From the NCBI RefSeq assembly GCF_018736105.1, contig NZ_CP076135.1, positions 4,834,001 through 4,898,000 on the forward strand: a DNA stretch of 64,000 nt. The letters are read 5' to 3'. The notes beneath the pieces were generated by a model. It worked only from the letters and a program-made list of their open reading frames with translations. It was not told the origin of the DNA and ran no database searches. Shown here piece by piece: positions 1 through 64,000 of the stretch. Source of the stretch: Bradyrhizobium sediminis. GTDB taxonomy: Bacteria; Pseudomonadota; Alphaproteobacteria; Rhizobiales; Xanthobacteraceae. Both the position numbers and the translations under genes were made by a program. The stretch's first letter is position 1, and each line of letters opens with the position of its first letter.

Positions 1-194
1 AACGGGTGCTGTCGCGGGCCGAGCGGCTGGAACTGCAGCAGCTGCTGGCCCGGCGCGGCTTCTACCAGGGCACCCCGGACGGCCAGCTCGGCGGACGGAC
101 GCGGGAGGCGCTGCGCGGCTTCCAGGCCTCGATCGGGGCGCCGGCCGACGGTTTCGCCTCCTCCGACGTTCTGGAGCGGCTCAGGGGCCGCTGA
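1..194 (+). CDS. C-terminal end of a peptidoglycan-binding (PG_binding_1) protein, probably a lytic murein transglycosylase
   Basis: The reading frame is open from the first base to TGA at 192-194, so the gene starts outside the window. The visible 63 residues form one peptidoglycan-binding repeat: two short helices, then the pattern GFYQGTPDGQLGGRTREAL and a following GFQ. This domain anchors periplasmic wall hydrolases to peptidoglycan. From family knowledge, in Bradyrhizobium such a domain often ends an MltB-type lytic transglycosylase sitting just before a DUF459 gene, which is the order seen here. The catalytic part is not visible, so the enzyme name is inference. Confidence 0.75.
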   Translation, partial: RVLSRAERLELQQLLARRGFYQGTPDGQLGGRTREALRGFQASIGAPADGFASSDVLERLRGR

Positions 195-353
195 ACACCC
201 CCTGCGGCCGGCAAAAGTAACCCTGAAACCGGCATTTCCACTGCACCCTTGACGGCAGCGGCCGATGCCCGGTTTATGGCGCGAAATCTGCCCGCTTGCG
301 GCCTGATTCCGCTATTATATTGATTGTCAGACGATCCATTGCGACCGAGCCGC

Positions 354-2000
354 ATGTCCAAGCAAAAGTCCTTTTTCCGGGTGTTCACCGAAAGCGGCCC
401 GCTGATCGTGCTGGCGGTTGCGATCGCGCTTCTGGTCGGGATCGCCGGACCGGCGTCGGCGCAGTTTTTCAATTTCGGCGGACCGCCCCGGCCGGCGGCG
501 CCGCGCAGCGGCGGCGGCTGGTTCGGCGGCGACCTGTTTGCGCCATTCCAGCAGCAGGCGCCGAAGCGGGTCGAGAACTATTCCAGGGCGCCGCCGCCGG
601 ACAAGCGCGACCCCACCATCATCCCGGAACGCAACGTGCTGGTGCTCGGCGACGCCATGGCGGACTGGCTCGCTTACGGCCTCGAGGACGCCTATTCCGA
701 ACAGCCGGACATGGGCGTGATCCGCAAGCACAAGACCGTCTCCGGCCTGATCAAATATCAGCCCAAGGGCGAGCCTTCCGACTGGGCCGCCGCGGCAAGA
801 GGCATTCTCGCCAACGAGAAGCCGGACGCCATCGTCGTCATGCTCGGGCTCAACGACCGCGTCGCGATCCGCGAACCGGCGGCCGACAAGTCCGAGAAGA
901 AGGGCGACAAGAAGGACACCCGCGCCAAGACAGACGCCAAGCCTGGCGACACGAAGCCCGCGGCGAAGCCGGATGACGCGGCCGATGCCGCGAAGCACGA
1001 CGGCAAGCCGGCCGACGCTGAAGCCGATGACGCCGCCGACAATGATGTGCCGTCGATCATCGCGCCGGAGAAAAGCACGCGCGCCGCAAACGGCCTGTAT
1101 GAGTTTCGCGACGAGCGCTGGGTCGAGGTCTACGCCAAGAAGATCGAAGAGATGATCGGCGTCCTGAAATCCAAGGGCGTGCCGGTATTGTGGGTCGGTC
1201 TTCCGATCGTGCGCGGTCCGAAGGCGACCTCCGACATGCTGTTCCTGAATTCGCTGTATCGCGACGGCGCCGGCAAGGCCGGCATCACCTATGTCGACGT
1301 CTGGGACGGTTTCGTCGACGAGGCCGGCCGCTTCCTGCAGCAAGGTCCCGACTTCGAAGGTCAGATCCGCCGCCTGCGCTCCTATGACGGCGTGTATTTC
1401 ACCAAGCCCGGCGCGCGCAAGCTTGCGCATTATGTCGAGCGCGAGATCACGCGGCTGATGGCGTCGCGTTCGGCGCCGATCACGCTGCCGACCGAGCCGG
1501 CGACGCCCGACGCCAACGCGCTGCCCGGTCAGCCGGCGCCGCGGCCGCTGGCGGGACCGATCCTGCCGCTGGTGGCTTCCTCCGTCGGCACCGATCAATT
1601 GCTCGGCGGCCCGGGCTCGCGACCGGCTGCGGTCGATGCGCTGGCGGCGCGAACCCTGGTCAAGGGCGAGCCGCTGGCGCCGCCCGCCGGTCGCGCCGAT
1701 GATTTCGTCTGGCCGCGCCGCGAGGTCGGACGCGAACAGTCCAAGGGCGAAACGCCGGTGGCGTCCACGGCGCCGGACGGCGCAGTTGCGGTTCCGGGCG
1801 CCCCGCCGAAGCTAGCGCCAGCCAAGAAGCTGGTCCGCCCGGCGCAACCGGCGGCCGCGCCGTCATTGGGCAACTTCTTCGGCTTCGGCGCCTCGCCACG
1901 GCCGGCACCGCCTCCGCCCCCGCGGGCTCCCGCCACCGCGCCGCGCCCGCCGGGCAACGTCGGGCGGTCGGCATCGGCGCCGGGCGTGTTCGCACGTTAG
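354..2000 (+). CDS. Exported SGNH-family hydrolase, DUF459
   Basis: A protein of about 548 residues. I chose the ATG at 354 over an upstream TTG at 324 because a clean signal peptide follows it: short basic start, hydrophobic stretch around residues 13-35, then an Ala-x-Ala-like end before QFFNFGG. An SGNH core follows: a strand reading VLVLGDAMADWL (block I type) near residue 100, a VVMLGLND block near residue 160, and a late segment YDGVYFTKPGARKLAHY like the DxxH block. A charged Lys/Asp/Ala-rich insert interrupts the core near residues 185-245. The last 150 residues are Pro/Ala-rich and low complexity. The likely role is a periplasmic esterase or acetyl-transfer enzyme acting on envelope polymers; the substrate is unknown. 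Confidence 0.8.
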   Translation: MSKQKSFFRVFTESGPLIVLAVAIALLVGIAGPASAQFFNFGGPPRPAAPRSGGGWFGGDLFAPFQQQAPKRVENYSRAPPPDKRDPTIIPERNVLVLGDAMADWLAYGLEDAYSEQPDMGVIRKHKTVSGLIKYQPKGEPSDWAAAARGILANEKPDAIVVMLGLNDRVAIREPAADKSEKKGDKKDTRAKTDAKPGDTKPAAKPDDAADAAKHDGKPADAEADDAADNDVPSIIAPEKSTRAANGLYEFRDERWVEVYAKKIEEMIGVLKSKGVPVLWVGLPIVRGPKATSDMLFLNSLYRDGAGKAGITYVDVWDGFVDEAGRFLQQGPDFEGQIRRLRSYDGVYFTKPGARKLAHYVEREITRLMASRSAPITLPTEPATPDANALPGQPAPRPLAGPILPLVASSVGTDQLLGGPGSRPAAVDALAARTLVKGEPLAPPAGRADDFVWPRREVGREQSKGETPVASTAPDGAVAVPGAPPKLAPAKKLVRPAQPAAAPSLGNFFGFGASPRPAPPPPPRAPATAPRPPGNVGRSASAPGVFAR

Positions 2001-2013
2001 CCGTCAATGCCGC

Positions 2014-2104
2014 CATTCCGGGGCGCATCGAAGATGCGAACCCGGAATCTTGTGCTGATAACTTCCGGATTCCGAGTCCACGCTGCGCGTGTCCCGGAAT
2101 GACG
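2014..2104. repeat. Intergenic palindromic repeat, CATTCCGGG family
   Basis: The segment opens with CATTCCGGGG and ends with CCCGGAATGACG, with further internal arms (CGCATCGAAGATGCG). It fills the space between two convergent genes. A related shorter copy lies at 62,111-62,150. The type is common between genes in Bradyrhizobium. Confidence 0.7.
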
Positions 2105-2112
2105 TCCGGCTG

Positions 2113-2847
2113 CTACAGAATGAGCCCGCCGTCGACGATCAGCGTTTGCCCGACGATGTAGGACGACAGCGGCGAGGCCAGAAACAATGCGGCGCCCGCC
2201 ATGTCGGCCGGCGTGCCCAGCCGCTTCAGCGGTATCCGCTCGATCGCGCCTTCCAGCCGCTTCGGGTTTGCCGTCGTCACCTTGGTCATCTTGGTGTCGA
2301 CGAGGCCGGGCGCGATGCCGTTGACGCGAATGCCGTCCTCGGCCCAGGCCTGCCCGAGCGTCCGGGTCAGCCCGACGGCACCGGTCTTCGAGGCGTTGTA
2401 GGCCGGATTGCCCTTGGTCGAGTGATAGGCGGCGGTCGAGCTGACGATGATCAGCGAGCCCTTGCTCGCGCTCAGCATGTCGTGGAATTTGCCGGCGCAG
2501 GCCATCAGGCTGATCAGATTGACCTCGAGCACCTTGCGAAATCCGTTCATCTCGAATTCGCCGCGGCGGTAGATCACCGCGCCCTGCGCCAGCACCAGCA
2601 CGTCGAGCCGGTCGAATGACGGCCTGAAATTCTCGATTGCCCCGGGATCGCTGACGTCGAGTTGCGCGTAGCCGAGGCCATCGAGATCAGATCCCTCGGC
2701 GAGCAAGTAATCCGACGCGGCGGCGCGGGTGCCGCAGACATGCACGCGCGCGCCTTTGGCGCGGAACGCCTGCGCGATGCCGTTGCCGATGCCGCTGGAG
2801 CCGCCGACCACGAGAACCTGCCTGCCGCCGAAATCCAGTTCGCTCAT
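2113..2847 (-). CDS. Short-chain dehydrogenase/reductase (SDR)
   Basis: A 244-residue classical SDR. The ATG at 2847 was chosen because a GGGAGGGG ribosome site sits just upstream, and the cofactor motif GGSSGIG falls at residues 15-21 as expected. The catalytic Ser (136/137), Tyr150 and Lys154 (YNASK) are present, followed by the usual PG motif near residue 182 and a C-terminal VDGG. The structural NNAG motif is replaced by LAQG (residues 86-89), a tolerated but less common form. The substrate cannot be named. It is transcribed divergently from another SDR (start 2955), and a TfdA-type dioxygenase follows that gene, so a small catabolic function is plausible. Confidence 0.85.
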   Translation of the reverse strand: MSELDFGGRQVLVVGGSSGIGNGIAQAFRAKGARVHVCGTRAAASDYLLAEGSDLDGLGYAQLDVSDPGAIENFRPSFDRLDVLVLAQGAVIYRRGEFEMNGFRKVLEVNLISLMACAGKFHDMLSASKGSLIIVSSTAAYHSTKGNPAYNASKTGAVGLTRTLGQAWAEDGIRVNGIAPGLVDTKMTKVTTANPKRLEGAIERIPLKRLGTPADMAGAALFLASPLSSYIVGQTLIVDGGLIL

Positions 2848-2954
2848 CGCAGCCCCTCCCGTTCTTTTTTTGCTTGGTTTGACCTCTCTGGGGATCGGTG
2901 CCAGCCTTGTCAATCCTGCGGGCCGCACGGCCGCATCCTCAGCGAGCATTCCCG

Positions 2955-3734
2955 ATGTCCGATTTCAAGAGGCTCAGCCGCTCGGTCAAAGGCTTGACCG
3001 TTCTCGTCACCGGCGCGGCCAGCGGCATGGGCCGCGCCACCGCGCGGGTGTTCGCGGCCGAGGGCGCCAACGTCGCGGTGACGGATTATTCGGCCGAAGG
3101 CGCCAAGGTCGTTGCCGATGCGATCGTGGCGAGCGGCGGCAACGCCAGAGCCTGGACGCTCGACGTCGCCAACGCCGACGCCATCAAGACCGTCGTCGGC
3201 GCCGTCGCCGCGCATTTCGGCGGGCTCGATATCGTCGTCAACAATGCCGGCATTTCGGTGCGGGTGGCGATCGACGACGATGGCTACGACGAAGCCTGGG
3301 CGAAGGGACTTGCCGTGATGCTGACCGCGCACCAGCGCATCATCCGCGCCGCGCTGCCGCATTTGCGCCGATCGAAATCGCCGCGGATCGTCAACATCGC
3401 CTCCACCGAGGCGCTCGGCGCCACCGCCTTGCACAGCCCCTATTCGGCGGCCAAGGCCGGCGTCGTCGGGCTGACCCGTTCGCTCGCGGTAGAACTCGGC
3501 CGCGACGGCATTACCGTGAATTGCATCTGCCCGGGCCCGGTCAGGACCGCCATAACGGAGCGAATTTCGGAGGAGCACAAGGCGATCTATGCGAGACGCC
3601 GGACCGCGCTCAACCGCTACGGCGATCCCGAGGAAGTCGCGCACATGACGCTGAGCCTGTGCCTGCCGGCAGCCTCGTTCCTGACCGGCGCGGTCATCCC
3701 GGTGGACGGCGGCCTGATGGCCCGCAACGCCTGA
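2955..3734 (+). CDS. Short-chain dehydrogenase/reductase (SDR)
   Basis: A 259-residue classical SDR, NAD(P)-dependent. Visible motifs are GAASGMG at residues 20-26, NNAG at 96-99, catalytic Ser150, YSAAK with Tyr163 and Lys167, and a C-terminal VDGG. The start at 2955 places the glycine motif at the normal distance from the N-terminus; the longer open frame begins upstream in the divergent promoter region. The 107 bp between this start and the minus-strand SDR should hold both promoters. A dioxygenase gene follows 102 bp downstream, which suggests cotranscription and a role in oxidising an alcohol from the same pathway. The substrate is unknown. Confidence 0.87.
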   Translation: MSDFKRLSRSVKGLTVLVTGAASGMGRATARVFAAEGANVAVTDYSAEGAKVVADAIVASGGNARAWTLDVANADAIKTVVGAVAAHFGGLDIVVNNAGISVRVAIDDDGYDEAWAKGLAVMLTAHQRIIRAALPHLRRSKSPRIVNIASTEALGATALHSPYSAAKAGVVGLTRSLAVELGRDGITVNCICPGPVRTAITERISEEHKAIYARRRTALNRYGDPEEVAHMTLSLCLPAASFLTGAVIPVDGGLMARNA

Positions 3735-3836
3735 CGGCGGGCATGCGCCGGGCGCCGTTGACACGGCAGGGTCAGGGAGTAGTTTTTTCTCCAAGCAGGG
3801 TGGAGCAACCGCCCGGTCCGATCAGGAGAAACGCCC

Positions 3837-4724
3837 ATGACGGTCACGATCCGGCAACTTCATCCGCATTTTTTCGGCGAGGTTTCCGGCGTCGATCTGC
3901 GAAAGCCCCTGACGCCGCAGCAGGCCAGGGACATCGAGGCCGGCATGGACAAATACGCCGTGCTGCTGTTCCGAAATCAGGACATCACCGACGAGCAGCA
4001 ACTGGCGTTCGCGCTGAATTTCGGCGAGCGCGAGAATGCGCGCGGCGGCACCGTGACGAAGAAGGAAGACTACCGGCTGACGTCCGGACTGAACGACGTC
4101 TCCAACCTCGGCAAGGACGGCAAGCCGCTGCCGAAGGATCACCGCACCCATCTGTTCAATCTCGGCAACTGCCTGTGGCATTCCGACAGCTCGTTCCGCC
4201 CGATCCCGGCGAAATTCTCGCTGCTGTCGGCGCGGGTGGTGAACCCGAAGGGCGGCAACACCGAATTCGCCGACATGCGCGCGGCCTATGACGCGCTCGA
4301 CGACGACACCAAGGCCGAGATCGGGGACATGATCTGCGAACACTCGCTGATGTATTCGCGCGGATCGCTGGGCTTCCTCGACTACACCGAGGAAGAGAAG
4401 CAGATGTTCAAGCCGGTGCTGCAGCGCTTGGTGCGTACCCATCCGGTGCATGGCCGCAAATCGCTGTACCTGTCGTCGCATGCCGGCGCGATTCTCGGCA
4501 TGAGCGTGCCGGAGGCGCGGCTGTTGCTGCGCGACCTCACCGAGCACGCCACGCAACCGGAATTCGTCTACGTCCACAAATGGACGCTGCACGATCTCAT
4601 CATGTGGGACAACCGCCAGACCCTGCACCGGGTGCGCCGCTACGACCAGTCACAGCCGCGCGACATGCGCCGCGCCACGGTGGCCGGCACCGAGCCCACG
4701 GTCGCACAGCAGGCGGCGGAATGA
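3837..4724 (+). CDS. TauD/TfdA-family Fe(II)/2-oxoglutarate-dependent dioxygenase
   Basis: A 295-residue enzyme, full length for the family. The iron-binding facial triad is visible as His115-x-Asp117 (WHSDSSF) and His264 (NRQTLHRVRRYD). The 2-oxoglutarate-binding Arg is probably within RDMRRATV (275-279). These enzymes hydroxylate a substrate with decarboxylation of 2-oxoglutarate to succinate. The overall sequence resembles the TfdA-alpha type described from Bradyrhizobium, which acts on phenoxyacetates or related natural acids, but substrate choice cannot be read from sequence. The ribosome site AGGAGAAA precedes the ATG. Confidence 0.85.
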   Translation: MTVTIRQLHPHFFGEVSGVDLRKPLTPQQARDIEAGMDKYAVLLFRNQDITDEQQLAFALNFGERENARGGTVTKKEDYRLTSGLNDVSNLGKDGKPLPKDHRTHLFNLGNCLWHSDSSFRPIPAKFSLLSARVVNPKGGNTEFADMRAAYDALDDDTKAEIGDMICEHSLMYSRGSLGFLDYTEEEKQMFKPVLQRLVRTHPVHGRKSLYLSSHAGAILGMSVPEARLLLRDLTEHATQPEFVYVHKWTLHDLIMWDNRQTLHRVRRYDQSQPRDMRRATVAGTEPTVAQQAAE

Positions 4725-4730
4725 ATATTT

Positions 4731-4757
4731 CGTCGTCCCTGCGAACGCAGGGACCCA
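4731..4757. repeat. REP-like palindrome, left copy
   Basis: The core is CGTCGTCCCTGCG, aa, then CGCAGGGACCCA. With the inverted copy at 4843-4868 it forms a larger inverted pair around 85 bp. Related copies lie at 43,097-43,123 and 62,872-62,898. Confidence 0.75.
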
Positions 4758-4842
4758 TACGCCGTGTCCTCACATATTGAAGCAACTGCTCGTCGATTGG
4801 CGATGGGCCACCATCGCGCTCAATCGTATCCATTTGGGATTA

Positions 4843-4868
4843 TGGGTCCCCGCGTCCGCGGGGACGAC
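4843..4868. repeat. REP-like palindrome, right (inverted) copy
   Basis: TGGGTCCCCGCG, tc, then CGCGGGGACGAC. It is the inverted partner of 4731-4757 and lies between the convergent dioxygenase and yqgE genes. Confidence 0.75.
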
Positions 4869-4904
4869 ACTGTGGTTGTGTCTCGCGTCGGTGCGGAATA
4901 CCGC

Positions 4905-5555
4905 CTACGCATGCCCGGCTTCGTTGGACAGCATGCCCGGATCGATGCCGATCTTGCGCAGCGCGCGCAGGTATTTTTCCTCGACATCGCCGCCGAAGAT
5001 CAGGTCCGGATCGGCGTCGCAGTGCAGCCAGCCATTGTCCTGGATTTCGGTTTCCAGCTGTCCCGGCGCCCAGCCGGCATAGCCGAGCGCGAGGATCGCG
5101 TGTTTCGGCCCGGCGCCCTTGGCGATCGCCTTGAGAATATCCACGGTCGCGGTCAAGCAAATGCCTTCGTCGATCTTCAGCGTCGCATCCTGGATGAAGA
5201 AATCGCTCGAATGCAGCACGAAGCCGCGGCCGGTCTCGACCGGGCCGCCTTTCAGCACCTTCATGCTCTCGGCGTTTTCCGGCAGCTTGATCTGGTCGGC
5301 CTTCTGGATGATGTCGAGCTGCACCAGCAGTTCGGGAAAGTCGATGCTGCCGGCCGGGCGATTGACGATGATGCCCATGGCACCTTCGGAGGAATGCGCG
5401 CAGAGATAGATCACCGAACGCTCGAAGCGAGGATCGCCCATCACCGGCATCGCGATCAGGAGCTGGCCGTCGAGATAGCCGCGATGATCCGAATCGTCGC
5501 TACGGCCGGCGGCGGTGTGGCTGGTCATCCTCGGTGTTTTGCCTTCAGGGCCCAT
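4905..5555 (-). CDS. yqgE: YqgE/AlgH family protein (UPF0301, DUF179)
   Basis: About 216 residues. The family signature is clear: [22 protein letters not shown] near residue 20, then [16 protein letters not shown], a GGPV motif and a C-terminal [13 protein letters not shown]. The molecular role of this conserved cytoplasmic protein is not established, although AlgH was named as an alginate regulator in Pseudomonas. Three starts are possible: TTG 5561, ATG 5555 and ATG 5528. I chose 5555 as the first ATG that keeps the N-terminal extension usual in rhizobia. The ribosome site is weak, so the exact start is uncertain. Confidence 0.9.
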
Positions 5556-5688
5556 CAGCAAGGACTCTCGTGTCGGTACATATCCTGATATTGGGTGCCG
5601 GTTCTGTCAATCAAGCTCGACGCCGGATTTCGCTCAGATCACAAGCAATTCAATAGTTTGCCGCCTCGGCTGCCTGTAAAGACGTCTC

Positions 5689-6528
5689 ATGATCGTCATA
5701 GTTCCCCTGCGGGCCGCGCTCGGCCTGGTTGCCACAATGTTGATGTCGTCGCTGGCGATCGAGGCCTGCGCCCAGGATTCCTCGCCGTGGCAGCGGGATG
5801 ATCATTCCGCGGTGCGGCTGCTGGCGGGATCGCGCAGCGGCGGGGTGCTGCTCGGCGGTATCGCCTTCCAGCTCCAGCCGGGCTGGAAGACCTACTGGCG
5901 CACCCCGGGCGATTCCGGGGTACCCCCGCGCTTCGATTTCTCGAAATCGGAGAATGTCGAAGCCGTGACCGTTCTGTGGCCGGCCCCGATGAAGTTCGAC
6001 GACGGCGCCGGCGGCACCTCGCTGGGCTACAAGACCCAGATCGTGCTGCCGCTGCGGATCGTCGCCAAGAACGCCGACAAGCCGGTGACCCTGCGCGCCG
6101 AGATCAGCTACGCGGTCTGCGAGAAGCTCTGCATTCCGGTCGAAGCCAGGACCGAACTCGCCTTCACCAGTGTGGCGAGCACCGAGGACAGCGCGCTGTT
6201 CGCAGCCCTGGATACCGTGCCCAAGCCCGCCAATGTCGGCGATTCCAACCCGCTGACCATCCGCGACGTCAGGCGCGACGGCAAATCCAGCGTGCTGGTC
6301 GACGTGGTGGCACCCGACGCCCGCGAAGTCAGCTTGTTCGTCGAAGGGCCGACGCCGGACTGGGCGCTGCCGGTTCCGAAGCTGCTCGAAGGCGGCCCTC
6401 CCGGGGTCAAGCGGTTCGGCTTCGAACTCGACGGCCTGCCGCCGGGCGCCAAGCCGGAGGGCGCCGCCCTCAAACTGACCCTGGTCGGCGGCGACCGCGC
6501 CTACGAATTCAACGTCAATTTGAACTAG
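5689..6528 (+). CDS. Exported DsbD N-terminal-like (DsbD-alpha) domain protein
   Basis: A 279-residue protein with an N-terminal signal peptide (hydrophobic residues about 6-24, ending near ACAQ). The body matches the immunoglobulin-like alpha domain of the thiol-disulfide carrier DsbD: GWKTYWRTPGDSG, a LGYKTQIVLPL strand, and AVCEKLCIPV with a Cys-x4-Cys pair corresponding to the redox-active cysteines. Membrane and thioredoxin-like parts of DsbD are absent, so it is a stand-alone periplasmic domain that probably passes electrons to cytochrome maturation or envelope proteins. Start ATG 5689 is not backed by a strong ribosome site. Confidence 0.75.
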   Translation: MIVIVPLRAALGLVATMLMSSLAIEACAQDSSPWQRDDHSAVRLLAGSRSGGVLLGGIAFQLQPGWKTYWRTPGDSGVPPRFDFSKSENVEAVTVLWPAPMKFDDGAGGTSLGYKTQIVLPLRIVAKNADKPVTLRAEISYAVCEKLCIPVEARTELAFTSVASTEDSALFAALDTVPKPANVGDSNPLTIRDVRRDGKSSVLVDVVAPDAREVSLFVEGPTPDWALPVPKLLEGGPPGVKRFGFELDGLPPGAKPEGAALKLTLVGGDRAYEFNVNLN

Positions 6529-6638
6529 CTCGGTGCCGTCCCGGTGAACGCCGGGAGACCGAATCTTAACGAATAGTTGATAGGTCCGCATCACCGCCGC
6601 GCCCGACGCGGCTTCAGGGATTTGTCGCCTTGGCCGTG

Positions 6639-8015
6639 ATGGACACTCAATCCGCATCAGCTTCGCCTGCAGGCGCGATCGCGCGGCTGCGGAGCATGCT
6701 TGCCGGCTTTCTCGGCGGCTCCAACGACGCTTCCGTGACCAGGCGGCTCGCCGGCACGGTATTCATCATCCGCGTCGTCAGCGCCGCCATGGCCTATCTT
6801 TCGCAGATCCTGCTGGCGCGCTGGATGGGCGGCTCGGATTACGGCGTCTATGTCTATGTCTGGACCTGGGTGCTGCTGCTCGGCAGCATGATGGATTTCG
6901 GCATCTCGGCGTCGGCGCAAAAGATCATTCCGGAGTACCGCGCCGGCGGCGACGACGCGCTGCTGCGCGGCTTCCTGTTCGGCAGCCGCTGGATGACCTT
7001 TGCCGTTTCCACCGTGGTCTCGGCGCTGCTGGCAGGCGTCGTGAAGCTGCTGTCGCCGTGGATCGACGCCCACGCGGTGGTGCCGCTTTACATCGGCTGC
7101 CTGACGCTGCCGGCTTTCGTCGTCGCCAATACCCAGGACGGCATCGCGCGCTCGCATGACTGGATGCGGCTCGGACTGATGCCGCAGTTCATCATCCGGC
7201 AGTCGCTGATCATCGGCCTCACCGCGGGCGCGTTCGCGCTCGGCTTCAACCTCGGCGCCACCGCCGCGATGCTCGCCAGCGCCGCCGCGGTCTGGATCGC
7301 CATGATCGGGCAGATGATCGTGCTGAACCGCCGGCTCGACGGCGAGGTCAAGCCCGGCGTCAAGGCCTACGATTTCCGCGGCTGGCTCGCGATCTCGCTG
7401 CCGATCCTGCTGGTGGAGAGCTTCTACCTGCTGTTGTCCTACACCGACGTGCTGGTGCTGCAGCAATTCCGCTCGTCGGAAGAGGTCGGCGTCTATTTCG
7501 CCGTGGTGAAGACGCTGGCGCTGGTGTCCTTCATTCACTATGCGATGGCGGCGACCACGGCGCACCGTTTCGCCGAGTATCACGCGCTCGGCGACAAGGC
7601 GCGGCTGGCGGCCTATGTCGCCTATGCGATCCAATGGACGTTCTGGCCGTCGCTGGCCGCCACCATCCTGCTGCTGGCATTCGGCAAACCGCTGTTGTGG
7701 CTGTTCGGACCGCAATTCGTCGTCGGCTACGACATCATGTTCGTCGCGGCCATTGGCCTCGTGGCGCGCTCCGCGATCGGCCCGGTCGAGCGGCTGCTCA
7801 ACATGCTCGGCCATCAGCTGATCTGCGCGCTGGCCTATGCGCTGGCGTTCGCGATGAACGTGGTGCTCTGCGTCGCGCTGGTGCCGCGGTTCGGCGGCCA
7901 CGGCGCCGCCGCGGCGACCTCGGTCTCGCTTATCTTCGAAACCGTGCTGCTGTTCTGGATCGTGCGGAAGCGGCTCGGGCTCCACGTGCTGGCGTTCGGC
8001 AAGGGCGCCGACTGA
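6639..8015 (+). CDS. Polysaccharide/oligosaccharide flippase of the MOP superfamily (Wzx-like)
   Basis: About 458 residues with roughly 12-14 hydrophobic spans, and the N-terminal pattern RLAGTVFIIRVVSAAMAYLSQILLARWMGGSDYG typical of the polysaccharide synthesis (PST) branch of the MOP exporters. It should flip lipid-linked sugar repeat units across the inner membrane. A TTG nine bases upstream is an alternative to the ATG at 6639. No glycosyltransferases lie nearby, so the polymer (exopolysaccharide or O-antigen) is not known. Confidence 0.8.
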   Translation: MDTQSASASPAGAIARLRSMLAGFLGGSNDASVTRRLAGTVFIIRVVSAAMAYLSQILLARWMGGSDYGVYVYVWTWVLLLGSMMDFGISASAQKIIPEYRAGGDDALLRGFLFGSRWMTFAVSTVVSALLAGVVKLLSPWIDAHAVVPLYIGCLTLPAFVVANTQDGIARSHDWMRLGLMPQFIIRQSLIIGLTAGAFALGFNLGATAAMLASAAAVWIAMIGQMIVLNRRLDGEVKPGVKAYDFRGWLAISLPILLVESFYLLLSYTDVLVLQQFRSSEEVGVYFAVVKTLALVSFIHYAMAATTAHRFAEYHALGDKARLAAYVAYAIQWTFWPSLAATILLLAFGKPLLWLFGPQFVVGYDIMFVAAIGLVARSAIGPVERLLNMLGHQLICALAYALAFAMNVVLCVALVPRFGGHGAAAATSVSLIFETVLLFWIVRKRLGLHVLAFGKGAD

Positions 8016-8118
8016 CGCGAGGTCGACGCCTCGCTTCCGGGCTTCACGCAGCATCCCCGGCAAGTTGCATCATCGCCGTTTCCGGGATTAGGTTGCCGGC
8101 ACGCATTGGTGGACGGTC

Positions 8119-8838
8119 ATGGACGAAGCCGATCAAAGGACGTTGAGGTTTCGCTGCCCGCGCGAACTCGATGCGATTTTGCCGCGGCCAATTCCGGCGG
8201 TGCACGGCCTGCCCGACTGGTTCAAGCTGCTGCCCCAGAAGGCCTTCAATCCGACCATGGGCGGCGAGGCACTGACCGTCAAGAAATGTCCGCCCTTCAT
8301 CGACGCCATGACGTCCGGATTCCTGATGCCGTTGCCGATCGACCTCGAGGTGCGGGACGGCGAGTTCAGCTGGAATTTCGAAGTCCCCAAAGGGTTCATC
8401 AGCGAGTATCCGCATTCACCGATCGGGTTTCACGATCCGAGCCAGGTCGCCGGCACACCCTACTTCGACGAGGACCGCTTCATCATCAAGTTCAATAACT
8501 TCTGGACCATTGAAGCGCCGCCAGGCTACTCGATCCTGTTCACCCATCCGGTCAATCGCGGCGACCTGCCCTTTACGACATTCACCGGCCTGGTCGATTG
8601 CGACACCTTCCACGACAGCCCGGTCAATTTTCCGGCGCACTGGCACGATACCGGGTTCAACGGTGTCCTGCCCAAGGGAACGCCGGTTGCGCAATGCCTG
8701 CCGGTGAAGCGCGAGAACTGGACCAGCCAGTTCGATATGCTCTCCACCGAGGAAAACGAGCAAATGATCAAGACGCGCATCGCCATCGGTCAGGAGACGG
8801 ACGTGTATCGCCGGCGCTTTCGGGTGCAGAAGCGCTAG
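8119..8838 (+). CDS. Conserved hypothetical protein, 239 residues (possibly DUF6065-like)
   Basis: A soluble protein with no signal peptide or membrane span, rich in Pro, Phe and aromatic residues. Notable stretches are PAVHGLPDWFKLLP near residue 25, VKKCPPFIDAMTSGF near residue 55, and FPAHWHDTGFNGVLPKGTPVAQCLP near residue 175. The last includes a His-x-His pair and a PKGTP turn that resemble the jelly-roll architecture of small cupin-like or oxygenase-associated proteins. I cannot place it confidently in a family. The gene stands alone and is followed by an intergenic repeat. Codon use matches its neighbours, so it looks native and expressed. Confidence 0.7.
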   Translation: MDEADQRTLRFRCPRELDAILPRPIPAVHGLPDWFKLLPQKAFNPTMGGEALTVKKCPPFIDAMTSGFLMPLPIDLEVRDGEFSWNFEVPKGFISEYPHSPIGFHDPSQVAGTPYFDEDRFIIKFNNFWTIEAPPGYSILFTHPVNRGDLPFTTFTGLVDCDTFHDSPVNFPAHWHDTGFNGVLPKGTPVAQCLPVKRENWTSQFDMLSTEENEQMIKTRIAIGQETDVYRRRFRVQKR

Positions 8839-8939
8839 AGCCTTTTTCGTTCCGATTGAATCGGAACGGGGCTCTATCTTTTGTTTTGACGCGTTTTCTT
8901 CACGCGAACCGGTATCCACTTCGCTTGAAAATGCTCTAG
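8834..8939. repeat. Bradyrhizobium-type intergenic inverted repeat
   Basis: Begins with CTAGAGCCTTTTT and ends with GAAAATGCTCTAG. It contains a perfect inner hairpin (GTTCCGATT, gaa-centred, then AATCGGAAC) and the ACGCGTTTTCTTCACGCGAA block. I know this repeat as scattered between Bradyrhizobium genes. It separates two convergent genes and overlaps the end of the upstream coding sequence by a few bases. Confidence 0.75.
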
Positions 8940-8940
8940 C

Positions 8941-9603
8941 TTAGGACTGGGATTCCCTGAAGAATCGCGCCGCATCGCGCGGCCTGAGCCAAAAACGGCC
9001 GCGCGCCGCCGCCGCCAGCGAGGTGAGCGCGGCGCCGTAGCGTTTCGCATCGCCGCGCGCCGCCGTGCGGAAGCATTCGTAGCCGGCATCGAGCTCGCCG
9101 AGTTCCAGCAGGCAATGTCCGAGACCGAGCCAGGCCCCGCCATCGTTCGGACGGTTCGTCAGGTAACGCCGGAAGTAGCCGGCGGCTTCCTCGTTCTCGC
9201 CAAGCTCCTGGTGCGCCTTGGCCATGCCGAACAAGGCGTCGTGCGGGTGCGGGGAAATGCCGAGCGCCCGCGCAAACGCAACTTTGGCATTGGCGCAGTC
9301 TCCGCGGGACAGCTGGGCATAACCGAGCTGGATCGACAGTTCCGGCATCGTCGGCGCGACCTGGAGACCGAGACCGAGCACGTCGACCGCCTCGTCGTAG
9401 CGGCCCTGCATGGTCAATGCGACACCCAGAATGTGCAGGGCCCTCGCGTGCTTCGGATCGGCCCTGAGCACTTCGGCGGCCACTCGCTCCGCGTCCTCGG
9501 GCCGCTGGCGGTCCAGCGCAACCATGGCCGGCGCCAGCGCGTCGCCGCTACCGCCTCCGCCGTCGGCATTGCTCGCGTCTGAAGGCTCATCCGCCATGCT
9601 CAT
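8941..9603 (-). CDS. Tetratricopeptide repeat (TPR) protein
   Basis: 221 residues containing about four TPR units with the usual W/LG-Y-A-P spacing (for example HALHILGVALTMQGRYDEAVDVL, LSIQLGYAQLSRGDCANAKVAF and DALFGMAKAHQELGENEEAAGYFRRYL). TPR domains are protein-binding scaffolds. The ATG at 9603 overlaps the TGA of the upstream ABC exporter by four bases (ATGA) and has AGGA seven bases before it, so the two are translationally coupled. Such coupling makes it likely that this protein serves the exporter or its substrate, which may be a peptide from the divergent lanthipeptide genes. Confidence 0.75.
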   Translation of the reverse strand: MSMADEPSDASNADGGGGSGDALAPAMVALDRQRPEDAERVAAEVLRADPKHARALHILGVALTMQGRYDEAVDVLGLGLQVAPTMPELSIQLGYAQLSRGDCANAKVAFARALGISPHPHDALFGMAKAHQELGENEEAAGYFRRYLTNRPNDGGAWLGLGHCLLELGELDAGYECFRTAARGDAKRYGAALTSLAAAARGRFWLRPRDAARFFRESQS

Positions 9604-11501
9604 CTTCCTGGGACAGGCAAATCCCGAACATCCAGCGCTTCGTCGACCCGGTGCTGGTGACGCCACATAGTTGCATAAAGACCGCCGCTCGCGAGCAGGA
9701 CGCTGTGCGTGCCGCGCTCGGCGACCACCCCTCGATCCAGAACGATGATTTCGTCGGCACCGACAACGGTGGAGAGTCGATGGGCGATGATGAGAGTCGT
9801 CCGGTTGCGGGAAACGCGATCGAGAGCGCCCTGGATTTCCTTTTCCGTCCTGGTGTCGAGAGCGGAAGTCGCTTCGTCGAGCACCAGGATGCGCGGATTC
9901 TTCAAGACCGTGCGTGCGATGGCCACCCGCTGCTTTTCGCCGCCGGAAAGCTTCAAGCCGCGCTCGCCGACCTCGGTCTCGTAGCCTTCCGGCGCGGCAC
10001 CTACCAGGCCGTCAAGTTGTGCAAGCCGCGCGGCGTCTTCGACCTCGGCCTCCGTTGCCGACCAAAGGCCATAACGTATGTTGTAACGCAGCGTGTCGTT
10101 GAACAGCACCGTGTCCTGCGGAACGATTCCGATCGCCCTGCGCAGGGAGATTTGCGTCACTTCGCTGATGTCTTGCCCGTCAATCAGAATTCGGCCCGAG
10201 GTTACGTCATACAGGCGGAACAGCAGCCGCGCGATGGTCGACTTGCCGGATCCCGACGAACCAACAATGGCCAGTGATTTTCCCGAGGGTACTTCGAAGC
10301 TGACGCCGTTCAGAATTTTCCGCTCCGGTTCATAGGCAAAGACGACATTGTCGAAACGGATCACGCCGCTTTCAACCTTCAAGGGCCGCGCGTCGGCCCG
10401 GTCCCTGATTTCGGGGACCTCCGCCAGGACCGACCACATGGCCTCGATGTCCGCCGCCGCCTGTTTGATCTCCCGATAGGCCAGACCGACGAAATAGAGC
10501 GGCTGATAGAGCTGAAGCATCATGGCATTGACCAATACGAAATCGCCTATCGTCTTGGTGCCGGCCTTGACCTCGAGCGCGCACATGATCATGGCGACGC
10601 CGAGACCTGCGGTAAACACGACCGTGTTCGCGGAATTGGTCATGGAGAGCGACGTAATCGCCTTGACGCTTGCGTCTTCGTAACGCTTCATCACGGAATC
10701 GTAGCGCTCGATCTCGCGTTGCTCGGCGTTGAAATATTTCACCGCCTCGTAGTTGATCAGCGAATCGACCGCCTTTGAATTCGACTCCGTGTCGGCACTA
10801 TTTACGTTGCGGCGGATTTCGAGCCGATACTCCGTCAGCCGATAGGTCAGGATGACGTAGCACACGACGGTGAGCAGCACCGTTGCGACGTAGCGCCAGT
10901 CGAATTGCCACATCATGTACCCGACGATCAGCATCAGTTCGACGAAGGTCGGCAGCAACTGCATCGCGACCAGCCGGACGATGATCTCAATGCCATTTCG
11001 ACCGCGTTCGAGCGCGCGGCTCAAACCGCCGATCTTGCGCTCGAGATGGAAGCGCAGCGATAGTTCATGCAGATGCGCAAAGGCTCGCACGGCCAGCCGG
11101 CGTACCGCGTGCATCCCAACCTTGCCGAACAGGCCGTCACGCAACTGCGCGAGCGTCGATTCCATGATGCGTGCGGCGCAATACGCCACCACGATGGCGA
11201 CCGGCGCGGCCAGCAGCCACGCCAGCCCGGCTGGCCACGCCAGCCCGGCCGGTGCCGCCGCCGGCGGGCCTTCCGGGCCGACCAGGGCATCGGTGACCAG
11301 CTTGAACAGGAGAGGAATGGCAAGCATCGCAACCTTGGTCGCCAGCAACAGCAGCGATGCGATGATCACCCGCAGCTGTAGATCGGGGCGTTCGCGGGGC
11401 CAGATATAGGGCAACACCGGAATAACAATGGACAAAAGCGTTCGCCCGCGTCCGACGGACGCGGGCTTTCCGCTCTCTTCGCGGTCGCTATCCGTGGTCA
11501 T
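9600..11501 (-). CDS. ABC exporter, fused permease and ATPase, Atm1/HMT-type
   Basis: 633 residues. Six transmembrane helices fill the first 330 residues. The nucleotide-binding domain has Walker A GSSGSGKST, Q-loop VPQDT, signature LSGGEKQRVAIART, Walker B ILVLDEATSALD and switch His (IIAHRLST). The protein resembles Atm1/HMT1-type half-exporters, which carry glutathione-linked or other small compounds, rather than the peptidase-bearing bacteriocin exporters, since no C39 peptidase domain is present. TTG 11504 lies three bases before the chosen ATG. It starts 120 bp from, and divergent to, a candidate precursor peptide and lanM, so a role in export of the modified peptide is possible but unproven. 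Confidence 0.82.
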   Translation of the reverse strand: MTTDSDREESGKPASVGRGRTLLSIVIPVLPYIWPRERPDLQLRVIIASLLLLATKVAMLAIPLLFKLVTDALVGPEGPPAAAPAGLAWPAGLAWLLAAPVAIVVAYCAARIMESTLAQLRDGLFGKVGMHAVRRLAVRAFAHLHELSLRFHLERKIGGLSRALERGRNGIEIIVRLVAMQLLPTFVELMLIVGYMMWQFDWRYVATVLLTVVCYVILTYRLTEYRLEIRRNVNSADTESNSKAVDSLINYEAVKYFNAEQREIERYDSVMKRYEDASVKAITSLSMTNSANTVVFTAGLGVAMIMCALEVKAGTKTIGDFVLVNAMMLQLYQPLYFVGLAYREIKQAAADIEAMWSVLAEVPEIRDRADARPLKVESGVIRFDNVVFAYEPERKILNGVSFEVPSGKSLAIVGSSGSGKSTIARLLFRLYDVTSGRILIDGQDISEVTQISLRRAIGIVPQDTVLFNDTLRYNIRYGLWSATEAEVEDAARLAQLDGLVGAAPEGYETEVGERGLKLSGGEKQRVAIARTVLKNPRILVLDEATSALDTRTEKEIQGALDRVSRNRTTLIIAHRLSTVVGADEIIVLDRGVVAERGTHSVLLASGGLYATMWRHQHRVDEALDVRDLPVPGR

Positions 11502-11620
11502 CAATCCCCATGCAGCGCAATTGACAGTAAGCCGCTGCAGTCTAGACTACCAATGCTCCCACTGGCGACAGAGGGTGGCGGCTTGGGGGCTGCCGTTACC
11601 CGTCAATGTGAGGAAATTCG

Positions 11621-11815
11621 ATGCCGATCTCCGAGAAGAACCGTGAAGATGGCGTTCGTAGCTTCGTCCTGCCGCCGCTGTTGACGCAACATATGCTTCC
11701 CGCAGAGGGCAGCAGGCGCCCGGCAGCCCGGATGGAAGGATCGTGCCAGAATTCGACGCCGAAGACGCTGAATAACTGCTTTTATCGGGCTCGCGGGCCC
11801 CTGGCTCCCGAATAA
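11621..11815 (+). CDS. Candidate lanthipeptide precursor, 64 residues
   Basis: This short frame is not obvious by homology but has the marks of a gene. A strong GTGAGGA ribosome site precedes the ATG by eight bases, GC3 is moderately high (about two-thirds of codons by eye), and it sits 152 bp upstream of lanM on the same strand. The first 40 residues are leader-like. The tail SCQNSTPKTLNNCFY (residues 41-55) holds two Cys (42, 53) with Ser41, Ser45, Thr46 and Thr49, the combination a lanthipeptide synthetase needs to make thioether rings. Possible cleavage points are the two EG-S sites (29-31 and 39-41). No family match is recognised, so the assignment rests on position and composition. Confidence 0.45.
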   Translation: MPISEKNREDGVRSFVLPPLLTQHMLPAEGSRRPAARMEGSCQNSTPKTLNNCFYRARGPLAPE

Positions 11816-11857
11816 CAGGGCCTCCCGAACAGCACGAATGGCCGTGACTCGTGGTCT

Positions 11858-11886
11858 CTCCGCCTGCAGCAACCCTTCAGGCGGAG
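11858..11886 (+). terminator. Hairpin between the candidate precursor and lanM (possible attenuator)
   Basis: A perfect 9-bp stem, CTCCGCCTG (11,858-11,866) with CAGGCGGAG (11,878-11,886), and an 11-base loop. No U-run follows. In RiPP operons a partial terminator or stabilising hairpin at this place allows more precursor than enzyme to be made. Confidence 0.4.
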
Positions 11887-11967
11887 CAGGCTTGAGCAAG
11901 TTGGCCCGCCTCACGGAAAAGCTCAGGTCGTCCGCCGCTATCGAACCAGGAATAGGGGCCAGCGTCT

Positions 11968-14900
11968 TTGCTTTCGCCAGATCGGCTCGCAAGAATCGCA
12001 GTTGACTCGTTGTCTCCCTGGGAACGGCGCGAAGCCGGTCTCTGCGTCGAGAGCCCGCCTGATCCGCAACAGATCGAAGCCAGATTGAAGGAATGGCGGA
12101 GCGCCACCTGCGAAGGCGACGAGGCGCTGTTCCGCGAACGGCTGGCGCGAGACGGATTGGACGCGACCGGCGCCCGGCGCCTGCTGGGGCGGATCGAAGT
12201 CCCTTCGAACTTCAAGCTGCCCGAATGGTGTGACGTATTGATCCGGGTGCTGGAGACGACGCCGCGATTGCGCGACGCCGCCGTCTCGCCGAACGCGGCA
12301 AAAAATTTCCCGTATCTGAAACCTGGCGACCCGCTACCGTTCGAGGAGCTGTTTCTGCCGTTTGTCGAAGTGGCACGCGAACTGCTCGCCGAAGGCGAAG
12401 GAAGCAACCTTCCAGCCGGCGTGCTGAACAGCTTCGCGCGCGACCTCCTGCAGAGGCTTACCGAGATTGCCGCACGCGTGCTCGCCGTGGAGTTTCGTAC
12501 CTTTCTGGCCTGCGGCCAGTTCGCAGGCCATGCGAATGCAGGCAGTGAGCCGGCAACGACTTCACGCGCGCAGTATCGCCGCTTTATCGCCGAAAGCTAC
12601 GAGGCCGGCTGGGGTCCGCTGTTCGAGGAATACTGCGTCATGGCCCGGCTGCTGGCGGCAGCGGTGACGCAGTGGGTCGGCAACATCGGCGAGTTCGAGA
12701 AGCGGCTCTCAAGCGACCTCCCCGATATTGAAGGAGTATTCAATCGGCAGCAGCCGTCCGGTGGTGCCGTCGCGGTGGAGACCGGGCTTTCGGATCCACA
12801 TGACGGCGGCTGCACGGTCATCTCGGTTGAATTTTCTTCCGGACTGAAGCTCGTCTACAAGCCGAGAAGCCTCGGCGTCGAGCGGGCGTATTTCGATTTC
12901 GTGGCGTGGATCAATCGCTTCGACGCCCTGTTGCCGTTTCGCATTTTGACGATGCTGGATCGCGGCGATTACGGCTGGGTCGAACATGTCGAAAACGGAT
13001 CGTGCGCCAGTGACGAGGAAATCTGCCGCTATTACCGGCGAACGGGAAATCTTCTTTGCCTGGTCTACGCTCTCAACGGCAGCGACTTCCACTACGAGAA
13101 TCTGATCGCCGACGGAGAGCATCCCGTGCCGGTCGATCTGGAGACGATCTATCATCACCGAACGAAGATCGATGGTGATGACGAAATGGCGGGGCGGCTG
13201 CGCCTCTCGGTGCTGGCGACCGACTTGCTGCCCGATCCCGTCAAGGTGGATCATCAGTATTTCGATATATCCGCATTTGCGCGCTCGGAAGCGGAGGAAG
13301 GCGAAGCCGAGCGTGTCGCCTGGAAACACATCAACACCGACGGAATGGACTATTGCTACGAGCGGCAGCGACCGCAACCAGCTCGCAATCTGCCGAAGCT
13401 GAATGGCAAGGCTGCAGCTCTGAATGATTACACCAAGCTGATCCTGGAAGGTTTCGAGGAGGCCTATCGATTCCTGCAAAGCAAGGCGGACCTGCTGCTC
13501 GACGAGAATGGGCCGTTGCGCCCCATGTTTGGGCACCGTTGCCGGTTCATCTACCGACCGACCGCGTTCTATTCGCTGATCCTGCGAAGAGCCCTCCATC
13601 CGGCTCACGTCTGCAACGGCGCCGATTTCGGCGTGCAGTTCGAAATCCTCGCACGGAAATTGCTCGAGACACCGAACAAGCCAATCACCTGGCCCGTCCT
13701 GAAGGCCGAAATGGCCTCGCTCTGGCAGCTGGACATCCCGAGATTTGCGGCGCGAGGCGACGAGAATGCCTTGAGATTGGGTCCCGGGAATTCGATTGCC
13801 GGGTGCTTTATCGATTCCGCCTGGAACGCCGTCCGGGCAAAGATCAGCGGCCTGAACGAAGCGGACTTGCGATGGCAGCTCAGCCTGATCGTCGGATCCC
13901 TTGACGTTCGGAGCGCCAATCTTGGCGCCGGTCCGGCGATTGCGGACACAAGCGAAGAATATGGAGAGATCGAGCCCACAGGCCGAGACGAGTTGGTCAA
14001 GGTCGCAATGGAGTTGGCGGACGAGATCGAAGCAAAGGCATTCCGTCAGGACAACGGAGACATTGGATGGATGGTGCTGCACTATTCGCCAGCGGCCGAG
14101 CGATACACCTTACAGCCGATGGAAAACGACCTTTACAATGGCCGGTCCGGCGTGGGCCTGTTCTTTGCGGCGCTCGAAAAGATCCTGCCGGGGTCCCGGT
14201 ACCGCGCCCTGGCGCATGCCTCCCTGACACCAGTCCGGCACTGGACCAAGCATGCCACCGATCAGGAGCTGACGGAATTCGGCATCAGTGGATATGCCGG
14301 ATTGTCCTCGATCGCGTATGCGCTGACCCGGGCAGGCGAATTCCTGGATGACGGAGAACTGATTGCGGATGCCGGGGCAGCGGCGCTGCGCATCCGGCCG
14401 GATCAGATCGAAAACGACCGCAGCCTCGATGCCATGAACGGCGCGGCCGGCGCCATCCCCAGCCTGCTGGCCTGCTACGCCGCTACCGGCGAGCCGAAGA
14501 TTCTCGCCACCGCGAACGCATGCGGCCGACATCTGCTGCAAAGGCGCGAGCCTGACCAATTCGGTTTCAGGACCTGGCCAACCCTGGACAAATGTCACCT
14601 CACCGGCTTTTCGCACGGCGCGGCCGGGATCGCCTACGCCCTCCTGCAGCTATACAAGGTCACCGCCGATACCGAATTCTGCGAGGCGGCAATCGAAGGG
14701 ATTGGATTCGAGGGACACGCCTTCGTGCCGGAGCAGAACAATTGGCCGGATTACCGACGCGCCGCCGCCAGGTCTCAGGACCCGATGTTCTGCATGGCCT
14801 GGTGCCATGGCGCCCCTGGAATCGGGCTGGGCCGGATCGCAGCACTGGATATCATGGACACGCGCGAAGTCCGGCGGGACATTCAGGCCGCACTGGCATC

Positions 14901-15192
14901 AACCGGCAGCGCAGACCTCTTGCCGCGCGACCATCTCTGCTGCGGCAATGCGGGGCTGATGGATACACTCTGCGCGGCGGGCGAGCAGCTCTCGCAGGGC
15001 GATTGGTCCCGCAAGGCTTTGCAGCTCGCCGCCAGGATGATTGCGCGCAGCAACAGGCGCGGCAGTTTCGGCATCGCCTTCCACAATGGTTTCTTCAACC
15101 CCAGTCTCTTTCAGGGCACCGCCGGCGTCGGCTATCAACTGCTGCGCCTGGCAGACCCGGCGAGACTTCCTTCGGTCTTGCTGCTGAACTGA
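11968..15192 (+). CDS. lanM: Type 2 lanthipeptide synthetase LanM, CCG (ProcM-like) type
   Basis: 1,074 residues, the normal size for a bifunctional LanM. The N-terminal half is the DUF4135 dehydratase, a lipid-kinase-like fold that phosphorylates and eliminates Ser/Thr; characteristic text is LVYKPRSLGVERAYFDFVAW and NGSDFHYENLIADGEHPVPVDLE. The C-terminal 370 residues form the LanC-like cyclase barrel with GFSHGAAGIAYAL and GTAGVGYQLLRL. Zinc ligands appear as Cys946 (WCHG) and Cys991-Cys992 (CCGN). The usual Cys-His pair is therefore Cys-Cys, which marks the ProcM-like CCG clade noted for relaxed substrate choice and for using NHLP or Nif11-type leaders. An in-frame TAG at 11,953 limits the start; TTG 11,968 is the first option, so the start is uncertain. 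Confidence 0.92.
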   Translation: MLSPDRLARIAVDSLSPWERREAGLCVESPPDPQQIEARLKEWRSATCEGDEALFRERLARDGLDATGARRLLGRIEVPSNFKLPEWCDVLIRVLETTPRLRDAAVSPNAAKNFPYLKPGDPLPFEELFLPFVEVARELLAEGEGSNLPAGVLNSFARDLLQRLTEIAARVLAVEFRTFLACGQFAGHANAGSEPATTSRAQYRRFIAESYEAGWGPLFEEYCVMARLLAAAVTQWVGNIGEFEKRLSSDLPDIEGVFNRQQPSGGAVAVETGLSDPHDGGCTVISVEFSSGLKLVYKPRSLGVERAYFDFVAWINRFDALLPFRILTMLDRGDYGWVEHVENGSCASDEEICRYYRRTGNLLCLVYALNGSDFHYENLIADGEHPVPVDLETIYHHRTKIDGDDEMAGRLRLSVLATDLLPDPVKVDHQYFDISAFARSEAEEGEAERVAWKHINTDGMDYCYERQRPQPARNLPKLNGKAAALNDYTKLILEGFEEAYRFLQSKADLLLDENGPLRPMFGHRCRFIYRPTAFYSLILRRALHPAHVCNGADFGVQFEILARKLLETPNKPITWPVLKAEMASLWQLDIPRFAARGDENALRLGPGNSIAGCFIDSAWNAVRAKISGLNEADLRWQLSLIVGSLDVRSANLGAGPAIADTSEEYGEIEPTGRDELVKVAMELADEIEAKAFRQDNGDIGWMVLHYSPAAERYTLQPMENDLYNGRSGVGLFFAALEKILPGSRYRALAHASLTPVRHWTKHATDQELTEFGISGYAGLSSIAYALTRAGEFLDDGELIADAGAAALRIRPDQIENDRSLDAMNGAAGAIPSLLACYAATGEPKILATANACGRHLLQRREPDQFGFRTWPTLDKCHLTGFSHGAAGIAYALLQLYKVTADTEFCEAAIEGIGFEGHAFVPEQNNWPDYRRAAARSQDPMFCMAWCHGAPGIGLGRIAALDIMDTREVRRDIQAALASTGSADLLPRDHLCCGNAGLMDTLCAAGEQLSQGDWSRKALQLAARMIARSNRRGSFGIAFHNGFFNPSLFQGTAGVGYQLLRLADPARLPSVLLLN

Positions 15193-15243
15193 TTCAGGGT
15201 GCGATCTCTATAAGCGACGGCTTCAACGAGCGCGGAGGTCGGA

Positions 15244-15477
15244 ATGGAACGTTCGGAAATGGATGAAGCGATCTTGACCGAAGAAGAACTGCAACGGGCG
15301 GTGCGGAGGATATTCAAGCTCTCGCAGACGGATCCGGAGTTCCGCACACTCTGCCTGAGCAATCCGAATGAAGCCATCCAGCGGATAACCGGCAAGACCG
15401 TACCGGTCGGGGTCAAGATCCAGTTTCTCGATTCCGCATCGAACGAGGCGGACGGGTCCCGCGATGCGGCGACGTGA
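15244..15477 (+). CDS. NHLP (nitrile hydratase leader peptide)-type protein, possible RiPP leader
   Basis: 77 residues with a good GGAGG ribosome site five bases before ATG. Residues 13-63 match the NHLP leader plan: an amphipathic helix LQRAVRRIFKLSQTDPEF, then NPNEAIQRITGKTVPVGVKI, as in the alpha subunit of nitrile hydratase and the leaders of proteusins and ProcA-type peptides. The gene starts 51 bp after lanM, which supports a role in the same pathway. The tail after the leader (SASNEADGSRDAAT) has Ser and Thr but no Cys, and the only Cys (37) is inside the leader. It may therefore be a leader supplied in trans, a decayed precursor, or a product that is only dehydrated. Confidence 0.7.
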   Translation: MERSEMDEAILTEEELQRAVRRIFKLSQTDPEFRTLCLSNPNEAIQRITGKTVPVGVKIQFLDSASNEADGSRDAAT

Positions 15478-15537
15478 TCCATGGCAGGGTCTTTCGGCCA
15501 TGCCGTCCGCTCATGAGATAAGGCGCGTTGCAAGCGG

Positions 15538-16728
15538 ATGTTGAAGGTCGACAGCAGCAAGCTCATCGAATTGGAGGCGCTCCGCGGCGTTGCCGCCGTG
15601 ATGGTGCTGCTCCATCATTTTCTGCTGGTTGTTGCACCGCGCCTGCACGGGCGGAATTTCCCCGACGATCCGATCGCACTGGTGCGGACGCCGCTGTTTG
15701 CGTTGGTCAACGGCACGGCGGCAGTGGCGATCTTCTTCGTGCTGTCCGGCTTTGTGCTGACCTTCCGCGCCATGGAAAAGCGCGACTGGAGCCAGCTCGT
15801 TGTCGGCGTCTTCAAGCGATGGCCGCGCCTCGTCCCGCTGGCGGCCGCGGTGAATGTACTGTCGGCGATGTTCCTGATGCTCGGACTTTACCAGGACCGT
15901 ACATGGTTCGGCGCCAGCGCATTCAGGCCGGATACATTTGTCCTCGGCAGCGCCTTGGCCGAGGGCGTGTTCTGGACATTCTTCGATGGCAGCGCCAGCT
16001 TCAACGGGGCGCTGTGGACGATGCATTACGAGCTGTTCGGCAACTTTGCCGCTTACGCGACAGCTCTTGTCCTGATGTTCCAGAAATCGCTGTTCCGCGC
16101 GATGGCGATTGGCGCAACCGTGGTCTTGCTGACCGCGACGATGACCGGCAAAGGCGGCTTCTATTATGCCATGCCGGTTGCCGGGGTTCTGATCGCGCGA
16201 ATCTATGTCGAGCGCAACGCCATCGCTTCCGCCCTGAATTTCATGCATCCCAGGCGGGTACCCATTGCTCTCGGCACTGCCGGTCTGGCGGTCGTGCTTT
16301 GCGGCTATGACGGATATTCGAAGCCCGTCGGCTTTTATGCTTTCATGAAGCGCTTTGAATGGTCGGACACCGAGCCGCTGGTGCATGGCGTCGCTGCGGC
16401 CGCCATTTTGCTGCTGGTGCTGTTTTGTGATCCGCTGCGCAGGAGCCTCGCCGGACCAACCGCCGCGCTGGTGGGACGGCTGTCATTTCCAATCTATCTC
16501 GTGCATCTGCCGATTTTGCTCGGGCTCGTTTCGCCAACCCATTCCTACCTGGCCGCTCGCTTCGGCGACACCGTCGCAGCGCCGGCGGCATTCGTGGTTC
16601 TGATCGCGCTTACCCTGGCGGCCGCCTACCCGCTGGCCCGTCTGGACGAGTGGTGGGTCCGGAAATTGCGCGACATGGCCAGGCCCGCGGTTGCCAGGCT
16701 GCAGCGAGCAGGATGGTGGCGCCAGTGA
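15538..16728 (+). CDS. Membrane acyltransferase, acyltransferase_3 family
   Basis: 396 residues with about ten transmembrane spans. The N-terminal motif LIELEALRGVAAVMVLLHHF carries the family Arg and the paired His used for acyl transfer. The family moves acetyl or other acyl groups onto extracytoplasmic sugars, lipids or peptides, as OafA-type O-antigen acetylases do. It follows the NHLP-type gene by 60 bp on the same strand, so it could acylate the RiPP, but an independent surface-polysaccharide role is equally possible. The TTG right after ATG 15538 is not needed as a start. Confidence 0.8.
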   Translation: MLKVDSSKLIELEALRGVAAVMVLLHHFLLVVAPRLHGRNFPDDPIALVRTPLFALVNGTAAVAIFFVLSGFVLTFRAMEKRDWSQLVVGVFKRWPRLVPLAAAVNVLSAMFLMLGLYQDRTWFGASAFRPDTFVLGSALAEGVFWTFFDGSASFNGALWTMHYELFGNFAAYATALVLMFQKSLFRAMAIGATVVLLTATMTGKGGFYYAMPVAGVLIARIYVERNAIASALNFMHPRRVPIALGTAGLAVVLCGYDGYSKPVGFYAFMKRFEWSDTEPLVHGVAAAAILLLVLFCDPLRRSLAGPTAALVGRLSFPIYLVHLPILLGLVSPTHSYLAARFGDTVAAPAAFVVLIALTLAAAYPLARLDEWWVRKLRDMARPAVARLQRAGWWRQ

Positions 16729-16748
16729 TTTGCGCCCGGAGAAAAGCT

Positions 16749-17765
16749 TCAACGAGTGCTCAGGCACTGCGCAAGCTCGTGGTGCAATGCTTCCTCGTCG
16801 ATGGCACCGCATGCTCCGATGGCCACGATCTGTGTCCGAGGCCGGCGTCTTTCCCACTCATCCTCCAGCGAAATGTCCACACGCCGGCCGACCACCTGCA
16901 ACACCGCGCGACGCTCCGGGGCGTCGGCAGCGTAGATCACACCCTTGGCGCGGTAGATGTTCGCCGGCAGCTTTGACGCCGCTTGCCGCAGCGCTTCTAG
17001 CGACAAAGGCTGGTCCGTCTCATAGCTCCAGGTGCTGAAGGCTTTCGAATGATCGTGTTTGTGTTCATGATCGCAGTTAGGGTCGCCGCAGTCGTAGCGC
17101 TCCAACTCGTGCAGGCATGAGTCCACCTGCGTCGGGTCGAACCGGCCGACGGACAGCAAGACTTCCAACGGCACGTTGCAGTGGCTTGCTTCGATAAGCC
17201 TGTAACGATGGAAGCGGCTGTCCAGCCAAGCCTTGATTTTGGCGATCTGATCCCGATCCACCAGGTCGACCTTATTCAGGATGATCATGTCGGCGCAGGC
17301 CATCTGGAAGATCTTCAATTCCATCATCTCCGGCGCGGCAAACACCTGCTCGCCATCGACCACGCACAGGATGCAGTCCAGCCGAATGCGGTCGCGCAAG
17401 CCGGGATTGTTGAAGGTCATGGCAATGCCGGATGGTTCGGCCACGCCGCTGGCTTCCAGCAGGATGTATTCAGGCTGTTCCGGCCGCCTGATCGTCTCCA
17501 TCACCGCCTCGATGAGGTCGTCGCGGATGGTGCAGCAGATGCAGCCGTTGGCAAGGCTGATGACATTGCTCTCGACACCTACGACAAGTTCGGCGTCTAT
17601 GTTGATTGCGCCGAAATCATTGACCAGCACGGCCACCTTCAGACCGTGATCGCCGTTGAGGATGCGGTTGAGCAGGGTTGTCTTGCCTGCACCCAGGAAG
17701 CCAGTGAGGATGGTCACCGGGATCGGTGACGGGCTGACCGCGGTATCGTGGTCAATATAGTCCAT
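16749..17765 (-). CDS. CobW/COG0523-family GTPase, probable metal chaperone
   Basis: 338 residues. The GTPase domain has Walker A TGFLGAGKTTLLN (from residue 21), the metal-binding GCICC (74-78), and NKVDLVD for guanine recognition. A His-rich stretch CDHEHKHDH near residue 220 and a C-terminal CobW_C domain follow. Family members deliver Zn, Co or other metals to target enzymes in the cytoplasm. GTG 17783 and ATG 17774 are also possible; ATG 17765 was chosen because AGGAG lies ten bases upstream of it. It is last in line after an arylsulfatase and a metallo-hydrolase on the same strand, so it may load zinc into the latter. Confidence 0.85.
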   Translation of the reverse strand: MDYIDHDTAVSPSPIPVTILTGFLGAGKTTLLNRILNGDHGLKVAVLVNDFGAINIDAELVVGVESNVISLANGCICCTIRDDLIEAVMETIRRPEQPEYILLEASGVAEPSGIAMTFNNPGLRDRIRLDCILCVVDGEQVFAAPEMMELKIFQMACADMIILNKVDLVDRDQIAKIKAWLDSRFHRYRLIEASHCNVPLEVLLSVGRFDPTQVDSCLHELERYDCGDPNCDHEHKHDHSKAFSTWSYETDQPLSLEALRQAASKLPANIYRAKGVIYAADAPERRAVLQVVGRRVDISLEDEWERRRPRTQIVAIGACGAIDEEALHHELAQCLSTR

Positions 17766-17833
17766 CGCCAGCATACTCCTCACTGACGCAGCCCCACCGC
17801 ACCAGCTGCGACGGGAGCTGGCCGACGTTCTCG

Positions 17834-19240
17834 CTATTTCTTCGGTGCCTGGCCGCCGCCGAGAAAGTCAGCTATGTCGATTTTCATCTCCGCCGGCATC
17901 CGGGCCCATTGCCGCATCTGGTCCTTCGGTGTGAACAGCGCGGGATCAATCTCGAGGTCGCGAATCGACTGCTCCTGATTGGCCAGGAACGGGCTTTTCA
18001 CCGTCATTTCAGTCGGCATGTTGCCGCCAAAATTGTTCTGGATCATCCATTCCATGCTCGGTCGGGCGACGTTGGACGTCTCCGGCAGCGCGGCCTCGCG
18101 AATCCAGACACGATCCTTGGTGACATTGACCACGGTGTGATCAATGCCGAACGCGAACATGCCCTTGTAGTGCATCCGGACACCGGCGGTCATCTCGCCG
18201 ATCAGTTCGCGGTCGAAGGAGACGTGCGTGGCCATCGCGAGTCGCGGCTGCACCAGGTTCGCCAGGTAGCCGACGGCATAGTGCATCGTGTGGAAATTAT
18301 CGATCGTCCAAGCCCCGATATAGGGCGAAACACCTTGCTTCAAGGCCCACAGGCTGACCATGTCCACGGCCATCTCGGTGACGAACACGTCGACGTTCTT
18401 GGCATACTTGGCGGTGAGCTGGTCCGGCTTGCCGTCGCCGGTCCAGACGAAGGAAAGCCCGTTCCAGTCGAGCCGATAGGCGGAGGCACCGTCGGCGGCG
18501 TGCGAGCGCCGCCAGTGGGTCACCTTCACGCCATCCTTGTCGTAGCAGACGCCACCGTCGTCCCTGAAGTCGAACTCGGTGACCTCGATCTCGTAGCCGT
18601 CCGCCATCGGCATGCCAGCCGCCTGGTGCGAAGTCCAGGCGCCCATCTTCTCCATGTGTTCGCACATCGCCCTGGTGCCAAGCGCCGCGGTGCGGCCCGA
18701 GGGGCCAATGACACGTAACGGTTTCCAGCGGCCATTGAAGGGAGCGAATTGCCACAGATAAGGTATGTCGGCGTAGTGATCGAGGTGCAGGTGCGTCAGA
18801 AAGATATCGTTGATTTCCGGTACCGGCACCTGGTTGGCGATGATATTGCGCAGGCAGCCGGGACCGAAGTCGAAGAAGAGCCGCTTGCTGGTGCCGAGTT
18901 CCACCATGATGCAGGTGCCGGCCTGCGAGAGCCGTGGCGGCCAGGGCTGGCTGCCCATGAAGATGATGCGCATCTCGTCCGGGCCGAGCGGCTCGCTCTG
19001 CGGGAAATAGTTGTTGCGGTTCTTGACTGACGGCGTCGGCAGATAGTAGGGCGGCATCGAGATGCCAGTGCCGGGAGGCGCCCCGTATGCATTCGTTTCG
19101 CCGGTCGCGGGCTTGTTTTCCTCGGCAGCTTCAGCCGAAACCACGCCCCCTGCTGCCATGCCGGCGACGGCAGGAGGGACCGCCTTGAGCATTTCACGCC
19201 GGCTAAGAGTGTTTCTCTCCGTCTTGTCTTCGGAGTCCAC
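17834..19240 (-). CDS. Tat-exported MBL-fold metallo-hydrolase
   Basis: 468 residues. A twin-arginine signal TLSRREMLKA (residues 11-20) with a hydrophobic stretch and AEAA cleavage region sends it, folded, to the periplasm. The metallo-beta-lactamase motif THLHLDH (149-155) supplies the zinc ligands, and later His residues (HWRRSHAADG, WTGDGKP, ATHVSFD) fit the rest of the site. The sequence is of the RNase Z-like MBL branch that databases often label GntH-like; a real role in guanitoxin synthesis is unlikely here. GTG 19240 was preferred because AAGGAG sits six bases before it, whereas ATG 19246 abuts the ribosome site. It follows the arylsulfatase by 46 bp. Confidence 0.82.
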   Translation of the reverse strand: MDSEDKTERNTLSRREMLKAVPPAVAGMAAGGVVSAEAAEENKPATGETNAYGAPPGTGISMPPYYLPTPSVKNRNNYFPQSEPLGPDEMRIIFMGSQPWPPRLSQAGTCIMVELGTSKRLFFDFGPGCLRNIIANQVPVPEINDIFLTHLHLDHYADIPYLWQFAPFNGRWKPLRVIGPSGRTAALGTRAMCEHMEKMGAWTSHQAAGMPMADGYEIEVTEFDFRDDGGVCYDKDGVKVTHWRRSHAADGASAYRLDWNGLSFVWTGDGKPDQLTAKYAKNVDVFVTEMAVDMVSLWALKQGVSPYIGAWTIDNFHTMHYAVGYLANLVQPRLAMATHVSFDRELIGEMTAGVRMHYKGMFAFGIDHTVVNVTKDRVWIREAALPETSNVARPSMEWMIQNNFGGNMPTEMTVKSPFLANQEQSIRDLEIDPALFTPKDQMRQWARMPAEMKIDIADFLGGGQAPKK

Positions 19241-19286
19241 GATCATCTCCTTCCGTCCTTGATTCATAAGGAACAGTCGGCGACGC

Positions 19287-21674
19287 TCACCTATCGCCGA
19301 GGTTGACAACGACCTTCTCGATCTTGCCGGTGAATTTGAATGGCACGTCGTAGTCCTCGCTTACGGGCGTGCCAGTGTCTTCGCCCACATCAAATGTTTC
19401 ATCCAAGCTGAAGCGCCCGGGTATGGTTGCGTTGATGCGGCCCGCAGCGACCTGTTTGCCGTCCACGCTAAGCGTCCCGGTGCCGCCCTTGCCGATGCCG
19501 CCGCCGTCGTATTTGAAGTCAAAGACGACGTCGTGCTTGCCGGGCGTAAGGGCATCTTTGGCCACAATATTAAAGTGCGCGACGTTCGCCAGATTGTAAT
19601 GGAAAACCGGCTTTCCGTCCTTGAACATCAGCGCGTAGCCGGCGGAGAGCCCGCCATGCGTCAGCACAACGCCTTGTTCTCCTCCCTTCGGGAGAAGCAC
19701 GCTGGCCGCGATACGGAACGATTTGTTCTTCACGTCGGGCGCCGCACCCTCGGGAATGCGCGTAAGGCTTCCGTAGTAGGTGAACTCGGTGCGCCCGCGG
19801 GTCAGGCTGGGACGAAGGGCCACGTCCATTCGTGCAACCTTGCTGTCGTCCAGAGGCAACACGTTATACTTGGCGGCCTCCGCATAGAACAGCAACTGCA
19901 GTTCTCTGAGTTTGTCAGGGTGCTTATCCGCGAGGTTGACGGCTTCGCTGAAATCTTCGGCGACGTTATAGAGCTCCCACTTGTAGCCGCTGACGACATC
20001 GACCGGCGCTGCGTTGAACGGGTCCTCCCAGGGCGCAAAGTGCGGAGTCGTACCGGCCAACCAGCCATCGTGATAGATGCCGCGGTTGCCGAACATCTCG
20101 AAATATTGCGTCCGGCGAGTGGATGGCACTTTGGGATTGTCGAAGGTGTAGGCCATGCTTACGCCCTCGATGGGCTTCTGCGCCACGCCGTTGACGATAG
20201 AGGGCTGTTGCAGACCGGATACGTCCAGAATGGTCGGCACGATGTCTATCGTGTGATGCCACTGCGGCCGGATGCCGCCCGCGTCCTTGATGCGGGCAGG
20301 CCAGGAAATGACCATCCCGTTACGTGTGCCGCCATAGTGCGAGGCGATCTGTTTGGTCCACTGGAAAGGCGCATCCATGGCATGGGCCCAGCCGGTCGGG
20401 TAGTGGTTATGGGTTTTCCACGTGCCAATATCCTCTTTGCGTTTGAGGACCTCTTTGTAATCCTCTTCGATTCCGTTCAGCGTCGCCATTTCGTTGAGCG
20501 ACCCCTGCGTCATGCCCTCGGCGCTGGCGCCGTTGTCGCCGACGATGTAAATGACCAGCGTGTTGTCGAGCTGGCCCAATTGCGCAATTGCATCCACGAC
20601 CCTGCCCACGTTGTAGTCCGTCTGGGAAAGGTAGCCGGCGTACACCTCCATCATGTAGGCAAAGAGCTGTTTCTGTTCAGCGTTGAATGAATCCCAACCC
20701 GGGATACCCTGGCTGCGCTGGGTCAACTGGGTGTTGGCCGGCACAATGCCCAGCTTCTTCTGCCGCGCGAGGGTTTCGTCGCGCACCTTGTCCCAGCCCT
20801 GGTCGAACTGGCCCTTGTATTTTGCAATCCATTCCTTCCTCGGGTGGTGCGGCGAGTGGGTGGCCCCGGGAGCGTAATAAAGAAAGAACGGCCGGTCGGG
20901 GGCTACGGCTTTTTGGTTGCGCACCCAATTGATGGCCTGGTCCGCAATGTCGTAGTCGAAGTTATAATCCGGGTTGCCAAGGTAAGGCTGAATAGGCTTA
21001 GTTCCTTCGAACACCGCGGGTCGCCACTGACTGGTTTCCGCGCCTACAAAGCCATAGAAATGCTCGAAGCCAAGAGCAGTCGGCCAGAGATCGAATGGCC
21101 CGGCTTGGCTGCTCTGCCAGTCCGGCACATTGTGGTTCTTGCCAAACCAGGCGGTGTTCCAGCCTTTTTGCTTCAGGATTTCGCCGACGGTCGCGGTGTC
21201 CTTCCCCATCAGGCTGTCGTAGCCCGGAAAGCCCGTGGCCTGCTCCATGATCACTCCGGTATGCGCCGAGTGGTGATTGTGCCCGGTCAGCAGGGCCGCG
21301 CGGGTGGGCGAGCAGAGCGCAGTGGTGTGGAACTGAGTGTAGCGCAGGCCGCTCTTCGCCAGCTGTTCCAGGGTCGGTGTCTCTATGGGGCCGCCGAACG
21401 TGCTCGATGCCCCAAAGCCGACGTCATCCAGCAACACTACCATGATGTTGGGTGCGCCTTTGGCGGCCTGCACCGGCACTGGAAAATCGGACTTCGAGTC
21501 TTTGGCGCTCAGCCCAATCTGCCCCTTGAAGGGCGCCGGTGGCGTGGGCAGCACTTCCTGCGCCGATGTAACGCAGCTGAAGAGTGTCGCGACAGCCAGC
21601 ACCAGTCCGGTTGCCGTCCAAGTGCGTGCCTGGTAGAGCGTCGCGCGCGTTGGGTTCATGTTGTGGGTGCGCAT
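19287..21674 (-). CDS. Type I arylsulfatase, exported
   Basis: 795 residues from ATG 21674, which has AGAGGTG upstream and begins a signal peptide (hydrophobic about 20-36). The formylglycine motif is CSPTRAALLTGH with Cys121, and metal ligands include Asp83-Asp84 (LLDDVG) and later VGDNGAS. The C-terminal 200 residues form a beta-rich domain (GGLSAGYALMFKDGKPVFHYN) usual for the large PAS/AtsA-like group. It should release sulfate from aryl or alkyl sulfate esters in the periplasm. A sulfate transporter and assimilation cluster starts 3 kb away. An FNR/FixK-type box lies 147 bp before its start. Confidence 0.9.
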   Translation of the reverse strand: MRTHNMNPTRATLYQARTWTATGLVLAVATLFSCVTSAQEVLPTPPAPFKGQIGLSAKDSKSDFPVPVQAAKGAPNIMVVLLDDVGFGASSTFGGPIETPTLEQLAKSGLRYTQFHTTALCSPTRAALLTGHNHHSAHTGVIMEQATGFPGYDSLMGKDTATVGEILKQKGWNTAWFGKNHNVPDWQSSQAGPFDLWPTALGFEHFYGFVGAETSQWRPAVFEGTKPIQPYLGNPDYNFDYDIADQAINWVRNQKAVAPDRPFFLYYAPGATHSPHHPRKEWIAKYKGQFDQGWDKVRDETLARQKKLGIVPANTQLTQRSQGIPGWDSFNAEQKQLFAYMMEVYAGYLSQTDYNVGRVVDAIAQLGQLDNTLVIYIVGDNGASAEGMTQGSLNEMATLNGIEEDYKEVLKRKEDIGTWKTHNHYPTGWAHAMDAPFQWTKQIASHYGGTRNGMVISWPARIKDAGGIRPQWHHTIDIVPTILDVSGLQQPSIVNGVAQKPIEGVSMAYTFDNPKVPSTRRTQYFEMFGNRGIYHDGWLAGTTPHFAPWEDPFNAAPVDVVSGYKWELYNVAEDFSEAVNLADKHPDKLRELQLLFYAEAAKYNVLPLDDSKVARMDVALRPSLTRGRTEFTYYGSLTRIPEGAAPDVKNKSFRIAASVLLPKGGEQGVVLTHGGLSAGYALMFKDGKPVFHYNLANVAHFNIVAKDALTPGKHDVVFDFKYDGGGIGKGGTGTLSVDGKQVAAGRINATIPGRFSLDETFDVGEDTGTPVSEDYDVPFKFTGKIEKVVVNLGDR

Positions 21675-22101
21675 GGCAACACCTCTCTCCCAGGCAACGA
21701 TTGCCCCGCGGGACAACAAGGGCCTCGGCATGAAACAACCTGCCGGGGGAATTCCAGATCAGCCGGGCAGTGACGAGCGATCCAAGCTTTCACAATAGCG
21801 CAGCGTGAGGTTGCACCGCATTGATCTGCATCAAGGACAACTGTTGAACACGCAATTTGCGTGACCTCGCCTGCATATTAGAATTTGACGAAAAATGTCG
21901 GACATGAGTCCGTAAAGCGTCGAACATGGGCCAAGCGCTGCTCATCCATCTCAACGAGTGAGCGCACGCCCAAGTTCCCTATTGATCTCGTGTCCGGCCT
22001 TTGGCCGGCCGGATGAAAGGCTCCAGCGGGCGATCCAGCAATCGCCGTTACCGCAATTCACCTCTAAAGTTGCAAGATACTGGATGCTTCCTGTGACGGC
22101 C
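21675..22101. other. 427-bp intergenic region upstream of the arylsulfatase
   Basis: No credible coding sequence was found. It contains the FixK/FNR-like palindrome at 21,821-21,834 and, at about 21,999-22,013, a short GC-rich palindromic stretch (CCGGCCtttGGCCGGCCGG). The rest is lower in GC than flanking genes, as expected for a promoter region. bdhA ends at its right border. Confidence 0.6.
21821..21834. promoter_or_regulatory. FNR/FixK-type box TTGATCTGCATCAA
   Basis: The 14-mer TTGAT-ctgc-ATCAA is a perfect palindrome apart from its centre and fits the FixK2/FNR consensus of Bradyrhizobium. It lies upstream of the minus-strand arylsulfatase, so low oxygen may control that operon. The distance to the start codon is 147 bp, leaving room for an untranslated leader of about 105 bases. 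Confidence 0.5.
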
Positions 22102-22890
22102 CTACGCCGCGGTCCAGCCGCCGTCGATCGACAGGTTGGCGCCGGTGATTTGCGCTGCGTCGTCGCCGCAGAGGAACAGCGCCAACGCGGCCACCTGCTC
22201 GGAGGTGACGAACTCCTTGGTCGGCTGCGCCAGCAGCAGCACGTCGTTGATGACCTGTTCCTTGGTCAGGTTACGCGCCTTCATGGTGTCGGGAATCTGC
22301 TTCTCGACCAGCGGAGTCCAGACGTAACCGGGTGAGATGCAGTTGCAGGTGATCTTGAAGGTCGCGAGTTCCAGCGCCACGGTCTTGGTCAGGCCGGCGA
22401 TGCCGTGCTTGGCCGAGACGTAGGCCGCCTTGAACGGCGAGGCCACCAGCGAATGCGCCGAAGCCGTATTGATGATGCGGCCCCAGCCGCGCTTCTTCAT
22501 GCCCGGCACCGCGGCGCGGATGCCGTAGAACGCCGACGACAGGTTGATCGCGATGATCGCTTCCCATTTCTCCGGCGGGAACTCCTCGATCGGCGACACG
22601 AACTGGATACCGGCATTGTTGACGAGGATGTCGACCGAGCCGAAGGTCTTTTCGCCGAGCGCGACCATTTCGGCGATTTCCGCGGGCCTAGTCATGTCGG
22701 CAGGCGAATGCACCGCCTTGACCTTGAAATCCTTCTCGATGCCGGCGCGCTCCTTCTCGATGTCGGCGGGCGCGCCCATGCCGTTGAGAACGATATTGGC
22801 GCCGGCGCCGGCAAAGGCGCGCGCATATGCCAACCCGATGCCGCTGGTCGAGCCGGTCACAACAGCGGTCTTGCCTGTCAACTTACCCAT
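22102..22890 (-). CDS. bdhA: D-3-hydroxybutyrate dehydrogenase
   Basis: 262 residues, the usual length. SDR motifs are GSTSGIG (13-19), NNAG (91-94), Ser144, Tyr157 and Lys161. The substrate-family features are clear: INTASAHSLVASPFKAAYVSAKHG and ISPGYVWTPLVEKQIP match 3-hydroxybutyrate dehydrogenases. The enzyme oxidises D-3-hydroxybutyrate to acetoacetate with NAD+, a step in use of stored polyhydroxybutyrate. It starts five bases after the patatin-like phospholipase stop, so both form one transcript, a pair common in rhizobia. Confidence 0.92.
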   Translation of the reverse strand: MGKLTGKTAVVTGSTSGIGLAYARAFAGAGANIVLNGMGAPADIEKERAGIEKDFKVKAVHSPADMTRPAEIAEMVALGEKTFGSVDILVNNAGIQFVSPIEEFPPEKWEAIIAINLSSAFYGIRAAVPGMKKRGWGRIINTASAHSLVASPFKAAYVSAKHGIAGLTKTVALELATFKITCNCISPGYVWTPLVEKQIPDTMKARNLTKEQVINDVLLLAQPTKEFVTSEQVAALALFLCGDDAAQITGANLSIDGGWTAA

Positions 22891-22895
22891 TGCGT

Positions 22896-24074
22896 CTACT
22901 CCTTTTTGCCGTAGAGGGGCCAGGTAACGTCCCCCGTGAGATCGTAAGTCACCATGGTCTCGCCGGATTGCGGTTGATCGAGCCAGTCCTTGTGGCGCAT
23001 CGACAGGTGAACGTCGCGCGTGCCCGCGCCCCAGTGCTCGACCATGCCGACGCGTGAGAAATCGTAATCCTTGGAATTGGATTCGTGGTTCTTGCTGCGG
23101 TAGATCAGATGCACCACCGTAACGGTGCTTTCCCTGGCGGCTTCGCAGAGAATTTCGACCGACGGGTCGTTCCTGAGATAGTCCGGCAGCTTGCCGATCA
23201 ATTCGCGCAGCGCCTTGCGGGTGTTGTGAACCTGCTTGTTCTTGTCGGTGTTCATCCGGGTGCGGCTGGAGAAGCGGATGTCCTTCTCGCGTTCCGCGGC
23301 CTCGAGCAACGACACCGGCAGCGGACCGCGGGCACTGAACAGGTCGACCTGGAAGATCAGGAGGTCGCGGTCGAGCTCCTCATCCAGCACGTAGTCGAGC
23401 GGCGTGTTGGAAGCGATGCCGCCATCCCAGAAATGCTCGCCGTCGATTTCGACCGATGGAAAGCCCGGCGGCAGCGCCCCCGACGCCATGATGTGTTCGG
23501 GACCGATCCTCTTGCCGATCTTCTTCATCTCGAAATTATCGAAATACTTGAAATTGCCCGTGGTCACGCTGACCGCGCCGACGCTGATCCGCGTCTGCAG
23601 GTCATTGATGCGGTCGAAATCGACCAGACGCTCCAGCGTCGTTTTCAGCGGGGCGGTGTCGTAATAGCTCAGCGATTGCGGGGTGCCCGGGGGCCACAAC
23701 GGCGCCGGCGGAACACGCGGCGAGAAGAAGCCGGGAACGCCGAAGGTCGCGATCAGGGCCGCGCTGGTCTCGTTGAACAGCGATCGCGCACGGTCGCCTG
23801 ACGTGACCGGATTCCAGGGCACCGGCGAGGAAGCCATCTCCCAGAATTCCTTGAGACGATCCACCCGCTTTTCACGTGGATTGCCGGCGATGATCGCGGC
23901 GTTGATGGCGCCGATCGAGATGCCGGCAATCCATTCCGGCTCGAAATCGTGATGGCACAGCGCCTGATAGGCGCCGGCCTGATAGGAGCCGAGCGCGCCG
24001 CCGCCCTGCAGGACGAGCACGCGCTGCGCCTGCGCGGGCGTTCGTACTGGCGATGGATGGAGGCTGTCCGTCAT
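22896..24074 (-). CDS. Patatin-like phospholipase/esterase with DUF3734
   Basis: 392 residues. The patatin core has the oxyanion loop QGGGALGSYQAG (from 23), nucleophile GISIG with Ser53, and catalytic Asp217 in WDGG. The C-terminal third is the DUF3734 domain. Patatins hydrolyse acyl lipids; those next to bdhA may also act on polyhydroxybutyrate granules or short acyl esters, but this is inference from the operon. No signal peptide is visible, so it is cytoplasmic. Confidence 0.88.
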   Translation of the reverse strand: MTDSLHPSPVRTPAQAQRVLVLQGGGALGSYQAGAYQALCHHDFEPEWIAGISIGAINAAIIAGNPREKRVDRLKEFWEMASSPVPWNPVTSGDRARSLFNETSAALIATFGVPGFFSPRVPPAPLWPPGTPQSLSYYDTAPLKTTLERLVDFDRINDLQTRISVGAVSVTTGNFKYFDNFEMKKIGKRIGPEHIMASGALPPGFPSVEIDGEHFWDGGIASNTPLDYVLDEELDRDLLIFQVDLFSARGPLPVSLLEAAEREKDIRFSSRTRMNTDKNKQVHNTRKALRELIGKLPDYLRNDPSVEILCEAARESTVTVVHLIYRSKNHESNSKDYDFSRVGMVEHWGAGTRDVHLSMRHKDWLDQPQSGETMVTYDLTGDVTWPLYGKKE

Positions 24075-24176
24075 GACATCAGATCAACTATCAAACAACG
24101 GTGGTACCGTGGCGTCAGTTGGCGGCGGCGTCAATCATCGAAGCCGCGAAGCAGGATCACGCCGCGGTTATCGCGC

Positions 24177-24671
24177 CTATGTTGATGCAAGAATGAGCGT
24201 CCAGAATACCTTGTACTTGGTATTTGGAGCATAGATCGCCGCGATGCCCAATTTTGTGACACCGTTTTTCAGCATGTTGGCCTTGTGCGGAGGCGAGTCG
24301 CGCCAGCCGGAAAAGGCTTCCGCCAGGGTGTGATATCCGGCCGACACGTTTTCCACCGCCATCGTCGCCGGGTATCCGGACCCGTTCAGCCGCTTGGCCA
24401 GGGGACCCTTGACGTCGTGGTCGAGCTTGTTGCGGCTCGCCATCGCCTGCGATTGCTGCTCGGCGAGCTTCATCAGTTCGGGGTCGACCGCCACGGCGCC
24501 GAGGCCGTTGTTCTGCCGGTAGAGCGAGATCATGGAGGCCGCCGCCTGCGGATCGAGCGTGGCCCCGCCATTGGCCATGCTGAGATACATAGTCGGCTGA
24601 TCCGGAACCGGCGCATCCCCGACGCAGCCGCCCAGCGCCAACAGCCCGATAATGGCGATGATCGCCCGCAT
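24177..24671 (-). CDS. CAP-domain (SCP/PR-1) lipoprotein
   Basis: 164 residues from ATG 24671, chosen because a lipoprotein signal follows (MRAIIAIIGLLALGGC, lipid-linked Cys at 16). The CAP domain shows the usual HDV and the GYHTLAEAFSGWRDSPPHKANML stretch with conserved Trp and His. CAP proteins occur outside the inner membrane; their biochemical role in bacteria is poorly defined. It is monocistronic, 73 bp after the start side of the Cys transporter cluster. Confidence 0.85.
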   Translation of the reverse strand: MRAIIAIIGLLALGGCVGDAPVPDQPTMYLSMANGGATLDPQAAASMISLYRQNNGLGAVAVDPELMKLAEQQSQAMASRNKLDHDVKGPLAKRLNGSGYPATMAVENVSAGYHTLAEAFSGWRDSPPHKANMLKNGVTKLGIAAIYAPNTKYKVFWTLILAST

Positions 24672-24744
24672 GATTCGAGATTCCCCCAACCGAACGGGCT
24701 GTTGTTGCATACCAACCGTGGCTGAATGGTGAACTTTCCGGGCT

Positions 24745-25788
24745 TTAGGCGGCGAAAATTCGGTAGCGGCGGGGCTGCAATCCCACGATCTCGCCCGGCT
24801 GCAATTCCCGGTCCCGGGGCGCGTCGATCTCGATCACGGTGGTGCCCTCGCCCGCCGACAGCGCGACTTCGGCGCGCTGGATCGGGCCGAAGCTGCGGAC
24901 ATGCCGCACCGCGCCCTCGAACGCGCCGCTGCCGGCCGGCCCGATCGCCATGTCGTGGCGGCGGACGAACAGTTTCGAGGCGCCGGAAACGATGCCGTCC
25001 GCCCCGATATTCAGCGGCTTGCCGCCGAGCCGGACGCAGCCGTTCTGCACCTCCACCGGCAGCACGATGGATTCGCCGATGAAGCCGTGCACGAAGGCGG
25101 TCGCCGGATTGTCGTAGACCTCGCCGGGCGTGCCGATCTGCTCGATGCGGCCCTTGTCCATCACCACCACCCGGTTGGCGACTTCGAGCGCCTCCTCCTG
25201 ATCGTGGGTGACGAAGATCGAGGTCACGTTGATCTCGTGATGCAGCGAGCGCAGCCATTGCCGCAGCTCCTTGCGCACCTTGGCGTCGAGCGCGCCGAAG
25301 GGTTCGTCGAGCAACAGGATGCGCGGCTCGATCGCCAGCGCCCGGGCGAGCGCGATGCGCTGGCGCTGACCGCCGGACAGCTGGCTCGGATAACGGCTCG
25401 ACAGCCAGTCGAGTTGCACCAGATCCAGCAATTCCTTGACGCGGGCGCGGATCGCGGCTTCGTCCTTGCGGACCGCGCGCGGCTGCACCCTGAGGCCGAA
25501 GGCGACATTCTCGAACACCGTCATGTGCCGGAACAGCGCGTAGTGCTGGAACACGAATCCGACGTGTCGCTCGCTGGCGCCGTGGGCGAGCGCATTTTCG
25601 CCGTCGAATGAAACCTCGCCGGAATCAGGCCAGTCCAGTCCCGCGATGATCCTCAGCAGCGTGGTCTTGCCCGAACCCGATGGCCCGAGCAGCGCCAGCA
25701 GTTCGCCGTTGGCGACCTTCAGGTCGACGCCGTCGAGAGCGGCGAACGCGCCGAATTTCTTCACGATGTTCTTGACTTCAATCGCCAC
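24745..25788 (-). CDS. cysA: Sulfate/thiosulfate ABC transporter ATPase
   Basis: 347 residues. Walker [10 protein letters not shown] (about 35-43), signature LSGGQRQR, Walker [13 protein letters not shown] and a C-terminal TOBE-like region are all present; the size and the [22 protein letters not shown] segment are those of CysA. It powers sulfate import by CysT-CysW. The start overlaps the end of cysW by 11 bp, and the order cysP-cysT-cysW-cysA is standard. Confidence 0.95.
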
Positions 25789-26647
25789 GCGGAATGTGCC
25801 CTTCGTCCAGACGCCGTTCGAGAATGGTCTTCGCCACCAGCGTGATCAATGCCAGCATCGCCAGCAGCGAGGCAATCGCGAACGACGATACGAATTGGTA
25901 TTCATTATAGAGGATCTCGACCAGTAGCGGCATGGTGTTGGTCTCGCCGCGAATATGGCCCGACACCACCGACACCGCGCCGAACTCGCCCATCGCCCGC
26001 GCGTTGCATAGCAGTACGCCGTATAACACGCCCCATTTGATATTGGGCAAAGTGACGCGGAAGAAGGTTTGCAGGCCCGAGGCGCCGAGCGAGATCGCGG
26101 CCTCTTCCTCCTGGGTGCCCTGCTCCTGCATCAGCGGAATCAGGGCGCGCGCGACGAAGGGGAACGTCACGAAAATGGTCGCCAGCGCAATGCCCGGCAC
26201 CGCGAACAGCACGTGGATGTTGTGGGCCTGCAGCCACGGCCCCCAATAGCCCTGCGCGCCGAACAGCAGCACGAACACCAGGCCCGAAATGACGGGGCTC
26301 ACCGAAAACGGCAGATCGATCAGCGAGATCAGGAAGGTCTTGCCGCGAAAGTCGAATTTGGCAATGGCCCAGGCTGCGACCACCCCGAACACCAGATTGA
26401 GGCCGACCGAAATCGCCGCCACCGTCAGCGTCAGCCTGATCGCCGACAGCGCTTCCGGATCGGAAAGCGCCGCGAAGTACGCGCTGACTCCCCTGGAAAA
26501 CGCCTGCGCGAATACCACGACCAGCGGCAGAACGACGAACACCGTCAGGAACGCCACCGCGACCACGATGATGACGATGCGGACGAACTTCGGCTCGGTC
26601 CGAAGATCGTCCTGCGCCGAGCTGAGCGAGAGTTGCGGCTGATTCAT
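25778..26647 (-). CDS. cysW: Sulfate ABC transporter permease
   Basis: 289 residues with six membrane spans and the binding-protein-dependent transport EAA motif ([29 protein letters not shown]). [25 protein letters not shown] and [16 protein letters not shown] are CysW hallmarks. The ATG at 26,647 has GGAGG upstream; the longer frame adds 14 residues without support. It lies five bases from cysT. Confidence 0.95.
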
Positions 26648-26652
26648 CCGGG

Positions 26653-27495
26653 TCAGCCTCCATGCGCCGGGATGCGGATTTGCGCCCAACGCTGCAGGCG
26701 GTTGATCGCGAATATGATCAGGAACGATGCCACCAGCATCACGACGGCGATCGCGGTCGCGTCGGCATAGCGGAATTCCGACAGCCGGATCACGATCAGG
26801 AGCGGCGCGATTTCAGAGACGTTCGGCAGATTGCCGGCAATGAAGATGACCGAACCGTACTCGCCGACGGCGCGCGCGAACGCCAGCGCGAAGCCGGTCA
26901 GCAGCGCCGGAGTGAGGCTCGGCAGGATCACTTTCGAAACCGTATGCCAGCGATTGGCGCCCAGGCTGGCGGCGGCTTCCTCGATTTCGGCGTCCAGATC
27001 GATCAGCACCGGCTGCACCGTCCGCACCACGAAGGGAATGCCGATGAAGATCATGGCGATGAAGATGCCGACCGGCGTGAATGCCACCTTGATGCCGAGT
27101 TCGGCCAGCGGCGCCCCCAGCCAGCCCTTTTGCGCAAACAGCGAGGTCAATGCGACGCCGGCCACCGCGGTCGGCAACGCAAAGGGAACATCGACGATGG
27201 CGTCGAACAGCCGGCGGCCCGGAAACCGGTATCGCACCAGCGCCCAGACGATGATCGTGCCCATCACCAGGTTGACCAGCGCGGCGGCGAAGGCGAGGCC
27301 GAACGAAATCCTCAGCGCATTCAGGGTACGGCGGCTGGTGAGGATGGCCCAGAACTGATCGAGGCTCAGCTCGAAGGTCTTCAGGAACAGGCCGGCGAGC
27401 GGAATCAGGATGATGACGGACAGCCAGGTCAGCGTCAGTCCCATGGTGAGACCAAAGCCTGGCAATGTACTGCGCCGTCCCTCCCCTCCGCTCAC
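26653..27495 (-). CDS. cysT: Sulfate ABC transporter permease
   Basis: 280 residues, six spans, EAA motif [30 protein letters not shown], and the typical [22 protein letters not shown] segment of CysT/CysU. It forms the membrane channel with CysW. It starts 27 bp downstream of the binding-protein gene. Confidence 0.95.
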
Positions 27496-27522
27496 AATGC
27501 CCTCTGCTTCCGCTTCACCGGA

Positions 27523-28512
27523 TCAGTTCTTGTAGATCTGGTCGAAAACGCCGCCCTCGGCAAAGTGTTCCTTCTGCGCCCGGGTCCAGCCGCCGAACAC
27601 CTCGTCGATGGTGAACAATTCCACCTTGGCGAAGGATTTCTCGTATTGCTTCGCGACCTCGGGATCGCGCGGACGATAGGAATTGCGCGCGGCAATTTCC
27701 TGACCTTCTCTGGTATACCAATACTTCAGATAGGCCTCGGCGGCCTCGCGGGTGCCCTTCTTGTCGGCAACCTTGTCGACCACGGCCAGCGGCGGCTCCG
27801 CCAGGATCGACAGCGGCGGCGACACGATCTCGAACTTGTCCTTGCCGAATTCGCGCTGGGCGAGGAAGGCCTCGTTCTCCCAGGCCAGCAGCACGTCGCC
27901 GACGCCGCGCTCGACGAAGGTGACGGTCGAGCCGCGCGCACCGGTATCCAGCACCGGCACGTTCTTGTAGAGGTCGCCGACGAATTGCCTGGCCCTGCCG
28001 GCGGATTCGAATTTCTTCAATGCGTAGCCCCAAGCGGCCAGATAGTTCCAGCGGGCACCGCCGGAGGTTTTCGGGTTCGGCGTGATGACGCTGACGCCGG
28101 ATTTGACCAGATCGTCCCAATTGCGGATGCCCTTGGGATTGTCCTTGCGCACCAGGAACACGATGGTCGAGGTGTAGGGCGAGGCATTCTGCGGCAACCG
28201 CTTCTGCCAGTCGGCCGATATCAGGCCCTTGCCGGCGATGGCGTCGACGTCATAGGCCAGCGCCAGCGTAACCACGTCGGCCTGCAGCCCATCGATCACG
28301 CCGCGCGCCTGCGAGCCGGAGCCGCCATGCGACTGCCTGATCTCGACGCTCTTGCCGGTTTCTTTCTGGTAGGCCGCGGCGAACGCCTTGTTGAAATCCG
28401 CGTAGAGTTCCCGCGTCGGGTCATAGGACACGTTGAGCAGGGAAACATCGGCAGCGAGCGCCGAGCTCGCCCACAGCAATCCCGCAACCACCGGCAAAAT
28501 ACGACGAACCAT
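27523..28512 (-). CDS. cysP: Sulfate ABC transporter periplasmic binding protein
   Basis: 329 residues. ATG 28512 was chosen because GGAG lies nearby upstream and a signal peptide follows ([21 protein letters not shown]). The body has [33 protein letters not shown] and [20 protein letters not shown], the sulfate-binding signatures. It captures sulfate in the periplasm for CysTWA. It could equally be named sbp; the two families are close. Confidence 0.93.
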
Positions 28513-28637
28513 CCCAGTCTCCATCCGGCCAGACGACGGCATTGTCATCGAAAGCACGAGGGACATAACTCGCGATGAAGGCGCTTCAAGTCAACGAAAC
28601 CGCATTTCTTTGTTTGCGGTGCGGCAGCGTCATTGTC

Positions 28638-29378
28638 CTATGAAGTCTTGACGGTGTGAATGCCGCATTCTGTCTTGGTCCTGCCGCGCCAGCGGCCGGC
28701 GCGCGCATCCTCTCCCGCCGAGGTTCGGCTGGTGCAGGGCATGCAGCCGACCGAGAGAAACCCGGACGCGGCGAGCGGATGCGGCGGCAATTTTGCCAGC
28801 GAATAGATCGCCTCGATGTCCTCGCGCGAAACGTTGGCGAACGGATTGAATTTGAGCCTGATGCCGTCGTCTTCGACGACTGGAATGTCGGCGCGCAGGC
28901 CGCCCTGGAAACGCTTGCGGCCGTTGATCCAGGCCGAGAACGGCGCCAGCGCCCGGGCCAGCGGCTCCACCTTGCGAATGCGGCAGCAGGCATCGGGATC
29001 GGAGAACCACAATTCACGCTCCGGATCCTCGCGCGTCAGCGTCTCTTCCAGCGGCTTGATCGAACGGACATCGCGCAGTCCCAGGGTCGCGATCAGCGTG
29101 TCGCGATAAGCCAGCGTCTCCTCGAACAGCCATCCGGTGTCGAGAAAGATCACCGGTATCGCCGGATCGACATCGGCCATCACCTTGAGCAGCGCCGCCG
29201 ATTCGGTGCCGAACGACGAGACCAGCGCGAGGCGCTCGCGGCCGACGGCCTTGAGGGCGGCTGCGATCACTTCCGCCGGCGCGGCGTTGCGGAGCGCACG
29301 ATCGAGTTCGTCGGCTGCCGGCAAGCCCGCCGGGCGCACGGCGCGCTCCGATGATGCCTGATGTGCAAGAGTACTCAC
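28638..29378 (-). CDS. cysH: Assimilatory adenylyl-sulfate (APS) reductase, iron-sulfur type
   Basis: 246 residues. The PP-loop SSFGTESA binds the nucleotide. The cluster cysteines are Cys131-Cys132 and Cys212-x-x-Cys215, and the catalytic Cys238 lies in ECGIH. The CC...CxxC set marks the [4Fe-4S] APS-using form of plants and rhizobia, not the cluster-free PAPS reductase of enteric bacteria. It reduces APS to sulfite with thioredoxin. The start overlaps the DUF934 stop by four bases, showing coupling with cysI. Confidence 0.94.
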   Translation of the reverse strand: MSTLAHQASSERAVRPAGLPAADELDRALRNAAPAEVIAAALKAVGRERLALVSSFGTESAALLKVMADVDPAIPVIFLDTGWLFEETLAYRDTLIATLGLRDVRSIKPLEETLTREDPERELWFSDPDACCRIRKVEPLARALAPFSAWINGRKRFQGGLRADIPVVEDDGIRLKFNPFANVSREDIEAIYSLAKLPPHPLAASGFLSVGCMPCTSRTSAGEDARAGRWRGRTKTECGIHTVKTS

Positions 29379-29890
29379 TGGCCGGCGCTCTCCGAATGAC
29401 GCAGCTGCATCCGCCGGTGCAGCGCGGTGATGCGGCCGTCGCCGGTCGGCTGGTAGAACACCGAGTAGCGCTTGACGGTCGCGGCGAACGCTTCCGCGTC
29501 GCCTTCCTTCGTCACCTCGAAGGCGTCGAAGCCCGCCCGCAGCATGAATACGAATTGGTCGCGCAGCACCTGTCCGGTGGCGCGCAACTCGCCGCGATAG
29601 CCGTGGCGCTCCCGCAGCATTCGCGCCTGGCTGTAGGCGCGGCCATCGCGGAAGCTCGGAAACGCCAGCGCGACCACCGCAAGCCGGTCGAGCCAGGGCA
29701 CGAGATCGTCGACGTCGCGGTTGTTCGGCCAGACCACCCCGAGCTTGCCGGCGCGGCGCGACAACGCCTCGGCATCGCCGAGAAGCCGCGCCGCGGAGAT
29801 CAGGATCGCGCCATCGCCCGGAAGCTCGGCATCGTCGGCCACAGGAACGAATGCATCGGCGGTGATTTTTCCGCTCTTAACGAGTGGCAT
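29375..29890 (-). CDS. DUF934 protein of the sulfite reductase operon
   Basis: 171 residues, soluble. It matches DUF934 by FPSFRDGRAYSQARMLRERHGYRGELRATGQVLRDQ and the conserved FDAFEV segment. The family is almost always placed between cysI and cysH; a helper role for the ferredoxin/NADPH-linked reductase has been suggested but is not established. It overlaps cysI by 14 bp and cysH by four, so expression is tightly linked. Confidence 0.88.
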   Translation of the reverse strand: MPLVKSGKITADAFVPVADDAELPGDGAILISAARLLGDAEALSRRAGKLGVVWPNNRDVDDLVPWLDRLAVVALAFPSFRDGRAYSQARMLRERHGYRGELRATGQVLRDQFVFMLRAGFDAFEVTKEGDAEAFAATVKRYSVFYQPTGDGRITALHRRMQLRHSESAGQ

Positions 29891-31532
29891 AGACCCGCTC
29901 CCTGAAAGGTTCGACGCCGAGCCGCTTCACCGTGTCGATGAAAAGCTCGTCGGGACGCGCGCGCAGCGCGAGATAAGCCTCGACGATATCCTCGACCACG
30001 TCGGCGACTTCGCCATAGGGCACCGCCGGCCCGATCAAGGTTCCGACTTCGGCCTTTTCGTCGGCGCGGCCGCCGACGGTGATCTGGTAGAATTCCTCGC
30101 CGTTCTTCTCGACGCCGAGAATGCCGATATGGCCGACGTGATGATGGCCGCAGGCGTTGATACAGCCGGAAATGTTGATGTGCAGCCGCCCGATCAGATT
30201 GGCGGTGTCGTGATTGGCGAAGCGCCGCGTCAGTTCCTGCGCGATCGGGATCGACCGCGCATTGGCGAGCGAGCAGTAGTCCAGCCCCGGGCAGGCGATG
30301 ATATCGGAGACCAGATTGATGTTCGGGGTCGCCACGCCGATCTTGTCGAGCGCTTTCCACAGCGCGGGCAAATCGCGTTTGGCGACATGGGGCAGCGCGA
30401 GATTCTGCTCGTGGCTGACGCGGATTTCGCCGAAGGAATATTGGTCGGCGAGATCGGCGATCGCGTCCATCTGGTCGGCGGTGGCATCGCCCGGCGGTCC
30501 GCCCACCGGCTTCAGCGACAGCGTCACGATCGAATAGCCCTGAACCTTGTGCGTGAACACCGAGTTCTTGCGCCAGCGCTCGAACAGCGGATCATGCGCC
30601 GCCTTCTTCAGTTCCTCCGGCATATGCGGCAGTTTTTCGTAGGCCGGATAGGAAAAGCGCGAGCGGATATCCTCGATGACGGCATCGTCGATCGCCAGCG
30701 CGCTGTCGCGCATCTGCAGCCACTCGTCCTCGACCTCCCTGGCGAACTTCTCGATGCCGAGCTCGTGCACCAGGATCTTGATGCGCGCCTTGTAGATGTT
30801 GTCGCGGCGGCCGTACTGGTTGTAGACACGCAGGATCGCCTCGACATAGCTGAGGAGATCGTGGCCGTGCACGAACGCCTTGATCGTCTTGCCGATGAAC
30901 GGCGTGCGGCCGAGGCCGCCGCCGACCAGCACCTCGAAACCGGTTTCGCCGTCCGCGTTCTTGTGCAGCCGCAGCCCGATGTCGTGCACCTTGATCGCCG
31001 CCCGGTCGTGCGCGGACGCGGTGATGGCGAACTTGAACTTGCGCGGCAGGAAGGAAAATTCCGGATGCAGCGTAGTGTATTGCCGCAGCAGTTCGGACCA
31101 GATCCGGGGATCCTCGATCTCGCCCGGCGCCACGCCGGCCCATTGGTCCGAGGTGACGTTGCGGGTGTTGTTGCCTGACGTCTGCATGGCGTGAATGCCG
31201 ACTTCGGCGAGATCGGCCAGCGCGTCCGGCAGTTCGGCAAGCTTGATCCAGTTGAACTGGATGTTCTGCCGGGTGGTGAAATGGCCGTAGCCGCGGTCAT
31301 ATTTCCGCGCCACATGGGCGAGCCGCCGCAACTGCGCCGACGACAGCGTGCCGTAGGGGATCGCGACCCGGAACATATAGGCGTGCAGCTGCAAATAGAC
31401 GCCGTTCTGCAGCCGCAGCATCTTGAATTCGTCCTCGGTGAGTTCGCCGGACAGCCGGCGCTTCACCTGATCGCGAAATTCCGAAACACGTTCGTTGATG
31501 AGCGTGCGGTCGAGTTCGTCATATGCGTACAT
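29877..31532 (-). CDS. cysI: Nitrite/sulfite reductase hemoprotein subunit
   Basis: 551 residues. The siroheme-[4Fe-4S] ligands are visible in CPGLDYCSLANARS and SGCINACGHHHVGHIG. The two ferredoxin-like half domains are recognisable by GHFTTRQNIQFNW and ISHEQN-type text (VSHEQNLALP). It reduces sulfite to sulfide with six electrons. Position between cysG, DUF2849, DUF934 and cysH makes sulfite, not nitrite, the likely substrate. Confidence 0.93.
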   Translation of the reverse strand: MYAYDELDRTLINERVSEFRDQVKRRLSGELTEDEFKMLRLQNGVYLQLHAYMFRVAIPYGTLSSAQLRRLAHVARKYDRGYGHFTTRQNIQFNWIKLAELPDALADLAEVGIHAMQTSGNNTRNVTSDQWAGVAPGEIEDPRIWSELLRQYTTLHPEFSFLPRKFKFAITASAHDRAAIKVHDIGLRLHKNADGETGFEVLVGGGLGRTPFIGKTIKAFVHGHDLLSYVEAILRVYNQYGRRDNIYKARIKILVHELGIEKFAREVEDEWLQMRDSALAIDDAVIEDIRSRFSYPAYEKLPHMPEELKKAAHDPLFERWRKNSVFTHKVQGYSIVTLSLKPVGGPPGDATADQMDAIADLADQYSFGEIRVSHEQNLALPHVAKRDLPALWKALDKIGVATPNINLVSDIIACPGLDYCSLANARSIPIAQELTRRFANHDTANLIGRLHINISGCINACGHHHVGHIGILGVEKNGEEFYQITVGGRADEKAEVGTLIGPAVPYGEVADVVEDIVEAYLALRARPDELFIDTVKRLGVEPFRERVYATR

Positions 31533-31543
31533 TGACTGATGCC

Positions 31544-31858
31544 TTATGCCGGAACCGGCAGATCGATGGTGACGCCCTGCAGCCGGATGTGTTCGCGCAG
31601 ATTGCCGGGCTTGATCTTGCCGGAGTCCTTGACCTCGACCGGCGCGATATAGGCGCCGACCGCGCCGACGTCGTCAGCGACCGATTCGGCCAGCAGCGCC
31701 CGGGCTTCGTCGGCGGTGCGGACGATCGCCGCATCCGACAGCTCGGCCGACCAGCCTTTTTCGGCCGTGCGCCAGATCACGATGCCATCCCAGGTGCGGT
31801 TGGCGGTCACGACGGAGGGGCCGGTTATCTTGATCTTTTGTTGCAACGGAGAGGTCAT
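31544..31858 (-). CDS. DUF2849 protein of the cys operon
   Basis: 104 residues. The text SVVTANRTWDGIVIWRT and EARALLAESVADDVGAVGAYIAPVEV is that of DUF2849, a small protein found nearly always before cysI in alphaproteobacteria. Function is unknown; a link to sulfite reductase is likely from context. ATG 31,858 overlaps the cysG TGA (ATGA). Confidence 0.85.
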   Translation of the reverse strand: MTSPLQQKIKITGPSVVTANRTWDGIVIWRTAEKGWSAELSDAAIVRTADEARALLAESVADDVGAVGAYIAPVEVKDSGKIKPGNLREHIRLQGVTIDLPVPA

Positions 31859-33291
31859 GCGGCAGGTTCCAGCAGTTTGGAGATCACTTGATTGAGATTG
31901 GATTCGCGCCATGGCGCGGAGTGCGCGACCACGTCGCCGATGATGAGAATGGCGGGACCGCCGTCGATCTTCTCGATCAGGCCGGGAAGCTCCTGCAAGG
32001 TCCCGACTGCGGCCTGCGCGTCCGGCCGCGTCACCCGCGCGAACACGCCGACCGGGGTTTGCGGCGAACGTCCGGCCGCCAGCAGGCCGGCGCGAACCGA
32101 CGGCGCAGCGGTCATTCCCATATAGACGACCACCGTCATCTTCTCGTCGGTCAGCGCGGACCAGTCGACGGTTTCGGCGTCCCTGGCCTTGTGCGCGGTC
32201 AGGAAGGTGATGCGCAGCGCCTCGTGGCGGAAGGTCAGCGGCACCTCGAATTGCGCCGCGGCGCCGAGGCCTGCGGTAATTCCCGGCACCACCGAACAGG
32301 CGACGCCGGCCGCACGCAGCGCTTCGACCTCCTCGCCGCCGCGGCCGAACACGAAACTGTCGCCGCCCTTGAGGCGCACCACGCGCTGCCCCGACTTCGC
32401 GGCATCGATCAACAGCTTGTTGACGGCGTCCTGGCCGATGCCGGGTTTGCCGACGCGGCGGCCGACCGGCACGCGCGAGGCATCGCGGCGCACGCGATCG
32501 AGAATTTCCGGCGACACCAGTTCGTCATGGAACACGACGTCGGCGTCCTGCAGCGCGCGCAGCGCCTTGATGGTGAGTAAATCCGGGTCGCCGGGTCCGG
32601 CGCCGACCAGCGTCACGCTGCCCCCGGCCTGGCCTGATGCCAACGCGCCGGCGAAGGCTGCGGGATCGGGAATATTCTTCAGCGCCGCTTCGGCTTCATC
32701 CTTGCGCCCGGCGAGAACCAGCGCGCCGATCGGACCGTCGACCACGCGCTCCCAGAAGCGGCGGCGCAGCGCCATCTCGGGCAAGCGCTGGTGCATCGAT
32801 TTGCGCCAGCGGCCGATGAAGCTGGCGAGGTCGCCGATGCGCGCCGGCAGCACGGCCTCGATGCGCTCGCGGACGCGGCGCGCCACCACGGGCGAAGCAC
32901 CGCCGGTGCCGACCGCAACGACCACGTCGCCGCGATCGACGATCGCCGGGAAGATGAAAGTCGAATGGGCGAGGTCGTCCATCACATTGACGGGAAGACC
33001 GACCGACTTGGCCCGCACCGACATCGCAACCCCGATGTCGCCGGCGCCGGCGCACAGGATCGCAATCACGCCGCTCAGATCGGCGGTCAAGGGATCGCCT
33101 TCCGCGCGCTCGATCCGCGCCGCTTCGTCGGCGCCAACCCCGCTCAGGTCATGCTGGCCGTCGGTCGCGAAGTAGCGGATGCGCGCGCCCGCCGCTGCCA
33201 GCAGGCGCAGTTTCGCCTGCGCCAGATCGCCGGCGCCGACAAGCAGCACCGGACCGGCTTGCAGGTCGAGAAAGACTGGCAGAAATCGCAT
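31855..33291 (-). CDS. cysG: Siroheme synthase, multifunctional
   Basis: 478 residues, complete CysG layout. The N-terminal 200 residues are the precorrin-2 dehydrogenase/ferrochelatase (GAGDLAQAKLRLLAAAGARI). The C-terminal part is uroporphyrinogen III C-methyltransferase (VTLVGAGPGDPDLLTIKALRAL, VRLKGGDSFVFGRGGEE, VPGITAGLGAA). It makes siroheme for CysI, the next enzyme in the operon. The promoter should lie in the AT-rich gap before cysD. Confidence 0.95.
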   Translation of the reverse strand: MRFLPVFLDLQAGPVLLVGAGDLAQAKLRLLAAAGARIRYFATDGQHDLSGVGADEAARIERAEGDPLTADLSGVIAILCAGAGDIGVAMSVRAKSVGLPVNVMDDLAHSTFIFPAIVDRGDVVVAVGTGGASPVVARRVRERIEAVLPARIGDLASFIGRWRKSMHQRLPEMALRRRFWERVVDGPIGALVLAGRKDEAEAALKNIPDPAAFAGALASGQAGGSVTLVGAGPGDPDLLTIKALRALQDADVVFHDELVSPEILDRVRRDASRVPVGRRVGKPGIGQDAVNKLLIDAAKSGQRVVRLKGGDSFVFGRGGEEVEALRAAGVACSVVPGITAGLGAAAQFEVPLTFRHEALRITFLTAHKARDAETVDWSALTDEKMTVVVYMGMTAAPSVRAGLLAAGRSPQTPVGVFARVTRPDAQAAVGTLQELPGLIEKIDGGPAILIIGDVVAHSAPWRESNLNQVISKLLEPAA

Positions 33292-33434
33292 GCGAAACTC
33301 GCTGCCCCAACTTGCGGGGTTGACTAGAATTATTTTCTATATATGTCTCACGCAACGCCCGCAAAGAGAAAATTTTTTCTTCTCTACTGCAGTGCAACTA
33401 TAGAATTTTCACCTCCAAAGGCCAAGGCCCAGAG
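33292..33434. promoter_or_regulatory. Divergent cysG/cysD promoter region
   Basis: 143 bp, clearly more AT-rich than its surroundings. It holds a near-palindrome TAGAATTATTTTCTA (33,325-33,339), an imperfect palindrome GAGAAAATTTTTTCTTCTC (33,366-33,384), and a second TAGAATTTTC (33,401-33,410). A weak sigma70-like pair for cysD is TTGACT (33,320) with TATGTC 16 bp later. Two or three similar half-sites suggest a shared sulfur regulator of CysB or related type. Confidence 0.45.
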
Positions 33435-34340
33435 ATGCATCTTCTCGACACCGATTCCACGATCGCCCGGTTGCGTCGCGCCGACCCGCCGACGGGGGCT
33501 GCGCCCTTGCAGATTCCGCAGCCCGGGCAGCTGCCCGCCCCCGCCATGGATCACCTCGACGCGCTCGAGGCGCAGAGCATCTACATCTTCAGGGAAGCGT
33601 TCGCGCGGCTGAAGAAGCTGGCGCTGCTGTGGTCGCTGGGCAAGGATTCCAACGTCATGATCTGGCTGGCGCGCAAGGCCTTCTTCGGCCGCGTGCCGTT
33701 CCCCGCTTTGCATGTCGATACCGGCAAGAAATTTCCGGAGATGTATGCGTTTCGCGATCGCTACGGCAAGGAATGGGAACTCGATCTGAAGGTCGACTCC
33801 TGCCCGCCGCTGGAAACCATCGATCCGACCCTGCCGCCGGCGGCGCGGTCGGCCGCGCGCAAGACCGAGGGATTGAAGCTCGCGCTCGCCAAATACGGCT
33901 TCGACGGATTGATCGCCGGCATTCGCCGCGACGAAGAGGCGACCCGCGCCAAGGAGCGGGTGTTCTCGCCGCGCGGCACCGAGGGCGGATGGGACGTGCG
34001 CGACCAGCCGCCGGAATTCTGGGACCAGTTCAACGCCTCGCCGCCGCCGGGCGCGCACCTGCGCATTCACCCGATCCTGCATTGGACCGAGGCCGACATC
34101 TGGGCCTACACCCAGCGCGAGAACATCCCGATCATCCCGCTTTATCTCGCCAAGGACGGCAAGCGCTACCGCTCGCTGGGCGATGCCGACATCACCAATC
34201 CGGTGGCCTCGACCGCTTCCAGCATCGAGGAAATCCTGATCGAGCTCGACGGCACCAAGGTGCCGGAACGCGCCGGCCGCGCGCTGGACCACGAGACCGA
34301 AGACGCCTTCGAACGGCTGCGCGTCGCCGGATACCTCTAG
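33435..34340 (+). CDS. cysD: Sulfate adenylyltransferase small subunit
   Basis: 301 residues. The PP-loop motif is [20 protein letters not shown] (near residue 60), followed by the CysD block [16 protein letters not shown] and [17 protein letters not shown]. With CysN it makes APS from ATP and sulfate. cysNC begins 25 bp downstream. The N-terminal 30 residues vary among species; ATG 33435 is accepted for lack of a better start. Confidence 0.95.
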
Positions 34341-34365
34341 CGAATATATTGAGTTGAGCGCCCCG

Positions 34366-36282
34366 ATGAACATGATCGTCCCCACTGCGACATCAACGAC
34401 CCCCAACGGCACCACGCGCCCGCAGGTCCGCATCGTCATTGTCGGCCATGTCGATCACGGCAAGTCGACTCTGGTCGGACGGCTGCTGCACGAAACCGGC
34501 AGCCTGCCCGAGGGCAAGCTCGAAATGCTGAAAGCGGTCAGCGCCCGCCGCGGCATGCCGTTCGAATGGTCGTTCCTCCTGGACGCGCTGCAGACCGAGC
34601 GCGACCAGGGCATCACCATCGATACCACGCAGATCCGCTTCCGCACCCGCTCCCGCGACGTGGTGCTGATCGACGCGCCCGGCCACGCCGAATTCCTGCG
34701 CAACATGATCACCGGCGCCTCGCAGGCCGACGGTGCGGTCTTGATCATCGACGCGCTGGAAGGCGTCCGCGACCAGACCCGGCGCCACGGCTACCTGCTG
34801 CATCTGCTCGGCGTCAAACAGGTTGCGGTCGTCGTCAACAAGATGGACCGGGTCGATTTCGGCGCTGCCAGGTTCCAGGAGATCAGCGACGAGATTTCCG
34901 CGCATCTGATCGGCCTCGGCGTCACGCCGACGGCCGTGATCCCGATCTCGGCGCGCGATGGCGACGGCGTCGCCGAACGCACGCCGCGGATCGAATGGTA
35001 TGACGGGCCCACTGTGGTCGAAGCGCTGGATGCGCTCGAACCGGCGCGGCCGCTGGAGTCGCTGGCGCTGCGGCTGCCGGTGCAGGCGATCTACAAATTC
35101 GACGACCGCCGCATTGTCGCCGGCCGCATCGAATCCGGCAGCCTCAGCGCCGGCGACGAGATCGTCATCATGCCCGCGGGCAAGATCGCCAGGATTCGCT
35201 CCGTCGAGGGCTGGCCGGTCACGCCGGTCCATGGCAGCCAGGGCGCCGGCCGCTCGGTCGGCATCACGCTCGACCGCGAATTGTTCGTCGAACGCGGCGA
35301 CGTCATCGCGCATGTCGGAACCAGCCCGCGCGACACCCGGCGGATTCGCGCGCGGATCTTCTGGCTGCACGACGAGCCGCTGGCGCCGGGCGCCTCGATC
35401 CTGGTCCGGCTCGGCACCCGGGAAACCCGCGCCAATGTGGTCGCGATCGAGAAGGCCGTCGATCCCGGCGAACTCTCGAGCGTCGAGACCAAAGCGATCG
35501 GGCGCAACCATGTCGGCGAAATCGACATCTCGCTGGCGCAGCCGATCGCCGCCGATCCCTACACCGACAATCCGCGCACCGGACGCCTGGTGATCGAGGT
35601 CAACGGCCGGATTGCCGGCGGCGGCCTGGTGCTGTCGGTCGACGCCGGGCAGCGCGCCGTTCCCGTCGATATCGTCCCGGTCGAATCCGCATTGCGTCCC
35701 GACGAGCGCTCGGCGCGCTACCGCCACGGCGGCGCCGTGGTGTGGCTGACGGGCTTGCCGGGCTCCGGCAAATCGACGCTGGCGCGCGCGCTGGAACGCC
35801 GGCTGTTCAGCCTCGGCGGATCGCCGGTGCTCTTGGACGGCGACACGCTGCGCGCCGGGCTCAACAGCGATCTCGGCTTCTCCGCCGCCGATCGCACCGA
35901 GAACATCCGCCGGCTCGCCGAAGTCGCCACCCATCTTTCCCGCAACGGCCATATCGCCATCGTCGCCGCGGTGTCGCCGTCGGCCGACGACCGCGCCGCG
36001 GCGCGCCGCATCGCCGACACCGCGTTCCACGAGGTCTATGTCGCGACCCCTGCGGAAGTCTGTGAGAGCCGCGACCCCAAGGGCCATTACGCCAAGGCCC
36101 GCGCCGGCGCGCTCAAGGCGTTCACCGGGATCGGCAACGATTACCAGCCGCCCACGGCAAGCGAACTCGCCATCGACACCTCGGCGCGCTCGGTCGCGGA
36201 CGCCACCGACGAGATCGAGCGGATGCTGGCCGGATCCGGCGTCCTGTTCGACGAACTGGTCGATCTCGCCGCTAATATCTGA
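34366..36282 (+). CDS. cysNC: Fused sulfate adenylyltransferase large subunit and APS kinase
   Basis: 638 residues. The N-terminal 440 are the GTPase Cys[10 protein letters not shown] (27-35), [20 protein letters not shown]. The C-terminal 190 are APS kinase Cys[27 protein letters not shown], and [20 protein letters not shown]. The fusion makes PAPS for sulfation, for example of Nod factors or lipids, while the APS reductase (cysH) draws on APS directly. TTG 34354 and ATG 34372 are alternative starts. Confidence 0.95.
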
Positions 36283-36287
36283 GGCGT

Positions 36288-36312
36288 GAGAAGGCCCGCT
36301 TGGGGCCTTCTC
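36288..36312 (+). terminator. Terminator hairpin after cysNC
   Basis: A perfect 10-bp stem GAGAAGGCCC with GGGCCTTCTC and a five-base loop lies five bases after the stop. It lacks a U-run. A second pair follows at about 36,330-36,372 (AAAAGGGC with GCCCTTTT). Confidence 0.55.
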
Positions 36313-36427
36313 ATCACCCCGCCTTTGGGTCTAAAAGGGCTCCGAACAAGGCCCTTTGCGGGGCCCTTTTGTCGTTTATCCCCCTGAAAACGCGCATTTG
36401 CCGCCGTTTCTCGCGAGAAATCCCATC

Positions 36428-38590
36428 ATGAATCGTATCGATGCCCACGGATTGAAGATCGCCCCCGTTTTGTTCGATTTCATCGCCAAGGAGGCGACCC
36501 CCAAGACCGGAATTTCGCCGGACGCGTTCTGGGCCGGGCTTGCCACCATCCTCAACAACCTGACGCCGAAAAACCGCGAACTGCTCGCCTTCCGCGACGC
36601 CCTGCAGGCGAAGATCGACGGCTGGCATCGCGCCAACAAGGGCAAGCCGCTCGACATGAACGCATACACCGCGTTCCTCAAGGAGATCGGCTATCTGCTG
36701 CCGGAGCCCGCGACCCAGAAGGTCGAGACCGCCAATGTCGACGAAGAAATTGGCCAGATCTGCGGCCCGCAGCTGGTGGTGCCGCTCACCAATGCGCGCT
36801 ATGCGCTCAACGCCGCCAATGCGCGCTGGGGCAGCCTGTACGATGCGTTCTACGGCACCGATGCGATCCCGCACGAGACAAGCGAAAGCGGCAGGGGGTT
36901 TGACAAGGCCCGCGGTGCCAAAGTGGTCGCGAAGGCCAAAGCCTTTCTGGATTCCGCCGTGCCGCTGGCGACTGGAAGCCACACCGAGGTGACCTCCTAC
37001 AGCGTCATTGCCGGGCAGCTCGCGGTCAAGCTGAAGAGCGGCAACGCCACCGCGCTGAAATCGAGCGCGCAATTCGCCGGCTACCGGGGCGAACCCGCAG
37101 CCCCGAGCGCGATCCTGCTGGTCAATAACGGCATGCATATCGAGATCAAGATCGACCGGGTTCACGCGATCGGCAAGGACGATCCGGCCGGCGTTGCCGA
37201 TATGATCCTGGAATCGGCGGTCAGCACGATCCTGGACATGGAAGACAGCGTCGCGGCGGTCGATGCCGAGGACAAGGTGCTGGTCTATCGCAATACGCTC
37301 GGCCTGATGGACGGCACGTTGTCGGCCGACTTCGACAAGGGCGGTAAGACGCTAAAGCGCGCGCTCAACCACGACCGCGTCTACCATGCGCCGGACGGAA
37401 AACAACTCAAACTGCATGGCCGCGCCCTGCTGCTGATGCGCAATGTCGGCCATCACATGTTCACCGACGCGGTGCTCGACGAGACGGGAGCGGAAATTCC
37501 GGAAGGCATTCTTGACGCCGCGGTGACCGGCCTGCTCGCGATCCACGATCTCAAGGGCTCGTCGAAAACGAAGAACAGCCGCACCGGCTCGATCTATATC
37601 GTCAAGCCGAAGATGCACGGCCCCGACGAGGTCGCGCTGACCTGCGAACTGTTCGGCCAGGTCGAGAAGATGCTGGCGCTGCCGGAAAACACCATGAAGA
37701 TCGGCATCATGGACGAGGAGCGCCGCACCACGGTCAACCTCAAGGCCTGCATCCAGAACGCCTCGAAGCGAATCTGCTTCATCAATACCGGCTTCCTCGA
37801 CCGCACCGGCGACGAGATCCATACCTCGATGGAAGCGGGCCCGATGATCCGCAAGAACGACATGAAGGCGCAGCCCTGGATCAAGGCCTATGAAGACTGG
37901 AACGTCGATATGGGCCTGATCGACGGCCTGCCCGGCCACGCCCAGATCGGCAAGGGCATGTGGGCCGCGCCCGACAAGATGGCGGACATGCTGACGCAGA
38001 AGCTCGGCCATCCGCAGGCCGGCGCCACCACCGCATGGGTGCCGTCGCCGACCGCCGCCACGCTGCACGCGCTGCATTATCATCAGGTCAACGTGCAGGC
38101 GCGCCAGCAGGAACTGGCCAAAGGCGGCCCGCGCGCCAGGCTCGCAGACATCCTCACCATTCCGGTGTCTCAATCGAACTGGGCGCCCGACGACGTCAAG
38201 CAGGAGATCGACAACAACTGCCAGGGCATCCTCGGCTATGTCGTGCGCTGGATCGACCAGGGCGTCGGCTGTTCCAAGGTGCCCGACATCCACGACGTCG
38301 GCCTGATGGAAGACCGCGCCACGCTGCGGATATCGAGCCAGCATCTGGCGAACTGGCTGCATCAGGGCGTCATCACCAGGGACCAGGTGATGGAGTCGCT
38401 GAAGCGGATGGCGGTGGTGGTGGACAAGCAGAACAAGGACGATCCGCTGTACCGGCCGATGGCGCCCGGTTTCGACGGCGTCGCCTTCAAGGCCGCCTGT
38501 GACCTGATCTTCAAGGGCCGCGAGCAGCCGAACGGCTATACCGAATTCATTCTCACCGCGCGGCGCCGTGAAGCCAAGGCGGCGGGCTGA
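36428..38590 (+). CDS. glcB: Malate synthase G
   Basis: 720 residues, the normal length. Signature segments are [29 protein letters not shown] text ([19 protein letters not shown]), the active-site [11 protein letters not shown], and [18 protein letters not shown]. It condenses glyoxylate with acetyl-CoA to malate, giving growth on acetate, glycolate or stored hydroxybutyrate. ATG 36428 was chosen over an upstream start that overlaps the terminator hairpins. Confidence 0.96.
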
Positions 38591-38664
38591 TCAGAAGCCC
38601 GGATGGAGCGAAGCAAAATCCGGGACCACACCAACCTGCTGCACATGTTGCCGCAGTTCCTTCC

Positions 38665-38689
38665 GGAACGACTGACTTGGCCGCCCGTT
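38665..38689 (+). promoter_or_regulatory. EcfG-type promoter of the CsbD gene
   Basis: GGAAC (38,665-38,669), 16 bases, CGTT (38,686-38,689): an exact match to the consensus for the alphaproteobacterial general stress sigma factor EcfG. It ends 31 bp before the chosen ATG. Confidence 0.7.
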
Positions 38690-38720
38690 AAGTATCGTCT
38701 GAACTCAAGAGGAGATGACG

Positions 38721-38921
38721 ATGGATTGGAACCGGGTCGAAGGGAACTGGAAGCAGTTCAAGGGCGCCGCAAAGGAAAAGTGGGGCAAGCTCACCGACGA
38801 TGATCTCGACGTGATCGAGGGGCGCCGCGAGCAGCTCGAAGGCAAGCTGCAGCAGCGCTACGGCTTCGCCAAGGATCAGATCCACAAGGACGTGGACGAC
38901 TGGTTCAGGGCGCTGAAGTAA
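38721..38921 (+). CDS. CsbD-family stress protein
   Basis: 66 residues, highly charged and helical: MDWNRVEGNWKQFKGAAKEKWGKLTDDDLD is the CsbD signature. CsbD-like proteins are general-stress markers of unknown molecular role. ATG 38,721 was chosen because AGGAG lies six bases before it (the ATG at 38,715 abuts the site). The promoter is EcfG-like and a strong terminator follows, so it forms a single-gene unit of the stress regulon whose sigma factor lies at 59.5 kb. Confidence 0.92.
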   Translation: MDWNRVEGNWKQFKGAAKEKWGKLTDDDLDVIEGRREQLEGKLQQRYGFAKDQIHKDVDDWFRALK

Positions 38922-38945
38922 GTTTGCCTCCCTGGACAACGGAAG

Positions 38946-38974
38946 GCCCCGGCAGAAATGCCGGGGCTTTTTTT
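38946..38974 (+). terminator. Rho-independent terminator of the CsbD gene
   Basis: GCCCCGGCA, loop gaaa, TGCCGGGGC, then seven T. This is a strong GNRA-looped terminator 25 bp after the stop. Confidence 0.9.
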
Positions 38975-38992
38975 GACTTTCCGTGAGCGGCC

Positions 38993-39148
38993 TTAGATTA
39001 CCGCGATGTATTTCAAGAGCGAGATCACCCCAAGGATGATCACCACCACGCGCGCGATCTGCTTGGCGCGGCCGTCGAGCGGCAACAGGTTGATCAGGTA
39101 GAGAACAAGAATAACGACAAGAAATGTGACGAGCACACTGATAAGCAC
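38993..39148 (-). CDS. Small inner-membrane protein, 51 residues (Thivi_2564-like)
   Basis: A short gene easily missed. GTG 39148 has GGGGG six bases upstream; TAA is at 38,993. The product has two hydrophobic segments (residues 2-22 and 31-50) separated by LLPLDGRAKQI. This plan, with a proline-aspartate turn and Lys/Arg, is shared by the small membrane proteins called Thivi_2564 family. Function unknown. An EcfG-type promoter lies 47 bp upstream of the start, supporting a real, stress-induced gene. Confidence 0.8.
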   Translation of the reverse strand: MLISVLVTFLVVILVLYLINLLPLDGRAKQIARVVVIILGVISLLKYIAVI

Positions 39149-39194
39149 CGGAAACCCCCTATGGCGTCATGAAAAGCACGATTGCTTGCCAGCC

Positions 39195-39220
39195 AACGCC
39201 TGACGGCCTGCCTGGGTTCC
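39195..39220 (-). promoter_or_regulatory. EcfG-type promoter of the small membrane protein
   Basis: On the minus strand GGAAC (39,220-39,216), 17 bases, CGTT (39,198-39,195), matching the consensus exactly. The start codon is 47 bp further on. Confidence 0.65.
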
Positions 39221-39281
39221 CCGGACGGAACCGGGTCCCCGGGCAATCAATTGACCGACACCCGGCCCTGATGCCGGACTG

Positions 39282-39929
39282 CTATTCCCGCGCCACCACC
39301 GGCACGCGCTGATAGCGCGCGCTGATCCTTTCGGAGGCCGGCGAGAAATTCAGCGCCGCGCCGCGCTTATCGGCGCCGCGATTGGCCACCACCAGCCCGC
39401 TTTCGCCGGCGACGATGTCGCCCCTGCGCAGCGTCGGGTCGTCTTCGATCCTGACCGGCGCCAGCCCGAGCTGATCCTTGCCGTTGCAGGTGCAGCCCGC
39501 CACCATCTCGTTGCGGTAGCGGAACGCATTCGGCAGTTCGGAATAGGGTTTGCCGTTGTCGGTCACGGCGTTGTCGATGCTGCTCCCATAGACGATCTTG
39601 GTGTCGCTGGCCGGACAGAAGCTGTTGCAGGAGGCCGCCCGGGTCTGCTTGTCCGACGCCGGGATCGGGAAATAGCGGCCATCGCAGGTACGCACGCAGT
39701 AGACCTGGCCGCCGCCGGCATGGTGCGGACGACCGTCATCTCGCGGCATCATTGGGCCGCCCTCATTGGCAAACGGCAGCTGGATCTGCGGCGCGCGCGA
39801 GCGGCCGCCGAACGCGCCGAACAGCGCGGAGAGAAAATCTTCCGCCTGCGCGGCGGGCGCGAGCGCCGAGACCAACAGGACCGCTGCCGCCACGCGCCAT
39901 GCCAGCCACCTGTCTGATGTCCATTTCAT
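39282..39929 (-). CDS. Exported DUF2865 protein
   Basis: 215 residues with a signal peptide (MKWTSDRWLAWRVAAAVLLV... cleavage near AQAE). DUF2865 is recognised by VYCVRTCDGRYFPIP, SCNSFCPASDTKIVYG and GCTCNG, a set of cysteines likely paired in the periplasm. Function is unknown; the family is common in Rhizobiales. It follows the L,D-transpeptidase by 13 bp, so both are probably one transcript. Confidence 0.87.
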   Translation of the reverse strand: MKWTSDRWLAWRVAAAVLLVSALAPAAQAEDFLSALFGAFGGRSRAPQIQLPFANEGGPMMPRDDGRPHHAGGGQVYCVRTCDGRYFPIPASDKQTRAASCNSFCPASDTKIVYGSSIDNAVTDNGKPYSELPNAFRYRNEMVAGCTCNGKDQLGLAPVRIEDDPTLRRGDIVAGESGLVVANRGADKRGAALNFSPASERISARYQRVPVVARE

Positions 39930-39942
39930 GTCGGCTCCGATC

Positions 39943-40743
39943 TCAGTACAGCGACGACGTCGAAACGTTCATCACCTGACGGCCGGACGTCGCGGCCGGG
40001 CGCGGCGGCGGCGCGGCCGAGCGGACCGCGATCATCGTTCGCGTGTCCGCGGCCCTCGCTTCAAGGTGCGGCGCATGCTTCGGCAGCACCACCACCTTTG
40101 TGCCGACATCGACGCGGCCGAACAGATCGGCGACGTCTTCATTGGTCAGGCGAATGCAGCCACTGGAAACGAACTTGCCGATGGTCGAGGGATCGTTGGT
40201 GCCGTGAATGCGGTACTGGCTGGTGCCGAGATACATCGCGCGTGCGCCCAAGGGATTGCCGGGGCCGCCCGCCACGAAGCGCGGCAGATAAGGCTGACGC
40301 GCGATCATTTCCGCCGGCGGATGCCAGTCCGGCCATTCCGCCTTGCGGCTAATGGTCTGCACGCCGGACCAGGTAAAGCCCTCGCGGCCGACGCCGACGC
40401 CATAGCGAATGGCGCGGCCCTGGCCGAGCACGTAATAAAGCGCAGTATTGCCGGTATCGATCACGATCGTGCCCGGCGCCTCGCGGCTGTTGAAAGCAAC
40501 GACCGCGCGCTTCAACCGCTCCGGCACAGCGGCTGCGCTGCCATCGCCTTCATCGGCGGGCTGCGCCGGCGCCACCATCATATTGTCTGACGGAAACGTG
40601 CTTGGCTCGGTGGAGGCGTAGCCGAACACCTGGGCGCTGGCGCTCGCGAGCCACGCCGGCGACAGCAGCAATGCCGCGCCGAGGACCAGCGCGCCGGTCG
40701 CGCGCAACGAGAGACTACGATTGCCTGCGAATGCCTGTGTCAT
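39943..40743 (-). CDS. L,D-transpeptidase (YkuD), exported
   Basis: 266 residues. A signal peptide (hydrophobic about residues 13-35) leads to a YkuD domain with catalytic motif HGTNDPSTIG...SSGCIRL (Cys nucleophile in SGC). It cross-links peptidoglycan in the 3-3 mode or attaches proteins to it. The ATG at 40,743 fits an EcfG-like promoter whose -10 lies 48 bp upstream; the longer frame would start too close to or upstream of it. Stress control of wall remodelling is a reasonable reading. Confidence 0.9.
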   Translation of the reverse strand: MTQAFAGNRSLSLRATGALVLGAALLLSPAWLASASAQVFGYASTEPSTFPSDNMMVAPAQPADEGDGSAAAVPERLKRAVVAFNSREAPGTIVIDTGNTALYYVLGQGRAIRYGVGVGREGFTWSGVQTISRKAEWPDWHPPAEMIARQPYLPRFVAGGPGNPLGARAMYLGTSQYRIHGTNDPSTIGKFVSSGCIRLTNEDVADLFGRVDVGTKVVVLPKHAPHLEARAADTRTMIAVRSAAPPPRPAATSGRQVMNVSTSSLY

Positions 40744-40790
40744 GATCTGCCCCGATGCGTTGCGCATCACGCTGATGCTTCTGCGCAACC

Positions 40791-40815
40791 AACCCCACCC
40801 GGGCTGCATGGTTCC
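40791..40815 (-). promoter_or_regulatory. Variant EcfG-like promoter of the L,D-transpeptidase
   Basis: Minus strand GGAAC (40,815-40,811), 16 bases, GGTT (40,794-40,791). One mismatch to CGTT. Its divergent neighbour at 40,874 has the same variant. Confidence 0.45.
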
Positions 40816-40873
40816 GTCCGAATCGACACCGGGGCAGTGCAGTCAACCGGCCGACCCTTCACGTTTCTGCGAC

Positions 40874-40898
40874 GGAACTTTTCGGTTGCGCGCGGGTT
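40874..40898 (+). promoter_or_regulatory. Variant EcfG-like promoter of the AI-2E-family permease
   Basis: GGAAC (40,874-40,878), 16 bases, GGTT (40,895-40,898). It lies inside the longest open frame of the downstream gene, which supports the later start at 40,975. Confidence 0.45.
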
Positions 40899-40974
40899 GG
40901 GTCCTGCGTCGCCCGGTCCCGACCCAACGAGCCCGGGACGCCTAATCCATTCGCTGCCGTCGGGGAGAGTCCAC

Positions 40975-42063
40975 TTGCGAGTCCTTCCCAATGAAGGCGT
41001 GCCCGAGCGCAAGAGCGAATTGCCGCCGGTGATCCGGGACACCGAGGTGGCGGCGTTCGCGCTGGTCGCGCTCCTAATCATCTGCGTCGTCGCCGTGCTC
41101 TATGCGGCGAAAGCGTTCTTTCTCCCGGTGACGATGGCGTTCGTTGTCGGCACCATGCTGTCGCCGGCGGCGCGCTTTCTCGAGCAGCGCCGCATCCCGC
41201 GCGCGGTATCGGCGGTTCTGATCGTGGCCGCGGCCTGCGCCGTGGCCGCCGTAATGATCGGACTGCTCGCCTCCCCGGTTATGGAATGGAGCACGCGGCT
41301 TCCTGAACTCGGCTCGCTCCTGAAGGAGAAGCTTCATGTGTTCGATCGCCCCTTGCGGCTCTGGCAGCAACTGCAGGAAATGCTCGGCGGGTCCGAAGCG
41401 CTGCCGGGCGAGTCGTTCCAGCTTCCCAAGATCGAGTGGGTGCAGCCCACCTTTGAATTCCTGTCGCCGACCTTCGTCCAATTCCTGCTGTTCATTGCGA
41501 CCCTGATCCTGTTCATCGCGAGCTGGCCGGATCTGCGGCGCGCGCTGATCATGACCTTCGGCGAGCATGAATCGCGGCTGCGGACGCTCCGGATCCTCAA
41601 CGAGATCGAGGAGCATCTCGGCGGCTATCTGCTCATGGTGACCGTGATCAATCTCGGCGTCGGCGTGGCGACGGGTATCATCTGTGCGCTCACGGGCATG
41701 CCGAACCCTGCCGCGCTCGGCGCGCTGGCGGCGACCTTGAATTTCATCCCTATCATTGGCCCTGTGGTGATGTTCGCGATCCTGACGGTGGTCGGCGTGG
41801 TCGCGTTCCCCACGCTCGGCGCGGGGTTTCTCGCGCCAGTGCTCTTTGCCGGGCTCACCTTTCTCGAAGGTCATTTCGTCACACCTGTTATCGTCGGCCG
41901 CCGGCTTGAACTGAACGCGCTCGCGGTATTCATCGTGCTCGCCTTCTGGACCTGGCTGTGGGGACCGATGGGCGCCTTCCTGTCCTCGCCGGTCTTGATC
42001 GTCGCGCTCATCATCAAGGAACATTTGCTGCCGGCGGATTCGCCGCAGCTGCCGCCGGACTGA
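40975..42063 (+). CDS. AI-2E family transporter (PerM/YdiK-like permease)
   Basis: About 362 residues from TTG 40,975, which has GGGGAGAG six bases before it; a longer frame from 40,837 would include the promoter. Seven or eight membrane spans, the central soluble part (residues about 100-170), and the conserved GGYLLMVTVINLGVGVATG and PNPAALGALAATLNFIPIIGPVV define the family. Members export small molecules or act as Na+/H+ antiporters; the AI-2 label is historical. The EcfG-like promoter puts it in the stress set. Confidence 0.88.
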   Translation: MRVLPNEGVPERKSELPPVIRDTEVAAFALVALLIICVVAVLYAAKAFFLPVTMAFVVGTMLSPAARFLEQRRIPRAVSAVLIVAAACAVAAVMIGLLASPVMEWSTRLPELGSLLKEKLHVFDRPLRLWQQLQEMLGGSEALPGESFQLPKIEWVQPTFEFLSPTFVQFLLFIATLILFIASWPDLRRALIMTFGEHESRLRTLRILNEIEEHLGGYLLMVTVINLGVGVATGIICALTGMPNPAALGALAATLNFIPIIGPVVMFAILTVVGVVAFPTLGAGFLAPVLFAGLTFLEGHFVTPVIVGRRLELNALAVFIVLAFWTWLWGPMGAFLSSPVLIVALIIKEHLLPADSPQLPPD

Positions 42064-42078
42064 TCGGGTCTTCCGCGA

Positions 42079-42103
42079 GGAACTTCCGGTGAAGCGAGAC
42101 GTT
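42079..42103 (+). promoter_or_regulatory. EcfG-type promoter of the DUF883/holin-like pair
   Basis: GGAAC (42,079-42,083), 16 bases, CGTT (42,100-42,103), an exact consensus match starting 15 bp after the AI-2E-family gene. The DUF883 ATG lies 75 bp downstream. Confidence 0.7.
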
Positions 42104-42178
42104 TGCTCATTGAGATACTTCAGCAGCCTTCGGGAGCTTTTGACGTCGAGTCCGGACGTCGGAATCGGAATGAGAAAC

Positions 42179-42514
42179 ATGACAGACAAAGCCAACTATG
42201 AACGCCTCGAAAAGGACGTAGCAGCCGTGAAGAACGATATCTCCGCCCTGACCGACCAGATCACCGACGCGCTCAACTCCTTGGCCGGCACCGCAGGCAA
42301 GCAGGCGCGCCGCGGCTACAAGCAGGTCCGCGCCAATGTCGATGCGGCGGTCGACGACATGTCGGAGCGCGGCAGCGCCATGATGGGCGCCGCTCAGGAC
42401 GCGGCCACTTCGATCGAGGAGACGCTGGAAGAGGCGATCACGCAGCGCCCGCTGGCCACCGTCGGGCTCGCGCTCGGCATCGGTTTTTTGATCGGCGTGA
42501 CGTGGCGCCGGTAA
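42179..42514 (+). CDS. DUF883 (ElaB/YqjD-like) membrane-anchored protein
   Basis: 112 residues. An amphipathic helical body (YERLEKDVAAVKNDISALTDQI... ARRGYKQVRANVDAAVDDM) and a single C-terminal membrane span (LATVGLALGIGFLIGVTWRR). YqjD/ElaB proteins tether ribosomes to the inner membrane in stationary phase in E. coli; the same is suspected here. ATG 42,170 is an alternative start. The next gene is a YqjE-like partner, as in the enteric yqjD-yqjE pair. Confidence 0.9.
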   Translation: MTDKANYERLEKDVAAVKNDISALTDQITDALNSLAGTAGKQARRGYKQVRANVDAAVDDMSERGSAMMGAAQDAATSIEETLEEAITQRPLATVGLALGIGFLIGVTWRR

Positions 42515-42615
42515 CCGCGATGACGGCCCGCGCAAGATCAAACCTCTGGTCGGACTGGCGGCGTTGGCGCGCCGCCGTTGCTTTCGTTGAAGTTCTTTTC
42601 AGATCGAGGCGATAG

Positions 42616-43083
42616 ATGTTCCAGCGAATGATCGATGATGTCAGGGAGAGCACCGGCACCGCCTTGCGGCTGACGTCGCTGGCGGCCGCCGCAGCCATCG
42701 CCCTGTTCGTCATGATCGCGTTCCTGTGCGCCGCCGCCTTCGTGTTCGTGCTGCAGAGATATGGCCCGGTCGAAGCCTGCCTGGCCGGTGCTGTGATCTT
42801 CTTCCTGGTCACGCTGATCGCCGCCGGCTGCTACATGGCGCGCAAGAACGAGGTCAAGGCGCGCGCCGAACAAGCCGCAAAAGAAGCCGCCAGGTCGACG
42901 AAATCGGCCGCCCAGACCGTGCTGGCCGATCCCATGCTGCTGGCTGTGGGGCTTCAGGTGGTGCGCGCGATCGGCGTCAAGAGGCTGATCCCGATTCTGG
43001 CGGTCGGCGGACTGGCGCTGGGGTTCATGATGAGCCGTGGCGCGAGTGCTTCTGACGATGAGGCGGAAGCGCCGGCGGAGTGA
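42616..43083 (+). CDS. Holin-like/YqjE-type membrane protein
   Basis: 155 residues. Two long membrane spans (about 23-45 and 51-73) follow a short N-terminal segment, then an amphipathic Lys/Glu/Ala helix and a third weak span near residue 130. This is the plan of the phage holin-like superfamily 3 proteins encoded next to DUF883. It lies 101 bp downstream of the DUF883 gene and probably shares its EcfG promoter. Function unknown. Confidence 0.8.
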   Translation: MFQRMIDDVRESTGTALRLTSLAAAAAIALFVMIAFLCAAAFVFVLQRYGPVEACLAGAVIFFLVTLIAAGCYMARKNEVKARAEQAAKEAARSTKSAAQTVLADPMLLAVGLQVVRAIGVKRLIPILAVGGLALGFMMSRGASASDDEAEAPAE

Positions 43084-43096
43084 GGTTATCTCTCAA

Positions 43097-43123
43097 CGTC
43101 GTCCCCGCGTGCGCGGGGAGGAC
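43097..43123. repeat. REP-like palindrome
   Basis: CGTCGTCCCCGCG, t, GCGCGGGGAGGACG. Same family as 4731-4757. It separates two convergent genes. Confidence 0.7.
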
Positions 43124-43148
43124 GGCTGCGTTCATCCGGACTACAGAC

Positions 43149-43538
43149 TCACGTCACGCAGCGGCCGGGCTCAAGATGCTTCGCGACTTCGGTCAGCACG
43201 CTGACCACGGGCTCGCAGGCCACCGCCGTCTTGCGGTCCCCGGATTTGGTCACGGCCGGAGCGGCGGGCGTGTTGCGCGCGTCCTTGGCGACCGGCACGC
43301 GGACCAGGACCGAGGTATCGGCAAGGCTGTCCAGGCGCAGCGAGATCGTGCGAGCCGCCGCCGCAGGACCGACACCGGCAGCGCGATCGGCCTTGGCGGC
43401 ACGATTGACGGAGGTTGCCGGCGCGCGCGTGACGGCCTGCCAGCGGTCTGCGAGATCGTGGCCGAAGGCCAGCGGAACCGCACCAAGCACAAGCGCAATG
43501 CCGGCCGCGCCGAAAATTCCCCTGGAAATCTGTGACAT
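43149..43538 (-). CDS. Exported hypothetical protein, 129 residues
   Basis: A signal peptide (MSQISRGIFGAAGIALVLGAVPLAFG) is followed by an Ala/Arg-rich low-complexity mature region with a terminal CEPVVSVLTEVAKHLEPGRCV that contains a Cys pair. Similar small proteins with this ending are common in Bradyrhizobium, without known function. Codon use fits the host. It is the last host gene before the small RNA and the integrated element. Confidence 0.75.
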   Translation of the reverse strand: MSQISRGIFGAAGIALVLGAVPLAFGHDLADRWQAVTRAPATSVNRAAKADRAAGVGPAAAARTISLRLDSLADTSVLVRVPVAKDARNTPAAPAVTKSGDRKTAVACEPVVSVLTEVAKHLEPGRCVT

Positions 43539-43646
43539 GTGCGTTGGTCCCTCGCCCCGTGGCGATCAAGGAAACAACGTGACCGGACCAGCGGAGTTCG
43601 GGGACCGGCCATCACTTAACTGTGTGCGAAAAAATTCGAGAAGGCG

Positions 43647-43672
43647 GGAACGAGTCCGGGGACCTCGGCGTC
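43647..43672 (+). promoter_or_regulatory. EcfG-like promoter of the small RNA
   Basis: GGAAC (43,647-43,651), 17 bases, CGTC (43,669-43,672). One mismatch in the -10. Start of transcription would fall near 43,679. Confidence 0.5.
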
Positions 43673-43715
43673 ATCAGAACAGCCGGTCATCCCCCCTGCC
43701 CCATTGACCGGTGAT

Positions 43716-43758
43716 GCAGGGCGCGGCTGTGGTGATGCCAGCCGCGCCCTGCTTTTTT
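43716..43758 (+). terminator. Terminator of the small RNA, overlapping the left att core
   Basis: A 13-bp perfect stem (43,716-43,728 with 43,740-43,752) and T43,753-43,758. The loop and the 3' arm belong to the 25-bp att repeat; the T-run beyond 43,753 belongs to the element. Confidence 0.85.
43729..43753. repeat. attL, 25-bp direct repeat
   Basis: Starts GTGGTGATGCC and ends GCCGCGCCCTGCT; identical to 58,061-58,085. Flanking bases differ on both sides, which fixes the limits. Confidence 0.9.
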
Positions 43759-43966
43759 GCGTTGAATTAATTGAATAAATTACATCGTCGGACTTTCCCG
43801 TCCCTACTCTCGTCCCTACGCTGGACGAACAGAAAAAGGGGGCTCGAAGCGCATCTGCTCAAAAACCCAAAACCGACATCCACACAAAGTTAACCCAATC
43901 GGTTGATTTCTTTTCGGATGGGGTGTAGCGTTTTCTCTGGGGCGATTCGCGCCTTGGAGGTGTCCC
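43754..43966. other. Left end of the element, promoter region of its regulator
   Basis: 213 bp without a gene. It is AT-rich and contains the subterminal motifs and GTTAACC-caatc-GGTTGAT, an imperfect inverted repeat that may be the operator of the XRE regulator. GGAGGTGT lies just before the regulator ATG. Confidence 0.5.
43799..43825. repeat. Left subterminal repeat, candidate integrase arm site
   Basis: CGTCCCTACT repeated after a CT spacer, then CGCTGGA-like end. A similar double copy in the same orientation lies at 57,913-57,945, close to the other end of the element. CAAAGTTAACC also occurs at both ends (43,884 and 57,984). Confidence 0.5.
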
Positions 43967-44875
43967 ATGCTCACACCGTTTGGAATTGCCGTTCGCAAAC
44001 TCCGGCTCGACAAAGGCATGAGGCTACTCGACCTTGCCGAAGCCACGGGGCGGAGTTCTGCCTTCATCTCCGCCATAGAAACCGGACGAAAACCGATACC
44101 GGACGCGTATCTGCTGAGCGTAGCGCGTGCGATGAAATTATCTGCTGCGGAGATACGGGAATTGCGCCGCGCCGCAGACCGTACGCGCAAGGAAGTTCCG
44201 GTAGCGACTCTGCCAGCCGATCAACGGGAGTTGGTTGCTGCGTTCGCACGCAAAATCGACGAATTGCCTTTGTCGATGATGGCGGACCTAAAGAAGGTCA
44301 TCCTGAAATCGAAATCGGACGACGTGCCCTTTCATCGAAAGAGGCGCGGCATCTACGTGCCCCCGATGTCAACCGAGGTGATCCGTGGATTCGCGGAGAA
44401 AGTCCGCTCAACGTTTGTGGATAATGAGCGCATCGATTTTCCGATCATGGAAATCCTGGAATTTAAGATGGCTAGTTTGCTCGATGGTTTCCATGTTGAT
44501 GTCCAAGACAAGGAATCCATGGGGAGCGAAGAAGGTCGAGTCGTTGCGGGAGAGAACATCATCGTTCTGAGGGAAGATGTTTACGAGGGCGCGTGGAAAG
44601 AAAATGGACGCGACAGGTTCACAGCTTGCCATGAGTTCGCGCATTTCTTGATGCACCGGACGGTCACGATGGCGCGGATGCGTGATGATGGCGAGAAGAT
44701 TTATTGTGATGCGGAGTGGCAAGCTGACACGTTTGCGGGTTCGCTTCTGATGTCCACTCGTCACCTCTCTCGCTTCAAAAGCCCGGATGATGCGGCAGTC
44801 CAGTGCAAGATGAGCGCTCCGGCTGCGGAAGTCATGTGGACAAAATATCAAGCGGAGGGACGCTTCGGACAATAG
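43967..44875 (+). CDS. XRE regulator fused to ImmA/IrrE metallopeptidase
   Basis: 302 residues. Residues 4-65 are a Cro/CI-type helix-turn-helix (RLLDLAEATGRSSAFISAIETGRK). Residues about 140-290 are an ImmA/IrrE domain with zinc motif HEFAH (His222, Glu223, His226). In integrative elements such pairs control excision: the peptidase cleaves a repressor after DNA damage. Here both activities are on one chain. It stands at the left end, reading into the element, and has a strong GGAGG site. Confidence 0.9.
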   Translation: MLTPFGIAVRKLRLDKGMRLLDLAEATGRSSAFISAIETGRKPIPDAYLLSVARAMKLSAAEIRELRRAADRTRKEVPVATLPADQRELVAAFARKIDELPLSMMADLKKVILKSKSDDVPFHRKRRGIYVPPMSTEVIRGFAEKVRSTFVDNERIDFPIMEILEFKMASLLDGFHVDVQDKESMGSEEGRVVAGENIIVLREDVYEGAWKENGRDRFTACHEFAHFLMHRTVTMARMRDDGEKIYCDAEWQADTFAGSLLMSTRHLSRFKSPDDAAVQCKMSAPAAEVMWTKYQAEGRFGQ

Positions 44876-45038
44876 CTAAAGAGCCGCCGGATGGTGAGAC
44901 ACCCGACGGCTCCGTAAACCGCTCCGCATGGATAGAGAGCCAATGCGGAACCGGGCCTTGCTAGGCGATTCGATCTTGTTCGTGACGCTGCCTGCGGTCA
45001 ACCCCGGCTCTCGTATATACCTGAGATGGAGAGCCGAA

Positions 45039-45392
45039 ATGGCAAATCAGGAAACATGCACGTGGACCGGGAAATCCGGTGCCAAATACCTCTACCACGT
45101 CTATCCCCGCCACCCCAGCATCACGCCGGGGCAGGATGGGAACTACATCTACGCTAAGAAGAATGGTCAGGGGTTGTGGGTTCCCATTTACATGGGCGAG
45201 GGCGATCTTTCTCAGAGAGCATCATCGACTAATCACCACAGAGCCGAATGCATCGATCTAAAGGGGGCGACGCATGTCCATCTTCGCCTCAATCCGACGA
45301 AAGAAAGTCGGCGCGCGGAAGAAATGGACCTTCTCGCCAACTACACCAACGCACTCGCCCCGAACGGTTGCAACCTCAGTCCAACTGGATAG
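45039..45392 (+). CDS. GIY-YIG-like nuclease domain protein, small
   Basis: 117 residues from ATG 45,039, with GGAGAG upstream. NYIYAKKNGQGLWVPIYMGEG reads as the GIY and YIG strands, followed by a basic HHRAECID helix, GATHVHLRL and a Glu-rich EEMDLLANYTNALAPNGCN. These correspond to the GIY-YIG fold, and I recall related sequences in Bradyrhizobium islands. Activity is not proven: the second motif is YMG, not YIG. A terminator follows. It may be a defence or homing-type nuclease, or a DNA repair helper. Confidence 0.65.
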   Translation: MANQETCTWTGKSGAKYLYHVYPRHPSITPGQDGNYIYAKKNGQGLWVPIYMGEGDLSQRASSTNHHRAECIDLKGATHVHLRLNPTKESRRAEEMDLLANYTNALAPNGCNLSPTG

Positions 45393-45402
45393 TCCAAGCA
45401 TT

Positions 45403-45434
45403 CAAAGCCCGGCAGCTATGCCGGGCTTTGTCTT
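45403..45434 (+). terminator. Terminator after the GIY-YIG-like gene
   Basis: CAAAGCCCGGCA, loop gcta, TGCCGGGCTTTG, then TCTT. A 12-bp perfect stem ten bases after the stop. Confidence 0.8.
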
Positions 45435-45475
45435 GGGTTTGCATGAAGTCTATCAGACGCGCGGAGGACGCTGAA

Positions 45476-45760
45476 ATGCCAAAGTACAAGGTCGCTCATA
45501 TTCATGAGCAAGGACAGGACATGATTATCTTCCCGCTCGATGCGCGATTCGGTTACATGAGCGATTCAGATCAGCATGAGGAACTGACCGCTCTTGGGTT
45601 TAGGGCCAACGCTGCGGGTCTGCGAGGCACTGCGGTTGCAGTTTGGGATGCCGGTGGTGGCCGCATGGGCTTTATGGGGCCGCAGCAATGGCACCCATTC
45701 CTTCGGAGCATAAACCTTCGATTTGTGATGGCGAATTTGAACAAAGAGGTTTATTGGTAG
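45476..45760 (+). CDS. Hypothetical protein, 94 residues
   Basis: ATG 45,476 with GAGGA eight bases upstream; the longer frame through 45,248 overlaps the previous gene and its terminator. The protein, MPKYKVAHIHEQGQDMIIF..., is a soluble alpha/beta chain with DMIIFPLDARFGYM and GTAVAVWDAGGGRMGFMGP. I do not recognise a family. It is followed by a convergent 53-residue frame. Confidence 0.6.
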   Translation: MPKYKVAHIHEQGQDMIIFPLDARFGYMSDSDQHEELTALGFRANAAGLRGTAVAVWDAGGGRMGFMGPQQWHPFLRSINLRFVMANLNKEVYW

Positions 45761-45773
45761 CTGACTGCACGGT

Positions 45774-45935
45774 TCAATTTTCTGCTTTCTGTCCGGGCAC
45801 CCGGCGACGACGCGCCGCATAGATCGTCTTCTTCACCCTTCGAACTATAGCCTCCGGATCATGCAAGCCAGCTTCATAGTGTTTTGCAATTTGTCCAGCG
45901 GCCCTCACCCATTCGCTTCTAGAAAACTTACGCAT
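45774..45935 (-). CDS. Small basic protein, 53 residues
   Basis: ATG 45,935 has GGAG six bases upstream; TGA at 45,774. The sequence starts MRKFSRSEWVRAAGQIAKHYEAG and ends in an Arg-rich run (YAARRRRVPGQKAEN). Strongly basic and helical, it could bind DNA or RNA. No family is recognised. It is convergent with the 94-residue gene, 13 bp apart. Confidence 0.45.
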   Translation of the reverse strand: MRKFSRSEWVRAAGQIAKHYEAGLHDPEAIVRRVKKTIYAARRRRVPGQKAEN

Positions 45936-46083
45936 TTCCAACTCCACGGCTGATCGCTTTTCCGATGGTGCATCTACACCCTAGGGAGCCTTAGAGCAAT
46001 CTACGCAAACTTTGCGCAGTGGTGCGCAACTGATGCGTATCCCACCTCCATTTCTGAAAATGGAATTCACCAAGGAAGTGCGC

Positions 46084-46254
46084 ATGGCCATTCACTTTGA
46101 TGGGCGTCGGCCTGCCAACATCCGCGACGACGCTTTCAAAAACGGCGCTGATGTTTTCAAAAAACGCGTGCAGAAACATATTTATGGCCGATGGTTAATC
46201 ACCCCTGAAACCAAGTTGGCTTGCGCCCGGCCGAATGAATGTTTTTTCGCGTAG
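46084..46254 (+). CDS. Possible small protein, 56 residues
   Basis: ATG 46,084 with AAGGA eight bases before it. MAIHFDGRRPANIRDDAFKN is plausible protein text, but the last third overlaps a degraded gene on the other strand. No family. Weak support. Confidence 0.3.
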   Translation: MAIHFDGRRPANIRDDAFKNGADVFKKRVQKHIYGRWLITPETKLACARPNECFFA

Positions 46255-46471
46255 CGTACTTCTGCAAGCGCTCCACCGTCGCATCCGAAGCCGTCAAACC
46301 GCCGAAGCTCTCCCCGCCGATTTGCAGCGTGAACGAACGCCCGCCGCCGGAGCCGCCGCGCCAGCCATGACAAAGGTCACCCGCAGCGAAGGATGGGATT
46401 AGCGGGAGCATCACGTTGACCAAGACGCCCAAGTGAAAGATATGAGGATGAGGCTGAAGACGTTTGGACAA
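46199..46471 (-). pseudogene. Remnant of a phage tail tape-measure protein C-terminus
   Basis: The frame contains LPLIPSFAAG and then GGGRSFTLQIGGESFGGLTASDATVERLQKYATRK, followed by SAGRKPTWF. This closely follows the C-terminal ends of tail-length tape-measure proteins from Bradyrhizobium prophages as I recall them. It has no start signal, lacks the long helical body, and seems to be joined across a deletion near DLCHGWRGG. It suggests that a fuller prophage once contributed DNA here. Confidence 0.35.
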
Positions 46472-46597
46472 GGCTGCGCCCGTGGCATGTATAGCCTTTG
46501 TCGCTCCGACTTATTTACTATCCGGCAAAACAGGGCGTAGCAAAACTTGGTCGAAACATGCATAGTCCAACTCTACCTATCGAGCGCGGACTAGCAA

Positions 46598-47317
46598 ATG
46601 GCCGATGATAATAATATCGAACGCATTGCGACGAAGATCGAAGCATTAAGTGAAGCGGCACTGAGTGCGCGCAGTTCGTATCTTCTCAGTGAACTAGGAA
46701 AAGACCTAGGTCCTGATCTATCAACGCTAAAACTTCTTACGAAGAAACCTCTCAGCGCATTTATTCGAGAGCGGTTCTCTGACAAGTTTACTGTGGCTCT
46801 CACAGGCGAATTCAAGAATGTTCAGACGCTGATACGCTCTCCAAATTCTTTGGTCGAGCAACAGGAGCAGCCCTTACTTACGCTCTCTGAAAAGTTTGTT
46901 TTTGAGACACAGGTATCATCAAAGCCTAGTCCTCGCTTCAATTATCGTTTTTGGGCGGCCTTCTCCGTACCCTATCGCGAAGGTAAACGTTTTTTGAATC
47001 TAACGGATTTCAAGTTTCAGGACCTCACTTCGGGGGATGCTCCTGAGGGACACGTGGAAATTCCACCATCGTTCATCGTTGCGCCGGACATTAGAGACCG
47101 CGACAAGTTGATTACCGACAACATCAATCGCTGGATCGAAGAAAACGGTTTCGATAAATCTGACTTTTATCAAACGCGTCCTCATAGGGAAAGTATTCAG
47201 ACGCATTCGAACGCGTCCGTTCTGGAGGCCGTGATTGCTAGTTTAGATCATCGACAACTCTCTAATACATCTATGAGTCTCGACGTGGTTGCGGCCTTAA
47301 TGCGCAAAAGAGTCTAG
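46598..47317 (+). CDS. Unknown protein A of a two-gene low-GC cassette, 239 residues
   Basis: Codon use and GC are clearly lower than in the host. The first 70 residues are helical and charged (DDNNIERIATKIEALSEAALSARSSYLLSELGKDLG). The middle has FNYRFWAAFSVPYREGKRFLNLTDFKFQDL, a beta-rich segment, and the end is helical. No motif or membrane span is recognised. It is followed two bases later by a second unknown gene, so both form one unit. Cargo of this kind in phage-like elements is often anti-phage defence; that is inference only. Confidence 0.65.
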   Translation: MADDNNIERIATKIEALSEAALSARSSYLLSELGKDLGPDLSTLKLLTKKPLSAFIRERFSDKFTVALTGEFKNVQTLIRSPNSLVEQQEQPLLTLSEKFVFETQVSSKPSPRFNYRFWAAFSVPYREGKRFLNLTDFKFQDLTSGDAPEGHVEIPPSFIVAPDIRDRDKLITDNINRWIEENGFDKSDFYQTRPHRESIQTHSNASVLEAVIASLDHRQLSNTSMSLDVVAALMRKRV

Positions 47318-47319
47318 TC

Positions 47320-48198
47320 GTGGCTTATTCGCTGGTTGTTGCTGGTCTAACGACACCGCTTTTTGACCGCATCCGCAAAGTCTCAGACAAGCTACTTGCT
47401 CCAAGCGGAGCTACTATCATTACGCCAGTATCTGACCACAGGCGTTACGAGAGAAAATACATCGACCGGATACTTAGGGCAGCTCATGAGTACGCCAAGG
47501 GACAAAATGAAAGCGAGCCTGTTTCAACCCTGCTAATCTATATTGATTATGAGGATCAATCGACCACAGATTTGTTGGACGCCTTTTTCCCTTTCGGCCT
47601 TCCATTTGCTTTGAATCCTCCCGACTTTAGCGAAGCTAGTAACCGACAACAGATTAGCAACGTTTTGAATGAGTTTACTGATGAGGTGATAGACGCTGCT
47701 AGAGAGGTGCGAGGCTTATCTCGCGTCGTATCGGAGTTTACCAACGTACACAACTTAACACCTTTACTTTTGCCAATTCGAAACTTTCGATCTGACAAGC
47801 TGAAGTCAACGCTTCGAGACCTTTACAGCGGACTCTCAGATTCCGAAGACGCCAAGAAATTTATCGACTCCGCCGTAAAAGGTTTCGTGGCAGAGCACCC
47901 TCGCGTTTACGCGCCCGACGACCATCATCACTGTTTTAGCGACGGCTATTTGTATTTTAGGAGTCCGGGAAGAGATCGCCACGCCATCTTTCGTAATGCA
48001 GCAGCGGACAGTCATAGTCTAGCGTGCCTGCTAAATGCGCGAAGTCGAATGGGCGGTCACTATCCCGCAAACTTTCACTATGATTGCGTCGCAACGAATG
48101 GTTCGCTGGCTGATCGTTACCCAAACTGCCACGATGTAGGGACAGCGAGCAGTAAGAAGACGCACGTCAACATCGCTCCGAACGATTTCATTCGATAA
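47320..48198 (+). CDS. Unknown protein B of the two-gene cassette, 292 residues
   Basis: GTG start two bases after the previous stop. Residues 1-130 look like an alpha/beta sensor or NTP-related fold (YSLVVAGLTTPLFDRIRKVSDKLL... STLLIYIDYEDQSTTDLLDAF). The C-terminal third is rich in His and Cys in an ordered way: DDHHHCFSDGYLYFRSPGRDRHAIFR, HYPANFHYDC, YPNCHD, KKTHVNI. This resembles a metal or nucleolytic active site, but I cannot name it. A hairpin terminator follows directly. Low GC marks recent transfer. Confidence 0.65.
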   Translation: MAYSLVVAGLTTPLFDRIRKVSDKLLAPSGATIITPVSDHRRYERKYIDRILRAAHEYAKGQNESEPVSTLLIYIDYEDQSTTDLLDAFFPFGLPFALNPPDFSEASNRQQISNVLNEFTDEVIDAAREVRGLSRVVSEFTNVHNLTPLLLPIRNFRSDKLKSTLRDLYSGLSDSEDAKKFIDSAVKGFVAEHPRVYAPDDHHHCFSDGYLYFRSPGRDRHAIFRNAAADSHSLACLLNARSRMGGHYPANFHYDCVATNGSLADRYPNCHDVGTASSKKTHVNIAPNDFIR

Positions 48199-48208
48199 AA
48201 AAAATAAA

Positions 48209-48236
48209 GCCGGTGGAACTATATCGTTCCACCGGC
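48209..48236. terminator. Bidirectional terminator after the cassette
   Basis: GCCGGTGGAAC, tatatc, GTTCCACCGGC. The plus side is followed by CAATTCTTT, and the minus side by TTTATTTTTTTT, so it stops transcription from both directions. Confidence 0.75.
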
Positions 48237-48822
48237 CAATTCTTTGCTTGCCTTTTGAACAACAGGATTATGCCTAGAAGCACCCTCTATGGTTCAGGAC
48301 ACATCCTCGCACCTACGGATCGCGGTGGCCATCGTGGAGACATCCTGCAGGACGAGGTCCACAATCTAACCACCGAAAACGCGCCTCGGTTAGCCGCAAG
48401 CTACTAACCTTGACTTCGGAAGGCTTTCCAGAGCTTCCCTTGGGGGAAGCTCTAGTCTGCTCGTGCGTGCTCAATGATAACCTTATGCAGCCAATTATGT
48501 TTCATGGCAAGGGCCTAGGGGGCGAATGTTTCTCATGCCCGCGCCAAATTGCACAACGTTCTTAACAAGATAGTAAGGGGGCGGGCGACTTCAACCCCTC
48601 CTGCTTGCGATTCTTCTTGGGTTTTCCATCGTTTCGGACCCCGCACACTAGGACTTTGTTCCTCGTCTGCTGGTGTCAGCCAAAACGGGCGTCTAACTGC
48701 AACCTATCAGGTAGCCCGGCCATGTCCGTTCCCCATCGTTGAAATTCTCCAATCGGGATACCCCGGCGCGCGGGTGCTCTGTCTTGTACGAAGCTTCGCA
48801 ACAGGGAACGGATGAGAAGACT
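48237..48822. other. 586-bp region without a convincing gene
   Basis: It holds a perfect 10-bp hairpin AGAGCTTCCC/GGGAAGCTCT (48,430-48,453) with no U-run, and distant arms CCGTTCCC (48,726) and GGGAACGG (48,804). Open frames of 64 and 88 residues lack ribosome sites and sensible sequence. It may contain an RNA, but I could not fold one. Confidence 0.5.
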
Positions 48823-49830
48823 CTAAAATGAACTTCCTGAATTTGGTCGCAACGGAATACCCGATGCCCTCAACAGCGTTTTGAAATGAGACTTGCCTAT
48901 GTTGTCGAGCAAACGTTCCACGCTCCGCTTGGCCAATGGTGATGAATGACTAGGTCCAAGAATGATGCGCTCTAAGATTCCTTCAAGCGCGAGGTCATTA
49001 GCACTCACCCCCGGCATGTGTCCGATTGTGTACTTGAGCTTCGGTTCAACGCCACGTTCGCCGATGTGATACTTGAGAAATTGTTTCAAGACACCCTTGG
49101 CGTCGCGCTCCGGTACATAGATGACTCGCCACTCGTTCTCTTCTGAAAATCCTGCATGCTTTGTCACAAGAGCGTGGGATTTTATTAGGGTGAACGCGAC
49201 ATAGGATGCGAGATGCAATCTGTCGGGAGGCAGGTCGAGCTTTAGCGTAAGCTCAATCCAATTCTCTAAAATCCCTTGCACCTGTCCTACTCGTTGAGCA
49301 TCGGTTACATACGATACTTTCGCGAATAGAAGCGGGGACTCCGGTACCACGGTTATCTTCGAAGAATCGAAAACGAGCGCGGCCCCGTTGCCATGCTGGC
49401 CGTAGCCACGCCACATCGAGAGCAAACCGTCATTGTTATCCGGTGCATGTTCAGTCAGGCAGAAAATATACGTGTCAAACGCTTGCTGTTCATCGAAGTG
49501 ATTAAAGTAATGAAAATAGGCGCGCTGAAGAATGTCGGCACGCGCATCATTCCCACCGGCTTTTTTAAGGTGTTCGACGTTTGAAAAGAATCTTGTTCCT
49601 TCGTTCAAGCCGAAGCGCATCTCTTGAAGGTCGTTCATAAAGAGCGGGTTGGAGAACCATATCTCGCTCGACTGAAGTATGTTCTCCATCACCCGTATCG
49701 ACGTGTAGTGCGCCAGTAGAGGTCGCACGCTGTCATTGGTGTGCGTTTTTTCGAGCCCTCCAAAGAGCGGATTGAACAGCGCGACCACCTGTTGATCGTT
49801 CAACGGCGGGGTTGAATTTTGGTCCGACAT
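48823..49830 (-). CDS. DUF2971 protein, possible abortive-infection factor
   Basis: 335 residues from ATG 49,830 (TAGGA upstream). DUF2971 marks are LAHYTSIRVMENILQSSEIWFSNPLFMNDLQEMRFG, SMWRGYGQHGNGAALVFD and SEENEWRVIYVP. DUF2971 proteins occur often in defence islands and prophage cargo, and similarity to ADP-ribosyl-transfer-like folds has been suggested, but activity is not known to me. Transcribed away from the iteron region. GC is below the host mean. Confidence 0.82.
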   Translation of the reverse strand: MSDQNSTPPLNDQQVVALFNPLFGGLEKTHTNDSVRPLLAHYTSIRVMENILQSSEIWFSNPLFMNDLQEMRFGLNEGTRFFSNVEHLKKAGGNDARADILQRAYFHYFNHFDEQQAFDTYIFCLTEHAPDNNDGLLSMWRGYGQHGNGAALVFDSSKITVVPESPLLFAKVSYVTDAQRVGQVQGILENWIELTLKLDLPPDRLHLASYVAFTLIKSHALVTKHAGFSEENEWRVIYVPERDAKGVLKQFLKYHIGERGVEPKLKYTIGHMPGVSANDLALEGILERIILGPSHSSPLAKRSVERLLDNIGKSHFKTLLRASGIPLRPNSGSSF

Positions 49831-50398
49831 CGCATGTCCTAGACATTTTTCGGGAAGCAAACTTACAGCGATTCGCTGCCTCCCACCTTGTTCTTAGGTT
49901 ACAGGTAGCCTGAAAATATTTTCAATTTTGCTGATCGAGTCCCGCGCCTCCGTTTTGCCCGCATTGCTTTTTTGGCGTGGAGGGACCCGTTGCTTTGAAA
50001 ATATATTTTGAATTTCGAGAATCAGACGACGCTATTTCTTATCAGCGGAAATATTTCGATGGGTGAGTGAGGTTCGGCGACGATGCGATACCAAGTGTCA
50101 CACGTGTCCCCGAAGTGTCACAGCATCCTTAGGGACGCCTAGGCTTTTGATTTCAGTATATATTCTCCTGATTTTATAGACTGTCACAACGTCACAGCAC
50201 TAAACTAGATAGAGCATCGCGCTATAGTCCGTATCATCACATGCGCTGCCGCAGATGTAGCTACAAGGATTCTCCCGGAGCTAGGTGGAAACGCTGTGAC
50301 GCTGTGACAGTGGCCAGAATCGACCTATTTCGCAATGAAATCAAAGCACTAATCGGCACAAGGGCTGTTGTGACACCTTGTGACACCTTGTGACGCTA
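49831..50398. other. Iteron-rich region, possible replication origin of the element
   Basis: Nine copies of TGTGAC/GTCACA occur in 300 bp: four read GTCACA (50,095, 50,115, 50,182, 50,190) and five read TGTGAC (50,294, 50,302, 50,368, 50,378, 50,388). The last three are spaced exactly ten bases. An AT-rich stretch (50,145-50,180) lies between the two groups. The adjacent minus-strand gene encodes a P4-type primase-helicase, which in phage P4 binds iterons at its own origin. Confidence 0.55.
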
Positions 50399-52276
50399 TC
50401 AGTCTTCGGCCGTGGTCCATTCGGCCCTGAGCTTCACACCGGCAAACCCGCGCGTCTTCACACCCTCACCGTGCTTCCATTCCGCAAGCGCCCCATCCAG
50501 CCGCCGACGCCTTTGAGTGTATCGCACACCGCGTTCGGTCAGCGCCGCCATCAGGTCGTTCTTGAAGTCTGATTTGTTTCGCGTCTCCCGTGCGCTCATG
50601 CCCTCAATAGAACGCGCCCAATGTTCATAGACCGGGAACAGCACATCGTCCGGGATGAAGTCAGCTTTGTCGCCCGTCACGATCAAGGATTCGTTAGCGA
50701 ACCGCAGCGCCGGGCTCTGAGACTCCGCAAGCTCGCGTTGCGCCTTGCGCCCGCGCTCCCCGATGGCGAACTTGTTGCTATTCGCCCGCAACCGGCGCAA
50801 GCCTTCGATGGCCCAATTCGCGATGCCGCTCAGTTCGGCCTTCAGCTTGCCGCCTAGCTCCGTGTCCTTGACCTTCGCGAAGGAGGACTCGAACACCAAC
50901 ACCAATTCACGATCGGCCAGCGCGCCGGACTCGTCTAGGAATTTGGGATGCTTGTTTGCAACCAAGACGATTTTGGCCGGGACCTTCAGAGAGAGCATGG
51001 ATTGATTCTTGCGATTCACGCTCACTTCGTCGTTGCCGGTGATGCTCTTGATACGCTCGATTGCAGCCGAACGGCGCGACAGGTCCGCGTCGTGCGCGTC
51101 CGGAATAAAGATCGCGCGCTTGTCGATTAGTCCGGCGAGTCCAAAGTCACCGGCCAAATCGTTCAACATCACTGAAGCGTGGTGCTCCTTGCCGACCAAC
51201 GCTTGCATGATGCGCGTGATGGTACCCTTGCCGCCACGCTTCGCGCCGATCATAGCCAAGAGCACTTCAATCGAAGTGTCTGCGGTGAGCATGTAGCCGA
51301 AAAATTCCTGTAGCGTTGCATGGAACGATGGGTGCAGCCATTCCCCAAGCTTCTCTAGCCAAAGCGGACATTCCGCTTCAAGTTCGTACTTCCAATCGGG
51401 AAGCCCCGTAGCGAAGTAGCGCCCGGAGTGTGGGATAAGCTCACCCGTTTTCAGGTTCAAGATTCCATTTGATGTTAGAATCAGATCGTTCGCGTCCGGA
51501 GCGCCTTCCGGCCTATCGATCCACTCAAACGGCCGCGCTTTTGTGAAGCGCACAAGGTGAATCGCGTTGACCATCTGATAGATTTTGCCGACGTCAAGAA
51601 TCGTCGTCGGGTCCGTTGCCCGAATCTCTGCGGCCAATTCGTTGTCATCAAGCCGTCGCCAGACGCGGTTGCCTTCCAACGTGTAAAGTACACCATCAGA
51701 CGAAAGCAGCTTGTCAGGACGTTCGGCAAGAAAGCCTTCAGCGCATTTGCTGGCGTTGTCCTTGCCCTGGTATGTCAACGGCTTGGGCCATACGCGCGGC
51801 GCTTCGTCGCCGCCGTCATCGGCATTCGTCCAAGGATTGTCATCATCCGATGACACCAAGGCGGCAACGGCGTTCGCATTGGCGCGGCCCGCGCGGCTCA
51901 ACACACCGGGGACGCTCATTGCGGCCCGGTACGCGCGATGGCATTCCAGAGAGACCGACGCCTTGGAGATTTGGCTTGTGCAGTAGCGGTCCATCAAATC
52001 AAGGGCCGTCCGCTCGCTGATGCCAAGATCGCGGGCATCATGGGAGAGTTGATAGAAGAACGCCAGCCCCGTAGCGTTGGGAAGCGGAAAGTGCGCGGCG
52101 TCCTGACAACGGCGCTTGAACTCCGCGATGTCTATTGCGTTGTCCCAACCGTGCTTGGGCACGGGGCCGGACTCGGGTTCCGAAAAGAACTCCAAATCCG
52201 CGTCCGGCGCTTCGACAACACTGACCTTTGTTACTTGGATTTCGATTTCGTTCCGATTAGATTGCGCGTCTGACAC
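50399..52276 (-). CDS. P4/D5-type primase-helicase
   Basis: 625 residues, GTG start with AAGGAG eight bases before it. The SF3 helicase part has Walker A GAKRGGKG (344-351), Walker B-like IFIPDAHDADL and the D5-N region before it (LILTSNGILNLKTGELIPHSGRYFATGLPDWKYE). It unwinds and primes the element's DNA for replication. The N-terminal primase catalytic text is weak, so it may be helicase with a reduced primase part. It lies next to the iteron region, matching a P4-like replication module. Confidence 0.85.
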   Translation of the reverse strand: MSDAQSNRNEIEIQVTKVSVVEAPDADLEFFSEPESGPVPKHGWDNAIDIAEFKRRCQDAAHFPLPNATGLAFFYQLSHDARDLGISERTALDLMDRYCTSQISKASVSLECHRAYRAAMSVPGVLSRAGRANANAVAALVSSDDDNPWTNADDGGDEAPRVWPKPLTYQGKDNASKCAEGFLAERPDKLLSSDGVLYTLEGNRVWRRLDDNELAAEIRATDPTTILDVGKIYQMVNAIHLVRFTKARPFEWIDRPEGAPDANDLILTSNGILNLKTGELIPHSGRYFATGLPDWKYELEAECPLWLEKLGEWLHPSFHATLQEFFGYMLTADTSIEVLLAMIGAKRGGKGTITRIMQALVGKEHHASVMLNDLAGDFGLAGLIDKRAIFIPDAHDADLSRRSAAIERIKSITGNDEVSVNRKNQSMLSLKVPAKIVLVANKHPKFLDESGALADRELVLVFESSFAKVKDTELGGKLKAELSGIANWAIEGLRRLRANSNKFAIGERGRKAQRELAESQSPALRFANESLIVTGDKADFIPDDVLFPVYEHWARSIEGMSARETRNKSDFKNDLMAALTERGVRYTQRRRRLDGALAEWKHGEGVKTRGFAGVKLRAEWTTAED

Positions 52277-52352
52277 TGCTTCGACTCCTTTGGCCCGGCA
52301 CCGTTGACGCGGTGGCCGGGCTCATTCTCGAATCACTGTCAAAGACCGCACT

Positions 52353-53372
52353 TCAACGGGCGGCAATCGTTGGATTGATCCACACTTCCCAACCGGAAAT
52401 CTCAAAATCATCGGTGCGGGACGATATCAAGCGCAGTGTGTCCGGGCTGACATTATCGCGTTCGTGCGGGACTAAGGCCATCCAGCGCCCTTGCGCCGCA
52501 AGACGGCACGCCAAGTGCGCTAGGGTTGTGGCGGACGGTGTGTAATCGAAGACTCCATCCGCTTCGGTGTAATAGCCCCCAACGCCGTCTTCGCCATCGA
52601 CGATTTCCCCGACGATCCAATAGCGATTGTCCGAACGTATTTCCCAAATTGGAGTTGGCTCCTTCATTTTGTTTCGTACGTTGTAAATTCGGAACACTTC
52701 CGGGCGGAAACCCGTTGCCAAGACCTTCGCGTACATCGCGCGCTTGGCGTAAAACATCGTGGCGAAGTGCTGCGGCATGGTTTCGCCCAATCGGAGCGAC
52801 AAATACTGACGCATGGGATTTCCGATCAGCGATCCATCGACGTCACGTTCCCAATGCCTGAAATTCAGGTCGAATGATTGGGCTACGGCGGGGATCAGCC
52901 GCGCGTCCTCAGTATCGAAATGGAGAAGAAGGCCGGACATGAGATTCGGAATATTCCACTTGTGGTCTTCTTCAGAGTAGAAATCACAGTGAAGGTAACC
53001 ATCCAAACCTTGTGCCTTCAACTTGGTAAAGAAATACGGCACATCATCCAATGTAACGTCACGATGGAAAAAACCATCGCCGATGGCCACTTCACCCTTG
53101 TAGACGTAAAACTGTGACAATGTCTGACCGGTCATCGCGTAATATTTTGCGACAGATTCCACTTGCTTTTGCATGGCATAGAAATATTTGACGGACTCCG
53201 GTTTGGCGGGGACTTCCATCCCGGTTGCAAGCGGAATGATATGTTCGCGTCCGCCGCTAAACTCGCGCCATTTGCAATCGATAGCCTTCCAAACACGACC
53301 CGCGCCGAACGGTGCCGGACGTTTCAACGCAACTGTTGGCCTCACCGTCCGCATTTTTATCGCCATTCCCAT
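52353..53372 (-). CDS. Phage-type hypothetical protein, 339 residues
   Basis: ATG 53,372 was chosen for GGAG eight bases upstream; the frame extends nine residues further. Features are KAIDCKWREFSGGREHIIPL, ESVAKYYAMTGQTLSQFYVYKGEV, HCDFYSEEDHKWNIPNLMSGLLLHFDTEDARLI and a hydrophobic SATTLAHLACRLAAQG. I recognise no domain. The context, between a primase and a capsid module on the same strand, suggests replication or regulation for the element. Confidence 0.6.
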   Translation of the reverse strand: MGMAIKMRTVRPTVALKRPAPFGAGRVWKAIDCKWREFSGGREHIIPLATGMEVPAKPESVKYFYAMQKQVESVAKYYAMTGQTLSQFYVYKGEVAIGDGFFHRDVTLDDVPYFFTKLKAQGLDGYLHCDFYSEEDHKWNIPNLMSGLLLHFDTEDARLIPAVAQSFDLNFRHWERDVDGSLIGNPMRQYLSLRLGETMPQHFATMFYAKRAMYAKVLATGFRPEVFRIYNVRNKMKEPTPIWEIRSDNRYWIVGEIVDGEDGVGGYYTEADGVFDYTPSATTLAHLACRLAAQGRWMALVPHERDNVSPDTLRLISSRTDDFEISGWEVWINPTIAAR

Positions 53373-53456
53373 TGTCGTCACTCCAAACGCTACCGCCATT
53401 TATTGATTTCATACTATTGAATTGAATCAACTCCGTTCTCCAGTAACGAAGCTCCC

Positions 53457-53669
53457 CTAGTGCAGTCGGGTCCGATACCACCGCTCGCGAACATTCGTAC
53501 GGTAGTAATCAACTGCATGCGACGCGAACAGCTTGCGCGTCCCCTCTTGTTTTTCTACGGGCGGAAACGCCGGGTCCATGCATGATAGCCAATAGGTGTA
53601 TGCAAGGCTTTTGCGGAGTTTCCGCGCGACGGCTGGAAATCCAATCAATCGATCACTTCGCCGTTTCAT
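53457..53669 (-). CDS. Small DNA-binding protein, AlpA/excisionase-like
   Basis: 70 residues, basic. LIGFPAVARKLRKSLAYTYWLSCMDPAFPPVEKQEGTRKLF reads like the winged helix of AlpA/Xis proteins: IGFPAVA for the first helices, then the PAFPPV wing. Such proteins guide excision and repress or activate the integrase gene. Its ATG overlaps the stop of the preceding 94-residue gene (ATGA). Confidence 0.5.
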   Translation of the reverse strand: MKRRSDRLIGFPAVARKLRKSLAYTYWLSCMDPAFPPVEKQEGTRKLFASHAVDYYRTNVRERWYRTRLH

Positions 53670-53950
53670 GGCCGGACCATCTTGGCGAACGCCTTGGCAC
53701 CGATGCGCGCCAGCGCCTTGGCGTGCGGCGGAGTCGATGCTTCAGCCTCGTTTAGCTCCGCGCGCATCGCGGCGTTGACGCGGAAACGATCAACTTCCGG
53801 AACGTCGGCGACATCGGACACGCCCGCAGTAGCGCGGAGGAACGCTTTCAGCGCGTCCGGACCCCGCAGCGCTGCGAACTCACGCGCCGTGAGTGTGATT
53901 CGGTTGGGGCTGCAAGCTCCCCCGCCAACGGCAAATGAAATGGCCTTCAT
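53666..53950 (-). CDS. Hypothetical protein, 94 residues
   Basis: ATG 53,950 with GAGG eight bases upstream. The sequence is Ala-rich and helical in its second half (NEAEASTPPHAKALARIGAKAFAKMV), with PNRITLTAREFAALRGPDALKAFLRATAG in the first. No family recognised. It is 148 bp after the capsid gene and coupled to the AlpA-like gene, so it is probably part of the element's structural or regulatory set. Confidence 0.6.
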   Translation of the reverse strand: MKAISFAVGGGACSPNRITLTAREFAALRGPDALKAFLRATAGVSDVADVPEVDRFRVNAAMRAELNEAEASTPPHAKALARIGAKAFAKMVRP

Positions 53951-54098
53951 CGTCAATCCTCTTTGGTTTTGAAATGAAAGGCCGGGATGTTGACGGAGAA
54001 GAAACAACATCCCGGCCAGTGGCGTCCGTGATCGAAGGAGGGAATCCAGGCGTTGAACTTCTAAGCCGCAAGGATTCCGGCGATCATGGACGATTCGA

Positions 54099-55145
54099 TT
54101 AGCTGATCGTTCCTTTGCACAACGTTGCCGGGCGCAAGCACAACGGAAGCGGATTCGTCTGCGCTTCCAGTTCCACAAATTTTTGGAACTTCGGATCAAC
54201 CGCAATCTTTGCATAGCGCGGAAGTCCGGGAGTGTTCACCGTTTCGATGTAATCGGCCGGTGCGTAGGACTCCGAATAAAGTTCTGGCGCGTTGGCGAAG
54301 AAGAACCGGCACTCGTTTGGATCAACAGCTATCGTGCTGTTGTCGTCACTGCCCTGATAGTTCTCCCACACGATGCCGCCGTGCTCGAAAACGCCGAACG
54401 CGTAGTTGCCGCCCAAAACCGCAGCGGCATTGTCGCTGCCGCGATATGCGTCCTTCACGTCGGCATGAGAAATCAGCTTATCGAAGAAGTTGTCGCCGCA
54501 GAATGCCCACGGAAGCGCATCACGCGGCAGGATGGTCTTCGCGTGGCGGCGCATGTAGCGAGTCACGTCTTGAGCCTTGAGCCGCACATCAACCGCCGGG
54601 TTGTTAAGGTCGAAGTTGAACGGCTCCGGTGCCGCAAAGCCAAGCGAATTGAGATAGCCGAACGCGCTGTAGATGTCGGTCAACACGCTCCCATCAGCAT
54701 CGCGAATAACGCCGAGAACCGCACCAAGGCGGTGATGCTCAAGCGTGAAGTCCAGCCGGTGCGCGATCTTCGTCAGGCTCTTGTTGACTGCGCTCTCCAC
54801 CGTGGTCAGTTGGTTGGACGTTCCGAACTGGCGAACGTTCTGCACCGAGTCGGCATAGATCGTGTCTTCAAGCTGGATATGCGGGATGTCCAGACTGATC
54901 ATCGACCGTTTGTCGCCAAGGAGTTTTTCGGCCGGTGCGCCCCGTGCCGTTGTCTGAATCAGCTTCAGGTCTTCGCCGACGCGCTCGATCACCACAGAAA
55001 GGGTGTTGACCGGCTTGAGAACGTCCTGACTGGCAAACACAAGCTGGCCCGCACGGCCGGGGATATGATCCACTTCGTTGATGGCAGCGGAAAGCGACTG
55101 CATTGTGAACGCGTCGCCGCTGAAAAGATCGGTGAAATTGTCCAT
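54099..55145 (-). CDS. Phage major capsid protein, gpE family
   Basis: 348 residues, normal for lambda gpE-like capsid proteins. The family text is clear: FTMQSLSAAINEVDHIPGRAGQLVF, RQFGTSNQLTTVESAVNKSLTKIAHRLDFTLEHHRLGAVLGVIRDADGS, AFCGDNFFDKLISHADVKDAYRG and ETVNTPGLPRYAKIAVDPKF near the C-terminus. It should build the shell of a capsid. No terminase, portal or protease is encoded nearby, so packaging must depend on a helper phage, or the gene is a relic. Confidence 0.88.
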   Translation of the reverse strand: MDNFTDLFSGDAFTMQSLSAAINEVDHIPGRAGQLVFASQDVLKPVNTLSVVIERVGEDLKLIQTTARGAPAEKLLGDKRSMISLDIPHIQLEDTIYADSVQNVRQFGTSNQLTTVESAVNKSLTKIAHRLDFTLEHHRLGAVLGVIRDADGSVLTDIYSAFGYLNSLGFAAPEPFNFDLNNPAVDVRLKAQDVTRYMRRHAKTILPRDALPWAFCGDNFFDKLISHADVKDAYRGSDNAAAVLGGNYAFGVFEHGGIVWENYQGSDDNSTIAVDPNECRFFFANAPELYSESYAPADYIETVNTPGLPRYAKIAVDPKFQKFVELEAQTNPLPLCLRPATLCKGTIS

Positions 55146-55185
55146 GACTCAAAATCCTTTGCTGAATGAATAGGTGTTGAAACTG

Positions 55186-56100
55186 TCAAACGGTGGCGCG
55201 CAGTGACATCACTGCAAGAATGGAAATATCGGGACGGTGATATGCAGTGCCGCCTTCGGCAATGATCCGCTCCACGCACGCGGCTTCGATCCTTTCGGCT
55301 GCATCCCGCTTGGCTTGAAGCTCCGCGAGCCGGGCGGCCTTCTCTTCGGCCGTCATTGCGTCCGGAAATGCGCGCGCATTGATCTTCAACAGGGCCGAAA
55401 TCTCAGCCTTCAGCTTGTCGCGCAGAAGGAACGCAACGAGCGCAATTCCGTCAGGCACTTTATGAAAGCTAGGGCCGTTGATTTCGTGGACCGGCCAATC
55501 AATACCAACGTTGGCGTTCGCGAACATCCGAAGTGTTTTCGGTAATCCGCGATTAGCGATCCGATCAATCTCCGCATGAGCCTGCCGTTCAACTTCTTCG
55601 AAGGTACGCGCCGCTTTTTCCCTCGCGGTGATCTCTTCGATAATGCCAAGTGATGCCTGCCGGAAGCGGGGCAAAGCGTCTACGGCCCGTTCGTTCTTGC
55701 CCAGCGGAAGCGAAGGCCGCTCCACCGGCTCCAAATTTGCGTATTTCGCTAGTTCCGTCTTGGCCCGTGCGGCGGTGAGGCGCGGCGTTTGTAAGGCGGC
55801 GCCGAGCAATTCCTTCTTCCGCCGAATTGAGTCTATGCGGGCATCGGCCGCCTTCAATCGCTTTTCGTCGCGCGTGCGATCCAGCGTCGCGTTACCGTGC
55901 TGATCACGTCCGCGCGTTTCATGAACTAGAGTGCCTTGGCGATCAGCGTCCGCCAGCCGGGCACGTTCTGCCAGCGCTTCGGCCTCTTCGCGGTTGGTGG
56001 CTTGCCGCTGTGCGGCGTGCAAACGGCTTGCCGCCGTAAGCTCTTCATCTTCGAATGAGAGGCGATCAAGAATGGCGGCGGCGGCTTCTGGGGAAATCAT
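55186..56100 (-). CDS. Coiled-coil protein upstream of the capsid gene, possible scaffold
   Basis: 304 residues, ATG with CGGAG upstream. Two long charged helical segments (residues about 15-100 and 160-200; EEAEALAERARLADADRQ, AAKA-rich) flank a central part, and the end is again helical (EEKAARLAELQAKRDAAERIE). The gene is 40 bp before the capsid gene. Position and composition fit a scaffolding or capsid-assembly protein, but no motif supports this directly. Confidence 0.55.
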   Translation of the reverse strand: MISPEAAAAILDRLSFEDEELTAASRLHAAQRQATNREEAEALAERARLADADRQGTLVHETRGRDQHGNATLDRTRDEKRLKAADARIDSIRRKKELLGAALQTPRLTAARAKTELAKYANLEPVERPSLPLGKNERAVDALPRFRQASLGIIEEITAREKAARTFEEVERQAHAEIDRIANRGLPKTLRMFANANVGIDWPVHEINGPSFHKVPDGIALVAFLLRDKLKAEISALLKINARAFPDAMTAEEKAARLAELQAKRDAAERIEAACVERIIAEGGTAYHRPDISILAVMSLRATV

Positions 56101-56179
56101 GTTGGCGAACTCCGGAAATGTGTCGTTCGCCGTCTAATATTCACACCTCCAGCTTCAGGTCACCACCGGATTACTAAAT

Positions 56180-56560
56180 TTAGTAGATCACTCCCCGCTG
56201 GCGAAGCTCAGCGTTTACGTCGTTGCGGTTCTTGCTAAGCGCGTTGTCGAGAATGGATCGCTTCCTGATGTTATACCGTTGGCAGACAACATCGCATGCG
56301 TCAGCGTCTTTCATCCCGCTGTCTGTAAGCCGCCTGTGCTCAAGAACCGCGTCGGCCAATTGCTGCGTTCGTGTCGAAGCCGGGCCTGTGGACCTTCGAC
56401 GAAGCGCAGCTTCTAAGCGCTCTTCATAGCCCGGTGGTGCGTAGCGCTGCATTAGTGAGCGAAGCGGGGAGTCGTCGCCGCGTTCCGCGCTTTGTAGCGC
56501 GGGCTCTAGTTCTTCAACCGCGAAATGTGCGGTTCGGGTACTTTCCGAATTAGAAGGCAA
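56180..56560 (-). CDS. Hypothetical protein, 126 residues
   Basis: A soluble, charged protein. The last 60 residues (DADACDVVCQRYNIRKRSILDNALSKNRNDVNAELRQRG) resemble a helix-turn-helix-like segment with a basic second helix. It may be a regulator of the structural genes. The gene lies 79 bp before the coiled-coil gene and 97 bp after the integrase on the same strand. Confidence 0.5.
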   Translation of the reverse strand: MPSNSESTRTAHFAVEELEPALQSAERGDDSPLRSLMQRYAPPGYEERLEAALRRRSTGPASTRTQQLADAVLEHRRLTDSGMKDADACDVVCQRYNIRKRSILDNALSKNRNDVNAELRQRGVIY

Positions 56561-56657
56561 TGTCGAAACTCAAAACAACAAATTGTTGAGTTTCAACGGT
56601 GGCCCGGAATGGGAATCCGATTCCAGTAACGAAGCTCAGCGGTGCGTCGTACGAAGC

Positions 56658-57875
56658 TCAACCCGCGCGGACGATCCGGAGCAGCTTGGACCCGCCGTCC
56701 ACGTAGCGTCCCCACGCTTCCATAAGGTGCCGCCGCTTCTCCAATGCAGTCCCGCGCCGGTATGCTTGCTCCACCTCGTCCCCGACCGCATGGGCCAGCG
56801 CCATTTCCGCGATGTCGCGCGGAGTGCTGGTTTCGTCGCCAGCCCAGTCCCTGAAACTGGACCGGCACCCGTGCGTGGTGATGCCGGGATAGACGGCTTT
56901 GAGCGCGTGGAGGACGGCGTTCATTCCGAGCGGCTGGCCCGGTTTGAGCCCGGCGAACACCCAATCATCCGGCTTGGCGTCCTTCGGAATAACGGCCTTC
57001 AGGATCGCGACGGCGCGGGCACACAGCGGCACTTCGTGGTCCTTCGGGAGCTTCATGCGAGCGGCCGGGATGGTCCACAGACGGGCTTTAAAATCGATTT
57101 CGGACACCTTCATGAACCGGCCTTCCCCCGTCCGCACGGCCGTTAGGATCACGTATTCGGCGGCTAGGTTCACGGCCGTATCCGCCCCGGCGTGCTTCTC
57201 CCGGAGAGCCCGCACGATCCGGGGCACGTCCTTGTAGGGCGCGGCCGGGTGGTGGCGCTTCTTCCGCTTCGTCGCTGGCAATAGCTCCTTCAGATGGCCT
57301 TTCCAGCGCGCGGGGTTTTCGCCGGAGCGCAGCCCCTTGGCTTTGGCGGCGTCTAGGATGCGTTCAATCCGACCACGGGTTTCCCGCGCCGTGCGGCTCT
57401 TGGTGAGCCACAGGGGCTTCAGGACGCCCAACACGTCATCCGTGCTGATGTCCTTGCATCGCTTGGGCCGAAGCGACGCGCACCGCACTTCAATGTCCCG
57501 CTTCCAATCCACGCCGCTGGACTTGTTCTTGAAGCCGGGCTTGATCGATTCCAAAAGTGCATCCGCGAACGTGCCGAAGGTGCCATCACCGGCCGCGCGT
57601 TCCGCTCTCTTCGTCGCCGCCGGGTCAACACCCCTACGCAACCCCGCGCGAAGCTCGCCAGCGCGTTCCCGCGCGTCGTCAAGGCTCACGCCACCGGACC
57701 CGGCCGAACCAAGCCCGGTGTCACGTTGTTTGCCCGTGCCGCGCTCCCGATACCTGAAAACCCATGAACGCGCGCCGCCGTCGCGGACCAGCAAATAGAG
57801 CCCGCCGCCGTCGCCGTATCGGCCCGGTGCAAGCCGGTTGCTCTTCACCGTAAGCGCGGTCAGCTTCTTCGCCAC
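56658..57875 (-). CDS. int: Tyrosine integrase, P4-like
   Basis: 405 residues from GTG 57,875, chosen because GGGAG lies six bases before it; GTG 57,890 is the longer option. The N-terminal DUF4102 arm-binding region (KLTALTVKSNRLAPGRYGDGGGLYLLV) is followed by a core domain and the catalytic set Arg248 (TAVRTGE), His335-x-x-Arg338 (THGCRSSF), His362 and Tyr372 (HAVGDEVEQAYRRG). It catalyses insertion into, and excision from, the att site in the small-RNA terminator. It sits 186 bp from the right att repeat. Confidence 0.93.
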   Translation of the reverse strand: MAKKLTALTVKSNRLAPGRYGDGGGLYLLVRDGGARSWVFRYRERGTGKQRDTGLGSAGSGGVSLDDARERAGELRAGLRRGVDPAATKRAERAAGDGTFGTFADALLESIKPGFKNKSSGVDWKRDIEVRCASLRPKRCKDISTDDVLGVLKPLWLTKSRTARETRGRIERILDAAKAKGLRSGENPARWKGHLKELLPATKRKKRHHPAAPYKDVPRIVRALREKHAGADTAVNLAAEYVILTAVRTGEGRFMKVSEIDFKARLWTIPAARMKLPKDHEVPLCARAVAILKAVIPKDAKPDDWVFAGLKPGQPLGMNAVLHALKAVYPGITTHGCRSSFRDWAGDETSTPRDIAEMALAHAVGDEVEQAYRRGTALEKRRHLMEAWGRYVDGGSKLLRIVRAG

Positions 57876-57912
57876 CTTGATCTCCCACACAGGGCGCGGC
57901 TGGCACCAATCG

Positions 57913-57945
57913 CGTCCCTACTTTCGTCCCTACTTTCGCGCTGGA
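57913..57945. repeat. Right subterminal repeat, candidate integrase arm site
   Basis: CGTCCCTACTTT occurs, then CGTCCCTACTTT again, then CGCGCTGGA; the same orientation as 43,799-43,825. Confidence 0.5.
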
Positions 57946-58021
57946 TCGTGAGAAAGCAAGACGGAGCGCAGCGGAGTTTCGATCAAAGTTAACCGCTAAA
58001 AACGGGCATAAATCAAGGGTT

Positions 58022-58051
58022 GGTGGAGTTCGGTGGAGCCCGGTGGAGTCT
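58022..58051. repeat. Three tandem 10-mers GGTGGAGNNC beside attR
   Basis: GGTGGAGTTC, GGTGGAGCCC, GGTGGAGTCT stand in a row, ending 9 bp before the right att core. They could be binding sites for integrase or an excision factor. Confidence 0.45.
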
Positions 58052-58060
58052 TGCGCAGAC

Positions 58061-58085
58061 GTGGTGATGCCAGCCGCGCCCTGCT
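58061..58085. repeat. attR, 25-bp direct repeat
   Basis: Identical to 43,729-43,753. Host sequence CTTATCTGAAATCG resumes directly after it. Confidence 0.9.
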
Positions 58086-58151
58086 CTTATCTGAAATCGA
58101 AAAGCTATCCGAAATCGAAAGGCCAGTTGCGTGCCTTCATTTGCTGGCCGC

Positions 58152-58180
58152 AAAAAACGGCGCGCCCTCAAGGCGCGCCG
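58152..58180 (-). terminator. Terminator of phyR
   Basis: On the minus strand CGGCGCGCC, loop ttgag, GGCGCGCCG, then six T. It starts about 35 bp after the phyR stop. Confidence 0.85.
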
Positions 58181-58214
58181 AACTCATTTCAAGGCAATCA
58201 CTTCGCGATCAGCC

Positions 58215-59015
58215 TCACGCCACCCTCGGCGTCCGGTTGCGCGAGTTGCGCTGGAAGAACAGCGCCTGGCTGGCGACGGCGGAGACCATCGCAGGCTGGA
58301 ACGGTTTCGAGATCAGGAACGCGGGCTCGGGGCGTTCGCCGGTCAGGAAGCGCTCGGGATAGGCGGTGATGAACACCACCGGGACCTCGAAGGTCCGCAG
58401 CAGCTCGTTGACGGCGTCGAGGCCGGATGAGCCGTCGGCCAACTGAATGTCGGCCAGGATCAGGCCGGGCTTCTGGTTCTTGGCGAGCGCAACGGCGTCG
58501 CTGTGGGTGCGGGCGACGCCGAGCACGTGGTGGCCGAGATTTCTGACCAGACTTTCGAGGTCCATCGCGATGAAGGTCTCGTCCTCGATGATCAGTACGT
58601 CGGTCGCAATTTCCGCGGCCATTTCGCGGCCGGCGGCATCCGCGAGCCTGCGGGTCTCGCCGACGTCGGTGCCGAGAATGAAGGCCACCTCCTCCTCGGA
58701 GAATCCCTCCAGCGACAACAGCAGGAAGGCCTGGCGCGGCAATGGAGTGATGTTGGAAAGGCGGCGCTCCGACGGCAGCGGCAGAGCCGTCACGTCGGGA
58801 TCCTCGTTGAGCGAGACCGAATTCCAGATTTTCGTGAACAACTGGAACAGCCCGGCGCGCGGCCCGTACCGCTCGTCGAGCAGCGACGGATCCTGCAGCA
58901 GCGCCTCCAGCATGGCCCCGACATAGGCGTCGCCGGAGGCCTGATTTCCCGTCAGCGCACGGGCATAGCGCCGCAACAACGGTAGATGTTCGGCAACGAG
59001 CTGTGATCGCGACAT
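58215..59015 (-). CDS. phyR: Response regulator PhyR of the general stress response
   Basis: 266 residues. The first 135 are a sigma-factor-like domain that binds the anti-sigma factor NepR (MSRSQLVAEHLPLLRRYARALTGNQASGD). The receiver has acidic Glu144-Asp145, phospho-acceptor Asp189 (LILADIQ), Thr217 and Lys237. When phosphorylated it sequesters NepR and frees EcfG. The ATG at 59,015 has GGAGTGGGG just before it; the longer frame has no support. A GGAAC-N16-CGTA element upstream points to autoregulation. Confidence 0.96.
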   Translation of the reverse strand: MSRSQLVAEHLPLLRRYARALTGNQASGDAYVGAMLEALLQDPSLLDERYGPRAGLFQLFTKIWNSVSLNEDPDVTALPLPSERRLSNITPLPRQAFLLLSLEGFSEEEVAFILGTDVGETRRLADAAGREMAAEIATDVLIIEDETFIAMDLESLVRNLGHHVLGVARTHSDAVALAKNQKPGLILADIQLADGSSGLDAVNELLRTFEVPVVFITAYPERFLTGERPEPAFLISKPFQPAMVSAVASQALFFQRNSRNRTPRVA

Positions 59016-59098
59016 CCCCACTCCGTCCTGTCTCGAGGTCAAAACTTTATGGGTCAGGCATCCTGTCGGGATGCCCCGGTTTCCCAATTGCGCGGGAC

Positions 59099-59123
59099 TA
59101 CGCGCGAACCCGAGAAAAGTTCC
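59099..59123 (-). promoter_or_regulatory. Candidate EcfG-type promoter of phyR
   Basis: Minus strand GGAAC (59,123-59,119), 16 bases, CGTA (59,102-59,099). One base differs from CGTT. It lies 84 bp before the phyR ATG. Confidence 0.5.
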
Positions 59124-59250
59124 GGCATCTGCTGGAACTTTCCGGCGCAGTTCGAATTAGCATCTTCGGAAGTTGCAGCAAGGACTTCAATCCAATGAAG
59201 AATAATTGAGATTACATGGGCTTAGCTCTCGGGGAAGCGTGGAACAGGTC

Positions 59251-59496
59251 ATGAAAGACGTAAAACCTCTAGCCGGCAAGATGCCCGCTCCCGGCAAGCC
59301 GGGCCGCCTCAACGCCGAGATTCAGTCACGAATCGGGCATCAACTCCGGGCGATGTACGACGACGTGGTCCGGCAGGGCGTGCCGGACCGCTTCGCGGAA
59401 CTGATCCGCAAGCTTGATGTTCCCTCTTCCGATCCCCAAATGGGACCCACGGGCGCGCCGGCAGCTCCGGCAATCAAGAATGACGGGAGGGACTAA
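59251..59496 (+). CDS. nepR: Anti-sigma factor NepR
   Basis: 81 residues. The conserved central helices read NAEIQSRIGHQLRAMYDDVVRQGVPDRFAELIRKLD. It binds EcfG in unstressed cells and is released to phosphorylated PhyR. GTG 59,239 is an alternative start. Its TAA and the ecfG ATG overlap as TAATG, so the two are translated together. Confidence 0.95.
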   Translation: MKDVKPLAGKMPAPGKPGRLNAEIQSRIGHQLRAMYDDVVRQGVPDRFAELIRKLDVPSSDPQMGPTGAPAAPAIKNDGRD

Positions 59497-60041
59497 TGCC
59501 TCTCACAGATTCGCTCCGCGACGACATCCTGGCGTCGGTTCCATCCTTGCGCGCATTCGCGATCTCGCTCAGCGGCAATGGCGACCGCGCCGATGACCTG
59601 GTGCAGGAGACGCTGCTGCGCGCGCTCGCCAATATCGACTCGTTCCAGCCCGGCTCCAACCTGCCGGCGTGGCTGTTCACGATCCTGCGCAACCTGTTCC
59701 GCTCCGACTACCGCAAGCGGCGGCGCGAGGTGGAAGATGCCGAGGGCAATTACGCCAAGACGCTGAAGACCCAGCCGGCGCAAGGCGCGCATCTGGAATT
59801 CGAGGAGTTCCGCGCCGCGCTCGACAAGCTGCCGCAGGACCAGCGCGAAGCGCTGATCCTGGTCGGCGCCTCCGGCTTCTCCTATGAGGACGCCGCCGCG
59901 ATCTGCGGCTGCGCGGTCGGCACCATCAAGAGCCGCGTCAACCGCGCACGCACCAAGCTCTCCGCCCTGCTCTATGTCGACGGCGCCGACGACTTCGGCC
60001 CCGATGAAACGGTGCGCGCCGTGATCGGCGGCGGGGGGTAG
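59496..60041 (+). CDS. ecfG: Extracytoplasmic-function sigma factor EcfG
   Basis: 181 residues. Region 2 is DLVQETLLRALANIDSFQPGSNLPAWLFTILRN; region 4 is LPQDQREALILVGASGFSYEDAAAICGCAVGTIKSRVNRAR. It directs RNA polymerase to GGAAC-N16/17-CGTT promoters, several of which I find at 38.6-43.7 kb. It is translationally coupled to nepR. Confidence 0.96.
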   Translation: MPLTDSLRDDILASVPSLRAFAISLSGNGDRADDLVQETLLRALANIDSFQPGSNLPAWLFTILRNLFRSDYRKRRREVEDAEGNYAKTLKTQPAQGAHLEFEEFRAALDKLPQDQREALILVGASGFSYEDAAAICGCAVGTIKSRVNRARTKLSALLYVDGADDFGPDETVRAVIGGGG

Positions 60042-60070
60042 GCGTTTGCTCCATCGGCTCGAAAAATATC

Positions 60071-60159
60071 GTCATGCCCGGCCTTGTGCCGGGTATCCAC
60101 GTTCTTGCTTGCCACCAGAGCAGAAGACGTGGATGGCCGGGACAAGCCCGGCCATGACG
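60071..60159. repeat. Long palindromic repeat between convergent genes
   Basis: GTCATGCCCGGCCTTGTGCC... is mirrored by GGCCGGGACAAGCCCGGCCATGAC; inner arms ATCCACGTTCTT and AAGACGTGGAT lie around a loop. It is a frequent intergenic repeat in Bradyrhizobium and may stop transcription from both sides. Confidence 0.75.
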
Positions 60160-60175
60160 AAATAAATAACGAAAC

Positions 60176-61834
60176 CTACCGCATCGGCCTCACCGGGGCG
60201 GAAAATTGTTCGGTGCGGTCGCGCTCGGTCATGTCGACGACGGTCTCCATCGGGGCGGTGAGCTCGTAGACGTAGCTGACGTCGGTGAAGTACCGCTTCG
60301 CGGTGCCGCCGAGCGCTTCGGGCGCGACGCGGTCGAGCAGGATCAGGCCGAAGTCGGAATCCTCGCGGCGGGTCGCGGCACTGGTGTTGAACTCTTCCCA
60401 GCGGAATTGAAACGTCATGTCGGGTTCTTCCCCGGTCACTTCCCAATGCGCCGTGATGTGCGGGTGCTTGCCGACCAGCGACAGCCCCTCGTCGGAATGC
60501 GACGCCAGTTCGAAGAACAGCAGCGACAGGCTCTGCGCCGCCCGCGCGCTCACCGCGATATCGGGACCGGAAACCGCGATGCGATCAGCGTGGGGAATCG
60601 CGCGCGCCTCGAACAGCCCCCTCAGCTTGACACCCTGCCACTGGCTTTCGCTCAACAACGTCACCACGTTCGACATCGCATGGATGCGGCCGATCAGGAG
60701 ATCGCGGGCGACGTCGATGTCGGCGCCGTGGCGCAGCGTGCGCGTCACGATCGACTGGATCACCGCCAGGATGTTCTTGACGCGGTGATTGAGCTCGTCG
60801 ATGACAGCGGTAAGCCGCCGTTCGAAGCCAATGCGCACCTGGATTTCGCGGCTGAGCCGCAGATTGTTGTAGGCGACGTAGCCGAACAGCCCGCAGACGA
60901 TGCCGGTCAGCGCAAGCCCGATCGCCGCCACGATGGCGGCGGTCTGCCGGGCGCGCATCATCGCGTTGTTCTTGGCGTAATAGGCGAGCGACCAGTCGCG
61001 GTCACCGAAGCTCACCGTCCGCACCATCGACGGCGGCGGCGCGTCCGGCGCCACGATCCTGGAGCCGACGTGATCGCGATCGGTCGCGACCAGTTCCTGA
61101 TCGGCGCTGTTGGGGTCCTTCAGCGCCACCGAGAACAGCGACAGATCGTCGTTGGCCAGCATAAGCGGCGCCAGCTCGTAGGAAAAGGTCACGAAGCCCG
61201 CCGGCTGGGCGGCGCCGTCAGGCAGAACCGGCGCGGCAAGCACAACGCCGACCGGCCCGTCGGAGCGCAACAGCGGCATCGGATCGGACGCCACCGGCTT
61301 GCCCGCCGTCATGGCGCGGGCGAACATCGGCCCGAGAACCGGATGCTGGCTGAACGACCGGCCCGGAAAGGCCACCGTCGCCGCGTTGCGGGGTTCGGCG
61401 TCCATCAGCACATCGACCGGCCCGTCGAGCGACTGCCGGTCCAGCGGCTTGTCGTCGAAATTCCGGATCGAGGGATTGGGAAACTTCTCGCCCGCCAGCT
61501 CCTTGCGCGCCGCCTCGAGTTCGCCCGGCTGCAACCGCGCAATCCAGCTTGCGACCACGAAATCGGTCTTGAAAGCGTATATCGAGGCCCGCAGCGGCTG
61601 CAGCATGTTGGCCTTGATCACCGAGGGGGCGCGGAACAGGCCGGAGGCGACGCGGGCGAGCAGTTCACGCTCGGTCAGGCGGTCCTGGACCAGGCTGGCG
61701 TGAACGTCGATGGCGCGCGCCATCGCGATGCCGTCCACGATCAGCTCCTGATCGTGGACGCGATAAGCCGCAAGCCCGGAGAGCAGAGCCCCGATCAATG
61801 CGATGAAGCCGATGATGAATCCGAGCCGAACCAC
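60176..61834 (-). CDS. Membrane sensor histidine kinase (HisKA_2/HWE type), candidate PhyK
   Basis: 552 residues. A first span (about 3-23), a periplasmic CHASE-like domain (24-296), a second span (297-322), then the kinase. Phospho-acceptor His350 lies in DELNHRVKNILAVIQSI, the HisKA_2/HWE signature. The catalytic ATP-binding half is diverged: expected N-box text is replaced by LSLLFFELASHSDEG. Kinases of this type phosphorylate PhyR, and the position near phyR-nepR-ecfG supports a PhyK role. The GTG start has no strong ribosome site. Confidence 0.88.
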   Translation of the reverse strand: MVRLGFIIGFIALIGALLSGLAAYRVHDQELIVDGIAMARAIDVHASLVQDRLTERELLARVASGLFRAPSVIKANMLQPLRASIYAFKTDFVVASWIARLQPGELEAARKELAGEKFPNPSIRNFDDKPLDRQSLDGPVDVLMDAEPRNAATVAFPGRSFSQHPVLGPMFARAMTAGKPVASDPMPLLRSDGPVGVVLAAPVLPDGAAQPAGFVTFSYELAPLMLANDDLSLFSVALKDPNSADQELVATDRDHVGSRIVAPDAPPPSMVRTVSFGDRDWSLAYYAKNNAMMRARQTAAIVAAIGLALTGIVCGLFGYVAYNNLRLSREIQVRIGFERRLTAVIDELNHRVKNILAVIQSIVTRTLRHGADIDVARDLLIGRIHAMSNVVTLLSESQWQGVKLRGLFEARAIPHADRIAVSGPDIAVSARAAQSLSLLFFELASHSDEGLSLVGKHPHITAHWEVTGEEPDMTFQFRWEEFNTSAATRREDSDFGLILLDRVAPEALGGTAKRYFTDVSYVYELTAPMETVVDMTERDRTEQFSAPVRPMR

Positions 61835-62188
61835 TCGCTTACTCAGAGGAAGAGGCGTTGGCGAAAAAACAGATCAAACATCTCGCGGCCGCCGGCACGG
61901 CGACGAACCGCAATAGAATGAGTGCCAACCGTTGGGATAATGAAGCAGCGATCATCGGCGCGCAACTGCGGCTGGAGAGTAGCACTAACAAGTGCCTGCC
62001 GTGGATTGTCGTTACGGCGAGGCTAGAGAAAGCTAACCGCAGCGAAGCGATTTGGTTCCGGCGAGGGGCAAAGGTTTTCTGCCACGTCGCACAAGGAGCA
62101 ACCGCGAAGGCGTCATTCCGGGGCGCGCGCAGCGCGAGCCCGGACTGACGATGCCCGGCTGGCTCGCCACAAGGGTTAACGAATCCGT
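61835..62188. other. 354-bp intergenic region with repeat
   Basis: No convincing gene. A 96-residue plus-strand frame is low-complexity and lacks a ribosome site. The right part (62,111-62,150) is a CATTCCGGG-family palindrome (GGCGCGCGCAGCGCGAGCC). The rest should contain the kinase promoter. Confidence 0.55.
62111..62150. repeat. Short CATTCCGGG-family palindrome
   Basis: CGTCATTCCGGGGCGCGCG mirrored by CGCGAGCCCGGACTGACG. Relative of 2014-2104. Confidence 0.65.
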
Positions 62189-62851
62189 TCAGCCCGCCTT
62201 GGCCTTTTCCCTTGCCTTGTCCCTGGCCCTGGCCGCCGGCTCGAGGCCGCCCTTGGCTTCGATGAAACCGATGATGCGGTCGAGGCCTTCGCGCTTTTTC
62301 AGGTTGGTCATGACGAAGGGTCGCGCGCCGCGCATCCGCTTCGCATCGGTGTCCATCTTCTCCAGCGAGGCGCCGACATGCGGGGCGAGGTCGATCTTGT
62401 TGATCACCAGCAGGTCGGAACGGGTGATGCCGGGCCCGCCCTTGGAAGGGATCTTGTCGCCGGCGGCGACGTCGATGACGTAGATGGTGAGATCGGCGAG
62501 CTCGGGCGAGAAGGTGGCGGCGAGATTGTCGCCGCCGGATTCGATCAGCACCAGGTCGAGATCGGGAAATTTGGCGCGCATGTCGGCGACCGCGGCCAGG
62601 TTCATCGAGGCGTCCTCGCGGATCGCGGTATGCGGGCAGCCGCCGGTCTCGACGCCGGCGATGCGGTCCGGCGTCAGCGACCCCGAGCGCACCAGGAATT
62701 CCGCATCCCATTTGGTGTAGATGTCGTTGGTGATGGCGGCGATGTCGTAGCGCTCGCGCATGGCTTTGCAGAGCAGGTCCATCAGCGCGGTCTTGCCGGA
62801 GCCGACCGGGCCGCCGATGCCGATGCGAAGCGGGCCGTGAGATTTCGACAT
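62189..62851 (-). CDS. ureG: Urease accessory GTPase UreG
   Basis: 220 residues. P-loop GPVGSGKT (14-21), the nickel-binding Cys72-Pro-His74 in [11 protein letters not shown], and [14 protein letters not shown]. It uses GTP to deliver nickel into urease with UreF, UreH and UreE. The C-terminus has a Lys/Ala/Arg tail. ATG 62,851 is the standard start; the longer frame runs into the upstream repeat. Confidence 0.96.
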
Positions 62852-62871
62852 GTCAGTTGCTCTTTCCGTTC

Positions 62872-62898
62872 CGTCGTCCCTGCGAACGCGGGGACGAC
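62872..62898. repeat. REP-like palindrome
   Basis: CGTCGTCCCTGCG, aa, CGCGGGGACGAC; same family as 4731-4757. Lies between ureG and the next gene, which may weaken cotranscription. Confidence 0.7.
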
Positions 62899-62929
62899 AC
62901 ATTGATGGATACCTTCATCTGAATAGCCG

Positions 62930-63346
62930 TCACGGCGTCCAGCTCCAGCGGAAATTGTCTTCCCGGAAAGTTTTGGCGCGCTGCGGATCGGCCTTTTCGA
63001 GATCGCCAAGCGACTTGCCGCGGGCGTCGAAATAGGTGCGGTCGGCCCCGATCTCCAGCGTGCGCTTGCCGATCGCGCATTCGTAAGGCGCGGCGCGGCC
63101 GCCGCCGAGATATTTCCAGTGGTTGCCGTGGCGCGCGCCGCCGCAGACGACTTCGCCGGGCGCAAGATTGTTCTTGCCGAGCTCGGCCTGGATTTCCGCC
63201 ACCAGTTTCGGCGCGGTTGCGACCGCCTTCAAAACCTCGTCAAGGCCGAGACTGCCGCCCGCCAATGCCGGCGCGGCCGCGAGGGCGACCAACCCTGCCA
63301 GCCCCCAGACGACCCGCGTAACCCAATGCATGGCGGCAGCCCTCAT
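62930..63346 (-). CDS. Exported hypothetical protein of the urease cluster, 138 residues
   Basis: ATG 63,346 overlaps the ureF stop (ATGA), so it is coupled. A signal peptide ([26 protein letters not shown]) is followed by [59 protein letters not shown], with two Cys and a His pair that could bind metal or form a disulfide. The family is unknown to me, though it is seen between ureF and ureG in related genomes. A periplasmic nickel role is only a guess. Confidence 0.7.
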
Positions 63347-64000
63347 GACCGGAACAACCTCGTATACTGCGTTTCGTGCCGCATCGAGGCGAGATCGGCG
63401 CGGAAGGTCGCGCTGCCGAGATCGTCGAGCGCCGCGGCCGTCGCCCGTTTGGCGGTGGCGACGACGACCGGCTCGAGCTGCGCCAGCACGCGCTGGCTGT
63501 CGGTCTGCCCGAGCGGAATCAGCCGCGCGCCTGCGGAAATCCAGTTCGACGCCAGTGCGTGAAAGAACGCGTGCAAGGTGGGGGCTAGCGGCATCGCATG
63601 CGCTGCGCTGACGAGCCCGACCGCGACCGGATAGACGATCGCGCCGCCGCAGGCCGCGATCATCTGATCGAGCCCCTCGCAAGGCCAGGCCGCGCGCGCG
63701 ATGTCGATGAAGGCGCGGCCCTGCGCCGAGGTTTCGAGCTGGCGCTCGCGCGAGGGCACCAAGGCGGCGGCGAGTTCCGCGATGTCGCACAAGGCTGCAT
63801 CGTCGCCCGATGCGGCGGCGCGGTGGGCGTGGGCCAGCACCACGCCGTCGCAGAAGCCGCTGCCGTCCGCGAGCATCGAGGCGAGCCAGTCCCGCAACGA
63901 GGCGGCATCGGCGACATCGCCGGCTTCCACCGCCCATTCGATGCCGCTGGAATAGGAAAACGCGCCGACCGGAAAGGCCGGCGACAGCCAGGTCATCAGC
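63343..64000 (-). CDS. ureF: Urease accessory protein UreF, 5' end beyond the window
   Basis: About 218 residues are visible and the frame is open at the window edge; full-length UreF has about 10-20 more at the start. Typical text is [42 protein letters not shown] and [27 protein letters not shown]. UreF works with UreH and UreG as the complex that gates nickel insertion. It is followed by the 138-residue gene and ureG. Confidence 0.94.

Follow-up and report, generated by a model that had tools for sequence, protein, structure and literature searches.

A predicted small-RNA gene of the stress type in Bradyrhizobium sediminis very probably carries, as its terminator, the attachment site of a clade of integrases, and this terminator is rebuilt upon insertion of the element. 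The gene is located on the forward strand of the window, i.e., the whole 64,000-nucleotide stretch of DNA that was analyzed. An EcfG-type promoter (43647-43672), recognized from its sequence and its conservation in aligned loci, is composed of GGAAC (43647-43651), a 17-nt spacer and CGTC (43669-43672). The predicted small RNA of about 80 nt (43679-43758) is based on folding and covariation, its 5′ end being placed from the promoter. Folding and alignment delineated hairpin I (43682-43712), whose arms (43682-43689 and 43705-43712) expose a C-rich loop of 15 nt, TCCCCCCTGCCCCAT (43690-43704). It is followed by an intrinsic terminator (43716-43758) supported by fold, alignment, covariation and the stems of occupied sites, with a perfect 13-bp stem (43716-43728 and 43740-43752), a loop GTGGTGATGCC (43729-43739) and six T (43753-43758), this U-tract being present on one side of the stem only. 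The promoter, the C-rich 15-base loop and the 13-bp stem with its U-run had all been claimed in a preliminary description and were all retrieved base for base. The region 43670-43762 folded with -46.7 kcal/mol (z -4.7), which none of 200 shuffles matched, while a crude terminator scan was uninformative alone (one found vs. 1.0 expected).

GGAAC was unchanged in all 30 aligned rows of the genus, with a spacing of 16 or 17 and a -10 element of the form [AC]GTC. When 18 of the 19 loci from other genera were scanned, GGAAC-N16/17-NGT[CT] was found at an equal distance in 13 of them (CGTT in three, TGTT in two), and the pattern as written was not matched in the five others. The EcfG promoter consensus given for Rhizobium etli is GGAAC-N16-CGTT (PMC3892343, in excerpt). 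The -10 element of Bradyrhizobium reads GTC vs. GTT in the published consensus, and both forms occur within the family.

The RNA stretch was found by DNA search in 34 of 35 same-genus relatives and in none of 24 genomes of other families. A first covariance model was built from 24 rows, with compensatory change at seven pairs; covariance-model matches were obtained in 238 of 242 genomes of the genus, including the window's own, and in 61 of 198 genomes of a family sample, representing 13 of 47 genera. In alignment A4 (23 rows, of which other genera contributed 19), 99.0% of the cells were paired, both sides had changed at 10 of 22 pairs and covariation was seen in both helices. Its covariation score was reached by none of 500 shuffles, and its count of further pair types by 54 of 500. 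Under strict filters, a second model matched nine of 249 genomes at the level of the order, eight in the window's family and one, marginal, outside it (E 9.4e-4), and a single one of 240 genomes at the level of the class, namely the window's own. Since these scans gave almost nothing outside the family, the RNA looks confined to it. No Rfam 15 family was detected at its gathering threshold in the window, and 16 permissive Rfam matches at 43600-43800 (best E 0.0087), far under the thresholds, were judged to be chance. On comparative sequence grounds, the stretch 43647-43758 is a predicted small-RNA gene that belongs to the core of Bradyrhizobium and is shared by part of the family. Terminator loops usually vary freely, but the loop GGTGATGCC was invariant across the 23 rows of A4 while the terminator stem changed in a compensatory way. 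Hence, a separate function of this loop is probable, perhaps in a second pairing interaction, and would account for the reliance of the integrases on it.

The position of the gene is conserved as well. Downstream lie phyR (58215-59015, reverse strand; annotation search and synteny), which is convergent with the RNA gene, then nepR (59251-59496) and ecfG (59496-60041), both on the forward strand, and the gene of an HWE histidine kinase. Upstream, a small conserved gene of no assigned function (43149-43538, reverse strand), identified by neighbor comparison, adjoined the RNA in 30 of 30 loci of the genus, the window's included, and in 19 of 19 loci of other genera. Among 80 genomes of the genus with at most four contigs, phyR was downstream of and convergent with the RNA in 77, at a distance ranging from 103 bp to 163 kb (31 gaps below 1 kb, 10 at 1-2.5 kb, 10 at 2.5-5 kb, 13 at 5-10 kb, eight at 10-30 kb and five above 30 kb); the two were distant and co-oriented in the other three (G071, G196 and G017). 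phyR was also found within 14 of the 19 loci of other genera, mostly 80-215 bp off and once at 1.4 kb, and this short-gap order is taken as ancestral. In the window, the right copy of the attachment repeat (58061-58085) sits just before phyR, which would thus be the next gene without the 14.3-kb element, as had been proposed.

The RNA had been called GsrN-like, and part of this claim stands. In Caulobacter, the C-rich loop of GsrN pairs with a G-tract in the katG leader, and Tien et al. assigned GsrN to B. diazoefficiens and R. palustris by prediction, relying solely on closeness to the GSR genes and on an EcfG site (PMC5869019, in excerpt). The RNA described here shares with GsrN a putative EcfG-type promoter ahead of the gene, an exposed C-rich loop in its 5′ half, an intrinsic terminator and a place near the GSR locus, a synteny that is conserved. 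It differs by the lack of any clear sequence or structure homology outside the window's family under the strict filters used, and by the absence of the katG leader site. The preliminary description had also located GsrN near nepR-sigT-phyR in Caulobacter; this has to be corrected, gsrN of C. crescentus itself being distal to the GSR locus (same source). In the window's own genome, the predicted katG start is preceded by 200 nt devoid of GGGG, and one GGGG is located at +29. A search of this genome for the loop complement GGGGCAGGGGG gave six matches, one of them the RNA gene, and no match fell within a clear leader. In genome G212, presumably that of USDA 110, this RNA lies at 8536649-8536729 on the forward strand. 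None of the ten Northern-verified small RNAs of B. japonicum, BjsR1-10, is located at this position, provided that G212 is USDA 110 (PMC5082802); an earlier name for the RNA in the literature is possible.

Because the covariance searches stop at the family and the katG leader is without the G-tract, the RNA is GsrN-like by anatomy and place while its orthology to GsrN is unproven. We lean toward an RNA specific to the family that came to occupy the GSR locus independently and is GsrN-like by convergence, with targets of its own. Its apparent restriction to the family, the missing katG site and the second loop GGTGATGCC, invariant in 23 rows from several genera, point in this direction, although detectable homology of short RNAs fades quickly and the common C-rich loop, promoter and locus would fit descent too. 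A true orthologue of Caulobacter GsrN, acting likewise on katG, appears doubtful: it would agree with the promoter, the loop, the GSR-locus synteny and the prediction of Tien et al. (PMC5869019, in excerpt), but beyond the family the model built on the family finds only one marginal match under strict filters, the 200 nt preceding the predicted start of katG lack GGGG, and no Rfam family matches at threshold. It is very unlikely that there is no RNA gene at all and that a conserved hairpin, ending transcription near phyR, is targeted as an intergenic inverted repeat; the convergent phyR, mostly 80-215 bp off in other genera, would suit such a hairpin, but GGAAC stands at a fixed distance throughout the genus and mostly so beyond, a second hairpin with its C-rich loop is conserved and covariation affects both helices, and the U-tract occurs at one side only.

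The terminator of the small-RNA gene is also the left end of an integrated phage-type element (43754-58060; 14,332 bp including one attachment copy). Two identical copies of a 25-bp repeat, GTGGTGATGCCAGCCGCGCCCTGCT, occupy 43729-43753 and 58061-58085, both on the forward strand and spaced 14,332 bp, with none expected in shuffles. The left copy (attL core) covers the terminator loop and 3′ arm, as initially described, plus the first T of the U-tract, and the right copy constitutes the attR core. Exact copies of the 18-mer core are limited to these two in the whole genome of 5.45 Mb, and the interior of the element had no match in the relative L002. Two CGTCCCTAC repeats, 12 bp apart, are found at the left end (43799-43819, forward strand) and two more, equally spaced, at the right end (57913-57933, forward strand); these four matches, all at the ends of the element, are the only ones in the window, for 0.16 expected, and we infer them to be candidate integrase arm sites.

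The element encodes an HTH and ImmA/IrrE peptidase protein of the repressor/derepressor type (43967-44875, forward strand) and, on the reverse strand, a DUF2971 protein (48823-49860), a primase of phages or satellites (D5_N, DUF5906; 50399-52276), a phage major capsid protein E (54099-55145) and a tyrosine integrase of the site-tied clade (Arm-DNA-bind_3, Phage_int_M, Phage_integrase; 56658-57890). This integrase, with its arm-binding, central and catalytic domains, adjoins the attachment site. Carrying genes for HTH-ImmA, primase, capsid E and integrase within 14.3 kb, the element resembles either a phage satellite or a prophage in decay. In the window's element, PADLOC matched only the HTH-ImmA protein (CapP, CapH, RmrA, HTH_VI) and, weakly, the DUF2971 protein (PDC-S31); nothing was matched among 10 proteins of three other elements. 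Besides, an inverted partial copy of the core is present at the start of the integrase gene (57890-57908, reverse strand). It represents half of the terminator stem in inverted orientation, which perhaps reflects regulation of the integrase gene or an old nested insertion. In the MAG locus L177, a whole extra terminator stem lies between attR and the integrase gene, about 100 bp upstream of the latter.

Comparison of occupied and empty sites indicates where recombination would take place. The shared core is the 18-bp sequence GGTGATGCC[AG]G[CT]CGCGCC, with one-base differences in some hosts, and it overlaps the 3′ end of the predicted RNA. It is duplicated in occupied loci only, and relatives with an empty site exist. 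The initial proposal had suggested a comparison with relatives that lack the element, and their hairpin proved to be conserved: it is kept without a second core, and in both G252 and G021 the two flanks of the occupied locus align to the empty locus L030, where they overlap by 30 bp. The core of G252 is followed by CTGCTTTTTTC at attL and by TTACTTTTGTCTGG at attR, and the attR sequence matches the empty relatives. In G247, the 3′ arm differs, with CGTGCC at attL vs. CGCACC at attR, and therefore the crossover falls within GGTGATGCCGGTCG. The crossover is predicted to lie in the loop or at the beginning of the adjoining 3′ arm. Since attL and attR differ in G252, G021 and G247, the element appears to be the source of the lower 3′ arm and U-tract found at attL in these three genomes, an origin that is visible only where such a difference exists.

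Consistently, a stem formed in all 19 occupied sites (in G214 with a bulge), with a mean of -29.0 kcal/mol and 6.6 T in 10, and the 17 sites without a second core had a mean of -28.7 kcal/mol and 6.4 T in 10. When the element side was swapped for random nearby element DNA (380 draws), the stem dropped to -17.0 kcal/mol. The element thus restores the 3′ end of the RNA, and with its terminator rebuilt at attL, the RNA gene should survive insertion.

A genus-wide search, in which matches were fetched with their flanks, provided 16 integrases sharing at least 60% identity with that of the window, which is counted among them. All of them had the core 175-190 bp upstream of the integrase gene, on the opposite strand, and no core was found within 700 bp of any of 20 lower-ranked integrases (41-50% identity; chosen ranks, integrases already known beside an RNA being handled apart). 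In a tree of 41 chosen integrases, the 16 core-linked ones formed one clade (support 99/98). In 14 of the 16 stretches, phyR followed the core at a distance of 2.3 kb or less; in G149 it was about 6 kb further out, and in G065 it was not found within the stretch read. Sequence comparison thereby shows the terminator loop and 3′ arm to be the attachment site of a tyrosine-integrase clade. This agrees with the earlier suggestion that the integrase is adapted to a conserved small-RNA terminator, to which the 16 of 16 clade members with a core, the empty-site relatives and two further lineages, described below, all bear witness.

In the named GTDB collection, the best 80 of 166 confirmed loci included 11 integrases of at least 59% identity, all with the core when up to three mismatches were allowed and 10 with phyR in the locus. 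At least eight of these 11 loci belong to the same genomes as in the genus set, among them those of B. liaoningense, B. rifense, B. manausense, B. iriomotense and B. nitroreducens. Four weak core-like matches (at most three mismatches; L180, L189, L190 and L224) among the other 69 loci were judged to be chance. Among the 11, phyR is missing only from the locus on the B. barranii plasmid pBb1S5a (L183/L329; integrase 59% identical), whose core departs from the usual sequence after GGTGATGCCAGTCGCG; this integrase sits at a different, secondary site that shares GGTGATGCCAGTCGCG. The window-like integrase of the plasmid adjoins queuosine-type genes. A search of the family fetched 25 loci, three of which were set aside as already known or the window's own, and detected the core beside the integrase gene in one of the 22 scanned. 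It belongs to G395, from another genus, where a 63% identical integrase lies 13 kb from the RNA, with core and phyR; its attR is that of the MAG locus L177, so that both probably come from one genome. A core-like match in L343, from the same search, was judged to be chance. Among the 80 IMG/VR loci retained, three, on contigs of 55-59 kb, had a 63-64% identical integrase at one end, and the exact attP-like pattern gave no match in IMG/VR. Among phage records, 229 showed weak similarity to the integrase, which in no case extended over 80% of the query.

Integrases of two further lineages are found at this site. Those of G109 and G247 (43 and 50% identical) have the core 198-203 bp from their gene and pair in the tree (99/94), both on long branches flagged by the tree program. 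The integrases of G021, G166 and G172 (36-38%) form a trio (100/100), and their genes adjoin attL, about 200 bp from the RNA and on the same strand. The tree of 41 integrases needs just one change of site use. Hence, these lineages may have come to the site either through convergence or through old inheritance, and separate convergence was dropped as a claim since the tree does not require it. The elements themselves are diverse. Across five of 13.5-14.4 kb (window, G252, G021, G109 and G247), compared through open frames of at least 90 aa at E 1e-5, the integrase is the sole gene common to all; further genes are shared by pairs of elements, e.g., a primase by those of the window and G247, and a protein of about 316-319 aa is found in four of the five. 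By subtraction of attachment positions, the occupied loci span about 17 kb in G065, 28 in G072, 38 in G147, 53 in G166, 58 in G210, 67 in G214, 136 in G239 and 157 in G149, and the large ones may be composite. Elements at this site thus range from about 13.5 to 157 kb, with varied cargo. A scenario in which the RNA gene is not selected by the integrase, the elements having come by another route and the occupied locus spreading through homologous recombination, is extremely unlikely: phyR flanks are alike, so that whole loci could be exchanged, but the core is duplicated beside 16 of 16 integrases, the five elements of about 14 kb differ in gene content, with no gene but the integrase present in all, three integrase lineages are involved and a core-like site exists on a plasmid. 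In two elements at this site that are otherwise different, L031:906-2939 and L046:6392-8374 encode HATPase-type proteins of 661-678 aa, 27% identical to each other and without a PADLOC match.

From these comparisons, the following scheme can be proposed for the terminator as an attachment site. EcfG would transcribe an RNA of about 80 nt ending at the intrinsic terminator, and the C-rich loop of this RNA would pair with G-rich stretches of mRNA. Integrases of the clade would recombine at the terminator loop and 3′ arm, the incoming element bringing its own lower 3′ arm and U-tract so that the terminator is rebuilt at attL. The site may have been chosen because the RNA is a target that hosts cannot easily change, as suggested by a loop invariant across genera while the stem drifts. 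tRNA and ssrA genes would be comparable targets: they are conserved non-coding RNA genes with dyad symmetry, whose 3′ end is rebuilt by the element. The likeness extends to the conserved RNA, its dyad and its element-rebuilt 3′ end, whereas the dyad here is a transcription terminator. EcfG-driven transcription would reach, and sometimes pass, the crossover at attL, and we propose as a speculation, unlikely as it stands, that under general stress such read-through enters the element and gates its excision. It would reach the integrase gene in G021, G166 and G172, about 200 bp downstream on the same strand, or the HTH-ImmA gene in the window. SdsR is RpoS-dependent and likewise a general-stress RNA; if the proposal were true, RpoS and SdsR in gammaproteobacteria and EcfG and the GsrN-like RNA in alphaproteobacteria would be convergent cases of stress-gated lysogeny.

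Precedents exist for several parts of this scheme. The closest is prophage PhiW104 of Salmonella, whose attachment site is the last 23 bp of ryeB (SdsR) (Balbontin et al., 2008, as cited in the accessible part of PMC7380047), i.e., in both cases the 3′ end of a small-RNA gene. The two differ in class, sigma factor, RNA and sequence, and the ryeB site is also inside the antisense RNA RyeA; the site described here, moreover, is linked to one integrase clade throughout a genus and serves two additional lineages. No integration is mentioned for GsrN in the parts of PMC5869019 at hand. ReC64 of R. etli is also an EcfG-dependent RNA of the phyR region, with a consensus promoter and a mapped 5′ end, but it is downstream of tcrY, and it is likened here by description (PMC3892343, in excerpt). 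The dusA-associated integrases similarly combine one conserved target gene with diverse islands in which the integrase is the sole universal gene, their target being the 5′ end of a protein gene instead of the terminator of a non-coding RNA (PMC4482086, in excerpt). In the accessible parts of the open-access literature, no description of integration at a GSR small RNA, or of its integrase family, was found, including in papers on Sinorhizobium meliloti hot spots and Bradyrhizobium temperate phages. Hence, small-RNA genes as prophage sites and single-gene integrase families are already known, and the novelty is the site with its dedicated integrase clade. This gives Bradyrhizobium, the genus of soybean symbionts, a mapped integration hot spot that helps in finding prophages and satellites and in building integration vectors, as well as an RNA family defined by covariation and missing from Rfam 15. 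It also provides a second case of a stress-type small-RNA terminator serving as a docking site for mobile elements, and makes testable why such terminators get chosen, through an invariant loop and a drifting stem.

Occupancy was estimated in the 80 genomes sampled for synteny, by reading all 46 syntenic gaps above 1 kb (only the ends of the five longest), the three split loci and seven of the 31 gaps below 1 kb. A clear second core was found in 13 genomes (G000, G021, G231, G247, G162, G149, G210, G214, G147, G166, G071, G196 and G017), with an integrase beside a core in ten of them, the match in G214 being partial; G078 and G212 had doubtful second copies. No clear second core was detected in 34 to 36 of the 49 enlarged (>1 kb) or split loci. 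Gap size alone is therefore not evidence, most of its variation being due to something other than such insertions, and equating a large gap with an element was rejected. G231, which by its phyR is closest to the window of all 80 genomes, has about 970 bp between its two cores (L081) and no integrase match, apparently a decayed insertion.

Second matches to the RNA model occurred in eight genomes of the genus, some being attR copies and some including hairpin I: L050 1438-1513 (G081), G162:C1:6470163-6470232, G265:C488:6067-6143 and G065:C6:14780-14842, together with matches in G074, G166, G172 and G228. A stretch of G005 (C1:265810-265866) matches the promoter and hairpin I (77%) elsewhere in the genome and is possibly a paralogue. 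Finally, in G071, G196, G017 and G088 (L039/L121, L043/L122, L033/L123 and L044/L132, respectively), the RNA and attL are megabases away from the integrase gene, attR and phyR, and co-oriented with them, as if an inversion had broken inside the element. In G196, both ends of the element are almost equidistant from the contig ends.
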